Shown here one piece after another: positions 1 to 64,000 of a stretch of 64,000 nucleotides of DNA. Position 1 is the first letter of the stretch. Each line of letters starts with the position of its first letter. Location of the stretch: the NCBI GenBank assembly GCA_018873225.1, contig JAEILZ010000007.1, positions 310,001 through 374,000 of the forward strand, read 5' to 3'. The notes under the pieces are model-generated. The model was not told where the DNA came from. It worked only from the letters and a program-made list of their open reading frames with translations, and did not search any database. Made by a program: the position numbers and the translations under genes. This DNA comes from [Phialemoniopsis] sp. UDSM-2020 (Eukaryota > Ascomycota > Sordariomycetes > Thyridiales > Thyridiaceae).

Positions 1-10
1 CCATGGCTAG

Positions 11-3000
11 GTCTTGATCAGCATGTCCGCGATCCGCACCAGCAAGCGTCTGCGCACCACGTTCCTTCAGCAAACGCTGCGACAAGAGATAGGTTACTTT
101 GATTCTGCAGAAGCAGGCTCCATCACGGGACACGTCACGACAAACGTCAATCTCGTCAATCAAGGCATCTCCGAGAAGCTTGGTCTGACAATCCAGGCCG
201 TGTCGACTTTCGTGACCGCCTTCATTATCGCCTTCATCATACAGTGGAAGCTGACGCTCATCACAATCGCCGTTGTACCCACCATCTTGATCGTAACTGC
301 GATATGCATGGTCATCGACACCAAGCAGGAGAATCAGATCATGGCCATCTACGCTCAGGCCGGAAGGCTGGCCGAGGAGATTCTGTCCAGCATCCGAAAC
401 GTCCACGCTTTCTGGGCTTTTGAAAAGCTGTCGAGCAAGTATGAGGGTATTCTGGATGACGCAAGAGCCGTTGGCATGAAGAAGAGCCCCAACTATGCGG
501 TGCTGTTCTCTGTGGAGTTTTTCTGTATCTTTTCCGGATATGGCCTTGCCTTCTGGCAGGGCATCCGGATGTTCCACAGCGGAGAGATCACACAGCCTGG
601 TAGTATCGTGACGTAAGTCATATTCACGTACCCATGTCTTCTAGCCCCAGCTAACACGGCACAGTGTTATTTTCGCAGTTATCGTCGCGGCTCAAGCGCT
701 CACCATCATCGCACCACAACTGGTCGTGCTGTCAAAAGCCACCGCTGCCGCCCAAGCTCTTTTCGAGGTAATAGACAGGGACTCTGCCATCGACCCTCTA
801 TCTGAAAGCGGATCAGCCCCTGATAGCTGCGAGGGTGATATCCAACTGAAGGACGTGGACTTCTCCTACCCGTCTCGCCCAGGAGTTCAAATCCTGAAGC
901 AGTTGACACTGTCGATTCCAGCCAAGAGAGTGACTGCTATCGTCGGAGCCAGTGGATCGGGGAAGAGCACAATCATTGGTCTTTTGGAGAGGTGGTTCAC
1001 ACCTGCTGCAGGGTCTATCAGGCTAGATGGCCGTGAACTGCATGACTACAATCTGAAATGGCTGCGTACAAATGTGCGTCTGGTCCAGCAGGCAAGTCAC
1101 TATATCCATGCTCTTACCCGAAGATGCACATATACTGACACATCATAGGAACCAATTCTATTCCGCGGCAGCATCTTCTGGAATGTCGCAAATGGCTTGG
1201 CCGGTACTGAAGCGATGAACCTGCCGGAGGACGAGAAGAGGGCGAAAGTCGAGGAAGCATGTCGAGCCGCCTACGCACACGAGTTCATCGAAAAACTGCC
1301 TCAAGTAAGTCAGCTCACGAGTTTTAAACTAGATGCAAGGCGCTAATGTTTCTGGGAAGGGCTACGACACAGTCATTGGCGAACGGGGCGCCATGTTATC
1401 TGGCGGCCAGAAGCAGCGCATTGCCATCGCCCGGAGTATCATTTCCAACCCCAAGGTTCTGCTCTTAGACGAAGCAACGAGTGCGCTCGACCCGAGCGCG
1501 GAGAAGATAGTCCAAAAGGCCCTGAACAATGTGTCCGCCGACCGCACCATGGTCGTCATCGCGCACCGACTGTCTACCATCCGCGACGCCGATAACATCG
1601 TTGTCATGTCCGGCGGCACGATTGTCGAGCAGGGTACCCATGAGGCTCTTATTGCAGCCGACGGGGCCTATGCCCGACTTGTCCGGGCTCAGGATCTTAA
1701 AGGTGGAGATGACGAGGACGAGGAGACCGAAAAGACCGAAGTCGCCTCCAAGGTGAAGCTTCACATGAGCAAGACGAAATCGGCAACACGGAGCGAGCGT
1801 GCACTCCCCAAGTCGCAGTGGGATGGCACCCAAGGAAAGCAGCGGAATTTGATAAGCTCTTTATGCATCATTGTTGCCGAGAAGAGGTCCCTCTGGGTAC
1901 CATTCACGTTCCTTGCGATAGGCTCTGCCTGCGGAGGTGAGTTCTGGACAGTTCCGCCAAATCGGATGAGCAACTGACAACGTCATAATAGGTGCCACTT
2001 ACCCTGCCCTTGCCATCATCTTCTCCCACATCATGGAAGCATTCAGTCTCACCGGGTCCGCCATACTAGAGAGGGGCAACTTCTATGCGCTCATGTTCTT
2101 CGTGGTGGCTCTGGGGAATCTTGTTCTTTACGCAGTCCTCGGCTGGGTATGCAACGTTGTCGCTCAGGTAAGAACGAAATCCCCAAGTCCAATAAGCTGA
2201 GGGTGACTAATGCGGATGTGCTCCCAGATCGTCATCAAAGAGTATCGCCTCGAGCTGTTTAGGCTCATATTGAAGCAAGACATTGCCTTCTTCGACAAGC
2301 CACGCAACTCAACCGGTGCCTTGGCTTCCCGGCTCTCGACGGAGCCGACCCATCTGCAAGAGCTGCTGTCCATGAACATCGGCCTCATTTTAATCATCAT
2401 TATTAACTTGTTGTCAAGCTGCATCCTTGCCATTGCATATGGCTGGAAGCTCGGCCTGGTCCTATCGCTAGGAGCCATTCCGCCCTTGGTACTCTCTGGG
2501 TACTTGCGGATCCGGCTCGAGTTCAAGCTAGACGCAGACACGTCGAAGTGGTTCGCAGACAGTGCGGGCATAGCTTCCGAGGCCGTCCTCGCCATCCGTA
2601 CCGTGGCGTCCCTCGCACTGGAGCAGGATATCATTGACAACTTCAAGGGAAGCTTGGATCAAATTGCCGCCAGGTCGATCGCAAGCTTGGGGTGGACCAT
2701 GTTGTGGTACGCCTTGAGCCAGTCCATCTCATTTCTGGCCATGGCTTTAGGTTTCTGGTAAGCATCATTTCAGTCAAGGCAACATATTTCGAGCCGGATA
2801 GCGGGTTCTAACAAGGAACAGGTATGGCGGTCAACTTGTCTCGACTGGAGAGTACACGCCAACCCAGTTCTATGTTGTCTTTATTGCCACGATCTTTTCC
2901 GGAGAGGCAGCAGCAACATTCTTCACATACAGCACCAGTGAGTCGGCTTCCCCAGATCCTCGAAGGGACATCTCTGCTAAACATTTGGGTAGGTATCACC

Positions 3001-3961
3001 AAGGCCTCGAATGCCGCCAACCATGTGTTTCAGCTTCGGGACTCTGTGCGCTCCGAGATGAACCAGGAGTACGATGCGTCAACGGAGAAACCACGAGAAG
3101 GTGGCCCTGAGCTGTCTTGCGACAAGCTGGAGTTTGCGTATCCGCAGAGGCCGAATACCCGAGTCCTCAAGGGTATTTCCCTCAACGTAAGCATTGGCAT
3201 CCTTGTATGATTAATCTCAAAAGCGCCTTCTGCTAACGCATGATTTCCAGGTGGAACCGGGCCAGTTTGTCGCCTTTGTCGGTGCGTCTGGTTGCGGCAA
3301 GACAACCATGATCGGACTCTTGGAAAGGTTCTACGATCCGTCGAACGGCACATTATGCTATGACGGGAAGGATGTCGGTCAGATCCAGCTAGGCCAGTAC
3401 CGCAGTGAGATCGCGCTTGTTCAGCAGGAACCAATTCTCTACCAAGGATCGATACGAGAGAACATCCTGATGGGGTTAGACGACAGCAAACTACGAGACG
3501 GCGTACCCGAAGAAGAGGTCCTCGAGGCTTGCCGGCAGGCGAATATCGAGACCTTCATCTCTTCATTGCCAGAAGGTCTGAACACGGCGTGCGGCTCTCA
3601 GGGGCTGCAGCTCTCTGGTGGTCAGCGACAGCGAATCGCTATCGCTCGAGCCCTGATAAGAAAACCGCGTCTGCTGCTCCTAGATGAAGCGACGAGTAGT
3701 CTGGACACAGAGTCCGAGAGGATCGTACAAGAGGCCCTCGAGGCAGCGGCCAAGGGAGAGACGGATCAAGGCGGCAACGCTGCTAGGCTGCGGACCACGG
3801 TGGCCGTGGCACATCGACTTTCTACTATTAAGGGGGCAGACAAGATATTTGTCTTTGCCGAAGGACGGATTGTGGAGAGCGGGAGCCACGAAGATCTTAT
3901 TGCCCGAAGAGGAATGTATTATGACATGTGTTTGGGACAGTCGCTCGACAGAGCTGTGTAA
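11..3961 (+). CDS. ABC-B (MDR/Pmd1-like) full transporter, 5' truncated by window
   Basis: This is an ATP-driven membrane exporter of the TMD-NBD-TMD-NBD type, probably in the plasma membrane. An in-frame stop at 8-10 shows that the window opens inside an intron (acceptor near 10), so earlier exons with the first helices lie outside. Exons by frame continuity: 11-612, 665-1091, 1149-1304, 1360-1936, 1992-2167, 2228-2757, 2822-2937, 2993-3186, 3251-3961. NBD1 shows Walker [10 protein letters not shown], signature [10 protein letters not shown], Walker [12 protein letters not shown] and H-loop AHRLST. NBD2 has [30 protein letters not shown] and AHRLST. Both ATP sites therefore look complete. 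The second intron (1092-1148) has a GC donor. The acceptor at 1359 is preferred to the nearer AG at 1332 because it restores the usual LPQ-GYDT junction and has CTAAT upstream. The substrate cannot be told; drug or metabolite efflux is the family role. Confidence 0.93.
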
Positions 3962-6287
3962 GATTATGGTAATATAGACTAGAAGATCTCAACTTGATAT
4001 GCTCGTACATAGCTATACAGAGAAGTATCCACTCAGATCTCAAGAGATTGTTCTTTGGACCTTGATGCTTGATTCAGAAGCTACTGGAACGTCTGCTAGA
4101 GTCCTCGATGATGCTGTGACATCACCGGCATCCATCGAAGGATGTGGGAGTACAACGTCCAACAGCGAGCTAATACAAATGTGGTGTGAAATCTGGTCTT
4201 TCCGCACGCAGGCCCACACCCGACCACCGGACCAGTCCTCCTTTCTCGGCCGACATACGTCCTCGCCCGGGAGCATTGGGCGAACCAGGCGGTTTAGTCG
4301 TGCTCACGAGTGTCTTAGCAGGATTGAAGTCTTGCGCCTACTGGCTGCTGACGTACGGCTGAGCTCGTTAGGGCTCGGCGTTGTAAAGCCACTTTAATGC
4401 GGCTGGCGGCTGACAGTTGAGGTCGGTGGGAACGGTCAGAAGCTGTACGACATACCACCCAGTATGTCTGACCGCCATGTGTCAGCCAAACTGAAGCAGA
4501 CGTTTGGACGGACATCTTGACAATCGTGAAATACACAATGGCTAAGACCAGATCACACAAGAGAGCGCAGCCACTGAAAGTAGTCTCGTTGAGCTTCGAG
4601 CAACCAACCCTTGCTCAACGAAATTTTATCACGTTCCCCCCTTTTACAGAGAGTCTCCTCTCTATATCCTACGTCTCACGTCAACGGAGCCATCAACAAG
4701 CCTCCGTATTGGCAAACTGGGGCTCATCCAAGACAGATGACCGTCACATTCTTGCCAAGAGAGTAAGCCAGCAGGTTTTCTGCCCGAACAGTCGCTGTCA
4801 CGGGCCTCTCGTACCCTGCATCTTACCTGATGGCTACTACTTTGCATCATAGGTCCGCCGCCAGTGCCATCTAGCAGTTCCGTCCAGTGGTAAGCTTTAA
4901 CACGGGTAGGATGAAAAGTTGTTGACCATCGACAGCAGGCCTTCACAAGCCACAAGAACCTGTACAAGAAGAGCCGGAACACGAGATAATTGGGACAATT
5001 GTTGCAGTAATGAGTCCTGCCATGACTTTACCCGTAGGATCACGGCGTGGTAGCATTCATGTGAATGTGACGCAGTGAGGTCAGCCGATTTTCCCATTCC
5101 ATGCTCAACCCTGATGAGCCCTGTCATGATGGCTTGTAAGGCATTGAGACCCCTTTTCGCATCGCCCAACTATCACACCCGAGCGAACATCCTGGCCTAT
5201 AGCAGCCAATGCGGTCCAGGCGAGCATTTGCAAAACTTGCAATCACACCAATCGGCCACATTCTTTGTCTCGAGAAATTTGTTGCGGTGAGGCAGATACC
5301 GAGTTCCGATGCCGGGCCCGTGTCCATGCCAACCAACCAGTATGAGACAGTCAGCCAAAAGCAATGACGCGCCCCGTGCTTCTATATTTAGGATCTGGTT
5401 ACTTTGTACGCAGGGGGGAATTGCGTCGGGAGATTTGCCGGGTGACATATTCGCTTGGCATATCTGCCAAAAGGTTTAGCCCCAGAGACTGGACAAGACT
5501 GGTCATGGGCTGCAAAGTCTGGTAGAGTCGGGATCGGCAGCCAATACGAGAAACCCTCGAAAACAGCCACCGCTTTAGGCCTTGACGGAACGTCAAGCCC
5601 AGACATGCAGACATCCACATTCATCAGCCCAGAAAAGATCGACGGGAGGCTAACCCGCTAAAAGCGACCCCAGCATGCCACGCGGGGATGGACAGCAGCT
5701 TCGAATGGCTGTCAATTCCCGGTAAGACGGCTCAATCCTCAGCCCTTTCCAGCGTCGGCCAAGCCTGGGCACATCCTGCCATTGGCCGCGATGGTACTGA
5801 CTGGTGCTGCCACGACTGAAACAGCCAGACTCGCTGGCCGAACAGCTGAGCCTGAGATAACGTCACACTCGCCTAGCCAAGCAAACCAAGCTCGTGTTGC
5901 AATCCTCACCCCCCAAGATCGCCCCTGATCCCTCGCAAACACACAAAATGATGCCGTTTTGGGCCAGTGGAAGACGCCGTCCTTGTCCCTGACAGGCCAG
6001 AAATTTGTTCCCCGCACTGCTTAAATCGACGCCCCGTAAATGAATCGTGCATCCGCTTCCGAGATGAGCAACCAGGATTCCAGTCCATTTCCAAGGGTTC
6101 AAGATCGCCGTTTTCTGTCTCGGGTGACACGGAATGGCCAAAACAAAAAGGACATTCGGGATTTTTCTATATATATGTAGATCGTCTTCCTAGACACCCT
6201 CTCAATATCATGTCTTCGCCGCTATCCCACAGCTTCAGCTCCAATTTCAGTCGTTGATCATATTGTAATACATCCACCACGATCACC
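3962..6287. other. Intergenic region, 2.3 kb
   Basis: No coding exon with recognisable family content, RNA gene or mobile element was seen on either strand. Open frames of 70-130 codons here lack splice-supported continuation. The last 150 bases form the promoter of the cysteine-rich gene. Confidence 0.6.
6168..6177 (+). promoter_or_regulatory. TATA-like element of the cysteine-rich secreted protein gene
   Basis: A run of alternating T and A lies about 115 bp before the ATG at 6288. It is followed by a pyrimidine-rich stretch typical of fungal transcript starts. Confidence 0.45.
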
Positions 6288-6995
6288 ATGAAGATCTTCG
6301 CTACTGCACTCCTGTTTGTCGGGTACGTATGAAATGCCGATCCTGTCAGCCCCTTTCTCCCCATGCCCCGTCTACCCTTTCCCATACATACACATACGTC
6401 GTCTCACAAGCTGACACCTACGACCCTTCGTGCCTACAGCTCCGGCATGCTCGCCGCCGCCGCCGACGAGGCCGGCTACCCCGTCGTCTGCCCGACCGTC
6501 ACCGTGCACTCGCGCTGCTCGACCTGCGCCGTGCCCATGTGCATGGCCATGTCGACCCTGAGCCAGCCCTGCGGCTGCACCGGCGCCCCCGCCACCACGA
6601 CCGTCGCCCACGCCTGCGGCGCCGACGACGCCTGCCAGCCCGGCGGCTGCGCGGGCACCTCGTGGTCCATCGTCCCCGCCGCCGCGACCTGCGGCAACGG
6701 CAACGGCAACGGGCCCGCGTGCCCGACCATCACCTCGACCGTCCTGCCCGAGGGCTGCACGCCGACCCTGCCCGGCCCGTCCCCCTGCGCCGAGCTCGCC
6801 TGCGCCCAGATCGAGTCGGTCACGCTGCCCTGCGACTGCGTCGGCGTCAACACGCCCGCCGTGCCGACGACCACCGTCACCGGCCCTTGCACGTGCCGCT
6901 CGGGCTGCCAGACGTTCAGCAGCGTCGCGTACCTGCCCTGCCCGGCCAAGCCGACTGTTACTCCCGTAGGTGATGGACCCGGCTGCAAGGCGTGA
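6288..6995 (+). CDS. Small secreted cysteine-rich protein with internal repeat
   Basis: The exons are 6288-6322 and 6440-6995, with an intron of 117 nt, giving 196 residues. The spliced N-terminus (MKIFATALLFVGSGMLAAAA) is a clear signal peptide, and the intron falls inside it. Without splicing the signal is lost, which supports the model. The mature part has 21 cysteines (about 12%) and no membrane segment. It holds two diverged repeats. Each starts with a CPT-[VI]-T motif, contains spaced Cys and a P-C-x-C motif, and ends with a Thr/Val-rich TTV segment before a Pro-Cys or Ala-Cys pair; a third partial unit with PCTC and GC follows. Codons are extremely GC3-rich. No enzymatic motif is visible. 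A cell-wall or extracellular role, or an effector-like one, is possible; disulfide bonding is inferred from the Cys count. No named family was recognised. Confidence 0.82.
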
Positions 6996-7442
6996 ACTCA
7001 GAGATGATTGAGATTTGTTGATGTTGATTTGTTTCTTTCTTCTGATTTCTAGGTTTAAACTTTGCGTGGAGTACTGCTTTGCATTGCTTTTAGTCAAATA
7101 CCGAGACATTCATTCGAAAACGGCGATTCCCTAGCTGGCATATCCCGGTGCTGGGTTGATGGGTAGTTGTGGGACAAAGGTTTGGGGTTCACTTCATGAT
7201 TCACGGAGTTATGTTGAATGAAGGCATGAGACGAGGTTTCATATTTGGCTTCATGCACAAGAATGTTGTCTGCTTGGGACATTCGTGGAACATCCATGTT
7301 TTTATTCAGAACCAATTACAAAGGAATTGAACACAAACACCAACCCCTTCTATTGAGAAACTCCAGTCTATATCCAACGCCATATTGTAGTTAAAGCAGT
7401 ATTGAAACGCAACCAACCTTAGGCGCGTTCATTCGCACCTGA

Positions 7443-8144
7443 TCAAGGGTCGAAGATCATCTCCGAAGGCCGCCGCTCAGCCGGAACGACAGGCAACCCC
7501 AAACGTGCCCTCCAGTAAGACTGCTGAGTCCAGGCCGCAGCGATGCCGATGCACCTCGACACTCCGCCGTCTTCGTCGCGCGTCAAAGCGTCATGAATCT
7601 GCTCGGCCGCCTCGCGCACCTTGTGAGCGGGCTTCCTCGCCAGCCAGTCGATCCTCTCGATGAGGTCGGTCCAGTGCCTCACAAGCTCTGCATCCTTTGT
7701 CTCCTGCAGATGCCTCACCTTGAGAACCCACCTACCCCGCCTCTCGTACAGGCTCACGCAGAGCCTCTCGTCCCGCGGGAACTGGCCCTGCAGGTACGCC
7801 TCCAGCTGCGCCATGTGGCCTGCCTTGTACAGCAGGGCCAGGCGGGCCTTCTCCGTGGCGTCCATGTTGTCGGGGATGCAGGACTCTGCTCCACCGGCGT
7901 GCGGCTCAGTCAGTGGAGTGACGTCCGACCGTGTGGCGAAGGCGGCGTGCGTCTTCAGAGGCAGACAGTCTGGGTGATTGTCCTTGCGCTCCGGGCAGAG
8001 GGTGAAGAGGAAGGGCTCTAGGACGTAGAGGAGCGTGATGAAGCGCTGGACGTAGGACATGCGCACGGTGGTGACGTCGAAGCGTATGTGGTGGCCCCTT
8101 GCGGCGCCTCCGAACAGGATGTTCTCTGAAGATGAATCAGCCAT
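7443..8144 (-). CDS. Hypothetical protein, possibly amidoligase-like C-terminal region
   Basis: This is a single uninterrupted frame of 233 residues. It has no signal peptide or membrane helix. Residues about 18-70 (HIRFDVTTV, then a helix ending in LEPFLF and a Cys-Leu-Pro-Leu motif) recall the region after the HVH motif in fungal putative amidoligases, from memory of the family. The histidine motif itself is not intact. The second half is charged and helical (Arg, Glu, Trp-rich) with no motif I recognise. If the comparison holds, this is a truncated or diverged copy lacking the N-terminal catalytic half; no upstream exon was found. The Met context and the stop at 7443 are clean. Confidence 0.55.
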   Translation of the reverse strand: MADSSSENILFGGAARGHHIRFDVTTVRMSYVQRFITLLYVLEPFLFTLCPERKDNHPDCLPLKTHAAFATRSDVTPLTEPHAGGAESCIPDNMDATEKARLALLYKAGHMAQLEAYLQGQFPRDERLCVSLYERRGRWVLKVRHLQETKDAELVRHWTDLIERIDWLARKPAHKVREAAEQIHDALTRDEDGGVSRCIGIAAAWTQQSYWRARLGLPVVPAERRPSEMIFDP

Positions 8145-8680
8145 TGTGATGGATAAAAGCAGTGTGCGCGCGTAGGGAATTGTTTGTCTCTATGCAAATC
8201 TTCAGCATCAACAGGTGGAAGCTTCTGGCCTATTTATGAACAGCATGATGCATACGACAAGGCCATGAGGTGGTGAACAATTCGAGGATGTGACACAGCC
8301 CGTGTGCATTGCTCACTGACCAAGCGCTTTGTGCAAGTCATGAATGTAAGGTGTTGTTCATGGACAATATGCCGGAGAGATGAAAGGATAAATGAAACAA
8401 AGATATGTCGTAATCGAGGGACAATGCTGCTTCCGATTGCGTTTGAAAACAAAGAGCGTTGAACTAGTTGTTCAACATTAGCACAAAGAAACCGAGAAAA
8501 CCCTACGATTCGATTGTGAAATGCATTGGAATTTTACCGTACTTGTTATTGGAAGCACATGTTCAGGCATAGTCGAGGAGTTGAATTAAGCAGAGTAGCC
8601 TGAGGTTCTATTCTGTAAGAACAGTAACTAACATGCGATGACATGATTTCCACCTCTTCAGTAATTGACCATAATAGAAA
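8145..8680. other. Intergenic region
   Basis: This holds the upstream region of the gene ending at 7443 and the 3' flank of the esterase gene on the minus strand. It is moderately AT-rich and shows no further gene. Confidence 0.5.
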
Positions 8681-11251
8681 CTAGATGCCCATCATGTTCA
8701 GCGAGAGCGTCGAGTTCTTCTGGACAAGCTCATACAGCTTCTTGAAGCTCTCGTCGGCCCAAATGTCATGATCCTCAGTGCTGCGCGTCACGCTACGCTT
8801 CTTACCACCGACGGTGATCTCGCCACCGGATCCCGGGATGCCTCCGATCGAAGTTGCCTTGCCATTCAGGGTGCCCGTCATCGGGGTGTAGGTCACGACC
8901 CAGGTGCCGTAGCGGTGGCCCGAGATCAGCCCGCCGACCGTGTAAGAGGTTCCGGACGCGCCGACAATGTTGATGAACGCGCCGGGCGTGTCCTGGTCCC
9001 AGACGATGACGCCGTAGCGCTCCACGGCGTATCCGGTGACGGCAGACCAGGTGATCTGGATGCTGTTGGAGCCCACAGCCGTGGACGTGATCTTGCTCGG
9101 GGGCGGGGCAGTCTTGGGGTCCGCAGTGGCGTACACAGAGCCAGACCAGGCCGACATGGCGGTGTGGTCGCCCACAGTGGCGACCTGGTACTCCCACTCC
9201 TGACCCTTTGCCACCCAGGTATTGACGCTGGCCGTGGTAGAGGGGTAGACAGCACCGCTGGACCACCAGTCGGCCATGCCCTTGATGCGAGACCGGATGT
9301 AATAGCCTCTAGCATTCTCGGCCATGGCCCAAGCGGTCATGATGCCCTCGTTGATGGCCTGGGCAGTCACCCTCCCGGGCGTGGCGACGATGCGCGCCGG
9401 CGCACTGCCAGGGACGACAAAGTCGTTGCACTGGAAGCCGAAGCTGCTCTTCATGACGCCGGCGAACGACTGCGCGATGCGGTACTCGCCCATGGCGCTC
9501 GGGTGCAGGCCGTCGTAGCCGTTGGGGCAGTCGGCGGGCTTGCAGCCGTAGTTGGAGTTGACGTCGACGTAGGCGATGGGCGACTCGTAGCGGAACCAGC
9601 CATGGATGGTGGCGCGCAGCTGCGAGTTGTACTGCGCCGTGTTGGCGACGAGGTCGTCGCGGCCGTTGATGAAGGTGCGGTCGACGACGTTGCCGACGAG
9701 GATGTTGACGTTGGGCTTGGCCTGGCGCGCGTACTCGACGCAGGCGCCCATGTCGCCGATCAGGCCGTCGGGGCCGCTGACGAACCAGCCCATGTCGTTG
9801 AAGCCGAGCAGGAAGAGGATGTAGTCGGGCTGGTGGGTGGCGACCCAGTCCTTGATGGTCGCCTTGACCTGCTTGGCCTGCCTGCCCCACCACGCGCCGT
9901 GACCAGAAGAGTAGAAGTCGCTCGAGACACCCGAGTTGTAGTTGCCGGTGGTCGTAGGGGTATCCTCCGACGCCTGCCCGGGGAAAGGAGGCGGCGAAGG
10001 CTCGGCCGCACTCTGGGGAACGGGGCCATGGGTACCGCTGTAGGGTCCAACGAACTTGGCCTTGGTGTAGCTGTTGGCCTTCACTATAACAAAAAATATC
10101 ATCAGTTAGTCATGTGGACTTTTGCCGATGTCATGAGTCGCTTCAATCTGCAAGGATGGGGACTTACGCCACTCGAAGATCCGGTAGCGCCAGGTGTAGT
10201 CGCTCTCCATTCCGTGCGAGATGGAGTCTCCGACAACCATGATCTTGACCTCGTTGAACTTGGAGGGCCCAGTGGGCGGAGTGGTGCTGCCGCCGGGGAT
10301 GTCCTGGTTGGCGTCGTTGATGCAGGGGACGGCGCAGTCACCACCCCAGACCACACCGTTGTTGCTGAACTGGTCCTTGACGCCCATGTCGCACATTCCG
10401 CGGCAGTCCGAGTGGTAGTAGCAGTCGGACTGGACGCCCTGGGATTCTGTATACCGGTCTTGTCAGATATCGCTCGCTCTCTGCCATAGTAATTGGACAC
10501 ACTTACGCCAGGCGTTCAGGATGAGGTTGTAACCATTGCGGTAGAAGATGAACTGGGGGTTGCACAGTCCTTCGATGTGGCACTTCTGAGTACCCTTGAT
10601 CCCACTCCAGGCATACCCATCGGTGGCAGTGAACTGAGTACTCCAGGACCCAAGAGCTTTATCCGTGAAGAACATGACGGGCGGCGCCGTGCTGGCGGGG
10701 TTGATCCATCCCTTGCTGAAGAGGAGAAAGACAGATGTTAGTACAGGCGTTACACTTAGATGTAGCCTCTCGCAGCGGACTTACTTCGTCGAGGAGTCGG
10801 TATCGGGACTGTTTGTGCCTTTGGGGTATGACTTGATCTTCTCTTCACCACCGCTGTGGGTGGTGAACTTGATGCGGCACTGCTCGGGGCTGTTCCAGAT
10901 GGCAGGATCGACTTGCAGGGCACGATCGAGGTCTCCGGCAAGCTTGAGCGCGAATCCAGCCGCGTCGACGATCCCTTCCGAGAGGAACTCGGCGAAGAAA
11001 CCGCCGATGAGGGTGATCAGCTGGACCTGGCGCTTCTCGATCTCGTCCGGCGCGACAAGCTTGTGCTTGCCGTCTTCACCGCGGCCAATGGCGTGAATAT
11101 CGCCGCTGGCCTGGTGCTCGATCGATGCGGCATGCTTGGCTTGCAGCTCGGCGAGGAGGACGGGGTCGGTCACTGGAGTGCCACTGAAGGGCAGCGACGG
11201 CATGGCAGCCGCCAGAGGCGCCAGAGCGGCGAAGATGGCGATAGCTTTCAT
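8681..11251 (-). CDS. Secreted SGNH/GDSL esterase with extra N-terminal domain and FN3-like tail
   Basis: Exons on the minus strand are 11251-10785, 10715-10507, 10446-10168 and 10083-8681, giving 785 residues (2358 nt, exact). The N-terminus is a signal peptide (MKAIAIFAALAPLAAAMPS). Residues about 45-250 form a Cys-containing domain without hydrolase motifs, ending in a Cys-rich linker. The SGNH hydrolase follows: GDSIS with Ser about 300, GFND with Asn about 414, and DGLHPS with Asp about 509 and His about 512, i.e. blocks I, III and V with the full catalytic set. From about 545 to 735 there are two FN3-like beta domains, then a short tail with a KKR basic site. It probably deacylates extracellular carbohydrate or lipid esters; the substrate is unknown. 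The third intron has an ACTAAC branch point. Confidence 0.9.
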
Positions 11252-11335
11252 CTCGCTAGCAGCTCAAGGATTGGACGGCGTAAGCGCTGGAGGAAAGCAA
11301 AAGCTGCATGTTGGAGTGCCGATCCCTATCCAACT

Positions 11336-11342
11336 TATATAA
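11336..11342 (-). promoter_or_regulatory. TATA box of the SGNH esterase gene
   Basis: On the minus strand the sequence reads TATATAA, about 85 bp before the ATG at 11251. The distance is normal for a fungal TATA promoter. Confidence 0.5.
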
Positions 11343-13220
11343 TGGGAAATGTCTTGGCGTCTGTGGGCAACGTGCTTTGGGATGGCATCGTGGACCGGGG
11401 CAACTAGCCGCGAAGGGAGTAGAAGACGAAGGATTCCAGTCAAGCGCATGATGTGAACATGGCATGCCTACGGAGATATGCCCACTAGTGTCCATCGAGG
11501 TACGTAACTCCTTCATCCATGGTGTGCCGACGATGCCGCCTCCTACTAGGAAGAGAGCCATCGGGGGAAGCCGTTGGCGAGATTGTGTTCGCGCCAAGGT
11601 GACAAGGTTGCAGGGGGACCGAATCACTAGGGAGGCGTCAGTGGCTTCTTCCGCGGGACAGAGTGCAACTGTACCGGGTTGTGCTCGCTTAAGGTTGTCC
11701 TGTAGCGCCGGGTCGAGCCACCACAGGTCAGCCACGATGTCACCGTGGAGTCTCCTTCAAGCTCTGTGAAGCCTCGAGCTTGAACCCTTTCGCGCTGGCA
11801 AACATCCCGCTGTTCCTGAGCGCCACAATAAACAGGTTATTCGGTGGATAAAGCGCCGTTAGCGCATCTATAGCTCCAGGGCTGGCTTGTAAGTCAGATT
11901 TTGGGGCGGCACTTGGCTGGGGTTAATTATTTAAGCATCAATCTGACAGGGGCAAAATCGTTCAATTTTACCATTTCCGGACTCCCGTCAGCACTTACAA
12001 GCACGAAGAGGTGCCATGCCGTCCCTGGAATACTACCTACCCAGGCACGAAGCATAAAATGTCTAAAAGGCCCTTCGCTCAAGCTTCTGGCTGCATATTG
12101 CTGGCCCCTTGCCGGCTTATCTCAACTCCACCATCGGCGCCTTTCAACCCAATCAAGCCATCTGAAGACCTGACCAGCCCGGTATGAACTAGTGCACGTC
12201 AAGGTTGTCATGTTCGAGTCGGTATCGGTGTCGAGATCATGCTCCACCATAGCCCGTTGTCAGAACCGGTGGGCCGGGCCGCGTGGTTTTTAAAGTTCAG
12301 ATGCATGCAGCTGTTCTCGATGCCCGTGGGTGCATGCCGCGGAGTTTCTCACATCAGGAGATGCCGCTTCAAGTAGACAAGAAGCAGCGGATGCATCCAT
12401 CACACAAATCTCCGCCAATCTAGACAGACCGGGAGACTTCAACCCCCACCTCAACGGCAGCCTAGCCCAGCTAGAACCTACCTGCAGTAGCCCGTCCGGG
12501 ACACAGCCCTTTCCGGCTGGCCACCACGCCACGAGTGCCTAGAACGATGTGAATAGTGCTTGGAGCCATGCATAACCCAATCAGACGGTCACATGCTACC
12601 ATGCAGTCACATCTCTACGCTGAAACGTTGCAGCAGCGTGATGTGTAAACTATCATTTCTCTCCATTCGATTTGCAGTCATTCGATCAAACAGTAGAAGG
12701 AAAGAGCTCCAGTTGCCGGATATCCGCCCTCACAGTCTGCACAGTCATAGACGACAAGCCTTGAGTTAAATTTGACGATCTTGATCGAAGGATTCACAGG
12801 ATTGTCAAGTAAGATACGCGCCGGCCGCCGCCGCTTCCGACTTTCGAAACAACAAGAGCTAATAGACCTAGGTTCCACAGCGCCAGTAAGGTTAGTAGAG
12901 TCCTTGTTCATAGTGCTTACATGCCCGAGATCCATTTGTCATCTCTATGGAAAGTTGGGAGCATCGCAATTATATGCATCGTGAGCAACGAGAAGAGATG
13001 GGGACAATCTCAAGGCCAACTCTCAAGGCCAGGAGACGGCGATTCATGAGTAAGATGAGATTGTGGCATTGTGATTCATGCGTCGGCACTTTCTACTCCG
13101 TGATGGAGGAAGTGGGCTAATTCACCCGCAGGGGTAGAGGGTCAAATTAATAAAGAAGCTTGTCTTAGTGTCTCCGCAGTATCCTGGCAACTGGGACTGA
13201 CACTAAGAAGAAGGCTTTGG

Positions 13221-13249
13221 CCCCCAACAGCCCCCAACAGCCCCCAAAG
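13221..13249. repeat. Short tandem repeat, unit CCCCCAACAG
   Basis: Two perfect 10-bp units are followed by a nearly complete third. The array is isolated and has no neighbouring coding function. Confidence 0.8.
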
Positions 13250-13710
13250 TTTACACATCCATGGGTGCTAGCTACAACACTCTAACCGCCAAGCAGACAC
13301 TGCATGAAATTGGTACGGTAATAAGGGGTACAGGAATACGCGTATTCGAAGTAATGAGCAGCTGCCCATGCTGTCCACTTCCTCTGGTATGGAATGATGA
13401 TAAAAGTTAATAATACAGCCCTTTGAGGTAGTGACCTCTATGTCCCTGAGTAGTGCGATGACCCTCCATCTAATAGTCAATGCCTGACCAGGGCTCGCAG
13501 TTTCAGTATGCAACGAATTTCACCTTGTATGCCAGCCTAGAATTTGGCCAACGTGCTCATGTCCGATCTCACTTTGCGTCATCTGATGGATTGAGCTAAG
13601 ATGTATTAAACAAGGAAAAGGGGGAAACGGCTGAAACATTGAAGATTCGTTGATGAAGTCATACCTTACATGCTGACAGATGTTGATACAGAACAGGTAC
13701 TAGGACCAGT

Positions 13711-13725
13711 CGGGTGATCACACCG
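13711..13725. promoter_or_regulatory. CGG-N9-CCG candidate Zn2Cys6 site upstream of esterase
   Basis: Inverted CGG triplets are separated by nine bases around a TGATCA centre, about 540 bp before the ATG at 14263. The spacing equals that of the sites in the two copied promoters at 17751 and 20714. Such a site is expected by chance roughly every 4 kb, so on its own it is weak evidence. Confidence 0.3.
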
Positions 13726-14262
13726 GGATACATGCTTCGAAAACCATCCTTGCGGAAGTCGACATGTTCTGGCTCTCCTGCGAAGGCTACAGTCCTAGCA
13801 GGATGCAGTCTTAATCCTCATTCTGATACTTTAATAGGAATACTTGTTGTTCATCTCGTCCAGCTCCTCCTCGGAAGTATTGTTGAGTCCTCATCATCGA
13901 GTGACCTGGAGGAAAGTGAACGCATTCGGTGTATACCTTTTACGACATCAGAAGCGAAAGGCCATGGTCGGCGGCTAGGCGGAAGTCATGTCATGTAGTG
14001 TTCACAGGCAGTTTTGCAAGTCTGGAAACTCCATCGGGGATACCGGGAATCGTGCTTTCAAGATCTCAAGACTTCGTCGGCGAAAGATGCCGATGTCCGT
14101 TGCTCATACTTTTGGTCTGGTGGAGGCGATTGTTAGCGTGGCAGAGCAATGCGGCGGCGGGGATGGCCGAAGTGAGGGGACGCCCTCCGAGACGAGGGCG
14201 TCCCATGGAAACAGATTTGAAAAGCATCAATAATTGAACTCATCAATATTGAGGCTGTCACC

Positions 14263-15597
14263 ATGGCCGAGCTCGATGCGATCCTGGCCAAGTACACGGA
14301 CCCAGCTACGGGCAGTATCCATGGCGCTACGTTTGTAGCAGTTGACAACAAAGGTACGAAAACCCCCGTCCCGAGGACTAGAGCAGGGCTCATCTCAACT
14401 GTATAGGAAATGAACTCTATTGCAAGTCATTCGGTTCGCAGAAAGTGGTCACCGAAAATGCGCCTCCGCTGACACCGGACACAATCATGTGGATGGCAAG
14501 CCAGACCAAGCTCACAACCTCCGTGGCGGTAATGCAGATCGTTGAGCGAGGACTGATCAGTTTGGATGATGATGTACGCGACGTGGTGCCGGTGCTAGAA
14601 GAGCTCAAGGTCTTGACTGGTTTCACAGACGACGGTGGACCAATCTTGGAGGATGTCAAAGGTCCAGTCACTTTGCGGTGGGTGTCGCCTTTGCCAGCTT
14701 GTTGCAGGACCGACTGCTAATTTAACCCCAAGCCATCTTTTGACTCACTCTTCAGGCTTCCGATATGACTCAAGGGATCCCGATCTAGTCAGGTACTCCA
14801 AATGGATGGGCCGCGAGGAAAACATGTTCTCCGGGACGATCGAGGGCCTGTATCACCCCCTAAAGTTCCAGCCGGGCACATCATGGGCGTACGGTCCCGG
14901 ACTTGATTGGGCCGGCCAGGTGGTCGAAAAGATTACTGGTCTTGGTTACGACGAGTACCAACAGAGATACATATGGCAGCCGCTTGGTGCTAGGAACACA
15001 ACTTTCTTCCCGGCCAAACGCGGGATCACGGAGCAAGACATCCACGAGCTGGCCTACCGTGCAGGAGACGACGCGACGGCTCAAGGTCTCAAGAGTGGCC
15101 CGTCTCCGTGGCCCTTCGACTGCCGCGATGCTCTGGGGGGAGCTGGTCTCTTTTCAACCGCCCGTGATTACGGCAAGCTTTTGAAAGCTTTGGTGTCCGG
15201 CGGCGGGCCACTGCTGAGCAAGAAAGAGTCCCTCGATGAATTGTTCCGCCCTCAATTCACTACTCCTGGACCGAAAGAGGCCTTGCGTGAGTTTGTAGTG
15301 AGTGACAGTCCCGAAGGACGTGGCAAGTCGTGGCTATACATCCAGTCGCCGGAGGAGTGGAGGGATGTTATGGAGATCAACCATTGTCTGTGTGGCCTTG
15401 TCAATAGCGAGCCCGTCAAAGGCCGGCGGAGCAAGAACACGGTCAACTGGGACGGTCTGCCGAACTTGGCGTGGTTCATCGATCGCGAGACTGGGGTGGC
15501 AACAACCTTCTTCACCCAGATCTTGCCTATCGACGATCCGCCTCTCCGGCAGATCTTCCTGGATCTTGAGACTGCCCTTTACAAGATGATCAGATAG
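14263..15597 (+). CDS. Serine hydrolase, class C beta-lactamase fold (EstB/LovD-like esterase)
   Basis: The exons are 14263-14353, 14407-14677 and 14733-15597, giving 408 residues. The S-x-x-K catalytic motif is SQTK (Ser62, Lys65), preceded by a Met-Trp-Met segment. The HLLTHSSGF motif starts at residue 122, and the second catalytic motif is Y174-G-P-G in a YGPGLDW context, as in family VIII esterases and transesterases. There is no signal peptide, so it is probably cytosolic. It lies tail-to-tail with the Baeyer-Villiger monooxygenase. Such monooxygenases turn ketones into esters or lactones, so an esterase beside one plausibly cleaves the product; that pairing is inference. Intron 2 is needed to keep frame and joins the conserved TLR-HLLTH segment. 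Confidence 0.88.
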
Positions 15598-15856
15598 ATG
15601 AGTTTCATTCACATTTACTGACGCAACCTCTATGAAGACTCCGGGATCGGGAGCTCCCTACTCGTGATACAATTTCGTGCCTGTCTTTTCTAATTCAAAC
15701 CTCAAAGATCAGCAGATTCGGAGTTCGAGTGTCGCATTTGTTGACTTCATGTTGGGCAAATACACTGTACAATTTACCCTCATTGATCTCGTACAGAAGG
15801 ATAGAATCCATTCAGAAACATGATCCAGGTAGACTTGGGGCTTCCCACACGATGTA

Positions 15857-17488
15857 TTAATTTAACTTGAATGCTACATACTTCTCGGCAGCAACCTTGT
15901 CGCACCGAGTCCTAAACTGAGTGGCCGTTCCGTTGTATCGCGCCACAGTCCGGACCTGTTTACCCTCAATGTTCGTGTTGATCCCAGTCATCCACGAGTC
16001 CACTTTGCTAGAAAGTGCTCCCTCCGCGCAGTCAAACACGTGTTGTGTCCACCAATCCACGCCCTCGGCGGTGGCCTCGACGCGATGGATCCCCTCGCTG
16101 TGGCAGTACTCGATGAACTCGCTGACCCAGTCGACAGCATATTCGATGCTTCTTGGGGTGTTTCCGAAGATCTGGTGTGGACCCATGATCATGAAGAGGT
16201 TCGGAAAGTTTTCGACCGTCATTCCTAAAAAGGTCCTGGGGCCATGGCTCCACCAGTCTTTAAGACTGGTATCATTGACGCCTTTGATGTCGATAGCATC
16301 GTACGCTCCAGTGATGGCGTCGAATCCTGTCGCATAGATGATGATGTCCAACTCAATGTCTTCTGTGCTTGTCTGAATACCGTGCTCCGTGATGCGTTGA
16401 ATGGGCGTCTCCTTGAGGTCGACGAGCTTGACATTTGGTTGGTTGTAGACTTCAAAGTAGAAAGTCTCGAGCGGAAGTCGTCGCGTTCCGAAGCCGTGGT
16501 CCTTCGGAATCAACTTCTCGGCTGTCTTGGGATCTTTGACGCGCTCCCTAATCTTCTTGGCGAAGAACTCGCTCACTGCGTCGTTTGCCGCTTCATCCGT
16601 GAATATGTCTCCAAAGTTACTGAGCCACTTTGCGAAGCCTGGCTTGGCATACAGCTCTTCCCAAAAGACCTCTCGCTCCTCGGGTGGCACACTGAGCGTC
16701 TTCCTGGGATCTGCTGCGTGGACAAAGCAGGACGGCGTCTCTTTGCAGCGCTTGAAGATCTCTGGGTAGCGAAGTCGTATTGAGGCCATCTCCTCGACCG
16801 AGATCTCTGTGTTGCGAAGAGGTGCGCTCCAGTTCGCCGTACGCTGGAAGATAGTCAGAGAGCCAACTTCTTTGGCAATCGTTTGGATGGTCTGAATCCC
16901 AGTAGCCCCCGTTCCGATAACGCCAACCCTTTTGTTGCTCAGGTCGACAGGCTCGTGCGGCCATCTGGAGGTGTGGTGCGAAATGCCTTTGAAGTCCTTG
17001 ACTCCTGGGATATTCGGAAGTGTAGGAGTATTCAAAGGGCCCAAGGCGGTGATGAGAAATCTTGTAGTGTACCTCTTTCCTTTGGCGTCAGTCAGCTCCC
17101 AGGACTGGCTGTCTTCCCTGTAATGTGCAGATTTGACGAGCGTATCGAACTGGATGTCTCGACGAAGGTCGAATTTGTCGCATATGAATTGGATGTACTT
17201 CAACGTTTCTGGCTGAGGCGAGAAGTGCTCCTTCCAATGCCACTCGTCAAGCAGCTCTTGGGAGAAGGACAGGCCATAGGTATAACTCTCGGAATCGAAC
17301 CGAGCTCCTGGATATCGGTTCCAGTACCAGGTGCCTCCTTCGGCCGGAGCCACCTCGAGCACCTTCACGCGCATCCCTAGTGCTCGCATGCGTATGAGGG
17401 CATAACAGCCAGACAGTCCGGCGCCAATGATCAAGACTTCATGGTCAAGACCAGGCGCCATGTCAGTGTGTGGAGGAATGTTATGCAT
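15857..17488 (-). CDS. Baeyer-Villiger monooxygenase (FAD/NADPH)
   Basis: This is an intronless gene of 543 residues. The FAD-binding motif GAGLSG lies at about 22-27 and is followed by the GGTWYWNRYPG signature at 51-61. The Baeyer-Villiger fingerprint FxGxxxHTxxWP is present as FKGISHHTSRWP at 166-177, and the NADPH motif GTGATG at 192-197. All type I features are intact. The enzyme inserts oxygen next to a carbonyl, giving an ester or lactone. I chose the ATG at 17488. The ATG at 17560 lies only about 35 bp from a TATA-like sequence (minus strand, near 17595), which leaves almost no leader; 17461 is a third option. It is divergent from the MFS gene and convergent with the esterase gene. 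Confidence 0.93.
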   Translation of the reverse strand: MHNIPPHTDMAPGLDHEVLIIGAGLSGCYALIRMRALGMRVKVLEVAPAEGGTWYWNRYPGARFDSESYTYGLSFSQELLDEWHWKEHFSPQPETLKYIQFICDKFDLRRDIQFDTLVKSAHYREDSQSWELTDAKGKRYTTRFLITALGPLNTPTLPNIPGVKDFKGISHHTSRWPHEPVDLSNKRVGVIGTGATGIQTIQTIAKEVGSLTIFQRTANWSAPLRNTEISVEEMASIRLRYPEIFKRCKETPSCFVHAADPRKTLSVPPEEREVFWEELYAKPGFAKWLSNFGDIFTDEAANDAVSEFFAKKIRERVKDPKTAEKLIPKDHGFGTRRLPLETFYFEVYNQPNVKLVDLKETPIQRITEHGIQTSTEDIELDIIIYATGFDAITGAYDAIDIKGVNDTSLKDWWSHGPRTFLGMTVENFPNLFMIMGPHQIFGNTPRSIEYAVDWVSEFIEYCHSEGIHRVEATAEGVDWWTQHVFDCAEGALSSKVDSWMTGINTNIEGKQVRTVARYNGTATQFRTRCDKVAAEKYVAFKLN

Positions 17489-17739
17489 CTTTGATGAAGG
17501 GAATCCAAAAGCAGAGCAATGGTAACAGACTACAGTACACAGAGCGGTGGAACAAGTCAAAATGCATGTAAGACAAGGAACATTCTCTGCTCTTATATCT
17601 GGCGTAGTAATTGTTCCCTCTCAAAATCCGCCAACGAATCAGCCAGAATGCTCTCGTGAAGGCGACTTCGGCTTACGGGTCTCATCACCGACAACACAGG
17701 GGCGCCCGACTAGAGTCTTGAAGTTGGCGCTAAGCACCC

Positions 17740-17955
17740 AAGTTCACAGTCGGAGATAGCTACCGAAATGCGAACCCCACATTGACGATGACTTGACCGA
17801 GGACTTCTAGCCAGCTTCCCTCCCTTTTCTCCTTTTCATTCAGCTCGAATCACATCTCGGTCCGAAACCCGATTCGATGCCTCGGTTCTCCCCAGCCTTT
17901 CTCCGTCTCCGTACTAAGACTCTCAACCCCGGAGTATCGGAACCTGGGGAAGTTC
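17740..17955 (+). promoter_or_regulatory. Copied promoter module, copy A (upstream of MFS gene)
   Basis: A block of about 38 bp starting AGTTCAC and containing CGG-N9-CCG (17751-17765) is nearly identical to 20704-20741. Weaker matches continue in the same order: CGATG-CTTGA, TCTAG, a C/T tract ending in CCTTTT, then CCCCA..CTTTCTC..CTCCG..CTCAACCCCG, ending near 17935. The site lies about 358 bp before the MFS ATG, in the shared spacer with the Baeyer-Villiger gene, so it could serve both genes. Binding by a Zn2Cys6 protein is inferred from the inverted CGG triplets. Confidence 0.7.
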
Positions 17956-17971
17956 ATCAAGGAAGCAATGA

Positions 17972-17977
17972 TATAAA
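17972..17977 (+). promoter_or_regulatory. TATA box of MFS gene
   Basis: TATAAA lies 137 bp before the ATG at 18109 and is followed by a C/T-rich leader. Confidence 0.45.
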
Positions 17978-18108
17978 CCTGAGAAGAGTCCAGCTCCTCA
18001 AATGCCATCTTCCTTCTTAATCAAGCCACTACCACCCTAGACTAATTCGTTGTTTAGAACCTCACTCGCCAGAAACCTTCCACCTCTCGCTCAACTCGTT
18101 CGCCCTTC

Positions 18109-20335
18109 ATGTCCGCCAAAGACGATAACAAAGACGTAATTACGACCACGCCGTCGTTGCGTCACGTCGAAAACGATGTCGAGCTACAAGACCATCGCGA
18201 CAAAGCCACGGCAGTCCTCGATCAAGCCGCCGGCGATCGTACAATTCTAACACCGGAGAATAACGCCAGGGTGCTGCGCCTCATCGACAAGCGAATCCTT
18301 CCCATCATACTGGGCATCTACTTCTTCCAGATCCTCGACAAGGTAGCCTTGTCATACGGCTCGGTTTTCGGCTTGGTCGACGGCGCCCATCTCGTTGGGA
18401 ACCAGTACTCCTGGCTCAGTGCCATTGTCTACATCACGCAGCTTGCTTTGCAGCCGCTTGTCGCCTTCCTCCTCGTCAAGGTCCGAGTCACCCACTTCTT
18501 GGCCGTGTCCGGGATTGGTTGGGGAGGAGCACTTGCGTGCATGGCAATCAGACAAGGATTCAAGACCCTCATTGTTTGCCGGATGTTTCTTGGGCTGTTT
18601 GAGGCTGGCGTGGGTGAGTGTTGTGTGCTCATGGTCTCGTGGATGAACTACCGCTAACAAATACGATGCCAGCTCCGTGCTTTATTGCAATTACACAGAC
18701 CTGGTGGCGGCGCCGTGAACAACCTCTGAGGCTGTCTGCGTGGTATGCAATGTTTGGTGTTACGAACATGGTAAGACCCAAAGGGACGGAGGGTTGCCGC
18801 TCTGGATAGCGAGGCTGACGTTGAGTCTTCAAAGATTGGCAGCTTGATTGCCTGGGGTCTTGGTCATATCGGGTCCTCGGTCTTGAGGCCTTATGAGGTA
18901 TGCAAAGCCACCGCCTTGCGTCTGGGTTGCGATCTTGAATTCAAATATGTTCTAGATCATCTTCCTCTTTTTCGGCACCTGCACAGTTGCATACAGCATC
19001 ATGTTCTGGTATGTGACGATTCCTCCTGAGTCTAGCTTCTGGAGTCAAAACTCATCATTTCTCTTTAGGTTCTTTATGGAAGATTCGCCATTGACAGCCA
19101 AGTTTCTGAAGGGCGAAGACAAGCTCGTCGCCATCGAGAGGTAGGCTTTGATACCTACTTTGGACCTCATAGATACACTGACATTATATGCAGACTCCGT
19201 GCGAATCAGCAGGGCATTGAGAACGACGTCTGGAAGAAGGAGCATGTAATGGAGGCGTTCCTGGACCATGAAGACATGGTTCTGGGGCTTGATGATGTTT
19301 GCCATCTCGTAAGTCCCTCGTATTTGAACCCCCCCAACCAATCAGATGAAATTGACAAAGTTCAGGGTTCCATCGGGCGGCATCGGCAACTTCGGTCCAC
19401 TGCTTGTCCAATCATTCGGGTATACCGGCTTACAATCGGTTCTGTTCAACATCCCATTTGGGGCCATTCAACTCATTGCGACTTTTGGTGGAGGGTATCT
19501 CGCTACAAGGTTCAACATGAAGGCTCCTGTTCTCTCCGCTATGTGCATCCCGCCCATCATCGGCTGCGTAATGCTCTTGGTGTTACCTAGAGGGCCAGGC
19601 CACCAAGGTCCTCTGCTCGCGGCTTATTATTTGGTGCGTCTGTTTCCTTCAGATTATCATTTTGTCTTCTTATTAATGATGACCAGATCTCTCTATATCC
19701 TGGAATAAGTAAGTCACCTTGACGTCGAGGAGAGTCGACTCTGAGTCTGACGATACATAGCACCGCTCATCTACTCTTGGTCCGCTGGTAACACAGCAGG
19801 AGAGACCAAGAAGAAGGTTACGACTGCAGTACTATTTGCCTTTCAATGTGGCGGTAACGTGAGTTGTTCCAGTCACGCCCAGTCGACCCTGCTTGCTAAC
19901 ACCCTCGCTTCAGACCCTCGGGCCCAATCTATATACCACTGCAGAAGCACCAGAATATCGCCGAGGACTGTTATCCAAGTAAGGTTCTGGGACATGACAC
20001 GTATCAAGTGTACTCCTTCTGACATATTTGCAACAGTCTTGTTCTGTTCATCGTGCTTATAATACTATTCGGGTAAGCAGTTACGGGCCAAGCTTGTTGC
20101 TTGAGAGTACACGACTAATCGGACATCTAGTCTCCAATGCCTGATTCTGGCGCGTCTCAATCGATCGAATGCCAAGCGGCGCGTGGCCCTTGGCTTGCCC
20201 GAGGTACTGGAGGATCTTTCCATGCGGAAAGTTGATGGTAGCTACGACGGGTCCAAGGTGGATGGAGCGATCGAAGGCCACGGGTTTGAGGACAAGACCG
20301 ACTTGGAGAACGAGATGTTCATATTTGTCTACTGA
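18109..20335 (+). CDS. MFS transporter, Dal5/allantoate permease-like (ACS family), with frameshift in exon 6
   Basis: This is a plasma-membrane proton symporter family for organic anions. Twelve exons: 18109-18613, 18673-18770, 18835-18897, 18956-19008, 19069-19140, 19194-19308, 19366-19633, 19687-19708, 19761-19858, 19914-19978, 20037-20072, 20131-20335. Family hallmarks include the RVLRLIDKRILPI start of helix 1, ILDKVALSYGS, WRRREQPLR, and YSWSAGNTAGETKKK. Exon lengths sum to 1600 nt, one over a multiple of three. The conflict lies within exon 6. The frame is clear up to the EAFLD segment, and another frame is clear from KTWFWGLMMFA, so the shift is near 19262-19268 and no splice choice avoids it. 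Read literally, the gene is broken in mid-protein; a sequence error in a short C run would also explain it. The rest of the reading frame is well kept, so any loss is recent. Confidence 0.85.
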
Positions 20336-20703
20336 TGTGACGCACCGCACTAAGCCAGCACGTGGACTCTGGTGGCAGCACCTGGGAGTATCCACGCAGC
20401 GGGCGACTGCATGTCTGTCCTTCCACGCAACCAGCAGCAAGCTGCACCACGAATGCTGCTCGCTCGTCTCTGTTTTGGAAGCCTAGCTCCTGGTACTTAG
20501 CACTTCCATAACGCAGTATAGACGATGTGTTTTGCATGGCCTATCCATCACATATCTGCATGGTCATCACTGTGCGTCAGATCGCACTTTGCTGCGCTCT
20601 CTCCTTTTTCCCCAAATAAACTCAACCAATGGATTCGATTCCCACCGCTTCATTTGACAAATCGCCCCTGATGATGTGCTTGTGAGACCCCAGCAATGGG
20701 TGG

Positions 20704-20872
20704 AGTTCACCGTCGGAGATAGTTACCGAAGTGCGAACCCAATGAGAGAGCGATGGCTTGAACTAGAGCGTCTAGTAGTCTCTCCTCCTTTTGGGAAGCC
20801 CAATTCTCGTAGTTAACCCCAATCTTTCTCTGACTCCGCGCACTATCACCCTCAACCCCGCCTCAGCCTAGG
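20704..20872 (+). promoter_or_regulatory. Copied promoter module, copy B (upstream of Zn2Cys6 gene)
   Basis: This is the counterpart of 17740-17955, with the same core (CGG at 20714-20716, CCG at 20726-20728) and the same order of flanking matches, shortened by an indel of roughly 37 bp. The core lies about 303 bp before the ATG at 21017, similar to the distance in copy A. The two downstream genes are unrelated, so this is a copied regulatory segment and not a by-product of gene paralogy. Confidence 0.7.
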
Positions 20873-21016
20873 TACCTAGGTTCCCCACACATTCCCTTTC
20901 TCCCCACACGTTCCCGTTCTCCCCGATCACATTGAAAAGCCAACTTGCATCCGGCGGCCGCCCCCCATCTTTGACCAACACATCGGACAGACCTTGTTAC
21001 GCCCAATATATGAGTC

Positions 21017-23812
21017 ATGGAGACCCCTGCACAACCTAGTCCCGATGACATAAGCGAAGTGATTAGGAAGAAGAGACTTCCTGTAGGTCCTTCCCAGCCT
21101 TTAAAGTGGTCTTCCCGGTGGAACGGTAAGGAAGGCAAGAGGCTAATCAATCTCGATTCGTAGAAGGCGTGCTCTGCTTGTCGCCGGTCCAAGGTCTGTC
21201 ACGAGCAATTCCCAAGTGACGAGGAATGCAAGACTAACGACTACTTGTAGGTCAAATGCGACGGCAAGCGGCCGTGTACACGGTATCAATACTTAACTCA
21301 ACTCATGCCATATGTCCCGCCGGCTAACAGGCAGCGAAGATGTCAGAAGATCAAAAAAGCATGTCATTTTGCTCAAAGAGAAAAGGACCCCACAGAAAGG
21401 TTCCCAAGCTGCCCACACATACACAAGACATCATATAGCTCACACGGGAACCCAGCAAAATCGAGAATCTCGAGCAACAAGTCAGGATCCTGCAAGACCG
21501 ATTGGATGATCAACAGTCTATTCAGACTTCCGATACTAGGAGCAGCTTGATCCGAAAATCCCCGCCGGATTCCACCACCAGCGAAAGCCTTGCAGCCACC
21601 AATACATCTCAACTCTCCCTGGGAGCTTATATGGCTGACTGCATGCCTTTCTCCGGCATGACAATGATTGAAGGTCCTAACAGTGCAGGCACAACGCAAG
21701 GGCTTCCGTTCATGCCCGGAAATGTTGGATACGCCATTTCGCAGCCTGCGTCGGCCAAGTCGACTTCTCACGTCAGTACAGGCAGGTGGAAGAAGAGGCC
21801 CAGATTGCTCACTGGGGGACCTATCGATTTCATCACCAAGGGGCTCCTCGATGTTGATCAAGCAAGCTTGTATTTTTCTAGGTGCGTAATATTCTCCTTG
21901 TCCCTTAACCTTTCTTCTCGTCGTGTTGTCTTTTCTAATACGTGCCTAGCTTTTTCGAGGGCTGCGTGAGTGAACCCATAAAGCATAGGCCAGCAGATAT
22001 CAGACTAAACCTTGATAGGACCGCTTTGTTCCAATCTTTGACCCTACATACGACACTTTCGACTCTATTCGCTCGAGGAGCGCTCTGCTCTTTAATACAA
22101 TCTGCACCATCGGGTCTCGGGTCAAGCACGGTAAGATACTTTGACGCCCGTATTCGTCTGTGTTCCCGTCCGCTGTGAGAACCCTGGTGCTAAGATCTCA
22201 GGGTTAAAGGGCCGCAAAATACTCATATCCTCAATCGTGAATTGCGAAAGCTCCTAGACGTGCTGATTGTCGATGACGAGGGGTGCTCCCTAGAGACTGT
22301 GCAAGCGTTGTTAATCACGGCCTGCTACTCCCCGGAGCGATCATTAGTCCTGTCATTTGCGACGCGGATGGCCTTCGACCTAGGTTTACCCAGCGCTTTC
22401 GAAGACCTTCCGAGAGAACTAAGAGTAGATGGTCATGACGATGTTCGCCGCGACGGGAGTATGGAGTTGCAAAACGCTTTATTACTACGAAAAGCAAGGG
22501 CCTGGCTCTTTCTTCTTGTCCTTGAGAATGGGTAGGTTTGCATTCGGGGTGTTGCTTAATATGGCATCAACTGACTAAAGAAAGCTTTCAAATTGACGCT
22601 GGCAAGATCGCCATCGTCCCATCGAGGCCCGGGGCACGGCGCTGCAGAGCCCTGCTCAACCAACCCTTCTCCACAGTGCTTGACTTGAGGCTCTTCTCAC
22701 AAATGGAGGTCAGTTGAATTCTACTCGTTTTCATCCAGCAACTACTAAGCGTCGCCTAGTTACACGCCATGCGAGGTACGTCAACTCATCCCTCAAACAG
22801 TGCTATGCTAACATTATTGGTGTGTCAAGTCAAAATCTACAAGAAGCTAGAGGAATGCGCGGTTGTCCAAAATGTCGAAGGTGTCGAATGGCTGGATACG
22901 CTGAGAGATGCGAGGCTTGATCTTGAAATTTGGTACAAGTAAGTCCATCGTCTCATGCTCATTCCCTGTATAACACGGAGTTAACATGACAACAGAGACT
23001 GGGAGATTATCACGAGTATGACATTGCGCCCTGTTTCCCTATCAGAGCTGACTCTCCCTAGGGTCATCGCCTCTGGCAGGTACAGAACTTCCGATACTCT
23101 TGCGAAACCTCCGAGTGCAACGATATTGGGTTGAGAGTATGACATACCTCAAGGCAGTCCGCTTGATTGGCGTAGAAGACGTCGAGTAAGTCGTATCTGG
23201 GCAGACTGTTACAGAGCGTTCTACAGCTAAGCACCATTTCTTAGCGCAATGTCGCCTGATGGCCACCAGATGCTTCTGATGGCCCGGCAGGCACTGAGGA
23301 ACCATCTCCTGACGATTCTGGATGCTCCAGATGAATATCTCTTACACTTTAAATATGCATCGGACTTTGTCTGGGCGAAATGTGCTTTTAGTGTTCTGCT
23401 GCTGCTCAAACTTAGCCGCCTCTTGCCCGAATCCGAAGAAAATAGCGCGCAGCTGCTTCAGGATGGGAAGAAGCTGCTGAATGAGTTGAACAATATAGGG
23501 ACTGGTCCAGGAACTAATACTAGCAGGCTCACTCTTCAGGTCTTGAGCCTCAGCATCGACAAGTACAGTCGAGTCTTGCAAGAGCACCAGGGCGGGATGC
23601 CTGAGCTGCCTCAGCAAGAAATCGAGTTCGCTGCCGAGCCAGCGGGTGCACATGCCGACTTGCAGCGCTTTGTCCCAGAAGAGTTTGTGTTCGAGTGGGA
23701 CTTTCCCGGTCTCACGCTATTCTCGTCGTTGACGCCGTGGCTGAACCCATTCCCCGATGACTTTACGTTTGGGATAAGGATGTATGATTTATTTCCAAGT
23801 AATGAGATATAA
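21017..23812 (+). CDS. Zn2Cys6 transcription factor, likely regulator of the monooxygenase cluster
   Basis: Fourteen exons sum to 2025 nt (674 residues): 21017-21082, 21164-21193, 21251-21282, 21340-21399, 21456-21881, 21950-21965, 22019-22130, 22210-22531, 22585-22708, 22760-22775, 22830-22938, 22996-23015, 23062-23185, 23245-23812. The zinc cluster CSACRRSK-VKCDGKRPC-TRC-QKIKKAC is assembled from exons 2-4, so three introns lie in or beside the DNA-binding domain. A short heptad segment (KIENLEQQVRILQDRL) follows as a dimer coiled coil, then the fungal regulatory middle domain (FFEGC, then VPIFDPTYDTFDSIR). Exons 6 and 10 are only 16 nt long. The donors at 21283 and 21400 are weak, yet they are needed for frame. 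Its promoter shares the copied module with the MFS gene, which suggests self- and co-regulation. Confidence 0.85.
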
Positions 23813-23951
23813 TTAGGTCCAGAGACGTCTTCAACTTAGTAGCCCTGAAAGGCACCATTCGCTATTATACGGACCAAAAACGAGCTGAATATCGTGTTTT
23901 GGGATTCTGAGCTGCTATTCAGAAAGAGCCACGTTCCAGAAGAAATCCAAA

Positions 23952-24425
23952 CTATTGTCCCACAACCGACGAATCTCCTTCACACCAGATGACCTTCATG
24001 TGGAACTTGGTCATCTTCCACACCCCGTCGCTCTCGTCCTTGGCCAGATCGACGAAGTACGTGTTTCCCGTCAGGAAGCGCGACGCTTTAGGGTTCACTC
24101 CCTCTCCCTTGCGATAATGCTGAGCCAGCGCATGGCTCGTCACCGCCGCCGTGCTGGCGCCCTCCTTGAAGTCGACGCGCACGTTGCTCACCATGTGCGT
24201 AGTGTCGAGCCCGGCGCCGATGAACTGGAAGGTGTTGCTCACGATGGTCTCGAGTCCCTCCTGGACGGACTGAGTGCCGAACTCGTAAATGAATTTGGCG
24301 TCCTTGTGCCATGATGACTCAAAGATGGCTTGGTCGTTGGTATCGAGGCCGACGATGCTGCGGTAAAGGGCGTCGACAATGGCTTCCCGGTCAGGGAGGC
24401 TGAGGTTGACTGCGAGGCTAGCCAT
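23952..24425 (-). CDS. SnoaL-like (NTF2 fold) protein
   Basis: This is a single exon of 157 residues with no signal peptide. It shows the SnoaL_4/NTF2-like pattern: an N-terminal helix with DREAIVDALYR, a SSWHKDAKFIYEFG segment where small polar-ketone isomerases and dehydratases carry acid/base residues, a THMVSNVRVDF strand, then a strand with YFVDL and the C-terminal WKMTKFHMKVIWCEG. These folds act on small cyclic substrates as dehydratases, isomerases or cyclases, but many have no known activity. A TATA-like sequence lies about 120 bp upstream on the minus strand. It is head-to-head with the next Zn2Cys6 gene and tail-to-tail with the previous one. Confidence 0.85.
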   Translation of the reverse strand: MASLAVNLSLPDREAIVDALYRSIVGLDTNDQAIFESSWHKDAKFIYEFGTQSVQEGLETIVSNTFQFIGAGLDTTHMVSNVRVDFKEGASTAAVTSHALAQHYRKGEGVNPKASRFLTGNTYFVDLAKDESDGVWKMTKFHMKVIWCEGDSSVVGQ

Positions 24426-24906
24426 GATGTTTGTTGGTAATTGAAGGAAGGTAGTAAAAGGGGGTTCAAGAAGTAGACTTCGGTAACAGAGTAGATTGTG
24501 ATGAAGATGATCTTCTTTCCGAGAAAAGGAAAGAAGGAGCCTCCATTATATAGTTTTTATCTTGGTTTTCTTCAACACTCCAGAGACACAGCATTCTCGT
24601 CTTACACCAGACGCCTTGTCCAGCCATACAGCGAATGTATCCCAATGAGGCCTAGTGTAAGCGCAGTCGACCCAGACTGGGCTTAGTGCTCCTGCATTTG
24701 CCGCATCCATTGCATGGGGCCGGAGATATCATCCCTGGCCTGCGCTACCTCCGCCAATCAGCACTAGCCTGCAACTGCACGTCTTGCACGCACGTAAGCA
24801 AGCAGAACACCTGGGTGTGCTGGGAGCTTCCTCTCGGATTCGGACATCTTCTCTTCCAGCAACGACGCGGCCCAAGTATTCGTCCGCACCGTGTCGCCCC
24901 TCACAC
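24426..24906. other. Divergent promoter region, SnoaL-like / Zn2Cys6 gene
   Basis: This 481-bp spacer lies between two head-to-head genes. A TATATAA-like element near 24545-24552 faces the SnoaL-like gene. No exon was seen. Confidence 0.45.
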
Positions 24907-26502
24907 ATGTCTGGCTCAAGGTCAAAGACTGGCTGCTGGACCTGCCGTGTGCGGCGCAAGAAGTGCGATGAAGGCCTCCCTGCATGCGCAAACTGCGTGT
25001 CCCGAGATCTCGCCTGCCATGGATATAGACAGAAACCTGCATGGATGCTTGGCAAGTCGAGTTGGCAGCAGGTTCTAGACTCGGACGAGGCCAGAGCCAT
25101 CCGGAAAAGCGCCGAAACAGCTTACAGCCGCCGTAGGCAGCAGAAGTTACACGCTGGATCCGAACCGGGTGGCATCCTTGTCCAGACCCTGCAGGAGCTC
25201 GCCCAGCCATCCACAAACTCACTTGCTGAGTTTGATCGCATGTGGTCCAATAACACACAGACGCTGCGGGAATGTGACTATGTCCCGGCGTATCAGTCCA
25301 TCCAGACATTCCTCGATGTCATCTTTCCGCTTCAGTGGGGGTTCTTCGACCTTCATAGGCTACCTAGCCGCAGGTGGCTTTTCGACATGATCGTTGCCTC
25401 TGAGCCAATGTACCATGCGTCGTGTGGCTTATGCATCTCGTTTGAGTCCGGGGTCAAGGCTGGCGATACGAGCGGCCGCTGCAAGGTGACGCCAGAGGTT
25501 CGATCATCTCGGCTACTGGCAATGCAAGGGCTGCAGACATATCTGGTCGACATTCGGCAAAGGAAGCCGAATGAAGCACTACTGCGAAAGGCCATTCAAT
25601 CCGTTGCTGTCATCCTGCTGCTCTCCAGTCTAGAGGTCTTTGGAGAGACTGAGGGTGCTTGGGAGATACATCAGAAAGCTGCGGGAACGGTCTTGGACCT
25701 GATCGAGACACAGCTGGCCCCTGCCAATGAGAAAGGCGGCGACGTCGGTTTTATCGGCCAGCTTCTTGCAAGCCCAACGCCATCATTCGAGATCCGCGCA
25801 CTGGACTTCTTCGTGATCACCTATGTCTGGACCGACGTCTTCGCGGAGGCCACTCACGGAACGACGTACCGCAAGGCCGGTAGCTTCGACTATCTTCCCC
25901 TTCTCCGACGGGACCTCATCGACGCCCGGAGCATAATGGGCTGTCACAACTCTGTCATGATTGTCATGAAAGAGGTCAATATGTTCGCCGCGGCGACGGA
26001 GAAGAGACAAGAGCCCAACCCACTCGAGTCGGCTCTCGCCCTGGCTTCCAAGATCCAGAAACTGGTGCAAGAGGCGACCGCCAGCTTTTCTTCCTCGGCA
26101 GAAGGCCCTGAAGCGGACAGTGCCTGGGTCACCCTTCTCCACGCGCATGCTGCTTTGATTTACCTGTACACGGTGGCTACCTGCCAGTTCATGGACCTTG
26201 GTCTGGACATCCAAGAGACCATCGCGCGATGCCTGGCCTTGCTCGAAGCGCTGCCGTACCGGCTTTTCATCCGGGCCTGCTGGCCGTTCACGGTTGCGGG
26301 ATGCATGGCAGAAGAATGCCACCACCCGAGGTTTCGGACCATACTAACTCGTGTAGAGGACGCAGGACACGTGCTGGGTTTCACTTGGAAGGGCCTGATT
26401 GTCATGGAGGAGTGCTGGCGCCTGCGGCAGTCTAAGCCCGAATCGCTGTGGTGCTGGAGGACGACTTTGCAGCATATGAAGGCGCGGATACTACTAATAT
26501 GA
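24907..26502 (+). CDS. Zn2Cys6 transcription factor (fungal_trans_2 / ACR-2-like)
   Basis: This is a single exon of 531 residues from the ATG at 24907. The frame stays open upstream to 24784, but the zinc cluster starts ten residues after this Met, as is usual for the family. The cluster is CWTCRVRRKKC, then CANCVSRDLAC, with all six cysteines. The body is the PF11951-type regulatory domain seen in acriflavine-sensitivity and arginine regulators: an FLDVIFPLQWGFF segment, later a WVTLLHAHAALIYLY stretch and the final GFTWKGLIVMEECW. It is nuclear by inference. It is probably local to the SnoaL-like gene, because the two share a promoter; a target is not shown by sequence. Confidence 0.9.
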   Translation: MSGSRSKTGCWTCRVRRKKCDEGLPACANCVSRDLACHGYRQKPAWMLGKSSWQQVLDSDEARAIRKSAETAYSRRRQQKLHAGSEPGGILVQTLQELAQPSTNSLAEFDRMWSNNTQTLRECDYVPAYQSIQTFLDVIFPLQWGFFDLHRLPSRRWLFDMIVASEPMYHASCGLCISFESGVKAGDTSGRCKVTPEVRSSRLLAMQGLQTYLVDIRQRKPNEALLRKAIQSVAVILLLSSLEVFGETEGAWEIHQKAAGTVLDLIETQLAPANEKGGDVGFIGQLLASPTPSFEIRALDFFVITYVWTDVFAEATHGTTYRKAGSFDYLPLLRRDLIDARSIMGCHNSVMIVMKEVNMFAAATEKRQEPNPLESALALASKIQKLVQEATASFSSSAEGPEADSAWVTLLHAHAALIYLYTVATCQFMDLGLDIQETIARCLALLEALPYRLFIRACWPFTVAGCMAEECHHPRFRTILTRVEDAGHVLGFTWKGLIVMEECWRLRQSKPESLWCWRTTLQHMKARILLI

Positions 26503-26848
26503 TCGAATCCGAGACCGAACTTTTATTGAAACCATCTTTAGGCGGTTTAGCTATTGGTTGTGGTGATGTCGCGTGAGTGCAGCCGTTCCCAGCACCACTT
26601 TACGCGCTCGCTCGAAGACCCACATTAGTCATCCTCAGTCCGGGGATATCGGCGCGAAGGGTCGCAGCACCTGCGCCATCCACGAATGCTTCAAATTCTC
26701 AGTGCATCACGCCGTTGGAGTCCGTAAGCTCAGCAGGTTGCTGCCCTTTGAATTTGATCCCAAACGAAGATGATACATTAAGCCCCATCTCGCGCTCTCC
26801 TTCTATCCGATCGCTGCGCACCCGCAGCAGCAGCAGACCGCCACCATC
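26503..26848. other. Intergenic region
   Basis: This is the 3' flank of the transcription factor and the leader of the F-box gene. Nothing else was seen. Confidence 0.5.
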
Positions 26849-28762
26849 ATGTCGGGCAAGCGCTCCCACCGCTTGGTCGACTACGACGACGACGACGATC
26901 ACGATGAGCTCGGCCGAACATCCCCGACCTCTCCCCCGCCGTCTAAACGAGTCCGTACCGCAGCCGTCGCCGTCGCATCGGTTCTCCAGTCGCCTCCCTC
27001 CCACTCCCCGCCACCGACTGCGGACCGCATCTCCCGGCTCTCCGACGAGCTCCTCCTTCGTATACTCTCCTTCCTCAGGCTGCCAGCTCTCCTGACAGCC
27101 GCGCCCGTCTCCCACCGCTTCGCGCGCCTCGCCGCTGACTCGCAGCTATGGAAGGCGCACTACTACGAGCGCTTCGTGCTGCCACGCGCGATGCGCATAC
27201 CGGGCTTCCGCGAGACCAAGGGCTTCCGACGGCGCGTGGAGAGGGAGCACAGGCTACACTATGCTGGGAAGAGGAAGCTGTGGGCTGAGCGGAGGAGTAG
27301 GAGCGACAGTGCATTGGATAACACAGCGGGTGCGACAGTGAATCCATCTGGAGATAATGGAGAGAGGGTAGACTGGAAGATGCAATACAAGCTGCGGCAC
27401 AACTGGTCTCGAGGTAAATGCGCGGTGGAAGAGCTGAAGATTGGGATGGACGACGAGGCGTCAGAAGATTCGGAGGGCAGGCGCATGCTCGTCAAGGTCG
27501 TCGAGGGAGTAGCCATTACTGCCGATGCAAAGTCGGGGCTGCGAGCTTGGGACCTCAAGACAAAAGACCTGCTGGCCCAGGTCGAGCTGGGCAATGACGG
27601 GAAAGCTGCACCGACGTGCGTGGCTGTGGACGACTGTCATTTCCATCGCCACCACACACTGGACATTGCGCTCGGGTTTCTCGACGGTAGCTTTGGGTTG
27701 TGGAAATTGGACACACGAGCCGGCAAGTTCGAGCAGAAGTACTGGCACCAAAAGTCCAGTAACGGCGCATTGGTAGGGATGGCATATTCTCATCCATATC
27801 TGATCACTGCAACCGACTCTGTTCTCGTTTCTCTGTACACATTTGACGGACCGCCACTGGGCGACACAGAAGGTCCAACTAGGACAGAAGATGCGACATC
27901 AGGGGAAGCAGTGTTGCAAGAAGAGGAAGCCGAAGCACCCTCAGGAAAGGGCATGGCGCGCCACCGCGGAGGGAAGCTTCGTCCAGCATATCTCCTCACC
28001 TCATTAAGATCACATACTTCAAGAACACCTCTGGCCCTCTCCATTCGAAAGACAGCAGCGACCACGATCGCCTCCATAGCATACACCTTCTCGACAGGCC
28101 AGGGCTGGTCGATAGGCATACAAGACCTGCACATTAAAGCACCAGCCACGAAGTTAGGGGCCACCCCGGAAGTCACCACAACGCGTCTAGCCTACACGCC
28201 GCCCATGGCTTCCAGCAGAAGACCAACAACCTCACCTCCGTCCACACCGCCATCGCGCAGCAGGTTACTCCTCAGCAGCCCAGCGTCTTCCTCTCCGACC
28301 ACCCCCACAGCGTCGGACGAGGAGCCCGGCCCGACGAGCCTATGCTACACGCACCCTTACCTGCTCGCCACGCTGCCCGACAACACGCTCGTGCTGCACC
28401 TGTGCACGTCCAACGCCGAGACGCTGTCGGTGTCGCCGGGGATTCGCCTGTGGGGCCACACGTCGGGCATCAGCGACGCCGAGATCACGGCGCGCGGCAA
28501 GGCGGTCAGTGTCAGCAGCCGCGGGGACGAGATGCGGGTGTGGGAACTCGAGGGCCGCCCTCCCATCGCCGGTACAACCGGGAGCAGCAGCTTTGGCTCG
28601 CGGAGCGTGCAGGTCCGGCCCAACGCGGCCACGGCGGGTGCCGAGGAAGGCCCCGACTGGGACGAGAGGCGCAACTGGGTGGGATTCGACGACGAGATGG
28701 TCATTGTGCTCAAGGAGTCGAGGGAGGGGAGGGAGAGCCTCATGGTTTATGACTTTACGTGA
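26849..28762 (+). CDS. F-box protein with WD40/beta-propeller-like C-terminal region
   Basis: This is an intronless gene of 637 residues. After a disordered, acidic N-terminus (a run of eight Asp/Tyr/Asp residues, then Pro/Ser-rich), an F-box lies at about 58-105 (ISRLSDELLLRILSFLRLP, then a SHRFARLAAD-LWK segment). The remainder is beta-rich with repeat-like units containing GLRAWDLKTKDLL, GSFGLWKLD and a late RVWELEG, which read as degenerate WD repeats. Long Ser/Pro/Thr-rich loops separate them (about 445-490). The family role is substrate recognition by an SCF ubiquitin ligase through Skp1. The target is unknown. A long inverted repeat starts about 40 bp after the stop codon. Confidence 0.88.
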   Translation: MSGKRSHRLVDYDDDDDHDELGRTSPTSPPPSKRVRTAAVAVASVLQSPPSHSPPPTADRISRLSDELLLRILSFLRLPALLTAAPVSHRFARLAADSQLWKAHYYERFVLPRAMRIPGFRETKGFRRRVEREHRLHYAGKRKLWAERRSRSDSALDNTAGATVNPSGDNGERVDWKMQYKLRHNWSRGKCAVEELKIGMDDEASEDSEGRRMLVKVVEGVAITADAKSGLRAWDLKTKDLLAQVELGNDGKAAPTCVAVDDCHFHRHHTLDIALGFLDGSFGLWKLDTRAGKFEQKYWHQKSSNGALVGMAYSHPYLITATDSVLVSLYTFDGPPLGDTEGPTRTEDATSGEAVLQEEEAEAPSGKGMARHRGGKLRPAYLLTSLRSHTSRTPLALSIRKTAATTIASIAYTFSTGQGWSIGIQDLHIKAPATKLGATPEVTTTRLAYTPPMASSRRPTTSPPSTPPSRSRLLLSSPASSSPTTPTASDEEPGPTSLCYTHPYLLATLPDNTLVLHLCTSNAETLSVSPGIRLWGHTSGISDAEITARGKAVSVSSRGDEMRVWELEGRPPIAGTTGSSSFGSRSVQVRPNAATAGAEEGPDWDERRNWVGFDDEMVIVLKESREGRESLMVYDFT

Positions 28763-28800
28763 ATTGGGAAATCTAGGGCACACGATATTTGTGCTCTTCG

Positions 28801-28940
28801 GCTGCTTATGCGGACTGGCATTGATTTTGCACAGATGCGCGTTCAGGCCACCGACCACATTGGCTTAAAAGTGCATCGATGTTGCCAGCGGCCTGAATGC
28901 GCATCTGTACAAAAACAATGCTAGTCCGCATGAGCAGAGA
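28801..28940. repeat. Long imperfect inverted repeat (hairpin) after the F-box gene
   Basis: The arm at about 28802-28853 pairs with the reverse complement of about 28888-28938 over roughly 50 bp with few mismatches (shared core CAGATGCGC and GCGGACT). The loop of about 35 bp is itself partly complementary. Matching fades at a TCTAG on each side. It may be a folded 3' untranslated region or a small MITE-like remnant; no clear target-site duplication was seen. Confidence 0.75.
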
Positions 28941-29455
28941 ACACGAATCTAGACATGATGAATGTACGTTAGCTTTGAATATTCTCGTTAAGAATATCTA
29001 CGGTCCCATGCAGAGTCAATCTCAATGCACATGCAACAATACCGACCGTGAGGCTCAACAGAATTGCGGGCGGACCATTGTCTCCTGGAATTATTCGAGA
29101 AGGCCTTCGATCGGCAGCCACTGGTGCGATGGGCAGCTTCAGCACGCCGGCCGGAAGATGCTCCACTGAGGCTTGCAGGCCCCTGGCGGCGCGCAAAACC
29201 CCACACACGGGAGACAGCTCCAACGTCACCGTGACTGGGCTCCGCATATCCATTTCGTCATGACTTACACGCGCAAAAGAGCGAATGGAGTTTAAAGGGC
29301 TTTGAAAAGGAGCATTATGAGAGGGGCATCTCATCGAGATGCTTACCGACTGGAACCCCTCCATGCAATTGATCAATTGATCCATCCCATTTGGTCGTAG
29401 AATAGGCAGACCTTGTGCTCTTTCTTTTTTTGAGTCTACTCTACCCCTCCTCGTC
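28941..29455. other. Intergenic region with SDR promoter
   Basis: No exon was recognised. It contains two adjacent CAATTG sites (about 29365-29380) and a T-rich/CT-rich tract just before the SDR start. Confidence 0.45.
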
Positions 29456-30642
29456 ATGATCTCATCATCCAGTGCGCGCCTTCTCCTTCGATATAAGTCC
29501 ACCGCCACTGCACTCCGAGCTACGAGCTCGTTTACTGCCCCTCTCATCCAAAGAAGCTCATTATCGACACTCTCGCCACTTTCATCTCACTTTCAATCCA
29601 CCACAAAACAGTGGAAGACATCAAAAGCTACGGCACATCGACAACAGCAAGCAACCATGGCCACCAACACTAAGAGCGTGGCGGCGGCAAGCCACAAGGA
29701 GTTCAACCGTGACCACCTCTTCAATATGAAGGGCCGCGTCGCCCTCGTCACTGGTAAGTCACAAAGATTTCCAGTTACCATTGGCATCACACAGACAGAC
29801 AGACATCTAACTGTACTCGTGGTCACGCAGGCGCCGGCACAGGCATCGGCCTCATGGCCACCCAGGCCCTCGCCGTCAACGGCGCCAAAGTCTACATCGC
29901 GGGCCGCACATCGGAGAAGCTCGACAACGTCGTGCAGACCTACGGCCAGGACGTCGAGGGCGAGATCATCGCGCTGCAGTGCGACGTGACCGACAAGGCC
30001 GACGTTCAAAAACTCGTCGACGAGATCTCCAAGCGCGAGCAATGCCTGTGCATTCTCGTCAACAACGCCGGCGTGTCGAGCGCTAGCTTGACCACGGAAA
30101 GCGAGTCCGCAGACGAGATGAAGAAGAACCTCTTCGACACGGACAAGACGACGGCCGAGGACTGGGTCGACGTGTACAGGACAAACGTGGCGTCAGTCTT
30201 CTTCATGACGACGGCGTTCTTGCCGCTGCTGCAGAAATCGAGCGAGCGGCACGACGGCTGGTCGGGCACCGTCATCAACATCACGTCCATTTCGGGGCTG
30301 ATCAAGTCGGCGCAGCACCACTTCTCGTACAACGCGTCCAAGGGCGCCGCCGTGCAGCTGACGCGCATGCTCGCGGCCGAGGTGGCCAACAACGGCCTGA
30401 AAGTGCGCATCAACAGCATCGCGCCGGGCGTGTTCCCGTCGGAGATGACGACCAAGGAGGAGAGCGACGAGTATCAAAAGAGCCACATCCCCAAGGAGAA
30501 GTACGCCGAGAAGGTGCCCGCGGCGCGACCTGGGAGAGACGAGGACATGGCACAGGCGGTGCTGTTCTTTGCGGCCAATCAGTACCTCAACGGGCAGACG
30601 GTGGCCGTGGACGGCGGGTACACGCTTGCGGCGGGCATGTAG
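29456..30642 (+). CDS. Short-chain dehydrogenase/reductase with mitochondrial-type leader
   Basis: The exons are 29456-29753 and 29831-30642, giving 369 residues. The classical SDR core has TGAGTGIG (NAD(P) binding, joined across the intron), a CDVT segment, NNAG, the ITSISG serine (about 254) and Y266-N-A-S-K270. It matches the RhlG/3-oxoacyl reductase-like group in length and in the VDGGYTLAAGM end. The N-terminal 65 residues are rich in Ser, Arg and Leu with no acids and look like a mitochondrial presequence. A second Met at 29657 could start a cytosolic form without it. The intron carries a CAGACAGACAGACA microsatellite (29791-29804). The substrate is not evident. Confidence 0.92.
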
Positions 30643-32532
30643 AGGAATGTCTTCTTTGGATGGTGTAAAGCTCTAAATGGAAGGAAGAGGGAAATAAACA
30701 AAAGAGCTCTGTAATATACGACATTGATGCTATGAACAATCTTATTTGATCACAGATTGTGTGTCAATTCCGTAAGTACGTGTCTTTCTTCAAAGTTGTC
30801 ATCACCAGATTTGGAAGCCTAGAGGTTCCAAGTGCGCGGGTGTTGGTGACATGCTCCAGGGCTCGAGCGTGCTGAACGCCCCTTGGCCGCTCCCCTAAAT
30901 CAGCTCACCGCAACAGTAGATCTGCACCACCTCCTCGAGAACCCCCCAATTCGAGCGACCACAATTCCCTCAAATCAATCAATCACTCTACGAACATCCA
31001 TGCTCTTGCGATTCAATTCAGAGCAATATACTCTCTAGCTGTCAATTGTAAATCACTCTACTTGCGCACAGCATCCTCCAGGAAAGGATCAACCATCCCA
31101 CTGATAAAAGATAAGCACAAAGAACAGACGGCGCAGCGCGCGATGACATCAGCTTCCCGCGCACCACCCACCATCACATCCTAGACAAGGCCCCCCCCCG
31201 GTCCCCATGCGGGCACCGTTGAAGCGCATCAAAGATCGGCACTAGAGCAAGGGACCGTCGGGCGCACCGCCTCGCGGGAACCGAGAATCATAGCGTCGCC
31301 TGTCAAAAAATAGGTAACATGGATGTTGCCGATAAGATAGGGCTGAAGAAATCACTTCATCCCATCATTGACGCATGTGGATCAAAGCTGACCGTGCAGA
31401 TGCAATGGTGATTACCATGGTTGATCTGAGAGCTTGCTCATCATTTTCTCACATTGAGATTCACATAGCAAAAAGTTGGTCACATGAAAGTTGCAAGTAA
31501 AATGATAATGATTGTGAATTTCAAATATGGCAAAACCCACAGCGGCTCGGTCGTTGAGACTGCTGTCTCTCGCGATGCCTTCCATGCGCTGCCGTCAAGA
31601 AGCCAAAATATCGAGCCGCTGACCAGGGCCTCGAAGTGAACATGGTGTACCTCTCAAGTCGAGATCCCATGCCACCTCAAGAGCACCAAACTTGGGTCGT
31701 CGACAAAAAAGTAAAGTCAAAGCGACATAGGAAATCGGAGAATCCTCCTCTTGATGAGGATGGTATTCTCAGTTGGGGGTATCTGTCATATATCCATCCT
31801 AATAATGCCCTGATGATCCGCCCTTCCTCATTACAAAACCGGGAACGGGGTATGATGCGTGCTGCCAATCTCTCCTCCCCTCTGTGTGTCCAACCCATAA
31901 GCACGAACAAAAAAAACAAAACGCCGTTGCCATTATGCAGGAATAACTGGGGGGTAGTCGCGAGAGCTGTATCCTAGCCCGTCAGGGTCATAACCCTTTT
32001 CCAAGGGCTCACCGAACCGTGTAAATGCAGATAAACCGAGGCGCGAAATTCATAAGAGTGGTGTAAAATGTGAGAGTGGAGTGACTGGGGTTCAGATTGG
32101 ACGAGGACAAAAGCAGTCAAAGTCGATGTGTTGAACGTCGCACTCCGGGTATCATTGTGTATGAAAATCCCTTATGCCATGTTGTTGATCCGAGATCGAG
32201 AAATAAAAAGTCCGTGTGGTGATGTGGTGCGTTCGCAAAGTCGGAGACTGAAAAGACGAGATGAAGAGAAGCACGACAAAAAGTCCCGGCAGAGTCAGAA
32301 GACTGCGAACGGAACGAGGTTGAGGGATGATCTGCGGCCAACAAATAATCTCGTGATACTAAGCCGGCAGGACAGTATCAATCGTTGCAGTGAAAGAAAA
32401 AGTCGTAAAACGTGTCGAACATGAAGGACAGTCGTGATGATGAGTGCAATCTCATCGCTTTCTGAGGCAGATGGCAGCCCATGCCAGACGGGTTGCTTGA
32501 TGTGCAGATTTGCCAGAGAGCTTGCGGCTACT
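30643..32532. other. Intergenic region, 1.9 kb
   Basis: It lies between the SDR 3' end and the SWIRM gene 3' end (convergent). A run of nine C lies near 31190-31199. No coding exon was recognised on either strand; part is likely 3' untranslated sequence. Confidence 0.5.
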
Positions 32533-33873
32533 CTATTTTCCAGCAGCAGCGAGATGGGGCTTCATCCACGCGAGATTAAGCCAGTCCACCTTGTCATACG
32601 CAGTCCAGAGCTTCGAGGCCTTGTTGACGTCAATCTTGCAGGCCTGTTGAGCGTCCGTCTTGCGGAATTCCTTGGGCTTCATAGCGCACTCGAGCCGGCT
32701 GATGAAGATGCGGCGCTTGCTCGTGAGGTAAGTCGCACAGTCGAGACGCAGGCTTGCAGCCAGCAGAAGCTCGTCAGGGTGCAGCAAGTGCTTGTGCGGG
32801 TCATTGGAGAGATCCAGCGGGTTTCCCTTCCAGTCGATCTTGAGACTGTTCTGCTTGCTGGGAAGCGAGCTCAGCGGAGGCGAATAGTCGGGGAGCAGGT
32901 GGAAGTCCTTGTCCTCGCGGCTCGGGGCCACAGGTCGACTCCGAGGTTCAGGAGTCGCACTGGGTAGCCGTCTGCCCGTGGTGGCGTGGTTGGGCGGCGT
33001 GGTGCTCGACAGCGGTGCGATGCGCTGGGGCGAAGGTCGCTGAGGTGCAATGCGGGCTGGAGCAGGTCGCGCCCGAGGCTTAACGATCTTGTCGGCCTTG
33101 GAAGGACGAGCGGCAGGTCGCGGGGGCTTGGCAGCGATGCCTCGGGCCACAATCTCCTTGGCAGGGAGGACAGGACGTAGATGACTCCTGCGATCGGCGC
33201 TGGCCTTGCGGTCGGCCCGAAGGAACTCGCGCTCTTTACGCAGCCATCCCTTCGGGTTGTTTGCGAACTTCTCCATGACAGCCGACTTGAAGAAGAGAGC
33301 CAATTCGTAATCCGCTCGCTCTGGTGGGGTGGCTTTGTGGAAGAGTGACGCCGGGCGCGAGGCGACGTGCTCGTCGACGAGCTGCTGTGCGTCGTTCTTT
33401 GGTGACTCTTCCAGGCCAAACAAAGGCTGCGGAGGGCTGGAGGCAATGTCGCTGCCGGGGTAGAGAATTGGGTCTCTGAGACCGGCTCCCACCGTGGGAA
33501 TTGGGTCAATTGAATTGGAGGCCTTGGTAAAGGGTGAGATGGGGGGCGACAAGAGGGGCTTGGGACCAGTCATCCTGTCCGCCCGAGCAGCTGTCGGAGC
33601 AACTCGCATCGCCGAGTAATTGGAGAAGCTCTCGAATGGAGCAAGTTCAGGCGGCGACATGAGGCTGCTAATATCAAGTGGCTTCTTGAATTCGGAGGCA
33701 GGCGCGTCACTCATGTTGGTATCAGCGTCTTGGGAAGGAGAGGCCGGATGCGAGTGAGAAGAAGGAAGAGTTGGAGACCAGACACCACGAGAAGAATTGA
33801 GAGCGGAGCTGGACTCTGAGATGAAAGGACCGCGCTGGTTCAATGGAGCGCAAATTATGGTTTTGTCAGCCAT
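32533..33873 (-). CDS. SWIRM-domain protein (FUN19/Laf-like)
   Basis: This is a single exon of 446 residues from the ATG at 33873. The frame is open for 60 more codons upstream, but that part looks like leader sequence. The first 240 residues are disordered and Ser/Pro-rich; then comes a conserved helix (ADYELALFFKSAVMEKF) and a basic Arg/Pro/Ala linker. The SWIRM domain occupies about 355-440: PLDLSNDPHKHLLHPDEL, LRLDCATYLTSKRRIF, then KIDVNKASKLWTAYDKVDWL, matching the FUN19/Laf1 type. The family works in chromatin (histone deacetylase or SAGA-type contexts). Its upstream side is an exceptionally long gene-poor region. Confidence 0.88.
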   Translation of the reverse strand: MADKTIICAPLNQRGPFISESSSALNSSRGVWSPTLPSSHSHPASPSQDADTNMSDAPASEFKKPLDISSLMSPPELAPFESFSNYSAMRVAPTAARADRMTGPKPLLSPPISPFTKASNSIDPIPTVGAGLRDPILYPGSDIASSPPQPLFGLEESPKNDAQQLVDEHVASRPASLFHKATPPERADYELALFFKSAVMEKFANNPKGWLRKEREFLRADRKASADRRSHLRPVLPAKEIVARGIAAKPPRPAARPSKADKIVKPRARPAPARIAPQRPSPQRIAPLSSTTPPNHATTGRRLPSATPEPRSRPVAPSREDKDFHLLPDYSPPLSSLPSKQNSLKIDWKGNPLDLSNDPHKHLLHPDELLLAASLRLDCATYLTSKRRIFISRLECAMKPKEFRKTDAQQACKIDVNKASKLWTAYDKVDWLNLAWMKPHLAAAGK

Positions 33874-34130
33874 GGTTGGCGAACGGATGTGTCTCCCAGA
33901 GCTGGCCAACGTGGCGAACCGTAACTTGCGGAGGGGAAGCTGCAGATGGTTTGTTGACCTTGCTTGGTTGAAAGGCAATTGAATGACTGACTTTGGAGCA
34001 ACTTTGGTCGAGTCGAGGTTTGAAAGAATTCGACGAGTGTTGGTCAAAGTCAATAAATAGAAAATGCGAGGGAGGAAGGAGGAAGTGAAAGAAGAAGAGC
34101 GTCAGTCAGCAAGATTGATTGCGCTGAAGT

Positions 34131-34159
34131 AGTGGTGGTGTTGGTGGTGGTGGTGGTGG
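34131..34159. repeat. GTG/GGT trinucleotide microsatellite
   Basis: Tandem GTG units, interrupted once, lie in the probable leader or promoter of the SWIRM gene. Confidence 0.8.
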
Positions 34160-34689
34160 CAGGAGATGTTCGGATTTAAGTTGCTCTTTGTGGTGTTTGC
34201 TGGAAAGGTAGGCAACAGCGGTCTGCCGCATCCGTCGGATTTAGTGCAATTGGGCCAGAATAGGCTGCTTCTTCTTTTGCTTTCTTTGTTGTGGTTGTGT
34301 GCTCAGTCATTGACGAGTGGCTTGCCGTTTATTGTCAGGCTACTATTGTTGATGCTGCTGGTCCGCCCCATATGGGTGAATGGCTGCATTGATTGATCTG
34401 ATCCAGGTGCAATTGACGAGGGCAGTAGAATAGGTGACGCTGGCGTACGGGATCGCGACAACAAAACAATAGGTATCAGTAGCTAGCAATTGACAATAGG
34501 CTGCAATTTGGTAGTGCTGGGAGTGGTAGCAGCAGCAGTGAGTAGTAGTGGCTGGTGAATTGTTGATGGAATCGCTGTGGAAAGTGGGCGAAGGTTCGGT
34601 GGCGAATATGGGCGGCAAGACGCGCAATTGAGTTTAGTCACAATGGATGACGAAGGACTGAAATGGCTGCACCTAGGGTGGCAGCTAGC

Positions 34690-34870
34690 GACAATCGGAG
34701 ACGCAAAACAAGAGAATAAGTAAAAAGAGGGCGTGTCGAAGGAAGGGAATGGAGAGAGGGAGAATATTAAGTAGTAGGAGTAGTGGTAAGGCAGGTGAAG
34801 AGAGAGTGAGAGGAGGTCAATAAGAGGGAGAGAGACGGGGTGGGAGGGGGGTGCGGCCAGGACAGAGTGG
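34690..34870 (-). promoter_or_regulatory. Pyrimidine-rich tract, probable SWIRM transcript start region
   Basis: The + strand is almost all purine here, so the minus (coding) strand is C/T-rich, as in many fungal promoters and leaders. From about 34985 to 35060 the + strand turns C/T-rich instead, so the strand asymmetry flips near 34950. Confidence 0.35.
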
Positions 34871-37800
34871 ACGTGAGAGAGAGAGGCCACGATCAAGGTA
34901 GGGCAGCATCAGCAAGATCGATAGCAAGCAAACGGACAGGGCAGGCAGGCAGAGAGGTAGACCAGCCGAAGTAGACATCAAGTCCCGCCCCCTCTTCTGC
35001 TACGTGTGAGAGGACCTGTCTCTTCCTCTTGCTCTTCCCTTCTTCCCTCTGGTCTCATTGCTCGCTCACGAGTGGTCAATTGGACGAAACAGATGGGCAG
35101 CAGGGCATTGTTGGCGGCATCCGCTGCGCTGTGTGTTGCCAACATGTCCCAGCACTGCCCTCCACTCTCCCGTCACCAGTGGCCGAGACGCCCGCTACAC
35201 CAGTCAGATGGACAGGGGTTGGGGCGACAGGCGGGCGGTTGGACATGGCGATACGTCCGTGGATTGGGGAACGAGATCCATGGATGGGACAATTGGGATA
35301 AGAGGGGGGTGTGGAAAGGCACGGGAGTGGGTGTGTGTTGTAAAAACCCAGAACGAAGCAGAGAGAGGGCGTGTAAGAGTCACACACGCATGGAAAAAAG
35401 ATGCCAATTTAGTCACCCCGCCCTCCCATTAGTGACCTAAAAGTGACCAAGCAGAGCCAAGCCACCCCTGGTCACTCGCCCAGGTCGGCCAGTCATCTGC
35501 TCCCCCATCCCGCTACCCCGGTCCATCAGGCAAAAATGGAGTCTGCCTGCAGCACCAAACACTTCTGACAAGTACCTTTTCCTGCTGGTTAAGTACCGCG
35601 ACGCCACGCACAGGCTGGCTGTCCACCCACGACTTGAGTGTTGGATGAGTGAGCGCTTGTCAGTCTATCATTCTGCTCTCCCTCTGGCATGTGCTAGGAC
35701 TACTAGACCGCCCAAGGACGCTTTTAGGTACTGGTAGCCGTCAGAAGACAGCCTGGAGTAGCCAACAGCCAAACCCGTGCCACAGCGCACGCCCTCCAAT
35801 GACGTTGCTCAGTGGCCAATGCCTCATCCTCCTCGTCTTGCAGAACGGCTGTTTCGGTGTAGCACGTCCAATTGACCAGTCGGACATCAATTGATGCATT
35901 TGTGCTGAATTGAGCACCTGTAGGTCCCCGCTTAGGGCGTCGGCAGGGTGCTGTGCAACCACGACTCTTTTGACAAGACACCCAGCGTTGAGCAGCCTCC
36001 AAGAGGCCGCCACGCGGTCCGTTTTAGGGTTGCCCCCTCCAAACCCACTCGAGATGGACCCGCCCAGACGTTTGCAAGGTGCATCAATTGATGCCTCCAC
36101 TGCAGGCGGTGAGCCTCAAAAATGTACCACAGTCGGGACTACAACTGCCCTGCCTAGCAGGCTGCTTCGGTCAACAATTGCTAGACCTAAAAGGTGCATG
36201 AGATGTAGCGCATAAGAGCACAAATTTGTACCAAATGACTGCTCAGAGAGGCTTTCAATTGACCAAAAGACGATAGAGAAAAAAACGGGGATGGAGATCA
36301 TGCATCATGGCCAGCTGCTGTTCCTTGCAATTGAGCTCGGTGCAAATGCGTCCAGACGATTGGGCGGCAGCAATAAAAGCAATATTGGGGGCCTAGAAAG
36401 CCGCAAGCCACTTGGCCAGGTATGAGAGGGTCAATGGCGGTCTCATGCAACTTGCACTGAAGCCTTGCGTAGTGGACGACCGTTTGACAACCACAAACGA
36501 CATGCGAGACAGCCCCAAGAACAAGTCTTGCCGCTGGTTCCACCATCAATCTCCACTCGATACCCTGCATGGGAGACGTTTGTGAGGAGAAGTGCAGCTT
36601 GACAAAGTCGCGATGATACAAGTCTCGAGTGGGTAGGAGGGATGCATGGCTGCCTGCCTGACTTTGGCTTCATGCCCTCTGCCTGGGACCGTGACACTCG
36701 AAACCCCAACATCTCATGGACTCAAGGGGAAACAAATTAAAAGACAGGCCTTTCTCATGTGCCTTGATTGTATGAAAAGTCTCGCCATGCGATCGTAGTC
36801 TCAGACGATGCTGAGGCGAGAAGACAAGTCATCAACACACCTCTCGGTAGACATGGCCCAGTTTGAGCAGTCGGATGCCTTGGCAGAGCACTTGGTCGCG
36901 CTTCAAGGCACCTCTAGACTTACTAAATTTGGGAACTGGTACTTGTTAGCTTGACCTCTGGATCCCTTGGGTTTGCAACGTGAAAACGAACGAAGGATAC
37001 TTCTCGTTTCGGGACTTGGTTCGCTTGCATGTAAGCAAAATCAAGCAGTGACAGTCCGTGCAAAGGCCTGTTGTGGCACGCCCAGTGGCCTACATCCACT
37101 CGGCAGAAGCATCCTCCTACTCTCTCGTCCAAACTCTCAATTGATGTCCAGTGTCGAAGCCCTGATTTGGCGCACACGACGAGGGCAAACAAAAATCCAC
37201 AGAGGTTTGTGAGAGGAGGGCGTGTGTGGATCGTGAAATCCAATTGCTTCGCCACTCTGGAAACAGACTGCCTGCAAGCCAACGCAAGACAGGGAAGAGG
37301 CCAGCAAGAAGAAACATTGAATTGGCCAATCAGCGGTGCGGTTCAGCGCGGAAGAGCGGGTTTGAATGGGCTTTGGAGCCCAATGGCGAGGATGACGACA
37401 GACCGGACTGGTGTTGTGAGTCATCCCTCGTCTTGCCATCCTTGGATTAACAGGTTACAGAATCCATCAATTGCCAGAGAATTTCAAATCTCAAGCGCGA
37501 AAACAAGGCCATGGTCATGTGCCCGCCTTCCACGTATCAATGTGAAACACCACGATTGCCCTATTGGGGTCTAGCGCCCATATATCTGCTATCATTTATC
37601 GATAACGGACGCCTGTCGTCACTAAAGTCCAGGTACATGCCTCCTGGCGAACGGTACCTAACCCTTCTGTAGACCAGCGACTGCTTCTGGCGGCATCCCC
37701 ACGCTTAGAAATCCAGCCTGGCGGATTCCACCCTCGCCCACTGGCGCTCACTCGCAGACCCGCACCAACATCCGCCATCATCTTGAATCATCCCGCTGGA

Positions 37801-38840
37801 CTCTCTCAGTTGCGCCGATATGGGGGGCGGCGATAAGGGATCCAACTACTTGTCAATTGGAAATGGAGTTCTGTTGAGAACCGGATTCCGAGCCACTAAA
37901 ATCCGATGCCAATATCCATTGATGGATCATTAGGGGCAATTGCCCCTACGCCCGCTCCTTCTCGGACCAGGCGGGATCGAGGAGAAACAGGACAAACACG
38001 ATGTTTACGTGTCGTCCAGCAGAAAGGGATCCGATGGCTCCGGCATCCTTCTTCAGCACCTTTACTCGACTTACACCGATGCCCAGAGTGCTACGGAGCG
38101 GTTCAATTGACGATTTTGACCAATGCTTAGATGCCTGCATCGGTTCACCATTGCTGACGACAAGTACGGAGTAAGTACCTTCTGCAAGATCGATTGATGG
38201 CTCCACGACACACAACTCACCTTCAGTCGGGCCACGATAGCCCCAAAACGACACATTGCGCAGCGCCACCAGCCAGCCCTTGTGCAATGGACGACTGCTA
38301 GACTAGGTGTTCTACCCGTCAATTGGAGCCGATTGATGAATCACAGACATCGGCCAGCGCCACCAATTGGCCTCTTCGGCGCCATCTTCTGCCGTGGTTC
38401 AGGCACTTCACCCGATACCTGAGGCTGTTTGCTGTTCCATCACGAGTCTTTTTTACAATGACGACCGCGTCATCCTTGGGTGCCTGGTGAAATGTTCAAA
38501 GCTCAATCTGAGGCCAGCGATTCCTTCAATCGTGGCATTGACAGTCCCAGCCCTACAGATCATACTCGGTCTTCTGAAAAGGCTCCTCGCCCACCCCTAC
38601 TGCCCAAGATAGATCTCGACATGGACTTGGCTTCCGATAGGAGCCTGGGCGTTTCCACCAATTGCACAATTAATTGACGCCATGTTTTCATCCTACCCGG
38701 ATAGGCCAAGCGTCCTGTCACACCCAGCGTCCTGTGGATGAGACACAGGTCGAGGTGTGGGAGACGTCGATCGCACATGACCCCAGACCAGTGTGTGAAG
38801 CCATTGCAACAGGGAGGGTAGGGTGCGGAAGCCAGCTCGC

Positions 38841-38862
38841 TCTCCCTCCCTCCCTCCCTCCT
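38841..38862. repeat. CCCT/TCCC microsatellite
   Basis: About five tandem tetranucleotide units lie in non-coding DNA. Confidence 0.75.
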
Positions 38863-40181
38863 CATGCCCGCAAACATCCGGCTAGAGCCGTCTTCTGACC
38901 ACCCTAGAGCTGGAAGGGGGCCGAAGCTGACCAGGTCATGATGCCTCAACTTACACCACCACACCTCCCTCCTCCGGATGAACGATGATATCTGCCTGTT
39001 TTGGGAGCGTCGTCTCTGGGTGAAGACAGCCAGAGAAAACACACCAATCGCTCCGGCGGCGGCTACTCTATCTCTGTCTCCATCCACACTCTCAATTGAT
39101 AGATAATACGACTCATGTCTTGGAAAGGAGCAGACAAGGACAAGTGCCGCATCCGACGACACGCGGGGTCCCTTGAATTGATTTCACATTCCCGCCGTGG
39201 GCGCGATAAGCCGCTTAGTTATCACCTCTCACACCCCCTGTGCTCAAACCCGCCTGGCGCCAAATGTTATCGGCCCTCATCTCCACCCTCATGATGAGGA
39301 GAATGACAAGTGATGGATGCAGGCGAGGGCCAATTGCTCGGAGAATCACGTCCACGACGTGCAGCTCTATCTCAATCTCACCCTATCCTGGCTACAAATT
39401 GCCGACTAGGCGATGCTTTGCCTTCCTCTTCCGACAAAGTGCACCGGCGCAACTGTACTCAGGCAAAACAGACACAGAGTTGACAAAACAACAAGCAGCG
39501 GCGCGGCGCGTCTTGGAGGGGAGTGCGGGGGCCGCCAGCGAGTGTTGTTTGATCCATCCAGACGATGAGCAAACGCCATGACAGACCCCGCTGCTCATCA
39601 GATAAGACGCTACCCTTCTTCGACACCGCCTGCTACTACTCGAGCCACGCCAACGGATACATGCAGTCGCACCGCCTGTAGACCTCCAGGGCTCTGTATG
39701 TACAAACACGTTTGCTATTTCTAGAGGGTCTGGTCCCGCCTCAGCACACGCTCCCCCTTGATGATACCCACTTTGGGCATGAATGATAATCAACTACTCT
39801 GTCGCAATTGACCACTAGGTCTAGCCCACTGGAGACGCTGGAAAAGAGAGGGGTAGCTGTCGCGAACCACGCTCGACATCCGCTTGGGCTGCCTCTTCTC
39901 GACCTCCCTCGCCTGCGCTTGTAACAGACAAGACGTGGACCATCCCCGGCCAGGCCAAGCTTCACATGCAAGACACTCACCTAGGAACCAAACTGCGGGC
40001 GGGCGCGTCGTGTGCTAGGTAGGCCTACTGCAGACTTGACCGCTTGCGACTTTCGACTGGCCACCGCCCGCCAGTCGGTCACAGATCTTGTCCGGCGGCC
40101 ATCTTGCATTGGCGTCGGTCCGCTAAGGCACGCAATCGTCCCATGTGCTCCGCCCGCTGCTGCCATCCGTTGTTGAAGAGG

Positions 40182-40201
40182 GCACGCACACACACACACA
40201 C
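40182..40201. repeat. CA dinucleotide microsatellite
   Basis: About nine CA units lie in non-coding DNA. Confidence 0.8.
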
Positions 40202-42344
40202 TGCAACGCTGCATTGACTCTGATTTCCCTGTTGTACGCTACGTCACTCTGTAAACACGCTACAGTCGCACCCCTGCACATATCTGGAAGAAGATAATCT
40301 CAGAGAGACACTGACTGACTCTTGGAAATAAAACATGACCAGCCAGCGCATAAAGTCTCTCGTCCTGGGTAATCTCGGCTGCTCCCCCATCCTTCTGGAA
40401 GGCTTCCAATGCCGACACTGCCCTGATCATCCATCTTCTATTTCGGTCCGGGTGCAGGGGGGAGGGGTCGTTCGCTCTCTCAACCCCTCCCTTGTCCGTG
40501 TACACATATCTCCACTTTCGCTTCTGTTTTCAGTGATCGACGTTAGGGTCAACAGGGCGTTTGCAGAGAAGAGCAGTCGACGCTACGGGGCGGGGTCTTT
40601 TTTGAGACACACGCCCCCTCCCCTCACTGACTGGGCCGAGCCGAAGCGGAAGTTTGTCAATTGACAGGTCCCCAGGCGCACAAACCCGCGCACATGTCAC
40701 GGCGGTTCCCATGTGCGCTGCTGAATTTATCGCGTCAATGGCGCCGAATGTGCTTTCTTCGGCAGACTGAATCTCTCTCTTGCTATTTGTGTCGTGGCTG
40801 CTAAGAAAATCTGACACTGGACAAGGTAATGAATGCGATGTTAGTACTGTGTTCACGGGCAACACATTCCGCTTCCGGTGAGGGGCACGACCCACGCCCC
40901 CGGTGCTGTCGAGCGAGCTAGATCAACATTCTGGCAACCGACGGCGCCGTTTCTTTGGTCACTCGCTCACCGCCGGGATATCTTTTATGGAATTCTTGCG
41001 GGAACTTTGGTGCGTTGCAGAGTCTGGATCGTCTGCTCCCTTCCCAGACGCTATCGGCAGACAGAAAGGCTTGATTCAGCAGCTGGCCATAAACTTTCGT
41101 GAGACTATGGTGTGTGCCTCGTTATTTTTCTGGAGAGAGCATTAAAGGCTCGGCTAGACTTCAGCTGACGGGCTGTGCACGAGCAACTTTGAAACTAAAA
41201 TAGAGAAGAACGCCATTGCACAAGCTCTGTGATTGGGCTCTTCTCGTCCACTGCAACCAAATCCACATGCACTCCCATCCCTAATTTCGGTCGTAGAATC
41301 ATGTCGCCAAAATTATAGACACTCGGGTAGCATGCTGGTGATTGTTAGTAATGTCACTCTCTGATCTTGTCTAATAGCTCCCTTGATAGAATAGGAAGTC
41401 CTGTCAGTAGCTACCCAAGTGGCTCGCAAACCTTTTGCCTTGACCATCCGTCAACTTAAGGTTCTTCTCAGATTCTACAGTACTGAAAAACTCATTGTGT
41501 GTTTGGATCGCGATATCCTGTTTACTGTATTGAATCAACTGTATTGGAGATACTGTGCTGAAATTGGTTGTGCTTTCTTCTACTTGATGGATGGAAGCCA
41601 AGATGAGTTATTTCCTTGCTCATATGGGCTGTTACCGTCACACTGAAGCCAACATCAATCATGACTGTTTGGGAAGACTATTCCAAGAATGACAATGTTT
41701 AAATAAGGTTGACCTGACTCAACGAACCTTTACTCGGATTTGATAGTCTCATTATCAGTTGACGGGTATATCGCTGGGAAATAATACTCTGGTTACTACT
41801 AGTGATCAAAGAGTTAGTAGGTGAATGTATTGGTGTGAGCTTGGTCAATTTATACATCAGTATGCTTTTGGCATGCAAAACTACCAGCTGGATGCTGGTG
41901 AGCCTTCGTTTTGCGTTATAACATTGTCGAGCCATCAGCATAGACGACAACGTGACCACTCGTCGTTGAGTCCGTCAGAAAGGTCATGACGACGATAGTG
42001 TGCTCAGACTTCATGACTTGATTCCGAGCGCAAGACAAAACTATTCAAACTTAACACCACGACGAGCCAAGCCGGATCATGCAGTGCTCCCAACGTATTT
42101 AGGTAGTGCTTATGTCGGAACATTGTGGCTGCTATATATCAAGCTGCCGTATGATGTCGTCCTGTTGTTGCCTTCAATGTATGGGCTCACGTATGGTGAT
42201 CCTGGCAGATACTTTTTGTTTCAGAGATTCGATTGTGACTATCTTCTTACCGATCCAAGTCTCGAGAACAATCAATTCTGATCATGTTACGTCCCTCAGT
42301 CTAACCTGTAGCAATTCTCGACAGTCCGCAACCCACGGCTTTTC

Positions 42345-43541
42345 TCAGAGGCTTGCGGCAATGGCACGCAGCACCTCCACGTTCTCGATATCTTTGTTCG
42401 TCTCCTCCTCCCCAGAAGTGCCATACTTGCGGTTCGCAGACAGCTTAACAATAGTAGTCTTCTTGTCAGGATTGACATACACGAGCTGATTCAACACGCC
42501 GATGGCGGCGAAGTCTCCCTTGCCGCCTGGAGGCAGCCACCACTGGTAGCCGTAGCCAAGGTCCAGGCCGTGGCCGCCGACGATGGGCCGGCCCGCCTCG
42601 CGGATCGGCGAGTCGACCGTCGTGGACGCGCGCACCCAGTCCTCGTTGACGATGCGCTTGCCCTGCCAGACACCGCCGTTCCTGTAGAGCTCCCCGAGCC
42701 TGGCAAAGTCGCGAGCGGTCACGTTGAGCCCGCCATACGCCATCTCGGTGCCGAGCATGTCAGTGGTCCAAAAGCTCGGGTTCTCGAAGCCCAGCGGCTG
42801 GACAAGCTTCTCGGTCATGTACTCGGTGAGGCTGCGCTTGGTGGCGTGTGCGATCAGGGCGCCGAGCACCTGGGTCTCGCCCGAGTTGTACCGGCAGACT
42901 GTGTCGGGGGCGCTTTCCTTCGACATTCGGGAGATGAAGCCGCCAAGTCCGCCTCGCTTACCGGCGTGCGCTTGCAAGAGCTGATAGATGTCCGACTCGG
43001 TGTCGTGGTAGTCCTCGTTCCACCTGGCTCCAGACGACATCTGGAGCACGTTCCTGATGGACACCCCGTCGTAGGCGGAGCCAGGAGAGACGGGAACGTA
43101 CTTGCTGATGGGCTCCTCGATACTGGTGATGTGGCCTTCATCGAGGGCGATGCCGACAAGGCAGGAGACAAAGCTCTTTGCGACGGACATGGAAAGCCAT
43201 GGCGTCCGAGCCCCCCCGGTGAGCATGTAGCGTTCGTATCGAATTTGGCCATCGACCAATACAAGCAGGGCGCCAGTTTCGGTCTCTTCGAGGAAAGTCT
43301 CCAGCGATCTAGTTGTGCCACCAACGGTGTATGACTCGGGAAGTGCAACCTGCGGTCCGACTGGCCAAGGAAACGGAGTTGGTGAAGCAGGCATTCGGCT
43401 CACTGGGGCGAGCTTGTCCATCTGGCACATATTGTCATGCTGTGGCACCCCCGTGAAAAGACCCGTTTTGTCGGGGAAAGAAGGGGGCTGTCCTCTGAAG
43501 GAGTCAACATTGGCGGTACGGGATGGCGGCATCTTGTTCAA
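42345..43541 (-). CDS. Serine hydrolase, NylB/beta-lactamase-related
   Basis: This is an intronless gene of 398 residues. The catalytic S-x-x-K is S119-V-A-K122 within WLSMSVAKSF, and the second motif is Y218-N-S in a CRYNSGETQ context, as in 6-aminohexanoate-oligomer hydrolases (NylB) and related carboxylesterases. The C-terminal GHGLDLGYGYQWW segment replaces the KTG motif. It has no signal peptide. It differs from the other beta-lactamase-fold enzyme in this window (14263-15597), so the two are not recent duplicates. A TATAAAT element lies about 110 bp upstream on the minus strand. The substrate (ester, amide or lactam) is unknown. A Met three codons inside the frame is an equal start. Confidence 0.92.
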   Translation of the reverse strand: MNKMPPSRTANVDSFRGQPPSFPDKTGLFTGVPQHDNMCQMDKLAPVSRMPASPTPFPWPVGPQVALPESYTVGGTTRSLETFLEETETGALLVLVDGQIRYERYMLTGGARTPWLSMSVAKSFVSCLVGIALDEGHITSIEEPISKYVPVSPGSAYDGVSIRNVLQMSSGARWNEDYHDTESDIYQLLQAHAGKRGGLGGFISRMSKESAPDTVCRYNSGETQVLGALIAHATKRSLTEYMTEKLVQPLGFENPSFWTTDMLGTEMAYGGLNVTARDFARLGELYRNGGVWQGKRIVNEDWVRASTTVDSPIREAGRPIVGGHGLDLGYGYQWWLPPGGKGDFAAIGVLNQLVYVNPDKKTTIVKLSANRKYGTSGEEETNKDIENVEVLRAIAASL

Positions 43542-44675
43542 GACGTCAGTGAAGTCGACGAAACATCCGTGACTAAAGGTAAGGACGTAGGATGGTGTGG
43601 TTGGTTGCAGGTGAAGTAATCGAAAGAGGTGAAAGATATCCTATGGGGCTATTTATACATACGGAGTAGACCACTGAGCTATCTGCTCAAGCTCGGCCTA
43701 GGCATGGTCTCTAGGCCTTGTTGAATGTCTCTTCAGTAAGAACGCGGTTGAACACGGGCTCTGTAGTTCACCATTTCCCCGCAACCATAAAAAATAGAGG
43801 CTTATAAACCGTCTGCCAAGGTACGAGGAGCGCTGTGATGGAACGGGGGTGGACAACCCTGATGTAGCCTCTTATCTTACAAGGACCAAATCCGGTAGAT
43901 ATCTGAGAAAACCCCACAAATGGTTGATCTAAGCAACTAGTTATGGTTAATTAGAGTGGAACCATTGACAATCCACGCGGGGAAGGCTGGTGGTAGGTGT
44001 GGGGACCCTGGACCAGTGAGCGTGGATTCCGAGACAAAGTGTCGGCGGAGATTGCGCGGCCGGGTACGGGCCAGGCGCCATAGGCAGAACAGGTATCATA
44101 GAGCGAGCATCATGTAGTTCTGACTTAGACGTGCCAAGCTGACTATGGCGGAGACGGTAAAACTCGAGTCATCGTTTCTCTGTGCACGACAAAACATTCG
44201 AGGGTTCAGACTCGAACTGTTCGCCACACTCCCACTCAGCCCATGCTCTTCCAGCCACAGGTACATGCTTGAAGACGAGGACATGAGGCCGTGCTTGGTG
44301 TGACGTCCGTGTACCTTGAGTCTGAACTGTAATGCGTGATTACCTCCCTGTGGGGCATATCAATACGTCTGGTGCTTTGTGATGCGTGTGCATATATTCC
44401 ATAGCCTTGTGTGAATACTATTGCTTCTAATTCTTCATCAGGATCACTGAGCTCTACATAACAGCCGTTGAACTCTCCACTGACGCTTTCTGAGAACACG
44501 GTATCCGGACTCGCGGCTTAGGCGCTCGTCTGTCAAGCGACAGCAAGCGCCAAATCTCGAGTAGCGAGGCGTATATTTTGGAGGCCAGTACCTTTCTTCG
44601 TATCAGGTCTGGCAGCTCCGGGTGCATGTCCACCAGATATATCCTCGAGATCCGTCGAACAGCACTTGGCAAAGA
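43542..44675. other. Intergenic region
   Basis: It lies between the NylB-like promoter and the 3' end of a small membrane-protein gene. No other exon was recognised. Confidence 0.45.
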
Positions 44676-45364
44676 TCAAAGGCATTCGTGACACTGTGAC
44701 AGAGACTGTGATTTCTGAAGGGCCCAGATGACAAAGATCGCAAGATCGAGTACCAGGGGAATTGCCACGAGAAATATGTTAGTGGGGTCCATTCCAGATG
44801 TACCAGCAAGGCAGGTGACAATGAGCACTGCAGCCAGCAATGTTCCCTGGTGGCATTTGCACGGATGCCTCTGCACCAGTGAAAGAATGGTGAACCAATA
44901 TACTGATGTTATCAAGGCAACTTGACATAGTAGCCATTCGCATGACTGAAACAATTGTAGGCTTTCGGGCAAGTTGAACTGTGAGTGCGGAAAGAATCGA
45001 TCTCTTTTGGCGCAGAGCTGTACCAGGGGTCGAGTGAGCAAATGCAACTTCATTATCGAAGATCATGACATACCGGAAACGAGCACATCCAGTCATCCTC
45101 CCATTCGCTTTGAAAGTGACTGAGATTCCATATGATTACAATGCTCAAGCACCAAGCTACAGCAAGGCGTTTGCCAAAGCTTCTCGATGCATCTGTGTGC
45201 TTTGTGTGGTTGCTATCCGCAATGGACTCTTGTCGTTGTTGGTTGACATGTTGAGCAGTTCTTTGCAAATGGTCTCGACTAGTATCGGTGCTGGCCCTGT
45301 GGGGCGAAATGCTCTTGAGGGACGGGTCCGGCTTGATCTCGCCAAGTTGACCAGTAGTACTCAT
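44676..45364 (-). CDS. Predicted small membrane protein, unknown
   Basis: The exons are 45364-45074 and 44978-44676, with an intron of 95 nt in phase 0 and GT-AG borders, giving 197 residues. The first 65 residues are polar and basic. Hydrophobic segments follow at about 68-82 (LAVAWCLSIVIIW) and in exon 2 (a CEWLLCQVALITSVYWFTIL stretch, then two more helices ending in LAIFVIWALQ), so four membrane spans are likely. The splice joins two hydrophobic frames and keeps the frame to a clean stop, which is the main support. No family was recognised. It is divergent from the next gene, which also encodes a membrane protein with a similar Asp-x-Thr-Asn then hydrophobic ending. Confidence 0.45.
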
Positions 45365-45695
45365 ACCAGTGAATGCTCAGGCCCGACGATACGTATCTGT
45401 GCTGGCGCTTTGTGGTGGCCGAGACTAGAACAAATCTGCCTTATCGGGTGAGAGAACCGGGGATCTGATTCTACGCAGCCTGACGGCTGACCAGGAAAAA
45501 GATAGACCATCAAGAAAATTCCCGCTTATTGTATGCAATTTGAGGGCGATGCGGCTCATGCGTCGTGCGCGCACCACCACACCACCCACCACACGTCATG
45601 AATCGAGGCGCTGTTACATAATCATTGCTCCTATTCTTTTCGTTCCACCACGTGGCCGATCTATCCTAAAATACAAATATCACTTGAGCGATTCG

Positions 45696-46183
45696 ATGAT
45701 TAGGGACATCGTCAGAAGGCTATTCGAAATTGAATTCGTTTTGTCAATTCTTGTTCTTCTCCCTCAAAGCCAAGGAAGAGAATACGCCTGGGCTGGTTGG
45801 GCGACGTTTGGGTCAGTTGTGCAAAGCTCATGTCTTGGGAATGTAGCATGGACCTTTGACCGCTGACGCCCCTGCAGTTGCCTGGCCTTATGGGCTTTTC
45901 TTGGCTGCCTCCTCCTATTACTGGACAATACCATTCTTAGACGGTACATCAACAATATCCAACCTGATGCCGCTTGGACTAACAAATTTCTGACTCCAGG
46001 AATACACTTTCCGTGCTGCTTCTCCCACTGGGTTGCTGGCTCGTCTTACTCAACTTCTTGCCCCTTGATCGAACCAACCCCGCCCTTCTGATTCCCCTGT
46101 CAATCTCCTTCGGAATCTGTTTGTCACATCAGTGGAATGCCGATGCCGAGCCGGACCAGACGGACCCAGGGTCCTACGTATAA
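45696..46183 (+). CDS. Predicted small membrane protein, unknown (may lack 5' exon)
   Basis: The exons are 45696-45811, 45878-45943 and 46000-46183, giving 121 residues (366 nt). Both introns are phase 2 with GT-AG borders and CTGAC/CTAAC branch points. The spliced product has hydrophobic stretches LALWAFLGCLLLLLD, LSVLLLPLGCWLVLLNFL and ALLIPLSISFGICL, then a short polar tail. An unspliced reading breaks after the first exon, so the continuous hydrophobic pattern across two joins argues that this is real. The start is uncertain: the frame is open back to 45540. No family was recognised. It is head-to-head with the gene at 44676-45364, about 330 bp apart. Confidence 0.45.
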
Positions 46184-47140
46184 CCAATCTACTTAATTCA
46201 ATCCTCTTCGACACCTCGCGCCCTTGTCAACAATCGAGCCGATATCATATTTTTGTCAGGCAAGAGGGAAGTAATGAGAGCCTCGGACTGTTCTGGGCGC
46301 CATTCCCCTCGAGCTAGAGCCGCTTGTCCTGTTCTATCATGGCTTTGAGTCAGCCCCTTGGTGAGTCATGGCACGGACAAGTGTCGTCGGAGTGGCAAGT
46401 ATGTGTCCTCGGCGCTACAACAGACGAGATACTCAGCGGTCACTTCGGAATTGATGTATGGTGCAGTATGTTGTCCCTTGCCATTGCTGCATGCTTGTGC
46501 GCCGGCATTACTTATCCTTCGGCTCACAACTCAATTTGGTGGCCGCGGTCACGGTTCTATATCACAATAATATGGATCTCAAAGCCTGACATTCGTCGAC
46601 ACATGTCCATGGACTCGGATCCGGATCGGCCGAAATGTCTACATACACTCACATCTCCCGAAAAGCCGGACAGCCTGCAACTCATTCCACAAGGTTCCAT
46701 GGTCACGTACTCCCATCGGAACTCTAATTAGTGTAAGAGGAGGAAAGTGGCAACAAATGGACACGTGGAGTGGTAAGGAGTAAGCTAAAATCTTCGGTGC
46801 GCGCACTTTGGTGGGAACGGTATATGGAAGCTGTTGTCTCGCAAGAGCTGCTTGACTCCACAAACAATATAGAGCTGGGGTCGCATATCTTGACATATTG
46901 ATGTCGGGTATTAGAAATCACTCAGGTGGAAGGCGAAGGCGAACAAATCATGGTACTGAACAAGCCGCATTTGGGACACTTTCTAGATACGTCGGGGCCT
47001 GGGTCTGTACTAGCTAAAAAGATGACAAGACATTATAACGTGAAATCCCCTGGTGAGATGCTCTATAATTACCAAGTCTGCTTCTGGATCATGTAGATGG
47101 CATCAAGGCCCCCGGAGTACCAAAAGTTCCCCTATAACCC
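46184..47140. other. Intergenic region
   Basis: A 135-codon frame at 46324-46731 on the plus strand has no recognisable family and no splice partners, so it is not called. No RNA gene was seen. Confidence 0.45.
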
Positions 47141-49171
47141 TTACAATCGTTCTTTCTTGGGCTCAAGAGTCGCATTTGCCAGTCGCACTTCCAGCACTGC
47201 TCCCACTCCTTGACGGACTGATTCCACAGCCTTGGGGAGAAGGTCTCGAAGCTCTTCCTGAGTGTAGGCAAGACCGGCCCACAACTTGCCGCCGGCTGCC
47301 GCCTTGGCAATTCCACTATAGTCAGGAGAGGGCTCGAAGCTCAGATGTAGTTCCTCGTTGGTCAATCTGCTAGCTGGACCGTCTGGGTGGACGTTCAGAA
47401 GAGACATCCTCGGCGCGTTCCAGCCTGTGCACCTATCAGTACCACTGATGTAGACACGATCAGGCAAAATGCAGAGTCGAACTTACCTTTGTTGTTGAGA
47501 ACAATTGTCAACGTCGGGATTTCGTACCGACGCGCAATCCAATAGACGGTGCCAGGCACACTGAATAGATATGTCCCATCGCCGACGATCTGGCAAACAA
47601 ACTTTCCCTTGCCTGCTTGCTGGTTGAGGCTCTCTAGGGCAAGCTTGACACCGAGAGAACCTCCGCCAGACCAACCAAGGCCTCCTCCTCCACAGTTGAT
47701 CCAACAGCCTGGCTCATCCACCTGGAGTTGGTCTGCCACGGCAAAGGTTTGAGTGACCGCTTCCACGCAGAATACGGTATCACGAGGCAACACCTCACGG
47801 GCTTGTGCGATCACGTATGGCGTCGATAATAGACCGGACTCCAGGGGCTTTGCTTGATCCACGATCGCTTTCAATCTCTTAGCATGGGCCTCGCCTAACT
47901 TATCCCAGCGTTCGGCGCGCTGTTGAGAGGCAAGTATCGCGCTAAGCCCCTGATCCCGAGCGATGTGCTCGTTGATCTGTCGGAGGGAAACAACAGCATT
48001 GGCAGGGTATCGCTGCTCGGCGGGAATGTAGAATACCGGCATTTGTCTCTTGAGCACGTCGATATCAATGTGCACAATCTTGGCGTCTTTCCTTGGTTTG
48101 CAGCGACTGGTAATGAATGGTACATCGCAGTCAATGACAAGAATAAAGTCTGCCTCCGTCACAGAAGGCTCGACACCGAAGCGCATACCGAGCGAGCCCC
48201 TGTGACTAAACGGGAAGCAGAGATCGCAGCCGCCAGTGTCTAGCACTCGGAGGCCTTTGACTGCGTCTGCCAATTTGACAAGTTCTGCAACAGCAGCATG
48301 GTCCCGGCCAGAGTAGCCTGTGATTACTAGTGGCCGCTCGGCCTCGACCAGGGACTTGGAGATATCCTTGACCGCTTCGTTGGGTAACCCAGCAGGCTGC
48401 GCAGGAAGCCAATGGGCCATGTCAAGAGAGTAGGGCTCAACTGCCTCTTCTAGGAGCTCGCGTGTTGCAACTAGGTACGCCGGGCCGCGAGGCTCGCTGC
48501 TTGCAACCTGTAACGCACGTGTGACAACTTCTTTCACATTGTGGCTGTTGCGGAGCTCGCCGGTGTAGCGGCAATACTGCGCCACGATCTGTTTCTGATC
48601 CGGCACGTCTTGAAGCCAGTGGATGTACTCCGTGCGCGCGCCGACAACACCGCGCTCTAGGGTGCACGGACTGAGGCCAGCAAAGATGAGGACAGGTGCT
48701 CGGCCAACACTGGCATTGTGTACCGCGGCCGCAAGAGCCTGGGTGCCGACATCGACGTGGACGATTACACATTGTGCTTTCCCGGTTGCGCGTGCGAAAC
48801 CATCGGCCATAGAGAGCGCGACCATCTGGACCACATGAGTTTAAAGCTCTGTCATGGTAATATGCAGGAGGCTCACTTCATTAGGACAAGTGATGATACG
48901 CGGGAAACGACCATCGTTTCTGCTTTGCCCTTGCGCAATGGCCTCTAGTATCGCGGGATGGTCGCTGCCGAGGTTCACGAAGCAGTGTGTCACTCCAAAC
49001 TGTCCGGCTTAGTTAGCCGTCGAAACTCCGGTCTGTCTTTGAAGTGTGACATCTTGCCTCGTATATCGCGTCAAAGAACGCAGAAGCGGCCGTATACGCC
49101 CTGATGAGTTTACGGGCATTGTTAGTAAGGGCATGTTAGGGGGGTATGCTTGATCTTGTTCTGACATACAT
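47141..49171 (-). CDS. ThDP-dependent enzyme (acetolactate synthase / benzoylformate decarboxylase-like)
   Basis: Minus-strand exons are 49171-49170, 49100-49058, 48999-48877, 48825-47487 and 47424-47141, giving 596 residues. The N-terminal ThDP domain has the FVNLGSDHP motif and the catalytic Glu at about 56 (TCPNE), and the central domain is intact. The C-terminal ThDP/Mg motif is GDG at 471-473 with Asn-Asn at 500-501. The start codon appears split: AT in exon 1 and G as the first base of exon 2, across an intron with a perfect TACTAAC branch point. A stop lies six codons upstream in that frame, and no other in-frame Met precedes the conserved motifs. The second intron has a GC donor. It decarboxylates or ligates 2-oxo acids by family. 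It lies beside an FMN 2-hydroxy-acid dehydrogenase on the same strand, so a 2-oxo acid from that enzyme is a plausible substrate. Confidence 0.88.
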
Positions 49172-49582
49172 CTTGAAATACAATATCCTTCACTACAGTG
49201 ATAGCAAACGGCATGAGAAAAGGCGTTAAGGCGTGTTTTCCTGACGAGATACCCCAGATTCGGAGGTATGCTGGGGTTGCAACCGACTGGGTGGGTACAA
49301 CAACGGTGCAAGTTCTTTGCGAAAGATTAGGCCGAGTGGACCTCTGAGCACTGGCGGCACAACTTATCACTAATGGCAGGACTGACGCGTGATGGCTGGA
49401 ACACTTCAAGTTACTCGGCCATGATTTTGATGTCAATGCTCCATTGCACAATCTCATGTGTACAGATAAACAAGAATTTCTTAAAGTATACACGAAGTCC
49501 GTGGCGCGGGCAAATTTACGCATCAAGAGATATGGTATGTGGCCTATAATGCATGACTACTACCCATATTATGACAATATTC
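49172..49582. other. Intergenic region
   Basis: This is promoter of the ThDP enzyme gene plus the 3' flank of the flavocytochrome gene. No exon was seen. Confidence 0.5.
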
Positions 49583-51240
49583 TCAAAGTCTACTTGGCTT
49601 TACCGACTGTCTAAGAGGCGTCGGCAGCATCTTTGGTAGCTGTGCCTCCAAGAGGCTGGTATTGACATAGCTCGGATTGAGATCCTCCAACTTTGTAACC
49701 CCGAGTAATCTCAGAGTGGTGTCAACTTCATCGGCAAGAACTGCTCACGAGTCAGCCATCTCGTCTGTATTTGTAAATACCAAGTAAACAAGCACTTACT
49801 ATCAATAACCTTCTCGACGCCTGCCGTGCCGTAAGCACCCAACCCGTACATGAAAGGTCGTCCGACACCAACTCCAGTTGCGCCAAGACACAAGGCTTTG
49901 ACAATGTCAGCACCTCTCCGCGCCCATCCGTCTACGTATATCTCGACGCGTTCCAAGATATCAGGCCTAGTATGCCGGATCTCCAGCAGAGTCTGAATAG
50001 AGCTAGGGGCGTCATCGCACTGACGGCCTCCGTGGTTACTCAGGTATATTGCGTTGACGCCGGTATCTGCAGCAAGTGCAGCATCTTCGACTGTCTGAAT
50101 TCCTTTCAGTATCAACGAGCCCATGTTCGGCCCCCAGGCCTCCCGGATCCAGTCAAGGTCGTCCCATGTCAAGCTTGGAGAGTGATGCGCTCTCGGTATC
50201 GGCGGGTTCGCTGGGTCACCCTTGTCGACATTCCTGTACGTGACAACGGGAGCGCCAGTCTTGTATTCCATCTCGGCTTTCAGTCTTTCGTCCTCTTCCC
50301 TCTTACCGATCACCGGTGCATCCACCGTAATCACAAGAGCTTTGAACCCAAGATCTCTCGCCATTTTGATCATTGCCACGCTTTTGGCCTTGTCCTTTGC
50401 CGGGTATAGCTGGTATACCAGGCTTCCCCTGTTCGTTCCCGAAGTCTTTGTACTGCAACACGCCATCAAGTCCGCATGTGACACGGACGTGTAACTGCTT
50501 GCGCAGTACGGTATGTCTCTTGACACAGCTCCTTCTACCAGACATTTCTCGCCTTCTTTGTTCACGATTCCTGCTCTTGCTGCCGGAGCGATGAAGAACG
50601 GCAGACTGCTTTGCTGTCCAAACATTACGCATTTCATGTTCAGTGTTTTCACGTCTCGAAGAACACGAGGTCGGAGAGAGATCTTCTGCCAGTCCTGTTG
50701 GTTATTCCGTAGTGCACCTAGTCCGCCAGCCGCTGAATGAAAGTATGCCCAAGCCCGCGGACTTATTGTTTTTGAGGCTTGCCTCTCAATGTCATCTATC
50801 GAGATGCAGAGAGAAATAGTCGCTGGATCTATTAGCCCTAAATCGTGCTTTGGACCAGGCGCTTCTTTGTTCGATAATGGTGATCCTGACGGTTTAACCT
50901 CACCGAGAAACTTGACTGAGTTGCCACAGATCAGCCGACACGGCCAGGAAAAGCCCTAGAGATGATGTTATACGCACCTGATGGCCTAGGCCTCTCGATA
51001 GTGCCCTCGGCATGAGTGTCTTCATACTCAGCAGTTGCATCCTGTTGTCTTTGTCAGGCTAGGGAGTCCCACTTTGATATTCGCGAGGATATAACATACC
51101 GTTCCACCATACTTGAGAATTGACTCTGCTCCGCCGGGGTGGTCTTCCAAGAACTCTGTCATATCATAGACTTTGTTCCGAACGATGACCCAGCAGGATG
51201 CCGGGCTATCGTGCTGGCTCACCTCCTGCTCGGTGAGCAT
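49583..51240 (-). CDS. Flavocytochrome b2-like FMN 2-hydroxy-acid dehydrogenase
   Basis: Minus-strand exons are 51240-51100, 51041-50978, 50915-49800 and 49740-49583, giving 492 residues (exact sum). Residues 1-65 form a cytochrome b5 domain with heme ligands H34 (HPGG) and H57 (EDTH), split by an intron. The FMN TIM barrel follows, with PFFIAPAA, a VYQLY tyrosine, ITVDAP, LKGIQ lysine and the catalytic His at about 363 in LSNHGGRQ. Enzymes of this type oxidise L-lactate or L-mandelate to the 2-oxo acid and pass electrons to cytochrome c. No mitochondrial presequence precedes the chosen ATG; the frame is open a further 46 codons with a hydrophobic stretch, which could be an alternative start. 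Neighbouring genes suggest an aromatic 2-hydroxy acid. Confidence 0.92.
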
Positions 51241-51908
51241 TGTTGTAAAAGTGTGTGCTGGAGTCCTGTCGACGATGTGATGTAGAAGAGAGGCCCAATA
51301 AGATACAAAGAGCCACGTGAGCAAGCCTTGCCACCAAACTGTGGCAGGTGTGGGGTGAAGAATATGACTGCAGGCCAAGGACAGAGTACCGCATACTGCG
51401 ACCGAGAAGCTCTACTTCGACCAATTATTGAACGCCTCTAGATCGACCTTCAGGCGTATCATCCTAACCAGGAATCACATTTGCTTTTCTTTGCCTTGCC
51501 GCTGTTTGGCTGTTGCCATACGTGTCCCACAAAATTCTTGGTGTACAGGGGGTAGCGAATCTTTCGCCGAACAGAAACGTTCCTCCGGCTTCGTACCCCA
51601 AGGTCCGGGCGCGCATTACTCCGTGCTGCGGGCATGTTTACTTCAGAGTCCTTCCCCGCACCTAACTAGTTCGCTGCTTTCCGAAATAGGTCTTCGTAGT
51701 TCCGATGTAGTATCATTGAACGTTGTTCCGCGTCGATCATTGGGGATGCACACCCGAAACAGGGTGGACGCCATTGGCCCTCCGATCGTGGTCGCCGCAC
51801 TTATGAATGCCTGTTAATATTGAGAAAGCCTCTCATTATCTGAGTGGCTGTTAGCAGCTGATCACATAACCCCTGCTCTTCAGACCAGTTTTTGAAGTCA
51901 CAACAACC
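51241..51908. other. Divergent promoter region, flavocytochrome / FAD monooxygenase
   Basis: This 668-bp spacer lies between head-to-head genes. No exon was found and no clear TATA box. It probably holds shared control sites of the catabolic cluster. Confidence 0.45.
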
Positions 51909-53341
51909 ATGACATCAAATCCGACGAAACCTCTTATCATCATCGTAGGCGCAGGCCTAGGCGGACTCGCTGCCGCCATTGCGATCGGTCGAACCGGCCA
52001 ATATCGCGTCCAGATTCTCGAGGCAGCTCCAAAAATAGCAGAGGTTGGCGCTGGCATACAGCTGTCGCCGAACTGCTCCCGGCTTCTGATCCGATGGGAT
52101 TGCGTGAAGTTCCTCAAGGACAGCGTCGTCGCTCCGCGCAACGGCCGAGTCCGGCGGTGGCAGAACGGAGAACTCCTCGCAGATCGCATCATGAACCCGA
52201 GGGCGGAGGAGACGTTTGGTGCGCCGTACTGGCATGTGCACCGCGCTGACTTTCACGAGGCGCTACTGAAAAGAGCCATCGAGCTGGGAGCAGACTTGCG
52301 AACGAACGCGTTCGTCACGAAGACACAGGCAGGGAACGAAACCGGCCGGCCGTCAGTAACTTTGGCATCTGGGGAGAGTTTGGAGTGCGATTTTCTCATT
52401 GGCGCTGATGGTATTCGCTCGAGTGTCAGGGAGTCATTATTCCCCGACTTTGCAGCCCCCACGCCAGCTGGTGATCTGGCGTATCGATTCACACTACGAA
52501 CCGAAGACATGTTGAACGATGAGATCCTTGTGCCTTTGGCAGAGACGCCAGACACACACAGTTGGTGGGGTCCTGGAAAGCACGTAGTTGGGTACATGCT
52601 GCGAGGCAAGTTGATATACAACGTCGTGGCTGTGTTTCCGGACGATGGGTCGCTCGGAGAGGCTGCTCGGGGAGACGGTAGTCTTGAGCAGCTGAGACAA
52701 ATTTACGAGGGCTGGTGTCCTCAGTAAGACTGAATCTACATATTATTTCAAGTGAAATTTCTAACAGCTAGCAGGGTACAAAGCCTCTTGAACAAAGCCC
52801 AGTCAAACGACATGGTCAAGTGGAAGCTCATGGATCTACCACCCCTGGAGAAGTGGAACCAGGGCTGCTGTGTTCTACTTGGTGGTATGTAACAGCGGTA
52901 AAGACAAACTACAGTGCTTAGGGGACTGACACTACCATCTCAGATGCCTGCCATCCGATGCTACCTTATCTGGCTCAGGGAAGCGCGCAAGCTATGGAGG
53001 ACGCGGCTTTCCTGGCTGAATGTCTGAAATATCTGCCCGATCACATGGAGCTCGGAGCTGAACTATATACCAAGTATCGCAAGCCGCGAGCTACTAAGGT
53101 GCAGCTCTTCTCCAGAGAACAAAGGTCCAGGAATCATTTGCCAGACGGACCAGAACAACAAGATAGAGATGCAGCCATGAAGAACCCATCTCGCGTATCA
53201 AATGCACATGTGTGGACATGGGACGCAGTAAACGGTGAGCCACCGAAGGATTGGGCTACGGGTCTGCACGGATACAATGCTGAGGAAGAGGCCATACGGG
53301 CTCTGATTTCAGAAGGTGTTCTTGATAAAAGCGCTACATAG
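51909..53341 (+). CDS. FAD-dependent monooxygenase, salicylate hydroxylase-like
   Basis: The exons are 51909-52723, 52775-52884 and 52944-53341, giving 440 residues. It has the GxGxxG FAD motif (IIVGAGLGGLAAA, about 11-23), an EVGAGIQLSPN segment, the DG motif in GADGIRS and the GD motif LLGDACHPMLPYLAQG joined across the second intron. Together these define group A flavoprotein hydroxylases of the salicylate/6-hydroxynicotinate type. It uses NAD(P)H to hydroxylate an aromatic acid, often with loss of the carboxyl group. It is head-to-head with the flavocytochrome gene and in tandem with the carboxylesterase gene. The substrate is not shown by the sequence. Confidence 0.92.
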
Positions 53342-53642
53342 TAGCTGGAACCAAACCACATTCATAGTCCCCTGCGATCTACTGGAATCCGAGCATCGGT
53401 GACTTCAGTCGTATTTACTATGACTCTTAACGGCATAGGCGTGAACGATGTACAAGTGATAGGACGTTCGGGGATGAATTGACCCGTAGAAGGTCTTTCC
53501 CACGGACCAATACTGTATACAGTAAGTGGAGACAATTGTACACTTGATATAGGGGACTTCAAGTGGTCAACTACAGGCACTGCGTGGACTTGTTCACTGC
53601 ATGAAGACCTACAACTAGTGACTTCCATCGTCGTCTTTCAGC
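53342..53642. other. Intergenic region
   Basis: This is a 301-bp spacer between co-oriented genes. Nothing beyond a likely promoter was seen. Confidence 0.4.
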
Positions 53643-55545
53643 ATGCCACCTATTCCAAGAGAGATACCGGGTTTAGGCACCGCGACCACAAGTATCACGT
53701 ACTGTGGAGGCACTGTCGCTCAATTTCGGGGCATTCCTTATGCAAACGTTGAACGGAGGTTTGAGCAACCCAGACTCTGCGAGGAATGGGAGGGTGGGAA
53801 GCTTGAGGCTAGCAAGTTCGGGTTCGTCTAAACTGCATACAATGCTTCGTATGTGACTGTGCATTGGAAGCATAACAAGAGTCTAGCCCAACATGCCCAT
53901 GTCCTCCGTCACCATTCAAACTGGTAGGAGCAAAGCTAGACGTCCCCGAGACCGACATACCAGCGCCTGCAGATGAGTTCAAATGCTTGAACCTGAACAT
54001 AACCACGCCGGTCAATACCGGTGATGAGGCACTCCCGGTGGTGGTTTATCTTCATGGGTCTTTGCCCTCTGACTCCATTTGACTCTGTTGGTTTCTAACA
54101 CTATGTTCCTAGCGGTTCCAACTGTGTTTCCTCAGGTAGCACGCCAGGATACAACGCTGGCGCACTAGTGGGATTATCCGTTCAACTTGGTCATCCTATA
54201 ATTGCTGTCACAATCAAGTAGGTATTCCATTGTATCACCCTTCTCAAAGAAGCAGCCCAAGAAGCTCACGCCTACTGTAGCTATCGTCTTGGGGCGTTCG
54301 GATTCATGGCATCTGAAGATATCAGGGCAGACAATCACGAGAGGGGATACCAAGGAGTCGGCAACTATGCTTTGTATGACCAGTACACGGCCTTCAAATG
54401 GGTCAAGACCTACATCGCGGGATTTGGTGGCGACCCTAAGCGGATCACCGCGATGGGCGAATCTGCCGGAGCAAGTAAGTTTGGACCACCCTAGCATCAT
54501 GACCCAACTGTGCAGCGGTCGGGCATAACCGTTTACACCTAGGTGACTTGCATGTCTTGATGATGTCGCCTTTGTTGCGAACTAAGGCGCTCTTCAGCCA
54601 AGCTATCGTCCTGTCCGGAAACGCAGTACTAGGTAGCCGCGAGCTCGTGCATCAACAACACATTTACGACAAGGTCTTGGAGAAGCTGCAGATCCCATCA
54701 AACTTACCATCGAAAGAGAGACTAGCAAGGCTACGGAGTGTCAGTCCAGAAGATCTTACGTCCGCTTATGCCTGCCTGGGCGCTCCCGTCCCGAACTGGC
54801 AGGCGACCGTCGATGGCGTTTTTCTCGACGAGTTGCCTACGTGTAAGAGCTTGTCTAGTCAGGCTTATGCATCGTCAATCAGTCGGGTCTTGGTAGGCGA
54901 TTGTGAACAAGAGGTTCGTCTCACCTCCATCTTTTACCCGTGTGGTCCACTCTAACCTTCATCTAGGGGATCTTCTGGGCCGGACGGATCAAGCAAAAAC
55001 AGTGGACCTTGCCCAATGTACTGCAAGTGCTGCGCAAATACTTTGATTCGGGCGAAGTTGATGAGATTGTGCACCAGTACGGCCTCACTGATGAAAACCT
55101 TGTTTCAAAACTCATCAAGTTCTGCAGCGAAGCGGAATTCAGACAGCCTCTCTATGAGCTGGCTTCCAACTGGAAGAACTCAGACGCTTTCCACTACCAT
55201 ATGCGCTTTGTTAACCCGTTCGACAGTCTCTTCAAGGGATCTGCGCATCATGGTGTCGACCTGCTCTTCTTTTTCCAGACATATAACCACCTGCTGCCTG
55301 AGACTCATGCAGTTGCAGCAAGGGAAATGGGGAAGCACTTCATTGAGTTCGTATGTGGACTTCCTCCATGGAGCTCCTACCGTGTCACAAATGGTTTCAT
55401 GAGCTATGGTCCTGAGTCCGTCGCCTTGATCAATCAAGATGCTGATGAGTTTGGTCGACACCAGATCTTGGTTGGAGGCATGGGCTGGGACAAACTTACG
55501 GCTTGCAGCCGTGAGTTTCGTGGTGAGAATGTGCACACAAAGTAG
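53643..55545 (+). CDS. Carboxylesterase type B
   Basis: Exons are 53643-53821, 53887-54057, 54113-54217, 54281-54474, 54543-54913 and 54967-55545, giving 532 residues (1599 nt). It has the KFGPTCP cysteine region, a CLNLNI segment, the oxyanion loop HGGSN (instead of the common HGGG) and the nucleophile elbow GESAG with Ser about 213. A VDLLFFF acid region and a histidine in AHHGVDL complete the set. There is no obvious signal peptide, so it is probably intracellular, unlike many secreted members. The first acceptor was chosen at 53886 because other AGs lead to stops. It could release an aromatic alcohol or acid from an ester that feeds the cluster. It is convergent with the oxygenase gene. 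Confidence 0.9.
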
Positions 55546-55705
55546 CCAGGCAAATAGTATACTTTACAACAAGTCAATATGAAAACAATCCTTGATGCAC
55601 TTGGTTATGAGATGACACCCTTTTGAAAGTCGAATATCGATCACTCGTGAGACAACTGAATAATCTTTGCTCGAATGGATACACCGTTCCGGGAATTTAG
55701 TTACA

Positions 55706-56716
55706 CTACTTGGACATGTGCTGCATTCTGCGTACCATCCACTCGCCCGCAGTGTAGACCTTTTCCTCGCCGACCTTGCCACCAACAGCTACAACGGGCT
55801 CATCTCGATATTTTTCAACCGGCTCCATCAATACGTCATCCGCCGGACGAAGGAAGTACACAAGACTATACCGGTCGAACTGACCCTGGACCCCTGGGGC
55901 AGGTACGACGCGGTGCTTGGCCGACTTTAGGTGGCCATTACTGAACTTGACCATCGCATCTCCGAGATTGATAATGGCGCAACCCGGCATGGGCTTGACG
56001 TAAGCCCACTCCCCTTGCTTCTCGGGGTCGTGGCTCTGGATTTGCAGACCGCCGAGCCAGTTGAACAAGACGGTGACGCTGCCGAAATCAGTATGAGAGG
56101 GTAGACCAATCGCATTCTCTCCCATGTTGGGAGGCTTCTTGGTGAGCCGGATGTGGTCTCCCGACAGCGAGCCGATCTTGTTCTTGTCGGCGAAGGCGTC
56201 AGTCGGAAGGCCCATTTGTTTTGCTAGTATGCGAAGAACTAGAATGCCCAAGGCGTGGGAGTCTGTGGCGAAGGACTTGAGCTCCTCCCATCGCTTCAAG
56301 AGTTGCTGGGGGTATGTTCGTGACTCGAAATTGCCCAGCAGGTGGTCTTTGGCGACGTTGAAGAATTCTGTAGCGTCTGGTCGAAGGTCTTTGTCTGTTT
56401 TCTTGACCGACCCCGCCGGTTTGTACCCAAACATCGACTTGCCCTTCTCCGCACGAAACTGCATCTTCTCCTCTAGGGGTAGCTCGAATGCTTCCCGTGC
56501 ATATTGGAGAAGATTCTCTGCCTTCTCAAGAAGGGCCTCGCCATTGGGATGGTCGGTGAGATTGAGATAAAAGAAACCGTCGGTTTGGACAGCTGTTGTA
56601 GTTCGGGCTAGCTCGTTCGCGTCAGATGCAGCGAGCTTTGCATATGAGATCTGCGCGATGGGCACCGTGATTACATCGTCAGGGAAAGGAGGAAGGTTGT
56701 CACTCTGAGCGCTCAT
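55706..56716 (-). CDS. 2-oxoglutarate/Fe(II)-dependent oxygenase
   Basis: This is an intronless gene of 336 residues from the ATG at 56716; the frame is open to 56851, which would add 45 polar residues. The N-terminal DIOX_N domain (VPIAQISYAKL, DGFFYLNLTDH) is followed by the jelly-roll core with the Fe triad H208-x-D210 and H268, and R282-x-S284 for 2-oxoglutarate. All cofactor residues are present. It resembles isopenicillin-N-synthase-like and gibberellin-oxidase-like fungal enzymes that hydroxylate or desaturate small molecules. It is convergent with the carboxylesterase gene. Confidence 0.92.
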   Translation of the reverse strand: MSAQSDNLPPFPDDVITVPIAQISYAKLAASDANELARTTTAVQTDGFFYLNLTDHPNGEALLEKAENLLQYAREAFELPLEEKMQFRAEKGKSMFGYKPAGSVKKTDKDLRPDATEFFNVAKDHLLGNFESRTYPQQLLKRWEELKSFATDSHALGILVLRILAKQMGLPTDAFADKNKIGSLSGDHIRLTKKPPNMGENAIGLPSHTDFGSVTVLFNWLGGLQIQSHDPEKQGEWAYVKPMPGCAIINLGDAMVKFSNGHLKSAKHRVVPAPGVQGQFDRYSLVYFLRPADDVLMEPVEKYRDEPVVAVGGKVGEEKVYTAGEWMVRRMQHMSK

Positions 56717-57296
56717 GGTGTCTGATCGGATTTGTTCCCGATTGGTGTTGTTCGTCTCAGGAGTGCGAGGTTGTATGATGGGGCTGTGACGATTGTGCTC
56801 GTTCAGGCCCTGCGTCGCATGATAGCCTCCAAGTGAATAGATCGGACTCATCTAGTGGTATTCTAGCTCATGGTGTTCCCTGGTGTCCACTATGACATGA
56901 TGAATTTGTTACCATCGGCTGCTAAGGCCGAATGAGTGCATCAATGTCGTTTCCTAGTAGGAGGTGCAACGGGCCAATCTTCGGCCGAGACTGGCAGCAC
57001 CCACCGGTCCATTGCTCTACCCCCAAACGGTCGAATATCAATGCGGAAAACCACCCTAAGATGCTAGATGCAGGTACCTTGAGGAATGCGCACTCAAATA
57101 ACATACACAGAAGGTGCCAGCAGTCAAGTGCCTTTCCCTGATCACAGCCAGTGACGGTAGAATAGGAATAAGTAGTTTAGGGAACATGTGCTCTTCACTG
57201 AGTAGAAGAAAGCTATTGCCCCAAAAGAAACCTCGGAACGATGGATCCCGAATACAGACATACGGGTTGTAGGGCCCGCTGTACAGAATCATTCAT
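56717..57296. other. Intergenic region
   Basis: This is promoter of the oxygenase gene and 3' flank of the aldolase gene. No exon was recognised. Confidence 0.45.
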
Positions 57297-58115
57297 TCAG
57301 TCTAAGTAGTCATTCTTACATTCAACAGCCATCAGCTCAAACACAGGTCGCCCATTAAACCACCCTGCCCTTGCACTGCCCACTTTCTTGTGCGTGTTTT
57401 CAGCATCCACGTCGTCAACACAAACCGATGAACCCCCTCGAGCGCAAGCAGCATCGTTCAACAACTGAGTATGGCAAAGTCTTTCCAGTGAGATGAACCA
57501 GAAGGTAGCCGCCTCCACTGTACCAGCCACGGTCAACAGGCCGTGATTCTGTAGAATGCATGCCTTCCTCGGCCCCAGGGCTTTTGCAATGTTCTCTCCC
57601 TCCTCTTTGGCCAGAACCACACCCTTGAAAGACTTGTACACGGCCAAGTCGTTCCAGAACGCGCAGGCATCCTGGTTGACGATGTCAACTCCCCTTCCCC
57701 ATGCGGAGAATGTGCGACCATAGAAGCTGTGAGCATGCGCCGCGCAAATCACGTCCGGTCTCTGTTTGTGGATCTCGGCATGGATGGCATACGCTGCGAG
57801 GTTGAGTAGCCGGTTCTCTCCGCCACCGATGACCTTGCCGTCGTGATCGACAAGTATCAAGTCCGATCTCTTGATGAGGCTGAACGGCATACCAAAGGGG
57901 TTCACCCAGAAAGTATTGGGATCGACCGGATCTCGGAGAGTGATGTGCCCTGCAACACCTTCGTCGAAGCCATACTTGCCGAAGATTCGAAAGGCCAACG
58001 CCAGGCGGCCCTGAAGATATTCCCTCTCCTCGTATTTGTCGGCAAAACTGGGGATGGTGGGAAACTTGCCCGAACTGACGGTCTGCTCGCCGGGCTTGAT
58101 CTCCAGATCTGACAT
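57297..58115 (-). CDS. Class II aldolase/adducin-domain protein
   Basis: This is an intronless gene of 272 residues. It shows the class II aldolase fold, with GHITLRDPVDP, a WVNPFGMPFSLI segment, the zinc motif HAHS (in ICAAHAHSFYGR) and the later LQNHGLLTVAG histidine. Fungal members often carry an N-terminal tail like this one. By family they catalyse retro-aldol or decarboxylation steps on 2-keto or 2-hydroxy acids, though many have no defined substrate. In this cluster it could cleave a ring-opened product. It is divergent from the dioxygenase gene across a 539-bp promoter. Confidence 0.9.
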   Translation of the reverse strand: MSDLEIKPGEQTVSSGKFPTIPSFADKYEEREYLQGRLALAFRIFGKYGFDEGVAGHITLRDPVDPNTFWVNPFGMPFSLIKRSDLILVDHDGKVIGGGENRLLNLAAYAIHAEIHKQRPDVICAAHAHSFYGRTFSAWGRGVDIVNQDACAFWNDLAVYKSFKGVVLAKEEGENIAKALGPRKACILQNHGLLTVAGTVEAATFWFISLERLCHTQLLNDAACARGGSSVCVDDVDAENTHKKVGSARAGWFNGRPVFELMAVECKNDYLD

Positions 58116-58654
58116 TGCTGATTGTTGTCGGAGTAGCGTGCGTGACTGTAGCTGTATCGTTCGTTGCCGTCTCGTTGTCGTTGACTCGGAGAGTCTGATC
58201 TAACTTTCCAACTTGTACTGCTCACGATGACGGAAACGCCTTCGGCTTCGCGGGATGCTAACACATCAGCGGATGTTTCTATATCTGCCGTGCCACATCA
58301 CCACAACTAATCATTCGGGGAAGGTAGGTTTGTAAGGGTGCTGTCCCCACCCCCACAGAGTGACCCTAGCGGATAGCTTACCCCGGAAACCTTAGCCTAC
58401 AGTATGGGGCCGGGGTAACATTACAGCCCCATCGCTCAAACATTGTCCCACGGTATTGACATCTAGTCTCTGGGGGGATCTTAGTGAAAGGCTTGAACGG
58501 AGTCAGGTATTATAGACCAAGGTCACGTTTCTTGAATCGACCTTTCACGGTGAATAAGAACGCCTTGGTACCTATTTCATAGTGCTAGGACAATCGATCG
58601 ATGAAGTCTAACCTACTGACGTTGTCATCGTGAATCGTTGAAAGTAATCTCAAG
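58116..58654. other. Divergent promoter region, aldolase / HGO-like dioxygenase
   Basis: This 539-bp spacer lies between head-to-head genes. It contains the inverted repeat listed at 58378 and short G/C-rich runs. No exon was seen. Confidence 0.5.
58378..58418. promoter_or_regulatory. 9-bp perfect inverted repeat in divergent promoter
   Basis: TTACCCCGG (58378-58386) is matched by CCGGGGTAA (58410-58418), separated by 23 bp. Each arm holds a CGG/CCG triplet, compatible with a dimeric Zn2Cys6 regulator such as the one at 60378-62577. Binding is inference. Confidence 0.4.
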
Positions 58655-60319
58655 ATGGCAGACACGCCACAGACACCTCAAGTACTCTTCCACTATACCG
58701 ATTCACAGCCGACCAAGCCCACTCGGGCAGAAGATCCCTTTGACTACCAATGCGGATTCGGGAACCACTTCCAGTCTGAACTGATCTCAGGTACTCTGCC
58801 ACAGGGCCAGAACCACCCGCACATATGTCGATTCAATCTTTATACGGAGGTCCTGACCTCTTCGGCATTTGCCGCACCCCGACACGCAAACATCAGCTCG
58901 CACCTGTACCGATGTCGACCTAGCTGTGCCATTGGTCGGTTCATCAGAGTTCTATAAGCTTGACTTCGCGTGCTAAAAGTCCGATAGGCGGTCAGGTGGA
59001 CGTTGAAACCAGGTCCGCGTGGCAAAGCTGTTTCCTGTCCATGAACCCAAAGGTCAAGTCTATCAGCTCGCAGGCCGAATGGGCCCCATTCGAGTTGCCC
59101 ACCGAAAGGACCGACTATATTGATGGCATCAAGACCATTGGTGGTAGCGGCGATGCCAATCTCCGAGACGGCATCGCTCTGCACATCTATGCCATCAATA
59201 CATCCATGGAACGCCGAGCCATCGTCAATGCGGATGGCGACTGCATGATAGTGGCCCAGCTCGGTCATATCATCCTACAGACTGAAATGGGTCGATTATA
59301 CCTGCAGCCGGGCGAGCTCGCTGTGATACCAAGAGGCATCAGATATCGTGTGGTCCTAGTTGAAGGCTATGAGCAAGCTCGTGGCTACATGATCGAGCTA
59401 TACGGGTCGCGTTGGGAGCTCCCGAACCTTGGGCCGATTGGCTGCAATGGTCTTGCGAATCCACGGGATTTCCTGACCCCTGTAGCGTACATTGACGAAA
59501 AGCTAGATGAGGATTGGCACGTCTTCACCAAGATCAACGGTAGCTATTCCGTCCACGTCCAGGATCATAGCCCCTTTGATGTCGCAGCCTGGCACGGCAA
59601 CTGCGTCCCGTACAAGTATGACATGACCAAGTTTGTCAGCATCGCTTCCATCTCAGTCGATCATACAGATCCGTCAATCTACACGATACTCACAGCAAGG
59701 TCGAGAGACCCAGACACACCTCTCGCGGACTTCCTGTGGTTCGGTCCGCGGTGGGATGTCGCGCAAAACACGTTCCGTCCTCCGTTCTTCCATCGCAACG
59801 CAGCTTCCGAGTTTCTGGCCAATATCTACTCTAGCACAGCTGGCGGTCGTTCGGCTGGTTTCCGGCCGGGCGGTGGTAGTTACGAGGCGGGTCACATTGC
59901 TCATGGAGGATACTCGCAACCATACCTGACCGAGATGAAGAAGATGAAGAACGAGCCCAGGGTGCTCTCCTCAGGTATGTGTCCGGAACCGGCAACTAGA
60001 ACAATCAGGAGAGCTAATTGGGTCAATTTAGGGTCTCTTACCTTCATGTTGGAGAGCAGTAGGTCTTTGCTCTTCACGGAATGGGGGGCGTCGTCCTGCA
60101 AGCAAGAAGCAACAGATCCTACTGTGTGGAAGAACTTCCCGGTAAGTTCCAATATCCATCCAATACAATTCAGACTACTCATAGACTCGACAGGATCGTT
60201 TCAGTACCAATCCAGCAGTACGTCAATTATTGCAAAAAGTGAAGGACAAGCAAGAGGCAAACAAGGCTGCTGATGAGTTGTTCCATGACGATGACCGCAT
60301 TGCAGCGTTAGGTAATTAA
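58655..60319 (+). CDS. Homogentisate 1,2-dioxygenase-like protein
   Basis: The exons are 58655-58934, 58988-59974, 60032-60141 and 60194-60319, giving 500 residues (1503 nt). It has the N-terminal CGFGNHFQSE motif, AFAAPRH, the GELAVIPRGI cupin strand and LGPIGCNGLANPRDF, all typical of the family. Iron ligands appear as H362, E368 (FHRNAASE) and H399 (GHIAHGG). The family opens the ring of homogentisate. The first intron (53 nt, branch CTAAA) restores frame but removes the usual RPS-x-x-H histidine context. The alternative is a one-base deletion at about 58931, after which the other frame reads His next. It diverges from canonical enzymes in several places, so the substrate may differ (for example gentisate- or hydroxyhomogentisate-like). 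It is convergent with the regulator gene, 58 bp away. Confidence 0.87.
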
Positions 60320-60377
60320 GTAATCGACACAGTAAACAATAGACAGTACAAGACGTGGCTTTGTTGAACAAGTACTA

Positions 60378-62577
60378 CTAAATGCTCATTTGCTCGCTAT
60401 CCTTGCCGAATTCCCAGGGGACAGAGGTCCAGTTCATGAAATTTCCAAATACAGAATCATCTAGCGTATCAAATAAAGGCATCGTCAAGTCGTCCATAGC
60501 GAGATCGTCGTCTATGGTTATCTGCAAACTATCCTGTTCGGTATGTCGTTGATGTGATGCCTGCCTTTCTTGATTGTTGATAGTCCCGCTCGCGACCAGA
60601 ACAGCTGCAGGCTGCCGAGGCTGGGTTGCCTCGTGATCCGGTGTCATCGGTTCGAACTTTGTGAGTGGCTCGGTAAACATCATGGTGTTGGACTGGATGC
60701 AAGCCACATGATTGAGCATTTTGTCTGCCAGCGAGCGGTGTTAGTAAGTTGCTGGGACGGCAGATTATTCCAGAGTTACATGATTACATTGTAGTCCCCA
60801 ACATTTCCCGAAAGAGAGAAGACACTTGATCAAGAGGTCAGTGTCGCGACCCTTGTAGTGACCTTTCTGCTTAGTAAGCTCCAACAGGCGAACACGGCCA
60901 GCGAGGAGTAAACAGTGCGGCAACATGTAGTTGCCGAGGTGCGGCTGATCCTGAAAGCTGTGGGCAGTGTCGAGTATTTCTTCCGCGTGCAGGGATGATC
61001 GCTGTTGCGAATAACGATGGAACTCTGCGGCATGTTCGGATCCAGGAGAGCCAAAGAGTAATAAGCAGGCGCTGTGAGTTGATCAGCAGTTACCATAGAG
61101 TCTGTGTGTTGAGGTGAAAATCCTTACCAGTGAGCTAGACATAGGGAAGTGGGATCTAGCATGCGCTCATCGCCGACAGGAAACTCCTGATCCAGAGTAG
61201 CGGGAAAGCTTTGTATGAACTCCTGGATCTTGGAATACAGCTCCCGTATCTCCTTTTGGTACAGCTGGGCTTCACCTCTTCGAGGCGATTGCTTGATCTC
61301 ATTAACGGATGCGAAGAGGCCTTGGACTTGGATAAATCGAGAGAAAGGCCCCAAGGAGCTACAGTGATCCAGCTCGGTTATCGATTCGGTCGCGGGGCGC
61401 GCAGGGCCCTGTCAAGGTGACTCAGTGACTTATCTTCATATTCGCGAACAGGTGTAATAATTGCTTACTATTGCAACCCAATCATCGTTGCTTACTGGTA
61501 GGAGCAACTTGATGTGAGTCCTGGTCGGAACGCCAAACTCCCGCTCTCTGATTGTCGATATCCAACGGGACAGAGATAGTATCATCAACACGACTCGACG
61601 ACGGCCTTCCTCAACGACCCAATTCTTGGGCTTGGGTAGCCATTGACACGACGAAGAAAGCTTCTTTTCGTCCATTCGGAAGAGCTGGAACGCGCTGACC
61701 AGCGCAAGAGCCGATCCTAGTGTTGTCAGCGCGTTCAGTGCAGTACTGGGTTGCCCAATCTCGTAGATCGCAAGCAGCGTCATGGATATCAGCGTGTCCA
61801 TGTTGGGGGAGAGTAGTGTGCTGCTAGTCGTCTGCTTTGCGAGGCTATACAGCGTCTCTGACATGTGTGCCAGACCCGGATCATGCCTGCTGGCTAGCGC
61901 GAACATGGCCAGCTTGACGTGCAGGTTGTTTTGTGTCAATCGAAACCTCGTGGGATGTATTATCGGTACGAACGGATAACAACTCGAGAAGAATAGTGAA
62001 TGTCTACAAGAGTCAGGTTTTTCCATAATTGCTGTCTTCGCTGCGAAGACCTTACAGCTGGGTTTGCTCGTCTGCAGTTGCTTGCGTTTGAAAGAACACC
62101 GCAGCCGCCTCGAAAGGATCTTGCATGGAGATCCGAAGATCAGATTTGGGCGACAATTGAGGGTCGACGAGTATGCTCGACTGATCATAGCTGAGCGGAG
62201 ATAGTATAGGTTGTTGTGCGCCGTCATTAGCTGCGTCCTCTCGCAACCTGCCCTCCAGTACTGCTTTCTCTCGCTGGAGTTCACCTGTTGGAACTGTAAG
62301 ACAACTGGACCAGGAACAGATCGCATAGATGATGCGAGATCAACATACGTATCTTGGCTTCCAGACCCCTGACATAGCCCCTCGGCAGCCCAGTCTTCTT
62401 CGTATCGGCATACTTGCAGGTGGAGGAGGCGGCTAGGCATTGAGCACAAGCCGGGCGGCCCGTGTCACACCTGACCTTCTTTCGTCTGCATTCAGTGCAG
62501 GCCTTGGATATCGTTCTTTTTTTGCCGCCTTCAGTGCTCCTGAGGGAGACCTCCGAGTCCGCGGGTGGGCCGGCCAT
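60378..62577 (-). CDS. Zn2Cys6 transcription factor, likely regulator of the aromatic cluster
   Basis: Minus-strand exons are 62577-62349, 62284-62056, 62003-61469, 61408-61128, 61071-60788 and 60724-60378, giving 634 residues (1905 nt). The zinc cluster is CTECRRKKVRC, then CAQCLAASSTC, at about 27-54. A linker and a coiled-coil (LEAKIRELQREKAVLEGRL) follow, with the junction inside the coil at an intron. The fungal_trans domain starts near SCYPFVPIIHPTRF. The C-terminus is acidic, with a DDDLAMDDL stretch that could be an activation region. It lies at the edge of the cluster, the usual place for a pathway-specific regulator. Confidence 0.9.
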
Positions 62578-64000
62578 GATATTACTGACTGCGTCACTCA
62601 GATAGAAACACCAGAATTTTGAAGCATCTCCTCAACGTCACTTGGTCGCTGTATTGGTAGGAATTGCCGATTCAAGCAGAAGGAAAGAATCAAAAGAGAC
62701 CAGGGATTCGATTGCGGGGATCACAAGCGGGGGAAAGCGCGAGAGAAATTCTACCCCAGAATAGCTTTTGGAACTCCACCCCCAAGGCAGCTCATCTTCC
62801 ATGCTCAAATTCGTATGACTTCAGAAAAGAATGGTTGGGTGCTGCAGAGCTAGGGCTGTTTTAGGTGCGAACCTGTCTTCTGGATAATCAATGGGGCCAC
62901 GGGCAAAATAATCCGGTTCTCAAGCGTCTCTTTCGTGTTGGTTGCCGTATAAGACTTCCCAATCGGGTAATTCCAGGTGCCCCATCTTTGCCAATCCAAT
63001 CGCTCAAGAGGGCAAAGACAATGCCGCCTGTTACGGCAAAACCTAACGAGAGAAGACTCACCCCTAGGTAGTTCTCTAGGCCAGTACAGATGTACAGTCA
63101 CGGCCAAGTGACTACATCTACTCCGCGATCTGTATGGTAGCACCACCCCACCTTGATTCCAAAGGTCGCAGGCATGCTCTGTCTAAAATCCGGCTATTGA
63201 GCATCGTCTGAAGCCGATTAAGCCTCAGGTAGCCAGTGTCGGAAATGAAAAGAACGTGCACAAACCACACAAACCACGCAAGCTTAAAGGACACCAGCAT
63301 TGTTCCATCGTAGTGACCAATCTCTGGCTGGATACGACTCATCCTGTGGTGCACAGCCGCAAGAGTGTTTGGAGGTGTGTCAGTCTTCCTTAGCTACAAT
63401 CCTCGCTCGGGAGTTCTTGAGCATCCTTATGAGTGTCACAACGGAGGAAGTTGTGCATATCGTAGAGCTGCACAGCCTGCCGGCTTTCAGAAGATAGTCT
63501 CTTTAAACACGATAGAATTTGTACGTCCCCAGCATCTCCATTGTGGAGGTGAAATTATGCGTTAGTATTTCTGCGCTTCTGATACTCACTCAACATTTCG
63601 AAAGGTATAACATCAAAAACACATCTTTATGTTCTGGGAAAAGGGGCAATGCAAATTTGTCTATGCAATTCCAAGATGACTTCACAAATAGCAGAGACAA
63701 TTGTGAGTTAGACAGCAAAGACCACACATCCAGCAATACATATGCAGAGCCCAGCGATTGCTCCAAAGATACTTTGAAGACTGTGGACTCTTGCGTCTCG
63801 GTGATCTGGTCGAGTGCTAAGAAACCCTCACAGAGTACGCGATTGTCACAGATTCATGTGGTCTGAGAGGCCGAGAAATGCAGATCAAGATACAAAGACG
63901 TAGGCTGCTGGGCTCCGGCTGCTGTGTATGTCGCGCACTGTTCACGTGGCCTGTCTGACGGCCTTGTCCGGTTCGAATGCAGCAATGCATAAGTTGTCGG
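62578..64000. other. Intergenic region to window end
   Basis: This is the regulator promoter and 1.2 kb of further DNA. A 115-codon frame at 63519-63866 on the plus strand has no recognisable family. No RNA gene or repeat was seen. Confidence 0.45.

Follow-up and report, generated by a model that had tools for sequence, protein, structure and literature searches.

An eight-gene cluster of [Phialemoniopsis] sp. UDSM-2020 may well encode a conserved fungal catabolic pathway that funnels a plant-type aromatic 2-hydroxy acid of the 4-hydroxymandelate kind, possibly 4-hydroxy-3-methoxymandelate, into MhdA-type hydroquinone cleavage; this is the reading that we tentatively favour. The data comprise gene content, the families of the enzymes, catalytic motifs that are conserved, positions in a phylogenetic tree, and linkage; substrates and step order we infer. 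In the window (the whole stretch of 64,000 nucleotides that was analysed), positions 47141-62577 are filled by eight intact genes; the ThDP gene has its stop at 47141, and the start codon of the regulator is at 62577. ORF annotation and spliced gene models place introns in six of the eight, and no model contains an internal stop, which confirms the claim of the first-pass annotation that eight catabolic or regulatory genes lie together here. The features are:

47141..49422, minus strand: ThDP-dependent decarboxylase, benzoylformate-decarboxylase-like; 5 exons, 598 aa, first exon (MAE) uncertain
49583..51240, minus strand: flavocytochrome b2-like L-2-hydroxyacid dehydrogenase (cytochrome b5 + FMN_dh); 4 exons, 492 aa
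51241..51908, no strand: divergent promoter region common to the dehydrogenase and the FAD hydroxylase (from gene models)
51909..53341, plus strand: FAD monooxygenase, decarboxylative vanillate/4-hydroxybenzoate 1-hydroxylase type; 3 exons, 440 aa
53643..55545, plus strand: type-B carboxylesterase, catalytic motifs kept; 6 exons, 532 aa
55706..56716, minus strand: 2-oxoglutarate (2OG) Fe(II) oxygenase; single exon, 336 aa
57297..58115, minus strand: aldolase-II-fold non-haem iron oxygenase candidate (TqaM/NovR type); single exon, 272 aa
58116..58654, no strand: divergent promoter region common to the aldolase-fold gene and the ring-opening dioxygenase (from gene models)
58655..60319, plus strand: hydroquinone-type 1,2-dioxygenase candidate, annotated as HGD-like; 4 exons, 500 aa
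60378..62577, minus strand: Zn2Cys6 + Fungal_trans regulator; 6 exons, 637 aa

The model of the HGD-like gene was set at 500 aa by comparison with a Clonostachys protein; the homolog search used a 502-aa version. The enzyme matches the Pfam HgmA domains strongly and had been likened to homogentisate dioxygenase (HGD), a likeness that did not hold. With 464.9 bits it lies below the TIGR01015 HGD equivalog cut-off (510.75), as do P0001 (471.8) and the MhdA-like P0008 (461.3), whereas the controls were above it (own-genome L001, 670.8, L003, 627.1, and L004, 602.2, plus four HmgA-like rows). The HGD iron ligands, which we take to be His335, Glu341 and His371 (human numbering), are kept in all four aligned rows of its clade. 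Tyr at the human-350 position, present in 16/16 HmgA-like rows and in four of five own-genome paralogs (L005 has Trp), is found in 0/4 window-type, 0/3 third-group and 0/21 MhdA-like rows, one of the latter being gapped at His335 and unsure in register at position 350. True HGD identity was rejected on the missed cut-off and the lost Tyr350.

In a tree of the HGD superfamily (43 rows hand-picked from 120 listed homologs), the clade of the cluster dioxygenase groups, at support 100/99, with 21 rows that resemble MhdA (methoxyhydroquinone 1,2-dioxygenase), an A. niger protein among them, while the 16 HmgA-like rows form a separate group; the clade is sister to the MhdA-like group and lies outside it. 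L005 is on a long branch and its placement is unsure, as are the placements for which the tree program warned that long branches meet (the own-genome group versus L005, and groups around the third group). From its sequence, we infer that P0008 is MhdA: it shows about 49% identity to three HmgA-like rows, and the published MhdA/HmgA identity is 50.8%; its computed mass of 57.9 kDa is not an exact match to the 55.5 kDa published for MhdA (PMC8336404). Fusarium species that we place in one group carry one dioxygenase type or the other (P0001 versus P0031 and P0034). Since the window-type and MhdA-like dioxygenases alternate in these species and form separate branches, the substrate of the cluster enzyme may differ from that of MhdA.

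The best solved match of the FAD enzyme is Decarboxylative Vanillate 1-Hydroxylase 8x38 (3.9e-87, residues 5-389 of 440), followed by 8gsm, named 4-hydroxybenzoate decarboxylase (8e-86). The best salicylate-named chain, 4bjy, is far weaker (1.9e-43), and a salicylate hydroxylase identity was rejected on this comparison. In NCBIfam, searched with exon pieces, the top family is 3-hydroxybenzoate 6-monooxygenase (142 versus 459 bits), an enzyme that does not decarboxylate; no NCBIfam cut-off was reached by the exon pieces of the FAD, ThDP or FMN enzyme. The Ser and His motifs of the esterase are kept in 10/10 rows and its acidic stretch in nine of the ten (P0122 has a gap), and among the listed homologs the family is patchy, with few genera. 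Ester cleavage had been placed first in the order of chemistry, which is doubtful: the esterase would more plausibly act after ring opening, as OmeA does in the A. niger vanillate route, in which VhyA and MhdA operate and this carboxylesterase is encoded beside MhdA (PMC8336404). OmeA and the cluster esterase are likened by enzyme type and neighbourhood, not by homology.

The FAD enzyme, the dioxygenase and the esterase are of the same types as VhyA, MhdA and OmeA, and the locus could be a variant vanillate/guaiacyl cluster with the chemistry of A. niger, in which the remaining genes either supply vanillate from a different side chain or are incidental. We consider this unlikely, though a serious alternative: in A. 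niger mhdA lies beside omeA, but the locus numbers of vhyA and mhdA are distant (NRRL3_9897 and NRRL3_10111; PMC8336404), and the cluster dioxygenase belongs to a sister branch.

The proposal of an aromatic 2-hydroxy-acid catabolic cluster stands in part: it keeps the 2-hydroxy-acid dehydrogenase and the benzoylformate decarboxylase (BFD)-like ThDP enzyme, and loses the HGD analogy and the retro-aldol step. The dehydrogenase has a cytochrome b5 fused to FMN_dh, aligns over residues 4-474 and keeps the AWAY, TVDAP..G.RE, KG and SNHGGRQ motifs. It matches flavocytochrome b2 at 6e-87 (FMN domain alone, 1kbj, 6e-70), 4-hydroxymandelate oxidase at 7e-46 and mandelate dehydrogenase at 7e-43; being nearer by score to the lactate-type flavocytochrome b2, its sequence does not indicate an aromatic substrate. 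The best solved chains for the ThDP enzyme are BFDs (E 1.8e-20), whose active-site Glu and His, presumably Glu47 and His70, align in it. Its partial ORF scored 103 bits against the NCBIfam BFD cut-off of 493, the best family being a general ThDP protein (398 versus 456), and it is therefore called BFD-like, not BFD.

Of the five ThDP paralogs in the same genome, two lie within 12 kb of an FMN paralog (0.06 expected, p=0.002), and two are near an FAD paralog that ranks among the best 20 (p=0.0008); these counts leave out five cytochrome b5-only places, all FAD places that rank lower than the best 20 loci, and the genes of the window itself. The pairing of dehydrogenase and ThDP genes is thus seen at two further loci, beside aldehyde dehydrogenase or UbiD-type decarboxylase; one of these loci, C5, carries an aldehyde dehydrogenase and an alpha/beta hydrolase.

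Retro-aldol cleavage had been assigned to the aldolase-fold protein, taken as a class II aldolase. Its best match is 4xxf (sequence 4e-71, fold 2e-27), named aldolase by its depositors; next by fold come TqaM (3e-26) and NovR (1.9e-25), which are its closest characterised relatives, and true FucA reaches 8.5e-13 or weaker. His127, His129 and His191 are invariant in 31/31 rows, and a three-histidine metal site of the NovR/CloR/TqaM type is present. Class II aldolases also bind metal by three His, and three His alone do not separate them from the NovR type. Asn105 is likewise invariant in 31/31 rows and, in alignments, Asn is also found in NovR, TqaM (9n43) and 4xxf; its position was tentatively matched by eye with Glu73 of FucA, the catalytic residue of class II aldolase. 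FucA E73 mutants appear among the fold-search matches. As TqaM and NovR, both iron oxygenases, are nearer relatives of the protein than true fuculose aldolase is, retro-aldol cleavage is unlikely, and the retro-aldolase was rejected as first choice on the sequence and fold ranking and the invariant residues.

TqaM acts in alkaloid biosynthesis and NovR in antibiotic biosynthesis, which, together with the patchy esterase family, would suit a small biosynthetic or detoxification cluster where the aldolase-fold and 2OG enzymes (the latter carrying HxD...H) modify a secondary metabolite or render a plant phenolic harmless, ring opening not serving growth. CloR and NovR carry a 3xHis iron and convert mandelate-type acids to benzoates (PMC13111500). 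Such a cluster is nevertheless improbable, since no core synthase (PKS, NRPS or terpene) is among the eight genes, a decarboxylating hydroxylase with ring opening is degradative chemistry, and the dehydrogenase/ThDP pairs recur beside the enzymes described above.

The absence of fumarylacetoacetase from the cluster, claimed earlier, was borne out: a family search of the genome (PF09298) placed FAA_hydrolase_N at eight loci, all outside the window. No maleylacetoacetate isomerase was seen among the annotated ORFs of the window, and no transporter, aldehyde dehydrogenase or reductase within the cluster. The missing isomerase and fumarylacetoacetase are not mysterious, because the published MhdA/OmeA route does without both (PMC8336404), and they are expected in a genome with other HGDs, two of which (L003 and L004) adjoin fumarylacetoacetase. 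A cluster of the tyrosine/phenylacetate type, whose dioxygenase would truly act on homogentisate and rely on isomerase and hydrolase encoded elsewhere, would agree with the HgmA match but is very improbable in view of the HGD cut-off, which three own-genome paralogs exceed, the lost Tyr350 and the position of L003 and L004. The cluster is not repeated at the other own-genome HGD loci, where about 10 kb per side contained only one FAD paralog (27%), at L014.

Among the listed homolog rows, parts of the set are linked in seven named fungal genomes and on one further contig (FAD + FMN). In Clonostachys solani, HGD, esterase and aldolase-fold genes share one contig; in Fusarium duplospermum, esterase CEP54_010502 adjoins FAD CEP54_010503; in F. 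oligoseptatum, esterase CEP52_014920 is near aldolase-fold CEP52_014918; in Zarea fungicola, present for two genes only among these rows, 2OG g1907 adjoins aldolase-fold g1908; and HGD and esterase are linked in Cladophialophora carrionii, C. immunda (CLAIMM_01453/01455) and Cadophora sp. DSE1049. The listed aldolase-fold relative of C. carrionii, P0255, is on a contig that differs in length. A lack of conserved linkage in relatives was half of what the first-pass annotation named as counting against the cluster; linkage was found for these parts, among which are neither the ThDP gene nor the regulator.

No regulator motif common to the cluster promoters was found beyond chance, as at most three promoters share one dyad spacing and 127 of 400 shuffles reach that; a common regulator site was rejected. 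A chance neighbourhood of unrelated metabolic genes would fit this result and the crowding of fungal subtelomeres with catabolic genes, but is hardly credible, being already disfavoured by the adjacent locus tags or common contigs in seven named genomes. Linkage in other genomes and recurrence in the same genome indicate more than chance grouping.

In the 4-hydroxymandelate-type pathway that we favour, the flavocytochrome b2-like enzyme would oxidise the 2-hydroxy acid to an aroylformate, and the ThDP enzyme would decarboxylate the latter to an aldehyde, to be oxidised by an unlinked aldehyde dehydrogenase. Alternatively or in addition, the NovR/TqaM-type iron oxygenase would turn the hydroxy or oxo acid directly into a benzoate by oxidative decarboxylation. 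The FAD enzyme would then form hydroquinone and CO2 from the 4-hydroxybenzoate-type acid, and the MhdA-related dioxygenase would open the hydroquinone ring. A ring with a methoxy group would yield a methyl ester, which the esterase would hydrolyse toward 3-oxoadipate. The 2OG oxygenase may, as a guess, make the hydroxy acid by benzylic hydroxylation, and the Zn2Cys6 protein would regulate the set. The presence of both a ThDP decarboxylase and a NovR-type oxygenase in one cluster looks redundant.

A bolder version is rather doubtful: in this fungal route, not described before, an iron oxygenase of the NovR/TqaM type would work in catabolism (hydroxymandelate or arylpyruvate to hydroxybenzoate), a new dioxygenase branch beside MhdA would open a hydroquinone that is neither methoxyhydroquinone nor homogentisate, and a dedicated esterase family would be linked to the dioxygenase superclade. 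The cluster suggests a dedicated fungal route for aromatic 2-hydroxy acids into ring cleavage, and aldolase-fold iron oxygenases may serve degradation besides biosynthesis. Many fungal "homogentisate 1,2-dioxygenase" proteins may belong to hydroquinone-cleaving branches, which this genomic context could help to separate, and the cluster enzymes are on offer for lignin-monomer conversion.

Compared with known systems, the cluster resembles the fungal tyrosine degradation (TD) and gentisate (GC) clusters in being compact, catabolic and provided with a regulator, and shares an HGD-family enzyme with TD. TD contains hppD, hmgX, fahA and maiA with hmgA, and GC contains gentisate dioxygenase and fumarylpyruvate hydrolase (PMC3914699); fahA is absent from the window by the family search, hppD, hmgX and maiA were not seen among its annotated ORFs, and neither GC enzyme was seen among its annotated genes. 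The FMN hydroxyacid dehydrogenase and BFD-like enzyme recall the mandelate pathway (mandelate dehydrogenase, benzoylformate decarboxylase), but mandelate metabolism in A. niger reportedly continues via benzoate and protocatechuate (as cited in PMC12388069), whereas the present set would end in hydroquinone-type cleavage. An open literature search found no description of the eight-gene set or of a fungal mandelate cluster matching it. The aldolase-fold protein shares fold and three invariant histidines with CloR/NovR and TqaM, which act in antibiotic or alkaloid biosynthesis, whereas it is a candidate for catabolism. Finally, as in the A. niger VhyA-MhdA-OmeA route, a decarboxylative FAD hydroxylase is found with an HGD-like 1,2-dioxygenase that lacks isomerase and fumarylacetoacetase, and with a neighbouring carboxylesterase (PMC8336404); in the present cluster, eight genes lie together, the dioxygenase is of a sister branch, and a hydroxyacid dehydrogenase, a ThDP decarboxylase, a NovR/TqaM-type protein and a 2OG oxygenase are added.

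The eight genes that the first-pass annotation had placed at 47141-62577 of the window (C9:310001-374000 in the 44.2 Mb, 11-contig source genome) were all found intact; each was assigned to its family by Pfam, and none of the eight gene models contained an internal stop. Introns, Zn2Cys6 regulators and the nearest relatives mark the genome as fungal. Pfam and the gene models gave the following order within 47141-62577:

ThDP, minus strand, benzoylformate-decarboxylase-like enzyme
FMN, minus strand, flavocytochrome b2-like dehydrogenase
FAD, plus strand, FAD hydroxylase
EST, plus strand, type-B carboxylesterase
2OG, minus strand, 2OG oxygenase
ALD, minus strand, aldolase-II-fold protein
HGD-like, plus strand, homogentisate dioxygenase (HGD)-like protein
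regulator, minus strand, Zn2Cys6 protein

The 2OG and ALD models have one exon each, and FMN/FAD and ALD/HGD-like form divergent pairs, each with a common promoter region. The flanking genes look different in kind from the cluster genes: a beta-lactamase-like gene lies 3.5 kb to the left, and ORFs for NACHT and glycosyltransferase proteins lie to the right, beyond the window. Elsewhere in the window, a flavin monooxygenase (FMO/Baeyer-Villiger-like; open frame of 587 aa, 15857-17620) lies close to an MFS ORF (18058-18657).

The HGD-like protein has both HgmA domains and has kept the iron ligands, and it had been regarded as an analogue of HGD. Its TIGR01015 score is 464.9, below the cut-off of 510.75. 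This cut-off was also missed by the window-type homologs P0001 and P0003, by the three rows tested of those resembling methoxyhydroquinone dioxygenase (MhdA; 21 in the tree) and by all three rows of a third group, and was passed by the four HmgA-like rows tested (16 in the tree); among the own-genome paralogs scored (L001, L003, L004 and L005), only L005 fell under it (495.2). In a tree of 49 rows (43 of 120 listed homologs, five own-genome paralogs and the window protein), the window dioxygenase grouped with those of Fusarium euwallaceae and Clonostachys solani (100/100), and that of Cladophialophora carrionii joined them next (95/92). The resulting set formed a clade with the 21 MhdA-like proteins (100/99), separate from the 16 HmgA-like proteins. 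Tyr at human position 350, which we take to be a substrate contact of HGD, was present in 16/16 HmgA-like rows and 4/5 own paralogs but absent from all four window-type, 21 MhdA-like and three third-group rows. Score, tree placement and loss of this Tyr argue against HGD identity, and the tree makes the enzyme a sister to the MhdA-like group, not a member of it. The third group (P0089, P0108 and P0075, from Cadophora, Cladophialophora immunda and Venustampulla) is under the HGD cut-off, and two of its three members have a linked esterase of the window EST family among the matches listed.

The genome contains six HGD-family genes, the window gene and L001-L005. Since fumarylacetoacetase neighbours L003 and L004, and all eight fumarylacetoacetase places in the genome lie outside the window, which bears out its reported absence there, homogentisate appears to be catered for elsewhere. 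In L003 (G000:C1:481870-482346 region), which is above the cut-off, Glu replaces the His found at human position 292 in the other aligned rows. Near L005 lie genes for a P450, an esterase (Abhydrolase_3) and an MFS transporter, and this may be a further ring-cleavage locus.

The best match of the FAD enzyme was Decarboxylative Vanillate 1-Hydroxylase (3.9e-87); on exon pieces, its top NCBIfam family was 3-hydroxybenzoate 6-monooxygenase, with a score under that family's cut-off. EST has a close family of nine proteins (about 40-63% identity), the last of them at 379 bits; the score then drops to 228 bits, and no more than 33% of residues are identical over most of the length. None of the genome's four iron-type alcohol dehydrogenase loci, the Pfam family to which maleylacetate reductase presumably belongs, is within the window. 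In Aspergillus niger, VhyA hydroxylates vanillate with loss of CO2, HGD-like MhdA opens methoxyhydroquinone, and the carboxylesterase OmeA, whose gene adjoins mhdA, handles the ester product (PMC8336404). Because the same three enzyme kinds occur here, the missing isomerase would be no puzzle; the likeness of EST to OmeA is one of enzyme kind.

Retro-aldol cleavage had been proposed for ALD, whose NCBIfam assignment is a broad subfamily of class II aldolase/adducin type. By sequence, its best match was 4xxf, an aldolase by its depositors' name, followed by NovR and TqaM. The best of five structure models (mean pLDDT 87.7, against 68-75 for the other four) ranked 4xxf first, TqaM and NovR behind it and pyruvic oxime dioxygenase after those, and matched true fuculose aldolase far more weakly. 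Three potential metal-binding His were invariant in 31/31 aligned relatives, and Asn occupies what, in an alignment made by eye, would be the position of the fuculose aldolase catalytic Glu. CloR/NovR use a 3-His iron site for oxidative decarboxylation of mandelate-type acids to benzoates (PMC13111500). On these grounds ALD is more likely an iron oxygenase with a hydroxy or oxo acid as its substrate than a retro-aldol enzyme.

The FMN enzyme is a complete flavocytochrome b2-type protein (cytochrome b5 and FMN domains, E 6e-87), and its scores favour lactate enzymes, with 4-hydroxymandelate oxidase (7e-46) and mandelate dehydrogenase (7e-43) more distant; its sequence therefore gives no pointer to an aromatic substrate, which is suggested by the neighbouring genes. 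The closest solved structures to ThDP are benzoylformate decarboxylases. Its relatives, four of them aligned at 62-63% identity, are spread across many fungi, making ThDP the least cluster-specific member. Solved relatives of the 2OG oxygenase were weak.

The genome has five ThDP paralogs outside the window. Two of them lie within 12 kb of one of the 22 FMN paralog loci (0.06 expected, p 0.002), and two pair with a member of the 20 top-scoring FAD paralogs (0.05 expected, p 0.0008). Of the 14 ALD paralogs, two pair with an FMN paralog (0.17 expected, p 0.012). The test assumed random gene placement and divided the total length of four unmeasured contigs equally among them; crowding of catabolic genes in particular regions would make these p values too small. 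No ThDP-ALD or FAD-ALD pair occurred outside the window. ALD paralogs adjoin FMN dehydrogenase paralogs at G000:C1:8544000-8553999 and C9:3527000-3546999. Two loci contain ThDP and FMN paralogs:

G000:C5:46000-65999 (L019, L020), FAD hydroxylase paralog (41%), FMN, ThDP, alpha/beta hydrolase, aldehyde dehydrogenase, regulator and two MFS ORFs
G000:C7:388000-398999 (L021, L022), UbiX-like flavoprotein and UbiD decarboxylase adjoining FMN dehydrogenase and ThDP paralogs

The C5 aldehyde dehydrogenase supplies a step that the window lacks, and the content of the C7 locus suggests a cinnamate/styrene-to-mandelate locus.

Linkage in other fungi was scored in protein searches as the same species with an equal-sized contig, a shared contig being deduced from equal sizes and names, or as neighbouring locus tags:

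Clonostachys solani, HGD, EST and ALD, one contig (2,175,345)
F. oligoseptatum, EST CEP52_014920 and ALD CEP52_014918, locus tags
F. duplospermum, EST CEP54_010502 and FAD CEP54_010503, locus tags
Zarea fungicola, 2OG g1907 and ALD g1908, locus tags
C. carrionii, HGD and EST, contig 3,111,086
C. immunda, HGD CLAIMM_01453 (third group, not window type) and EST CLAIMM_01455, locus tags
Cadophora sp. DSE1049, HGD (third group, not window type) and EST, contig 640,106
FAD and FMN, a 20,536-base contig

Among the matches listed, six of the nine close EST relatives had a linked partner and three had none, the F. euwallaceae HGD (P0001) had none, and the C. carrionii ALD relative (P0255) was on a contig of another size than the HGD and EST contig. 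Conserved linkage, which the first-pass annotation had put forward as a check, thus has pairwise evidence for six of the eight genes outside the source genome, but was not found for ThDP or the regulator among the matches listed.

We propose that a hydroxymandelate-type acid would be oxidized to an aroylformate, which would give an aldehyde or directly a benzoate; the benzoate-type acid would be converted to a hydroquinone, followed by ring opening and ester cleavage. This keeps the order of hydroxy-acid oxidation, decarboxylation, ring hydroxylation and ring opening suggested earlier, but moves ester cleavage to the end and drops the retro-aldol step. Each substrate is deduced, and because the FMN enzyme scores lean to lactate enzymes, our confidence in the full scheme falls slightly short of even. 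No description of the eight-gene set was found in the open-licence full-text literature, which misses most subscription journals. The fungal tyrosine degradation (TD) and gentisate (GC) clusters differ from the window cluster in gene content (PMC3914699), and FAMeDB mentions the methoxyhydroquinone pathway (PMC13094099). Mandelate breakdown in A. niger reportedly passes through benzoylformate, benzaldehyde and benzoate and leads to protocatechuate (PMC12388069).
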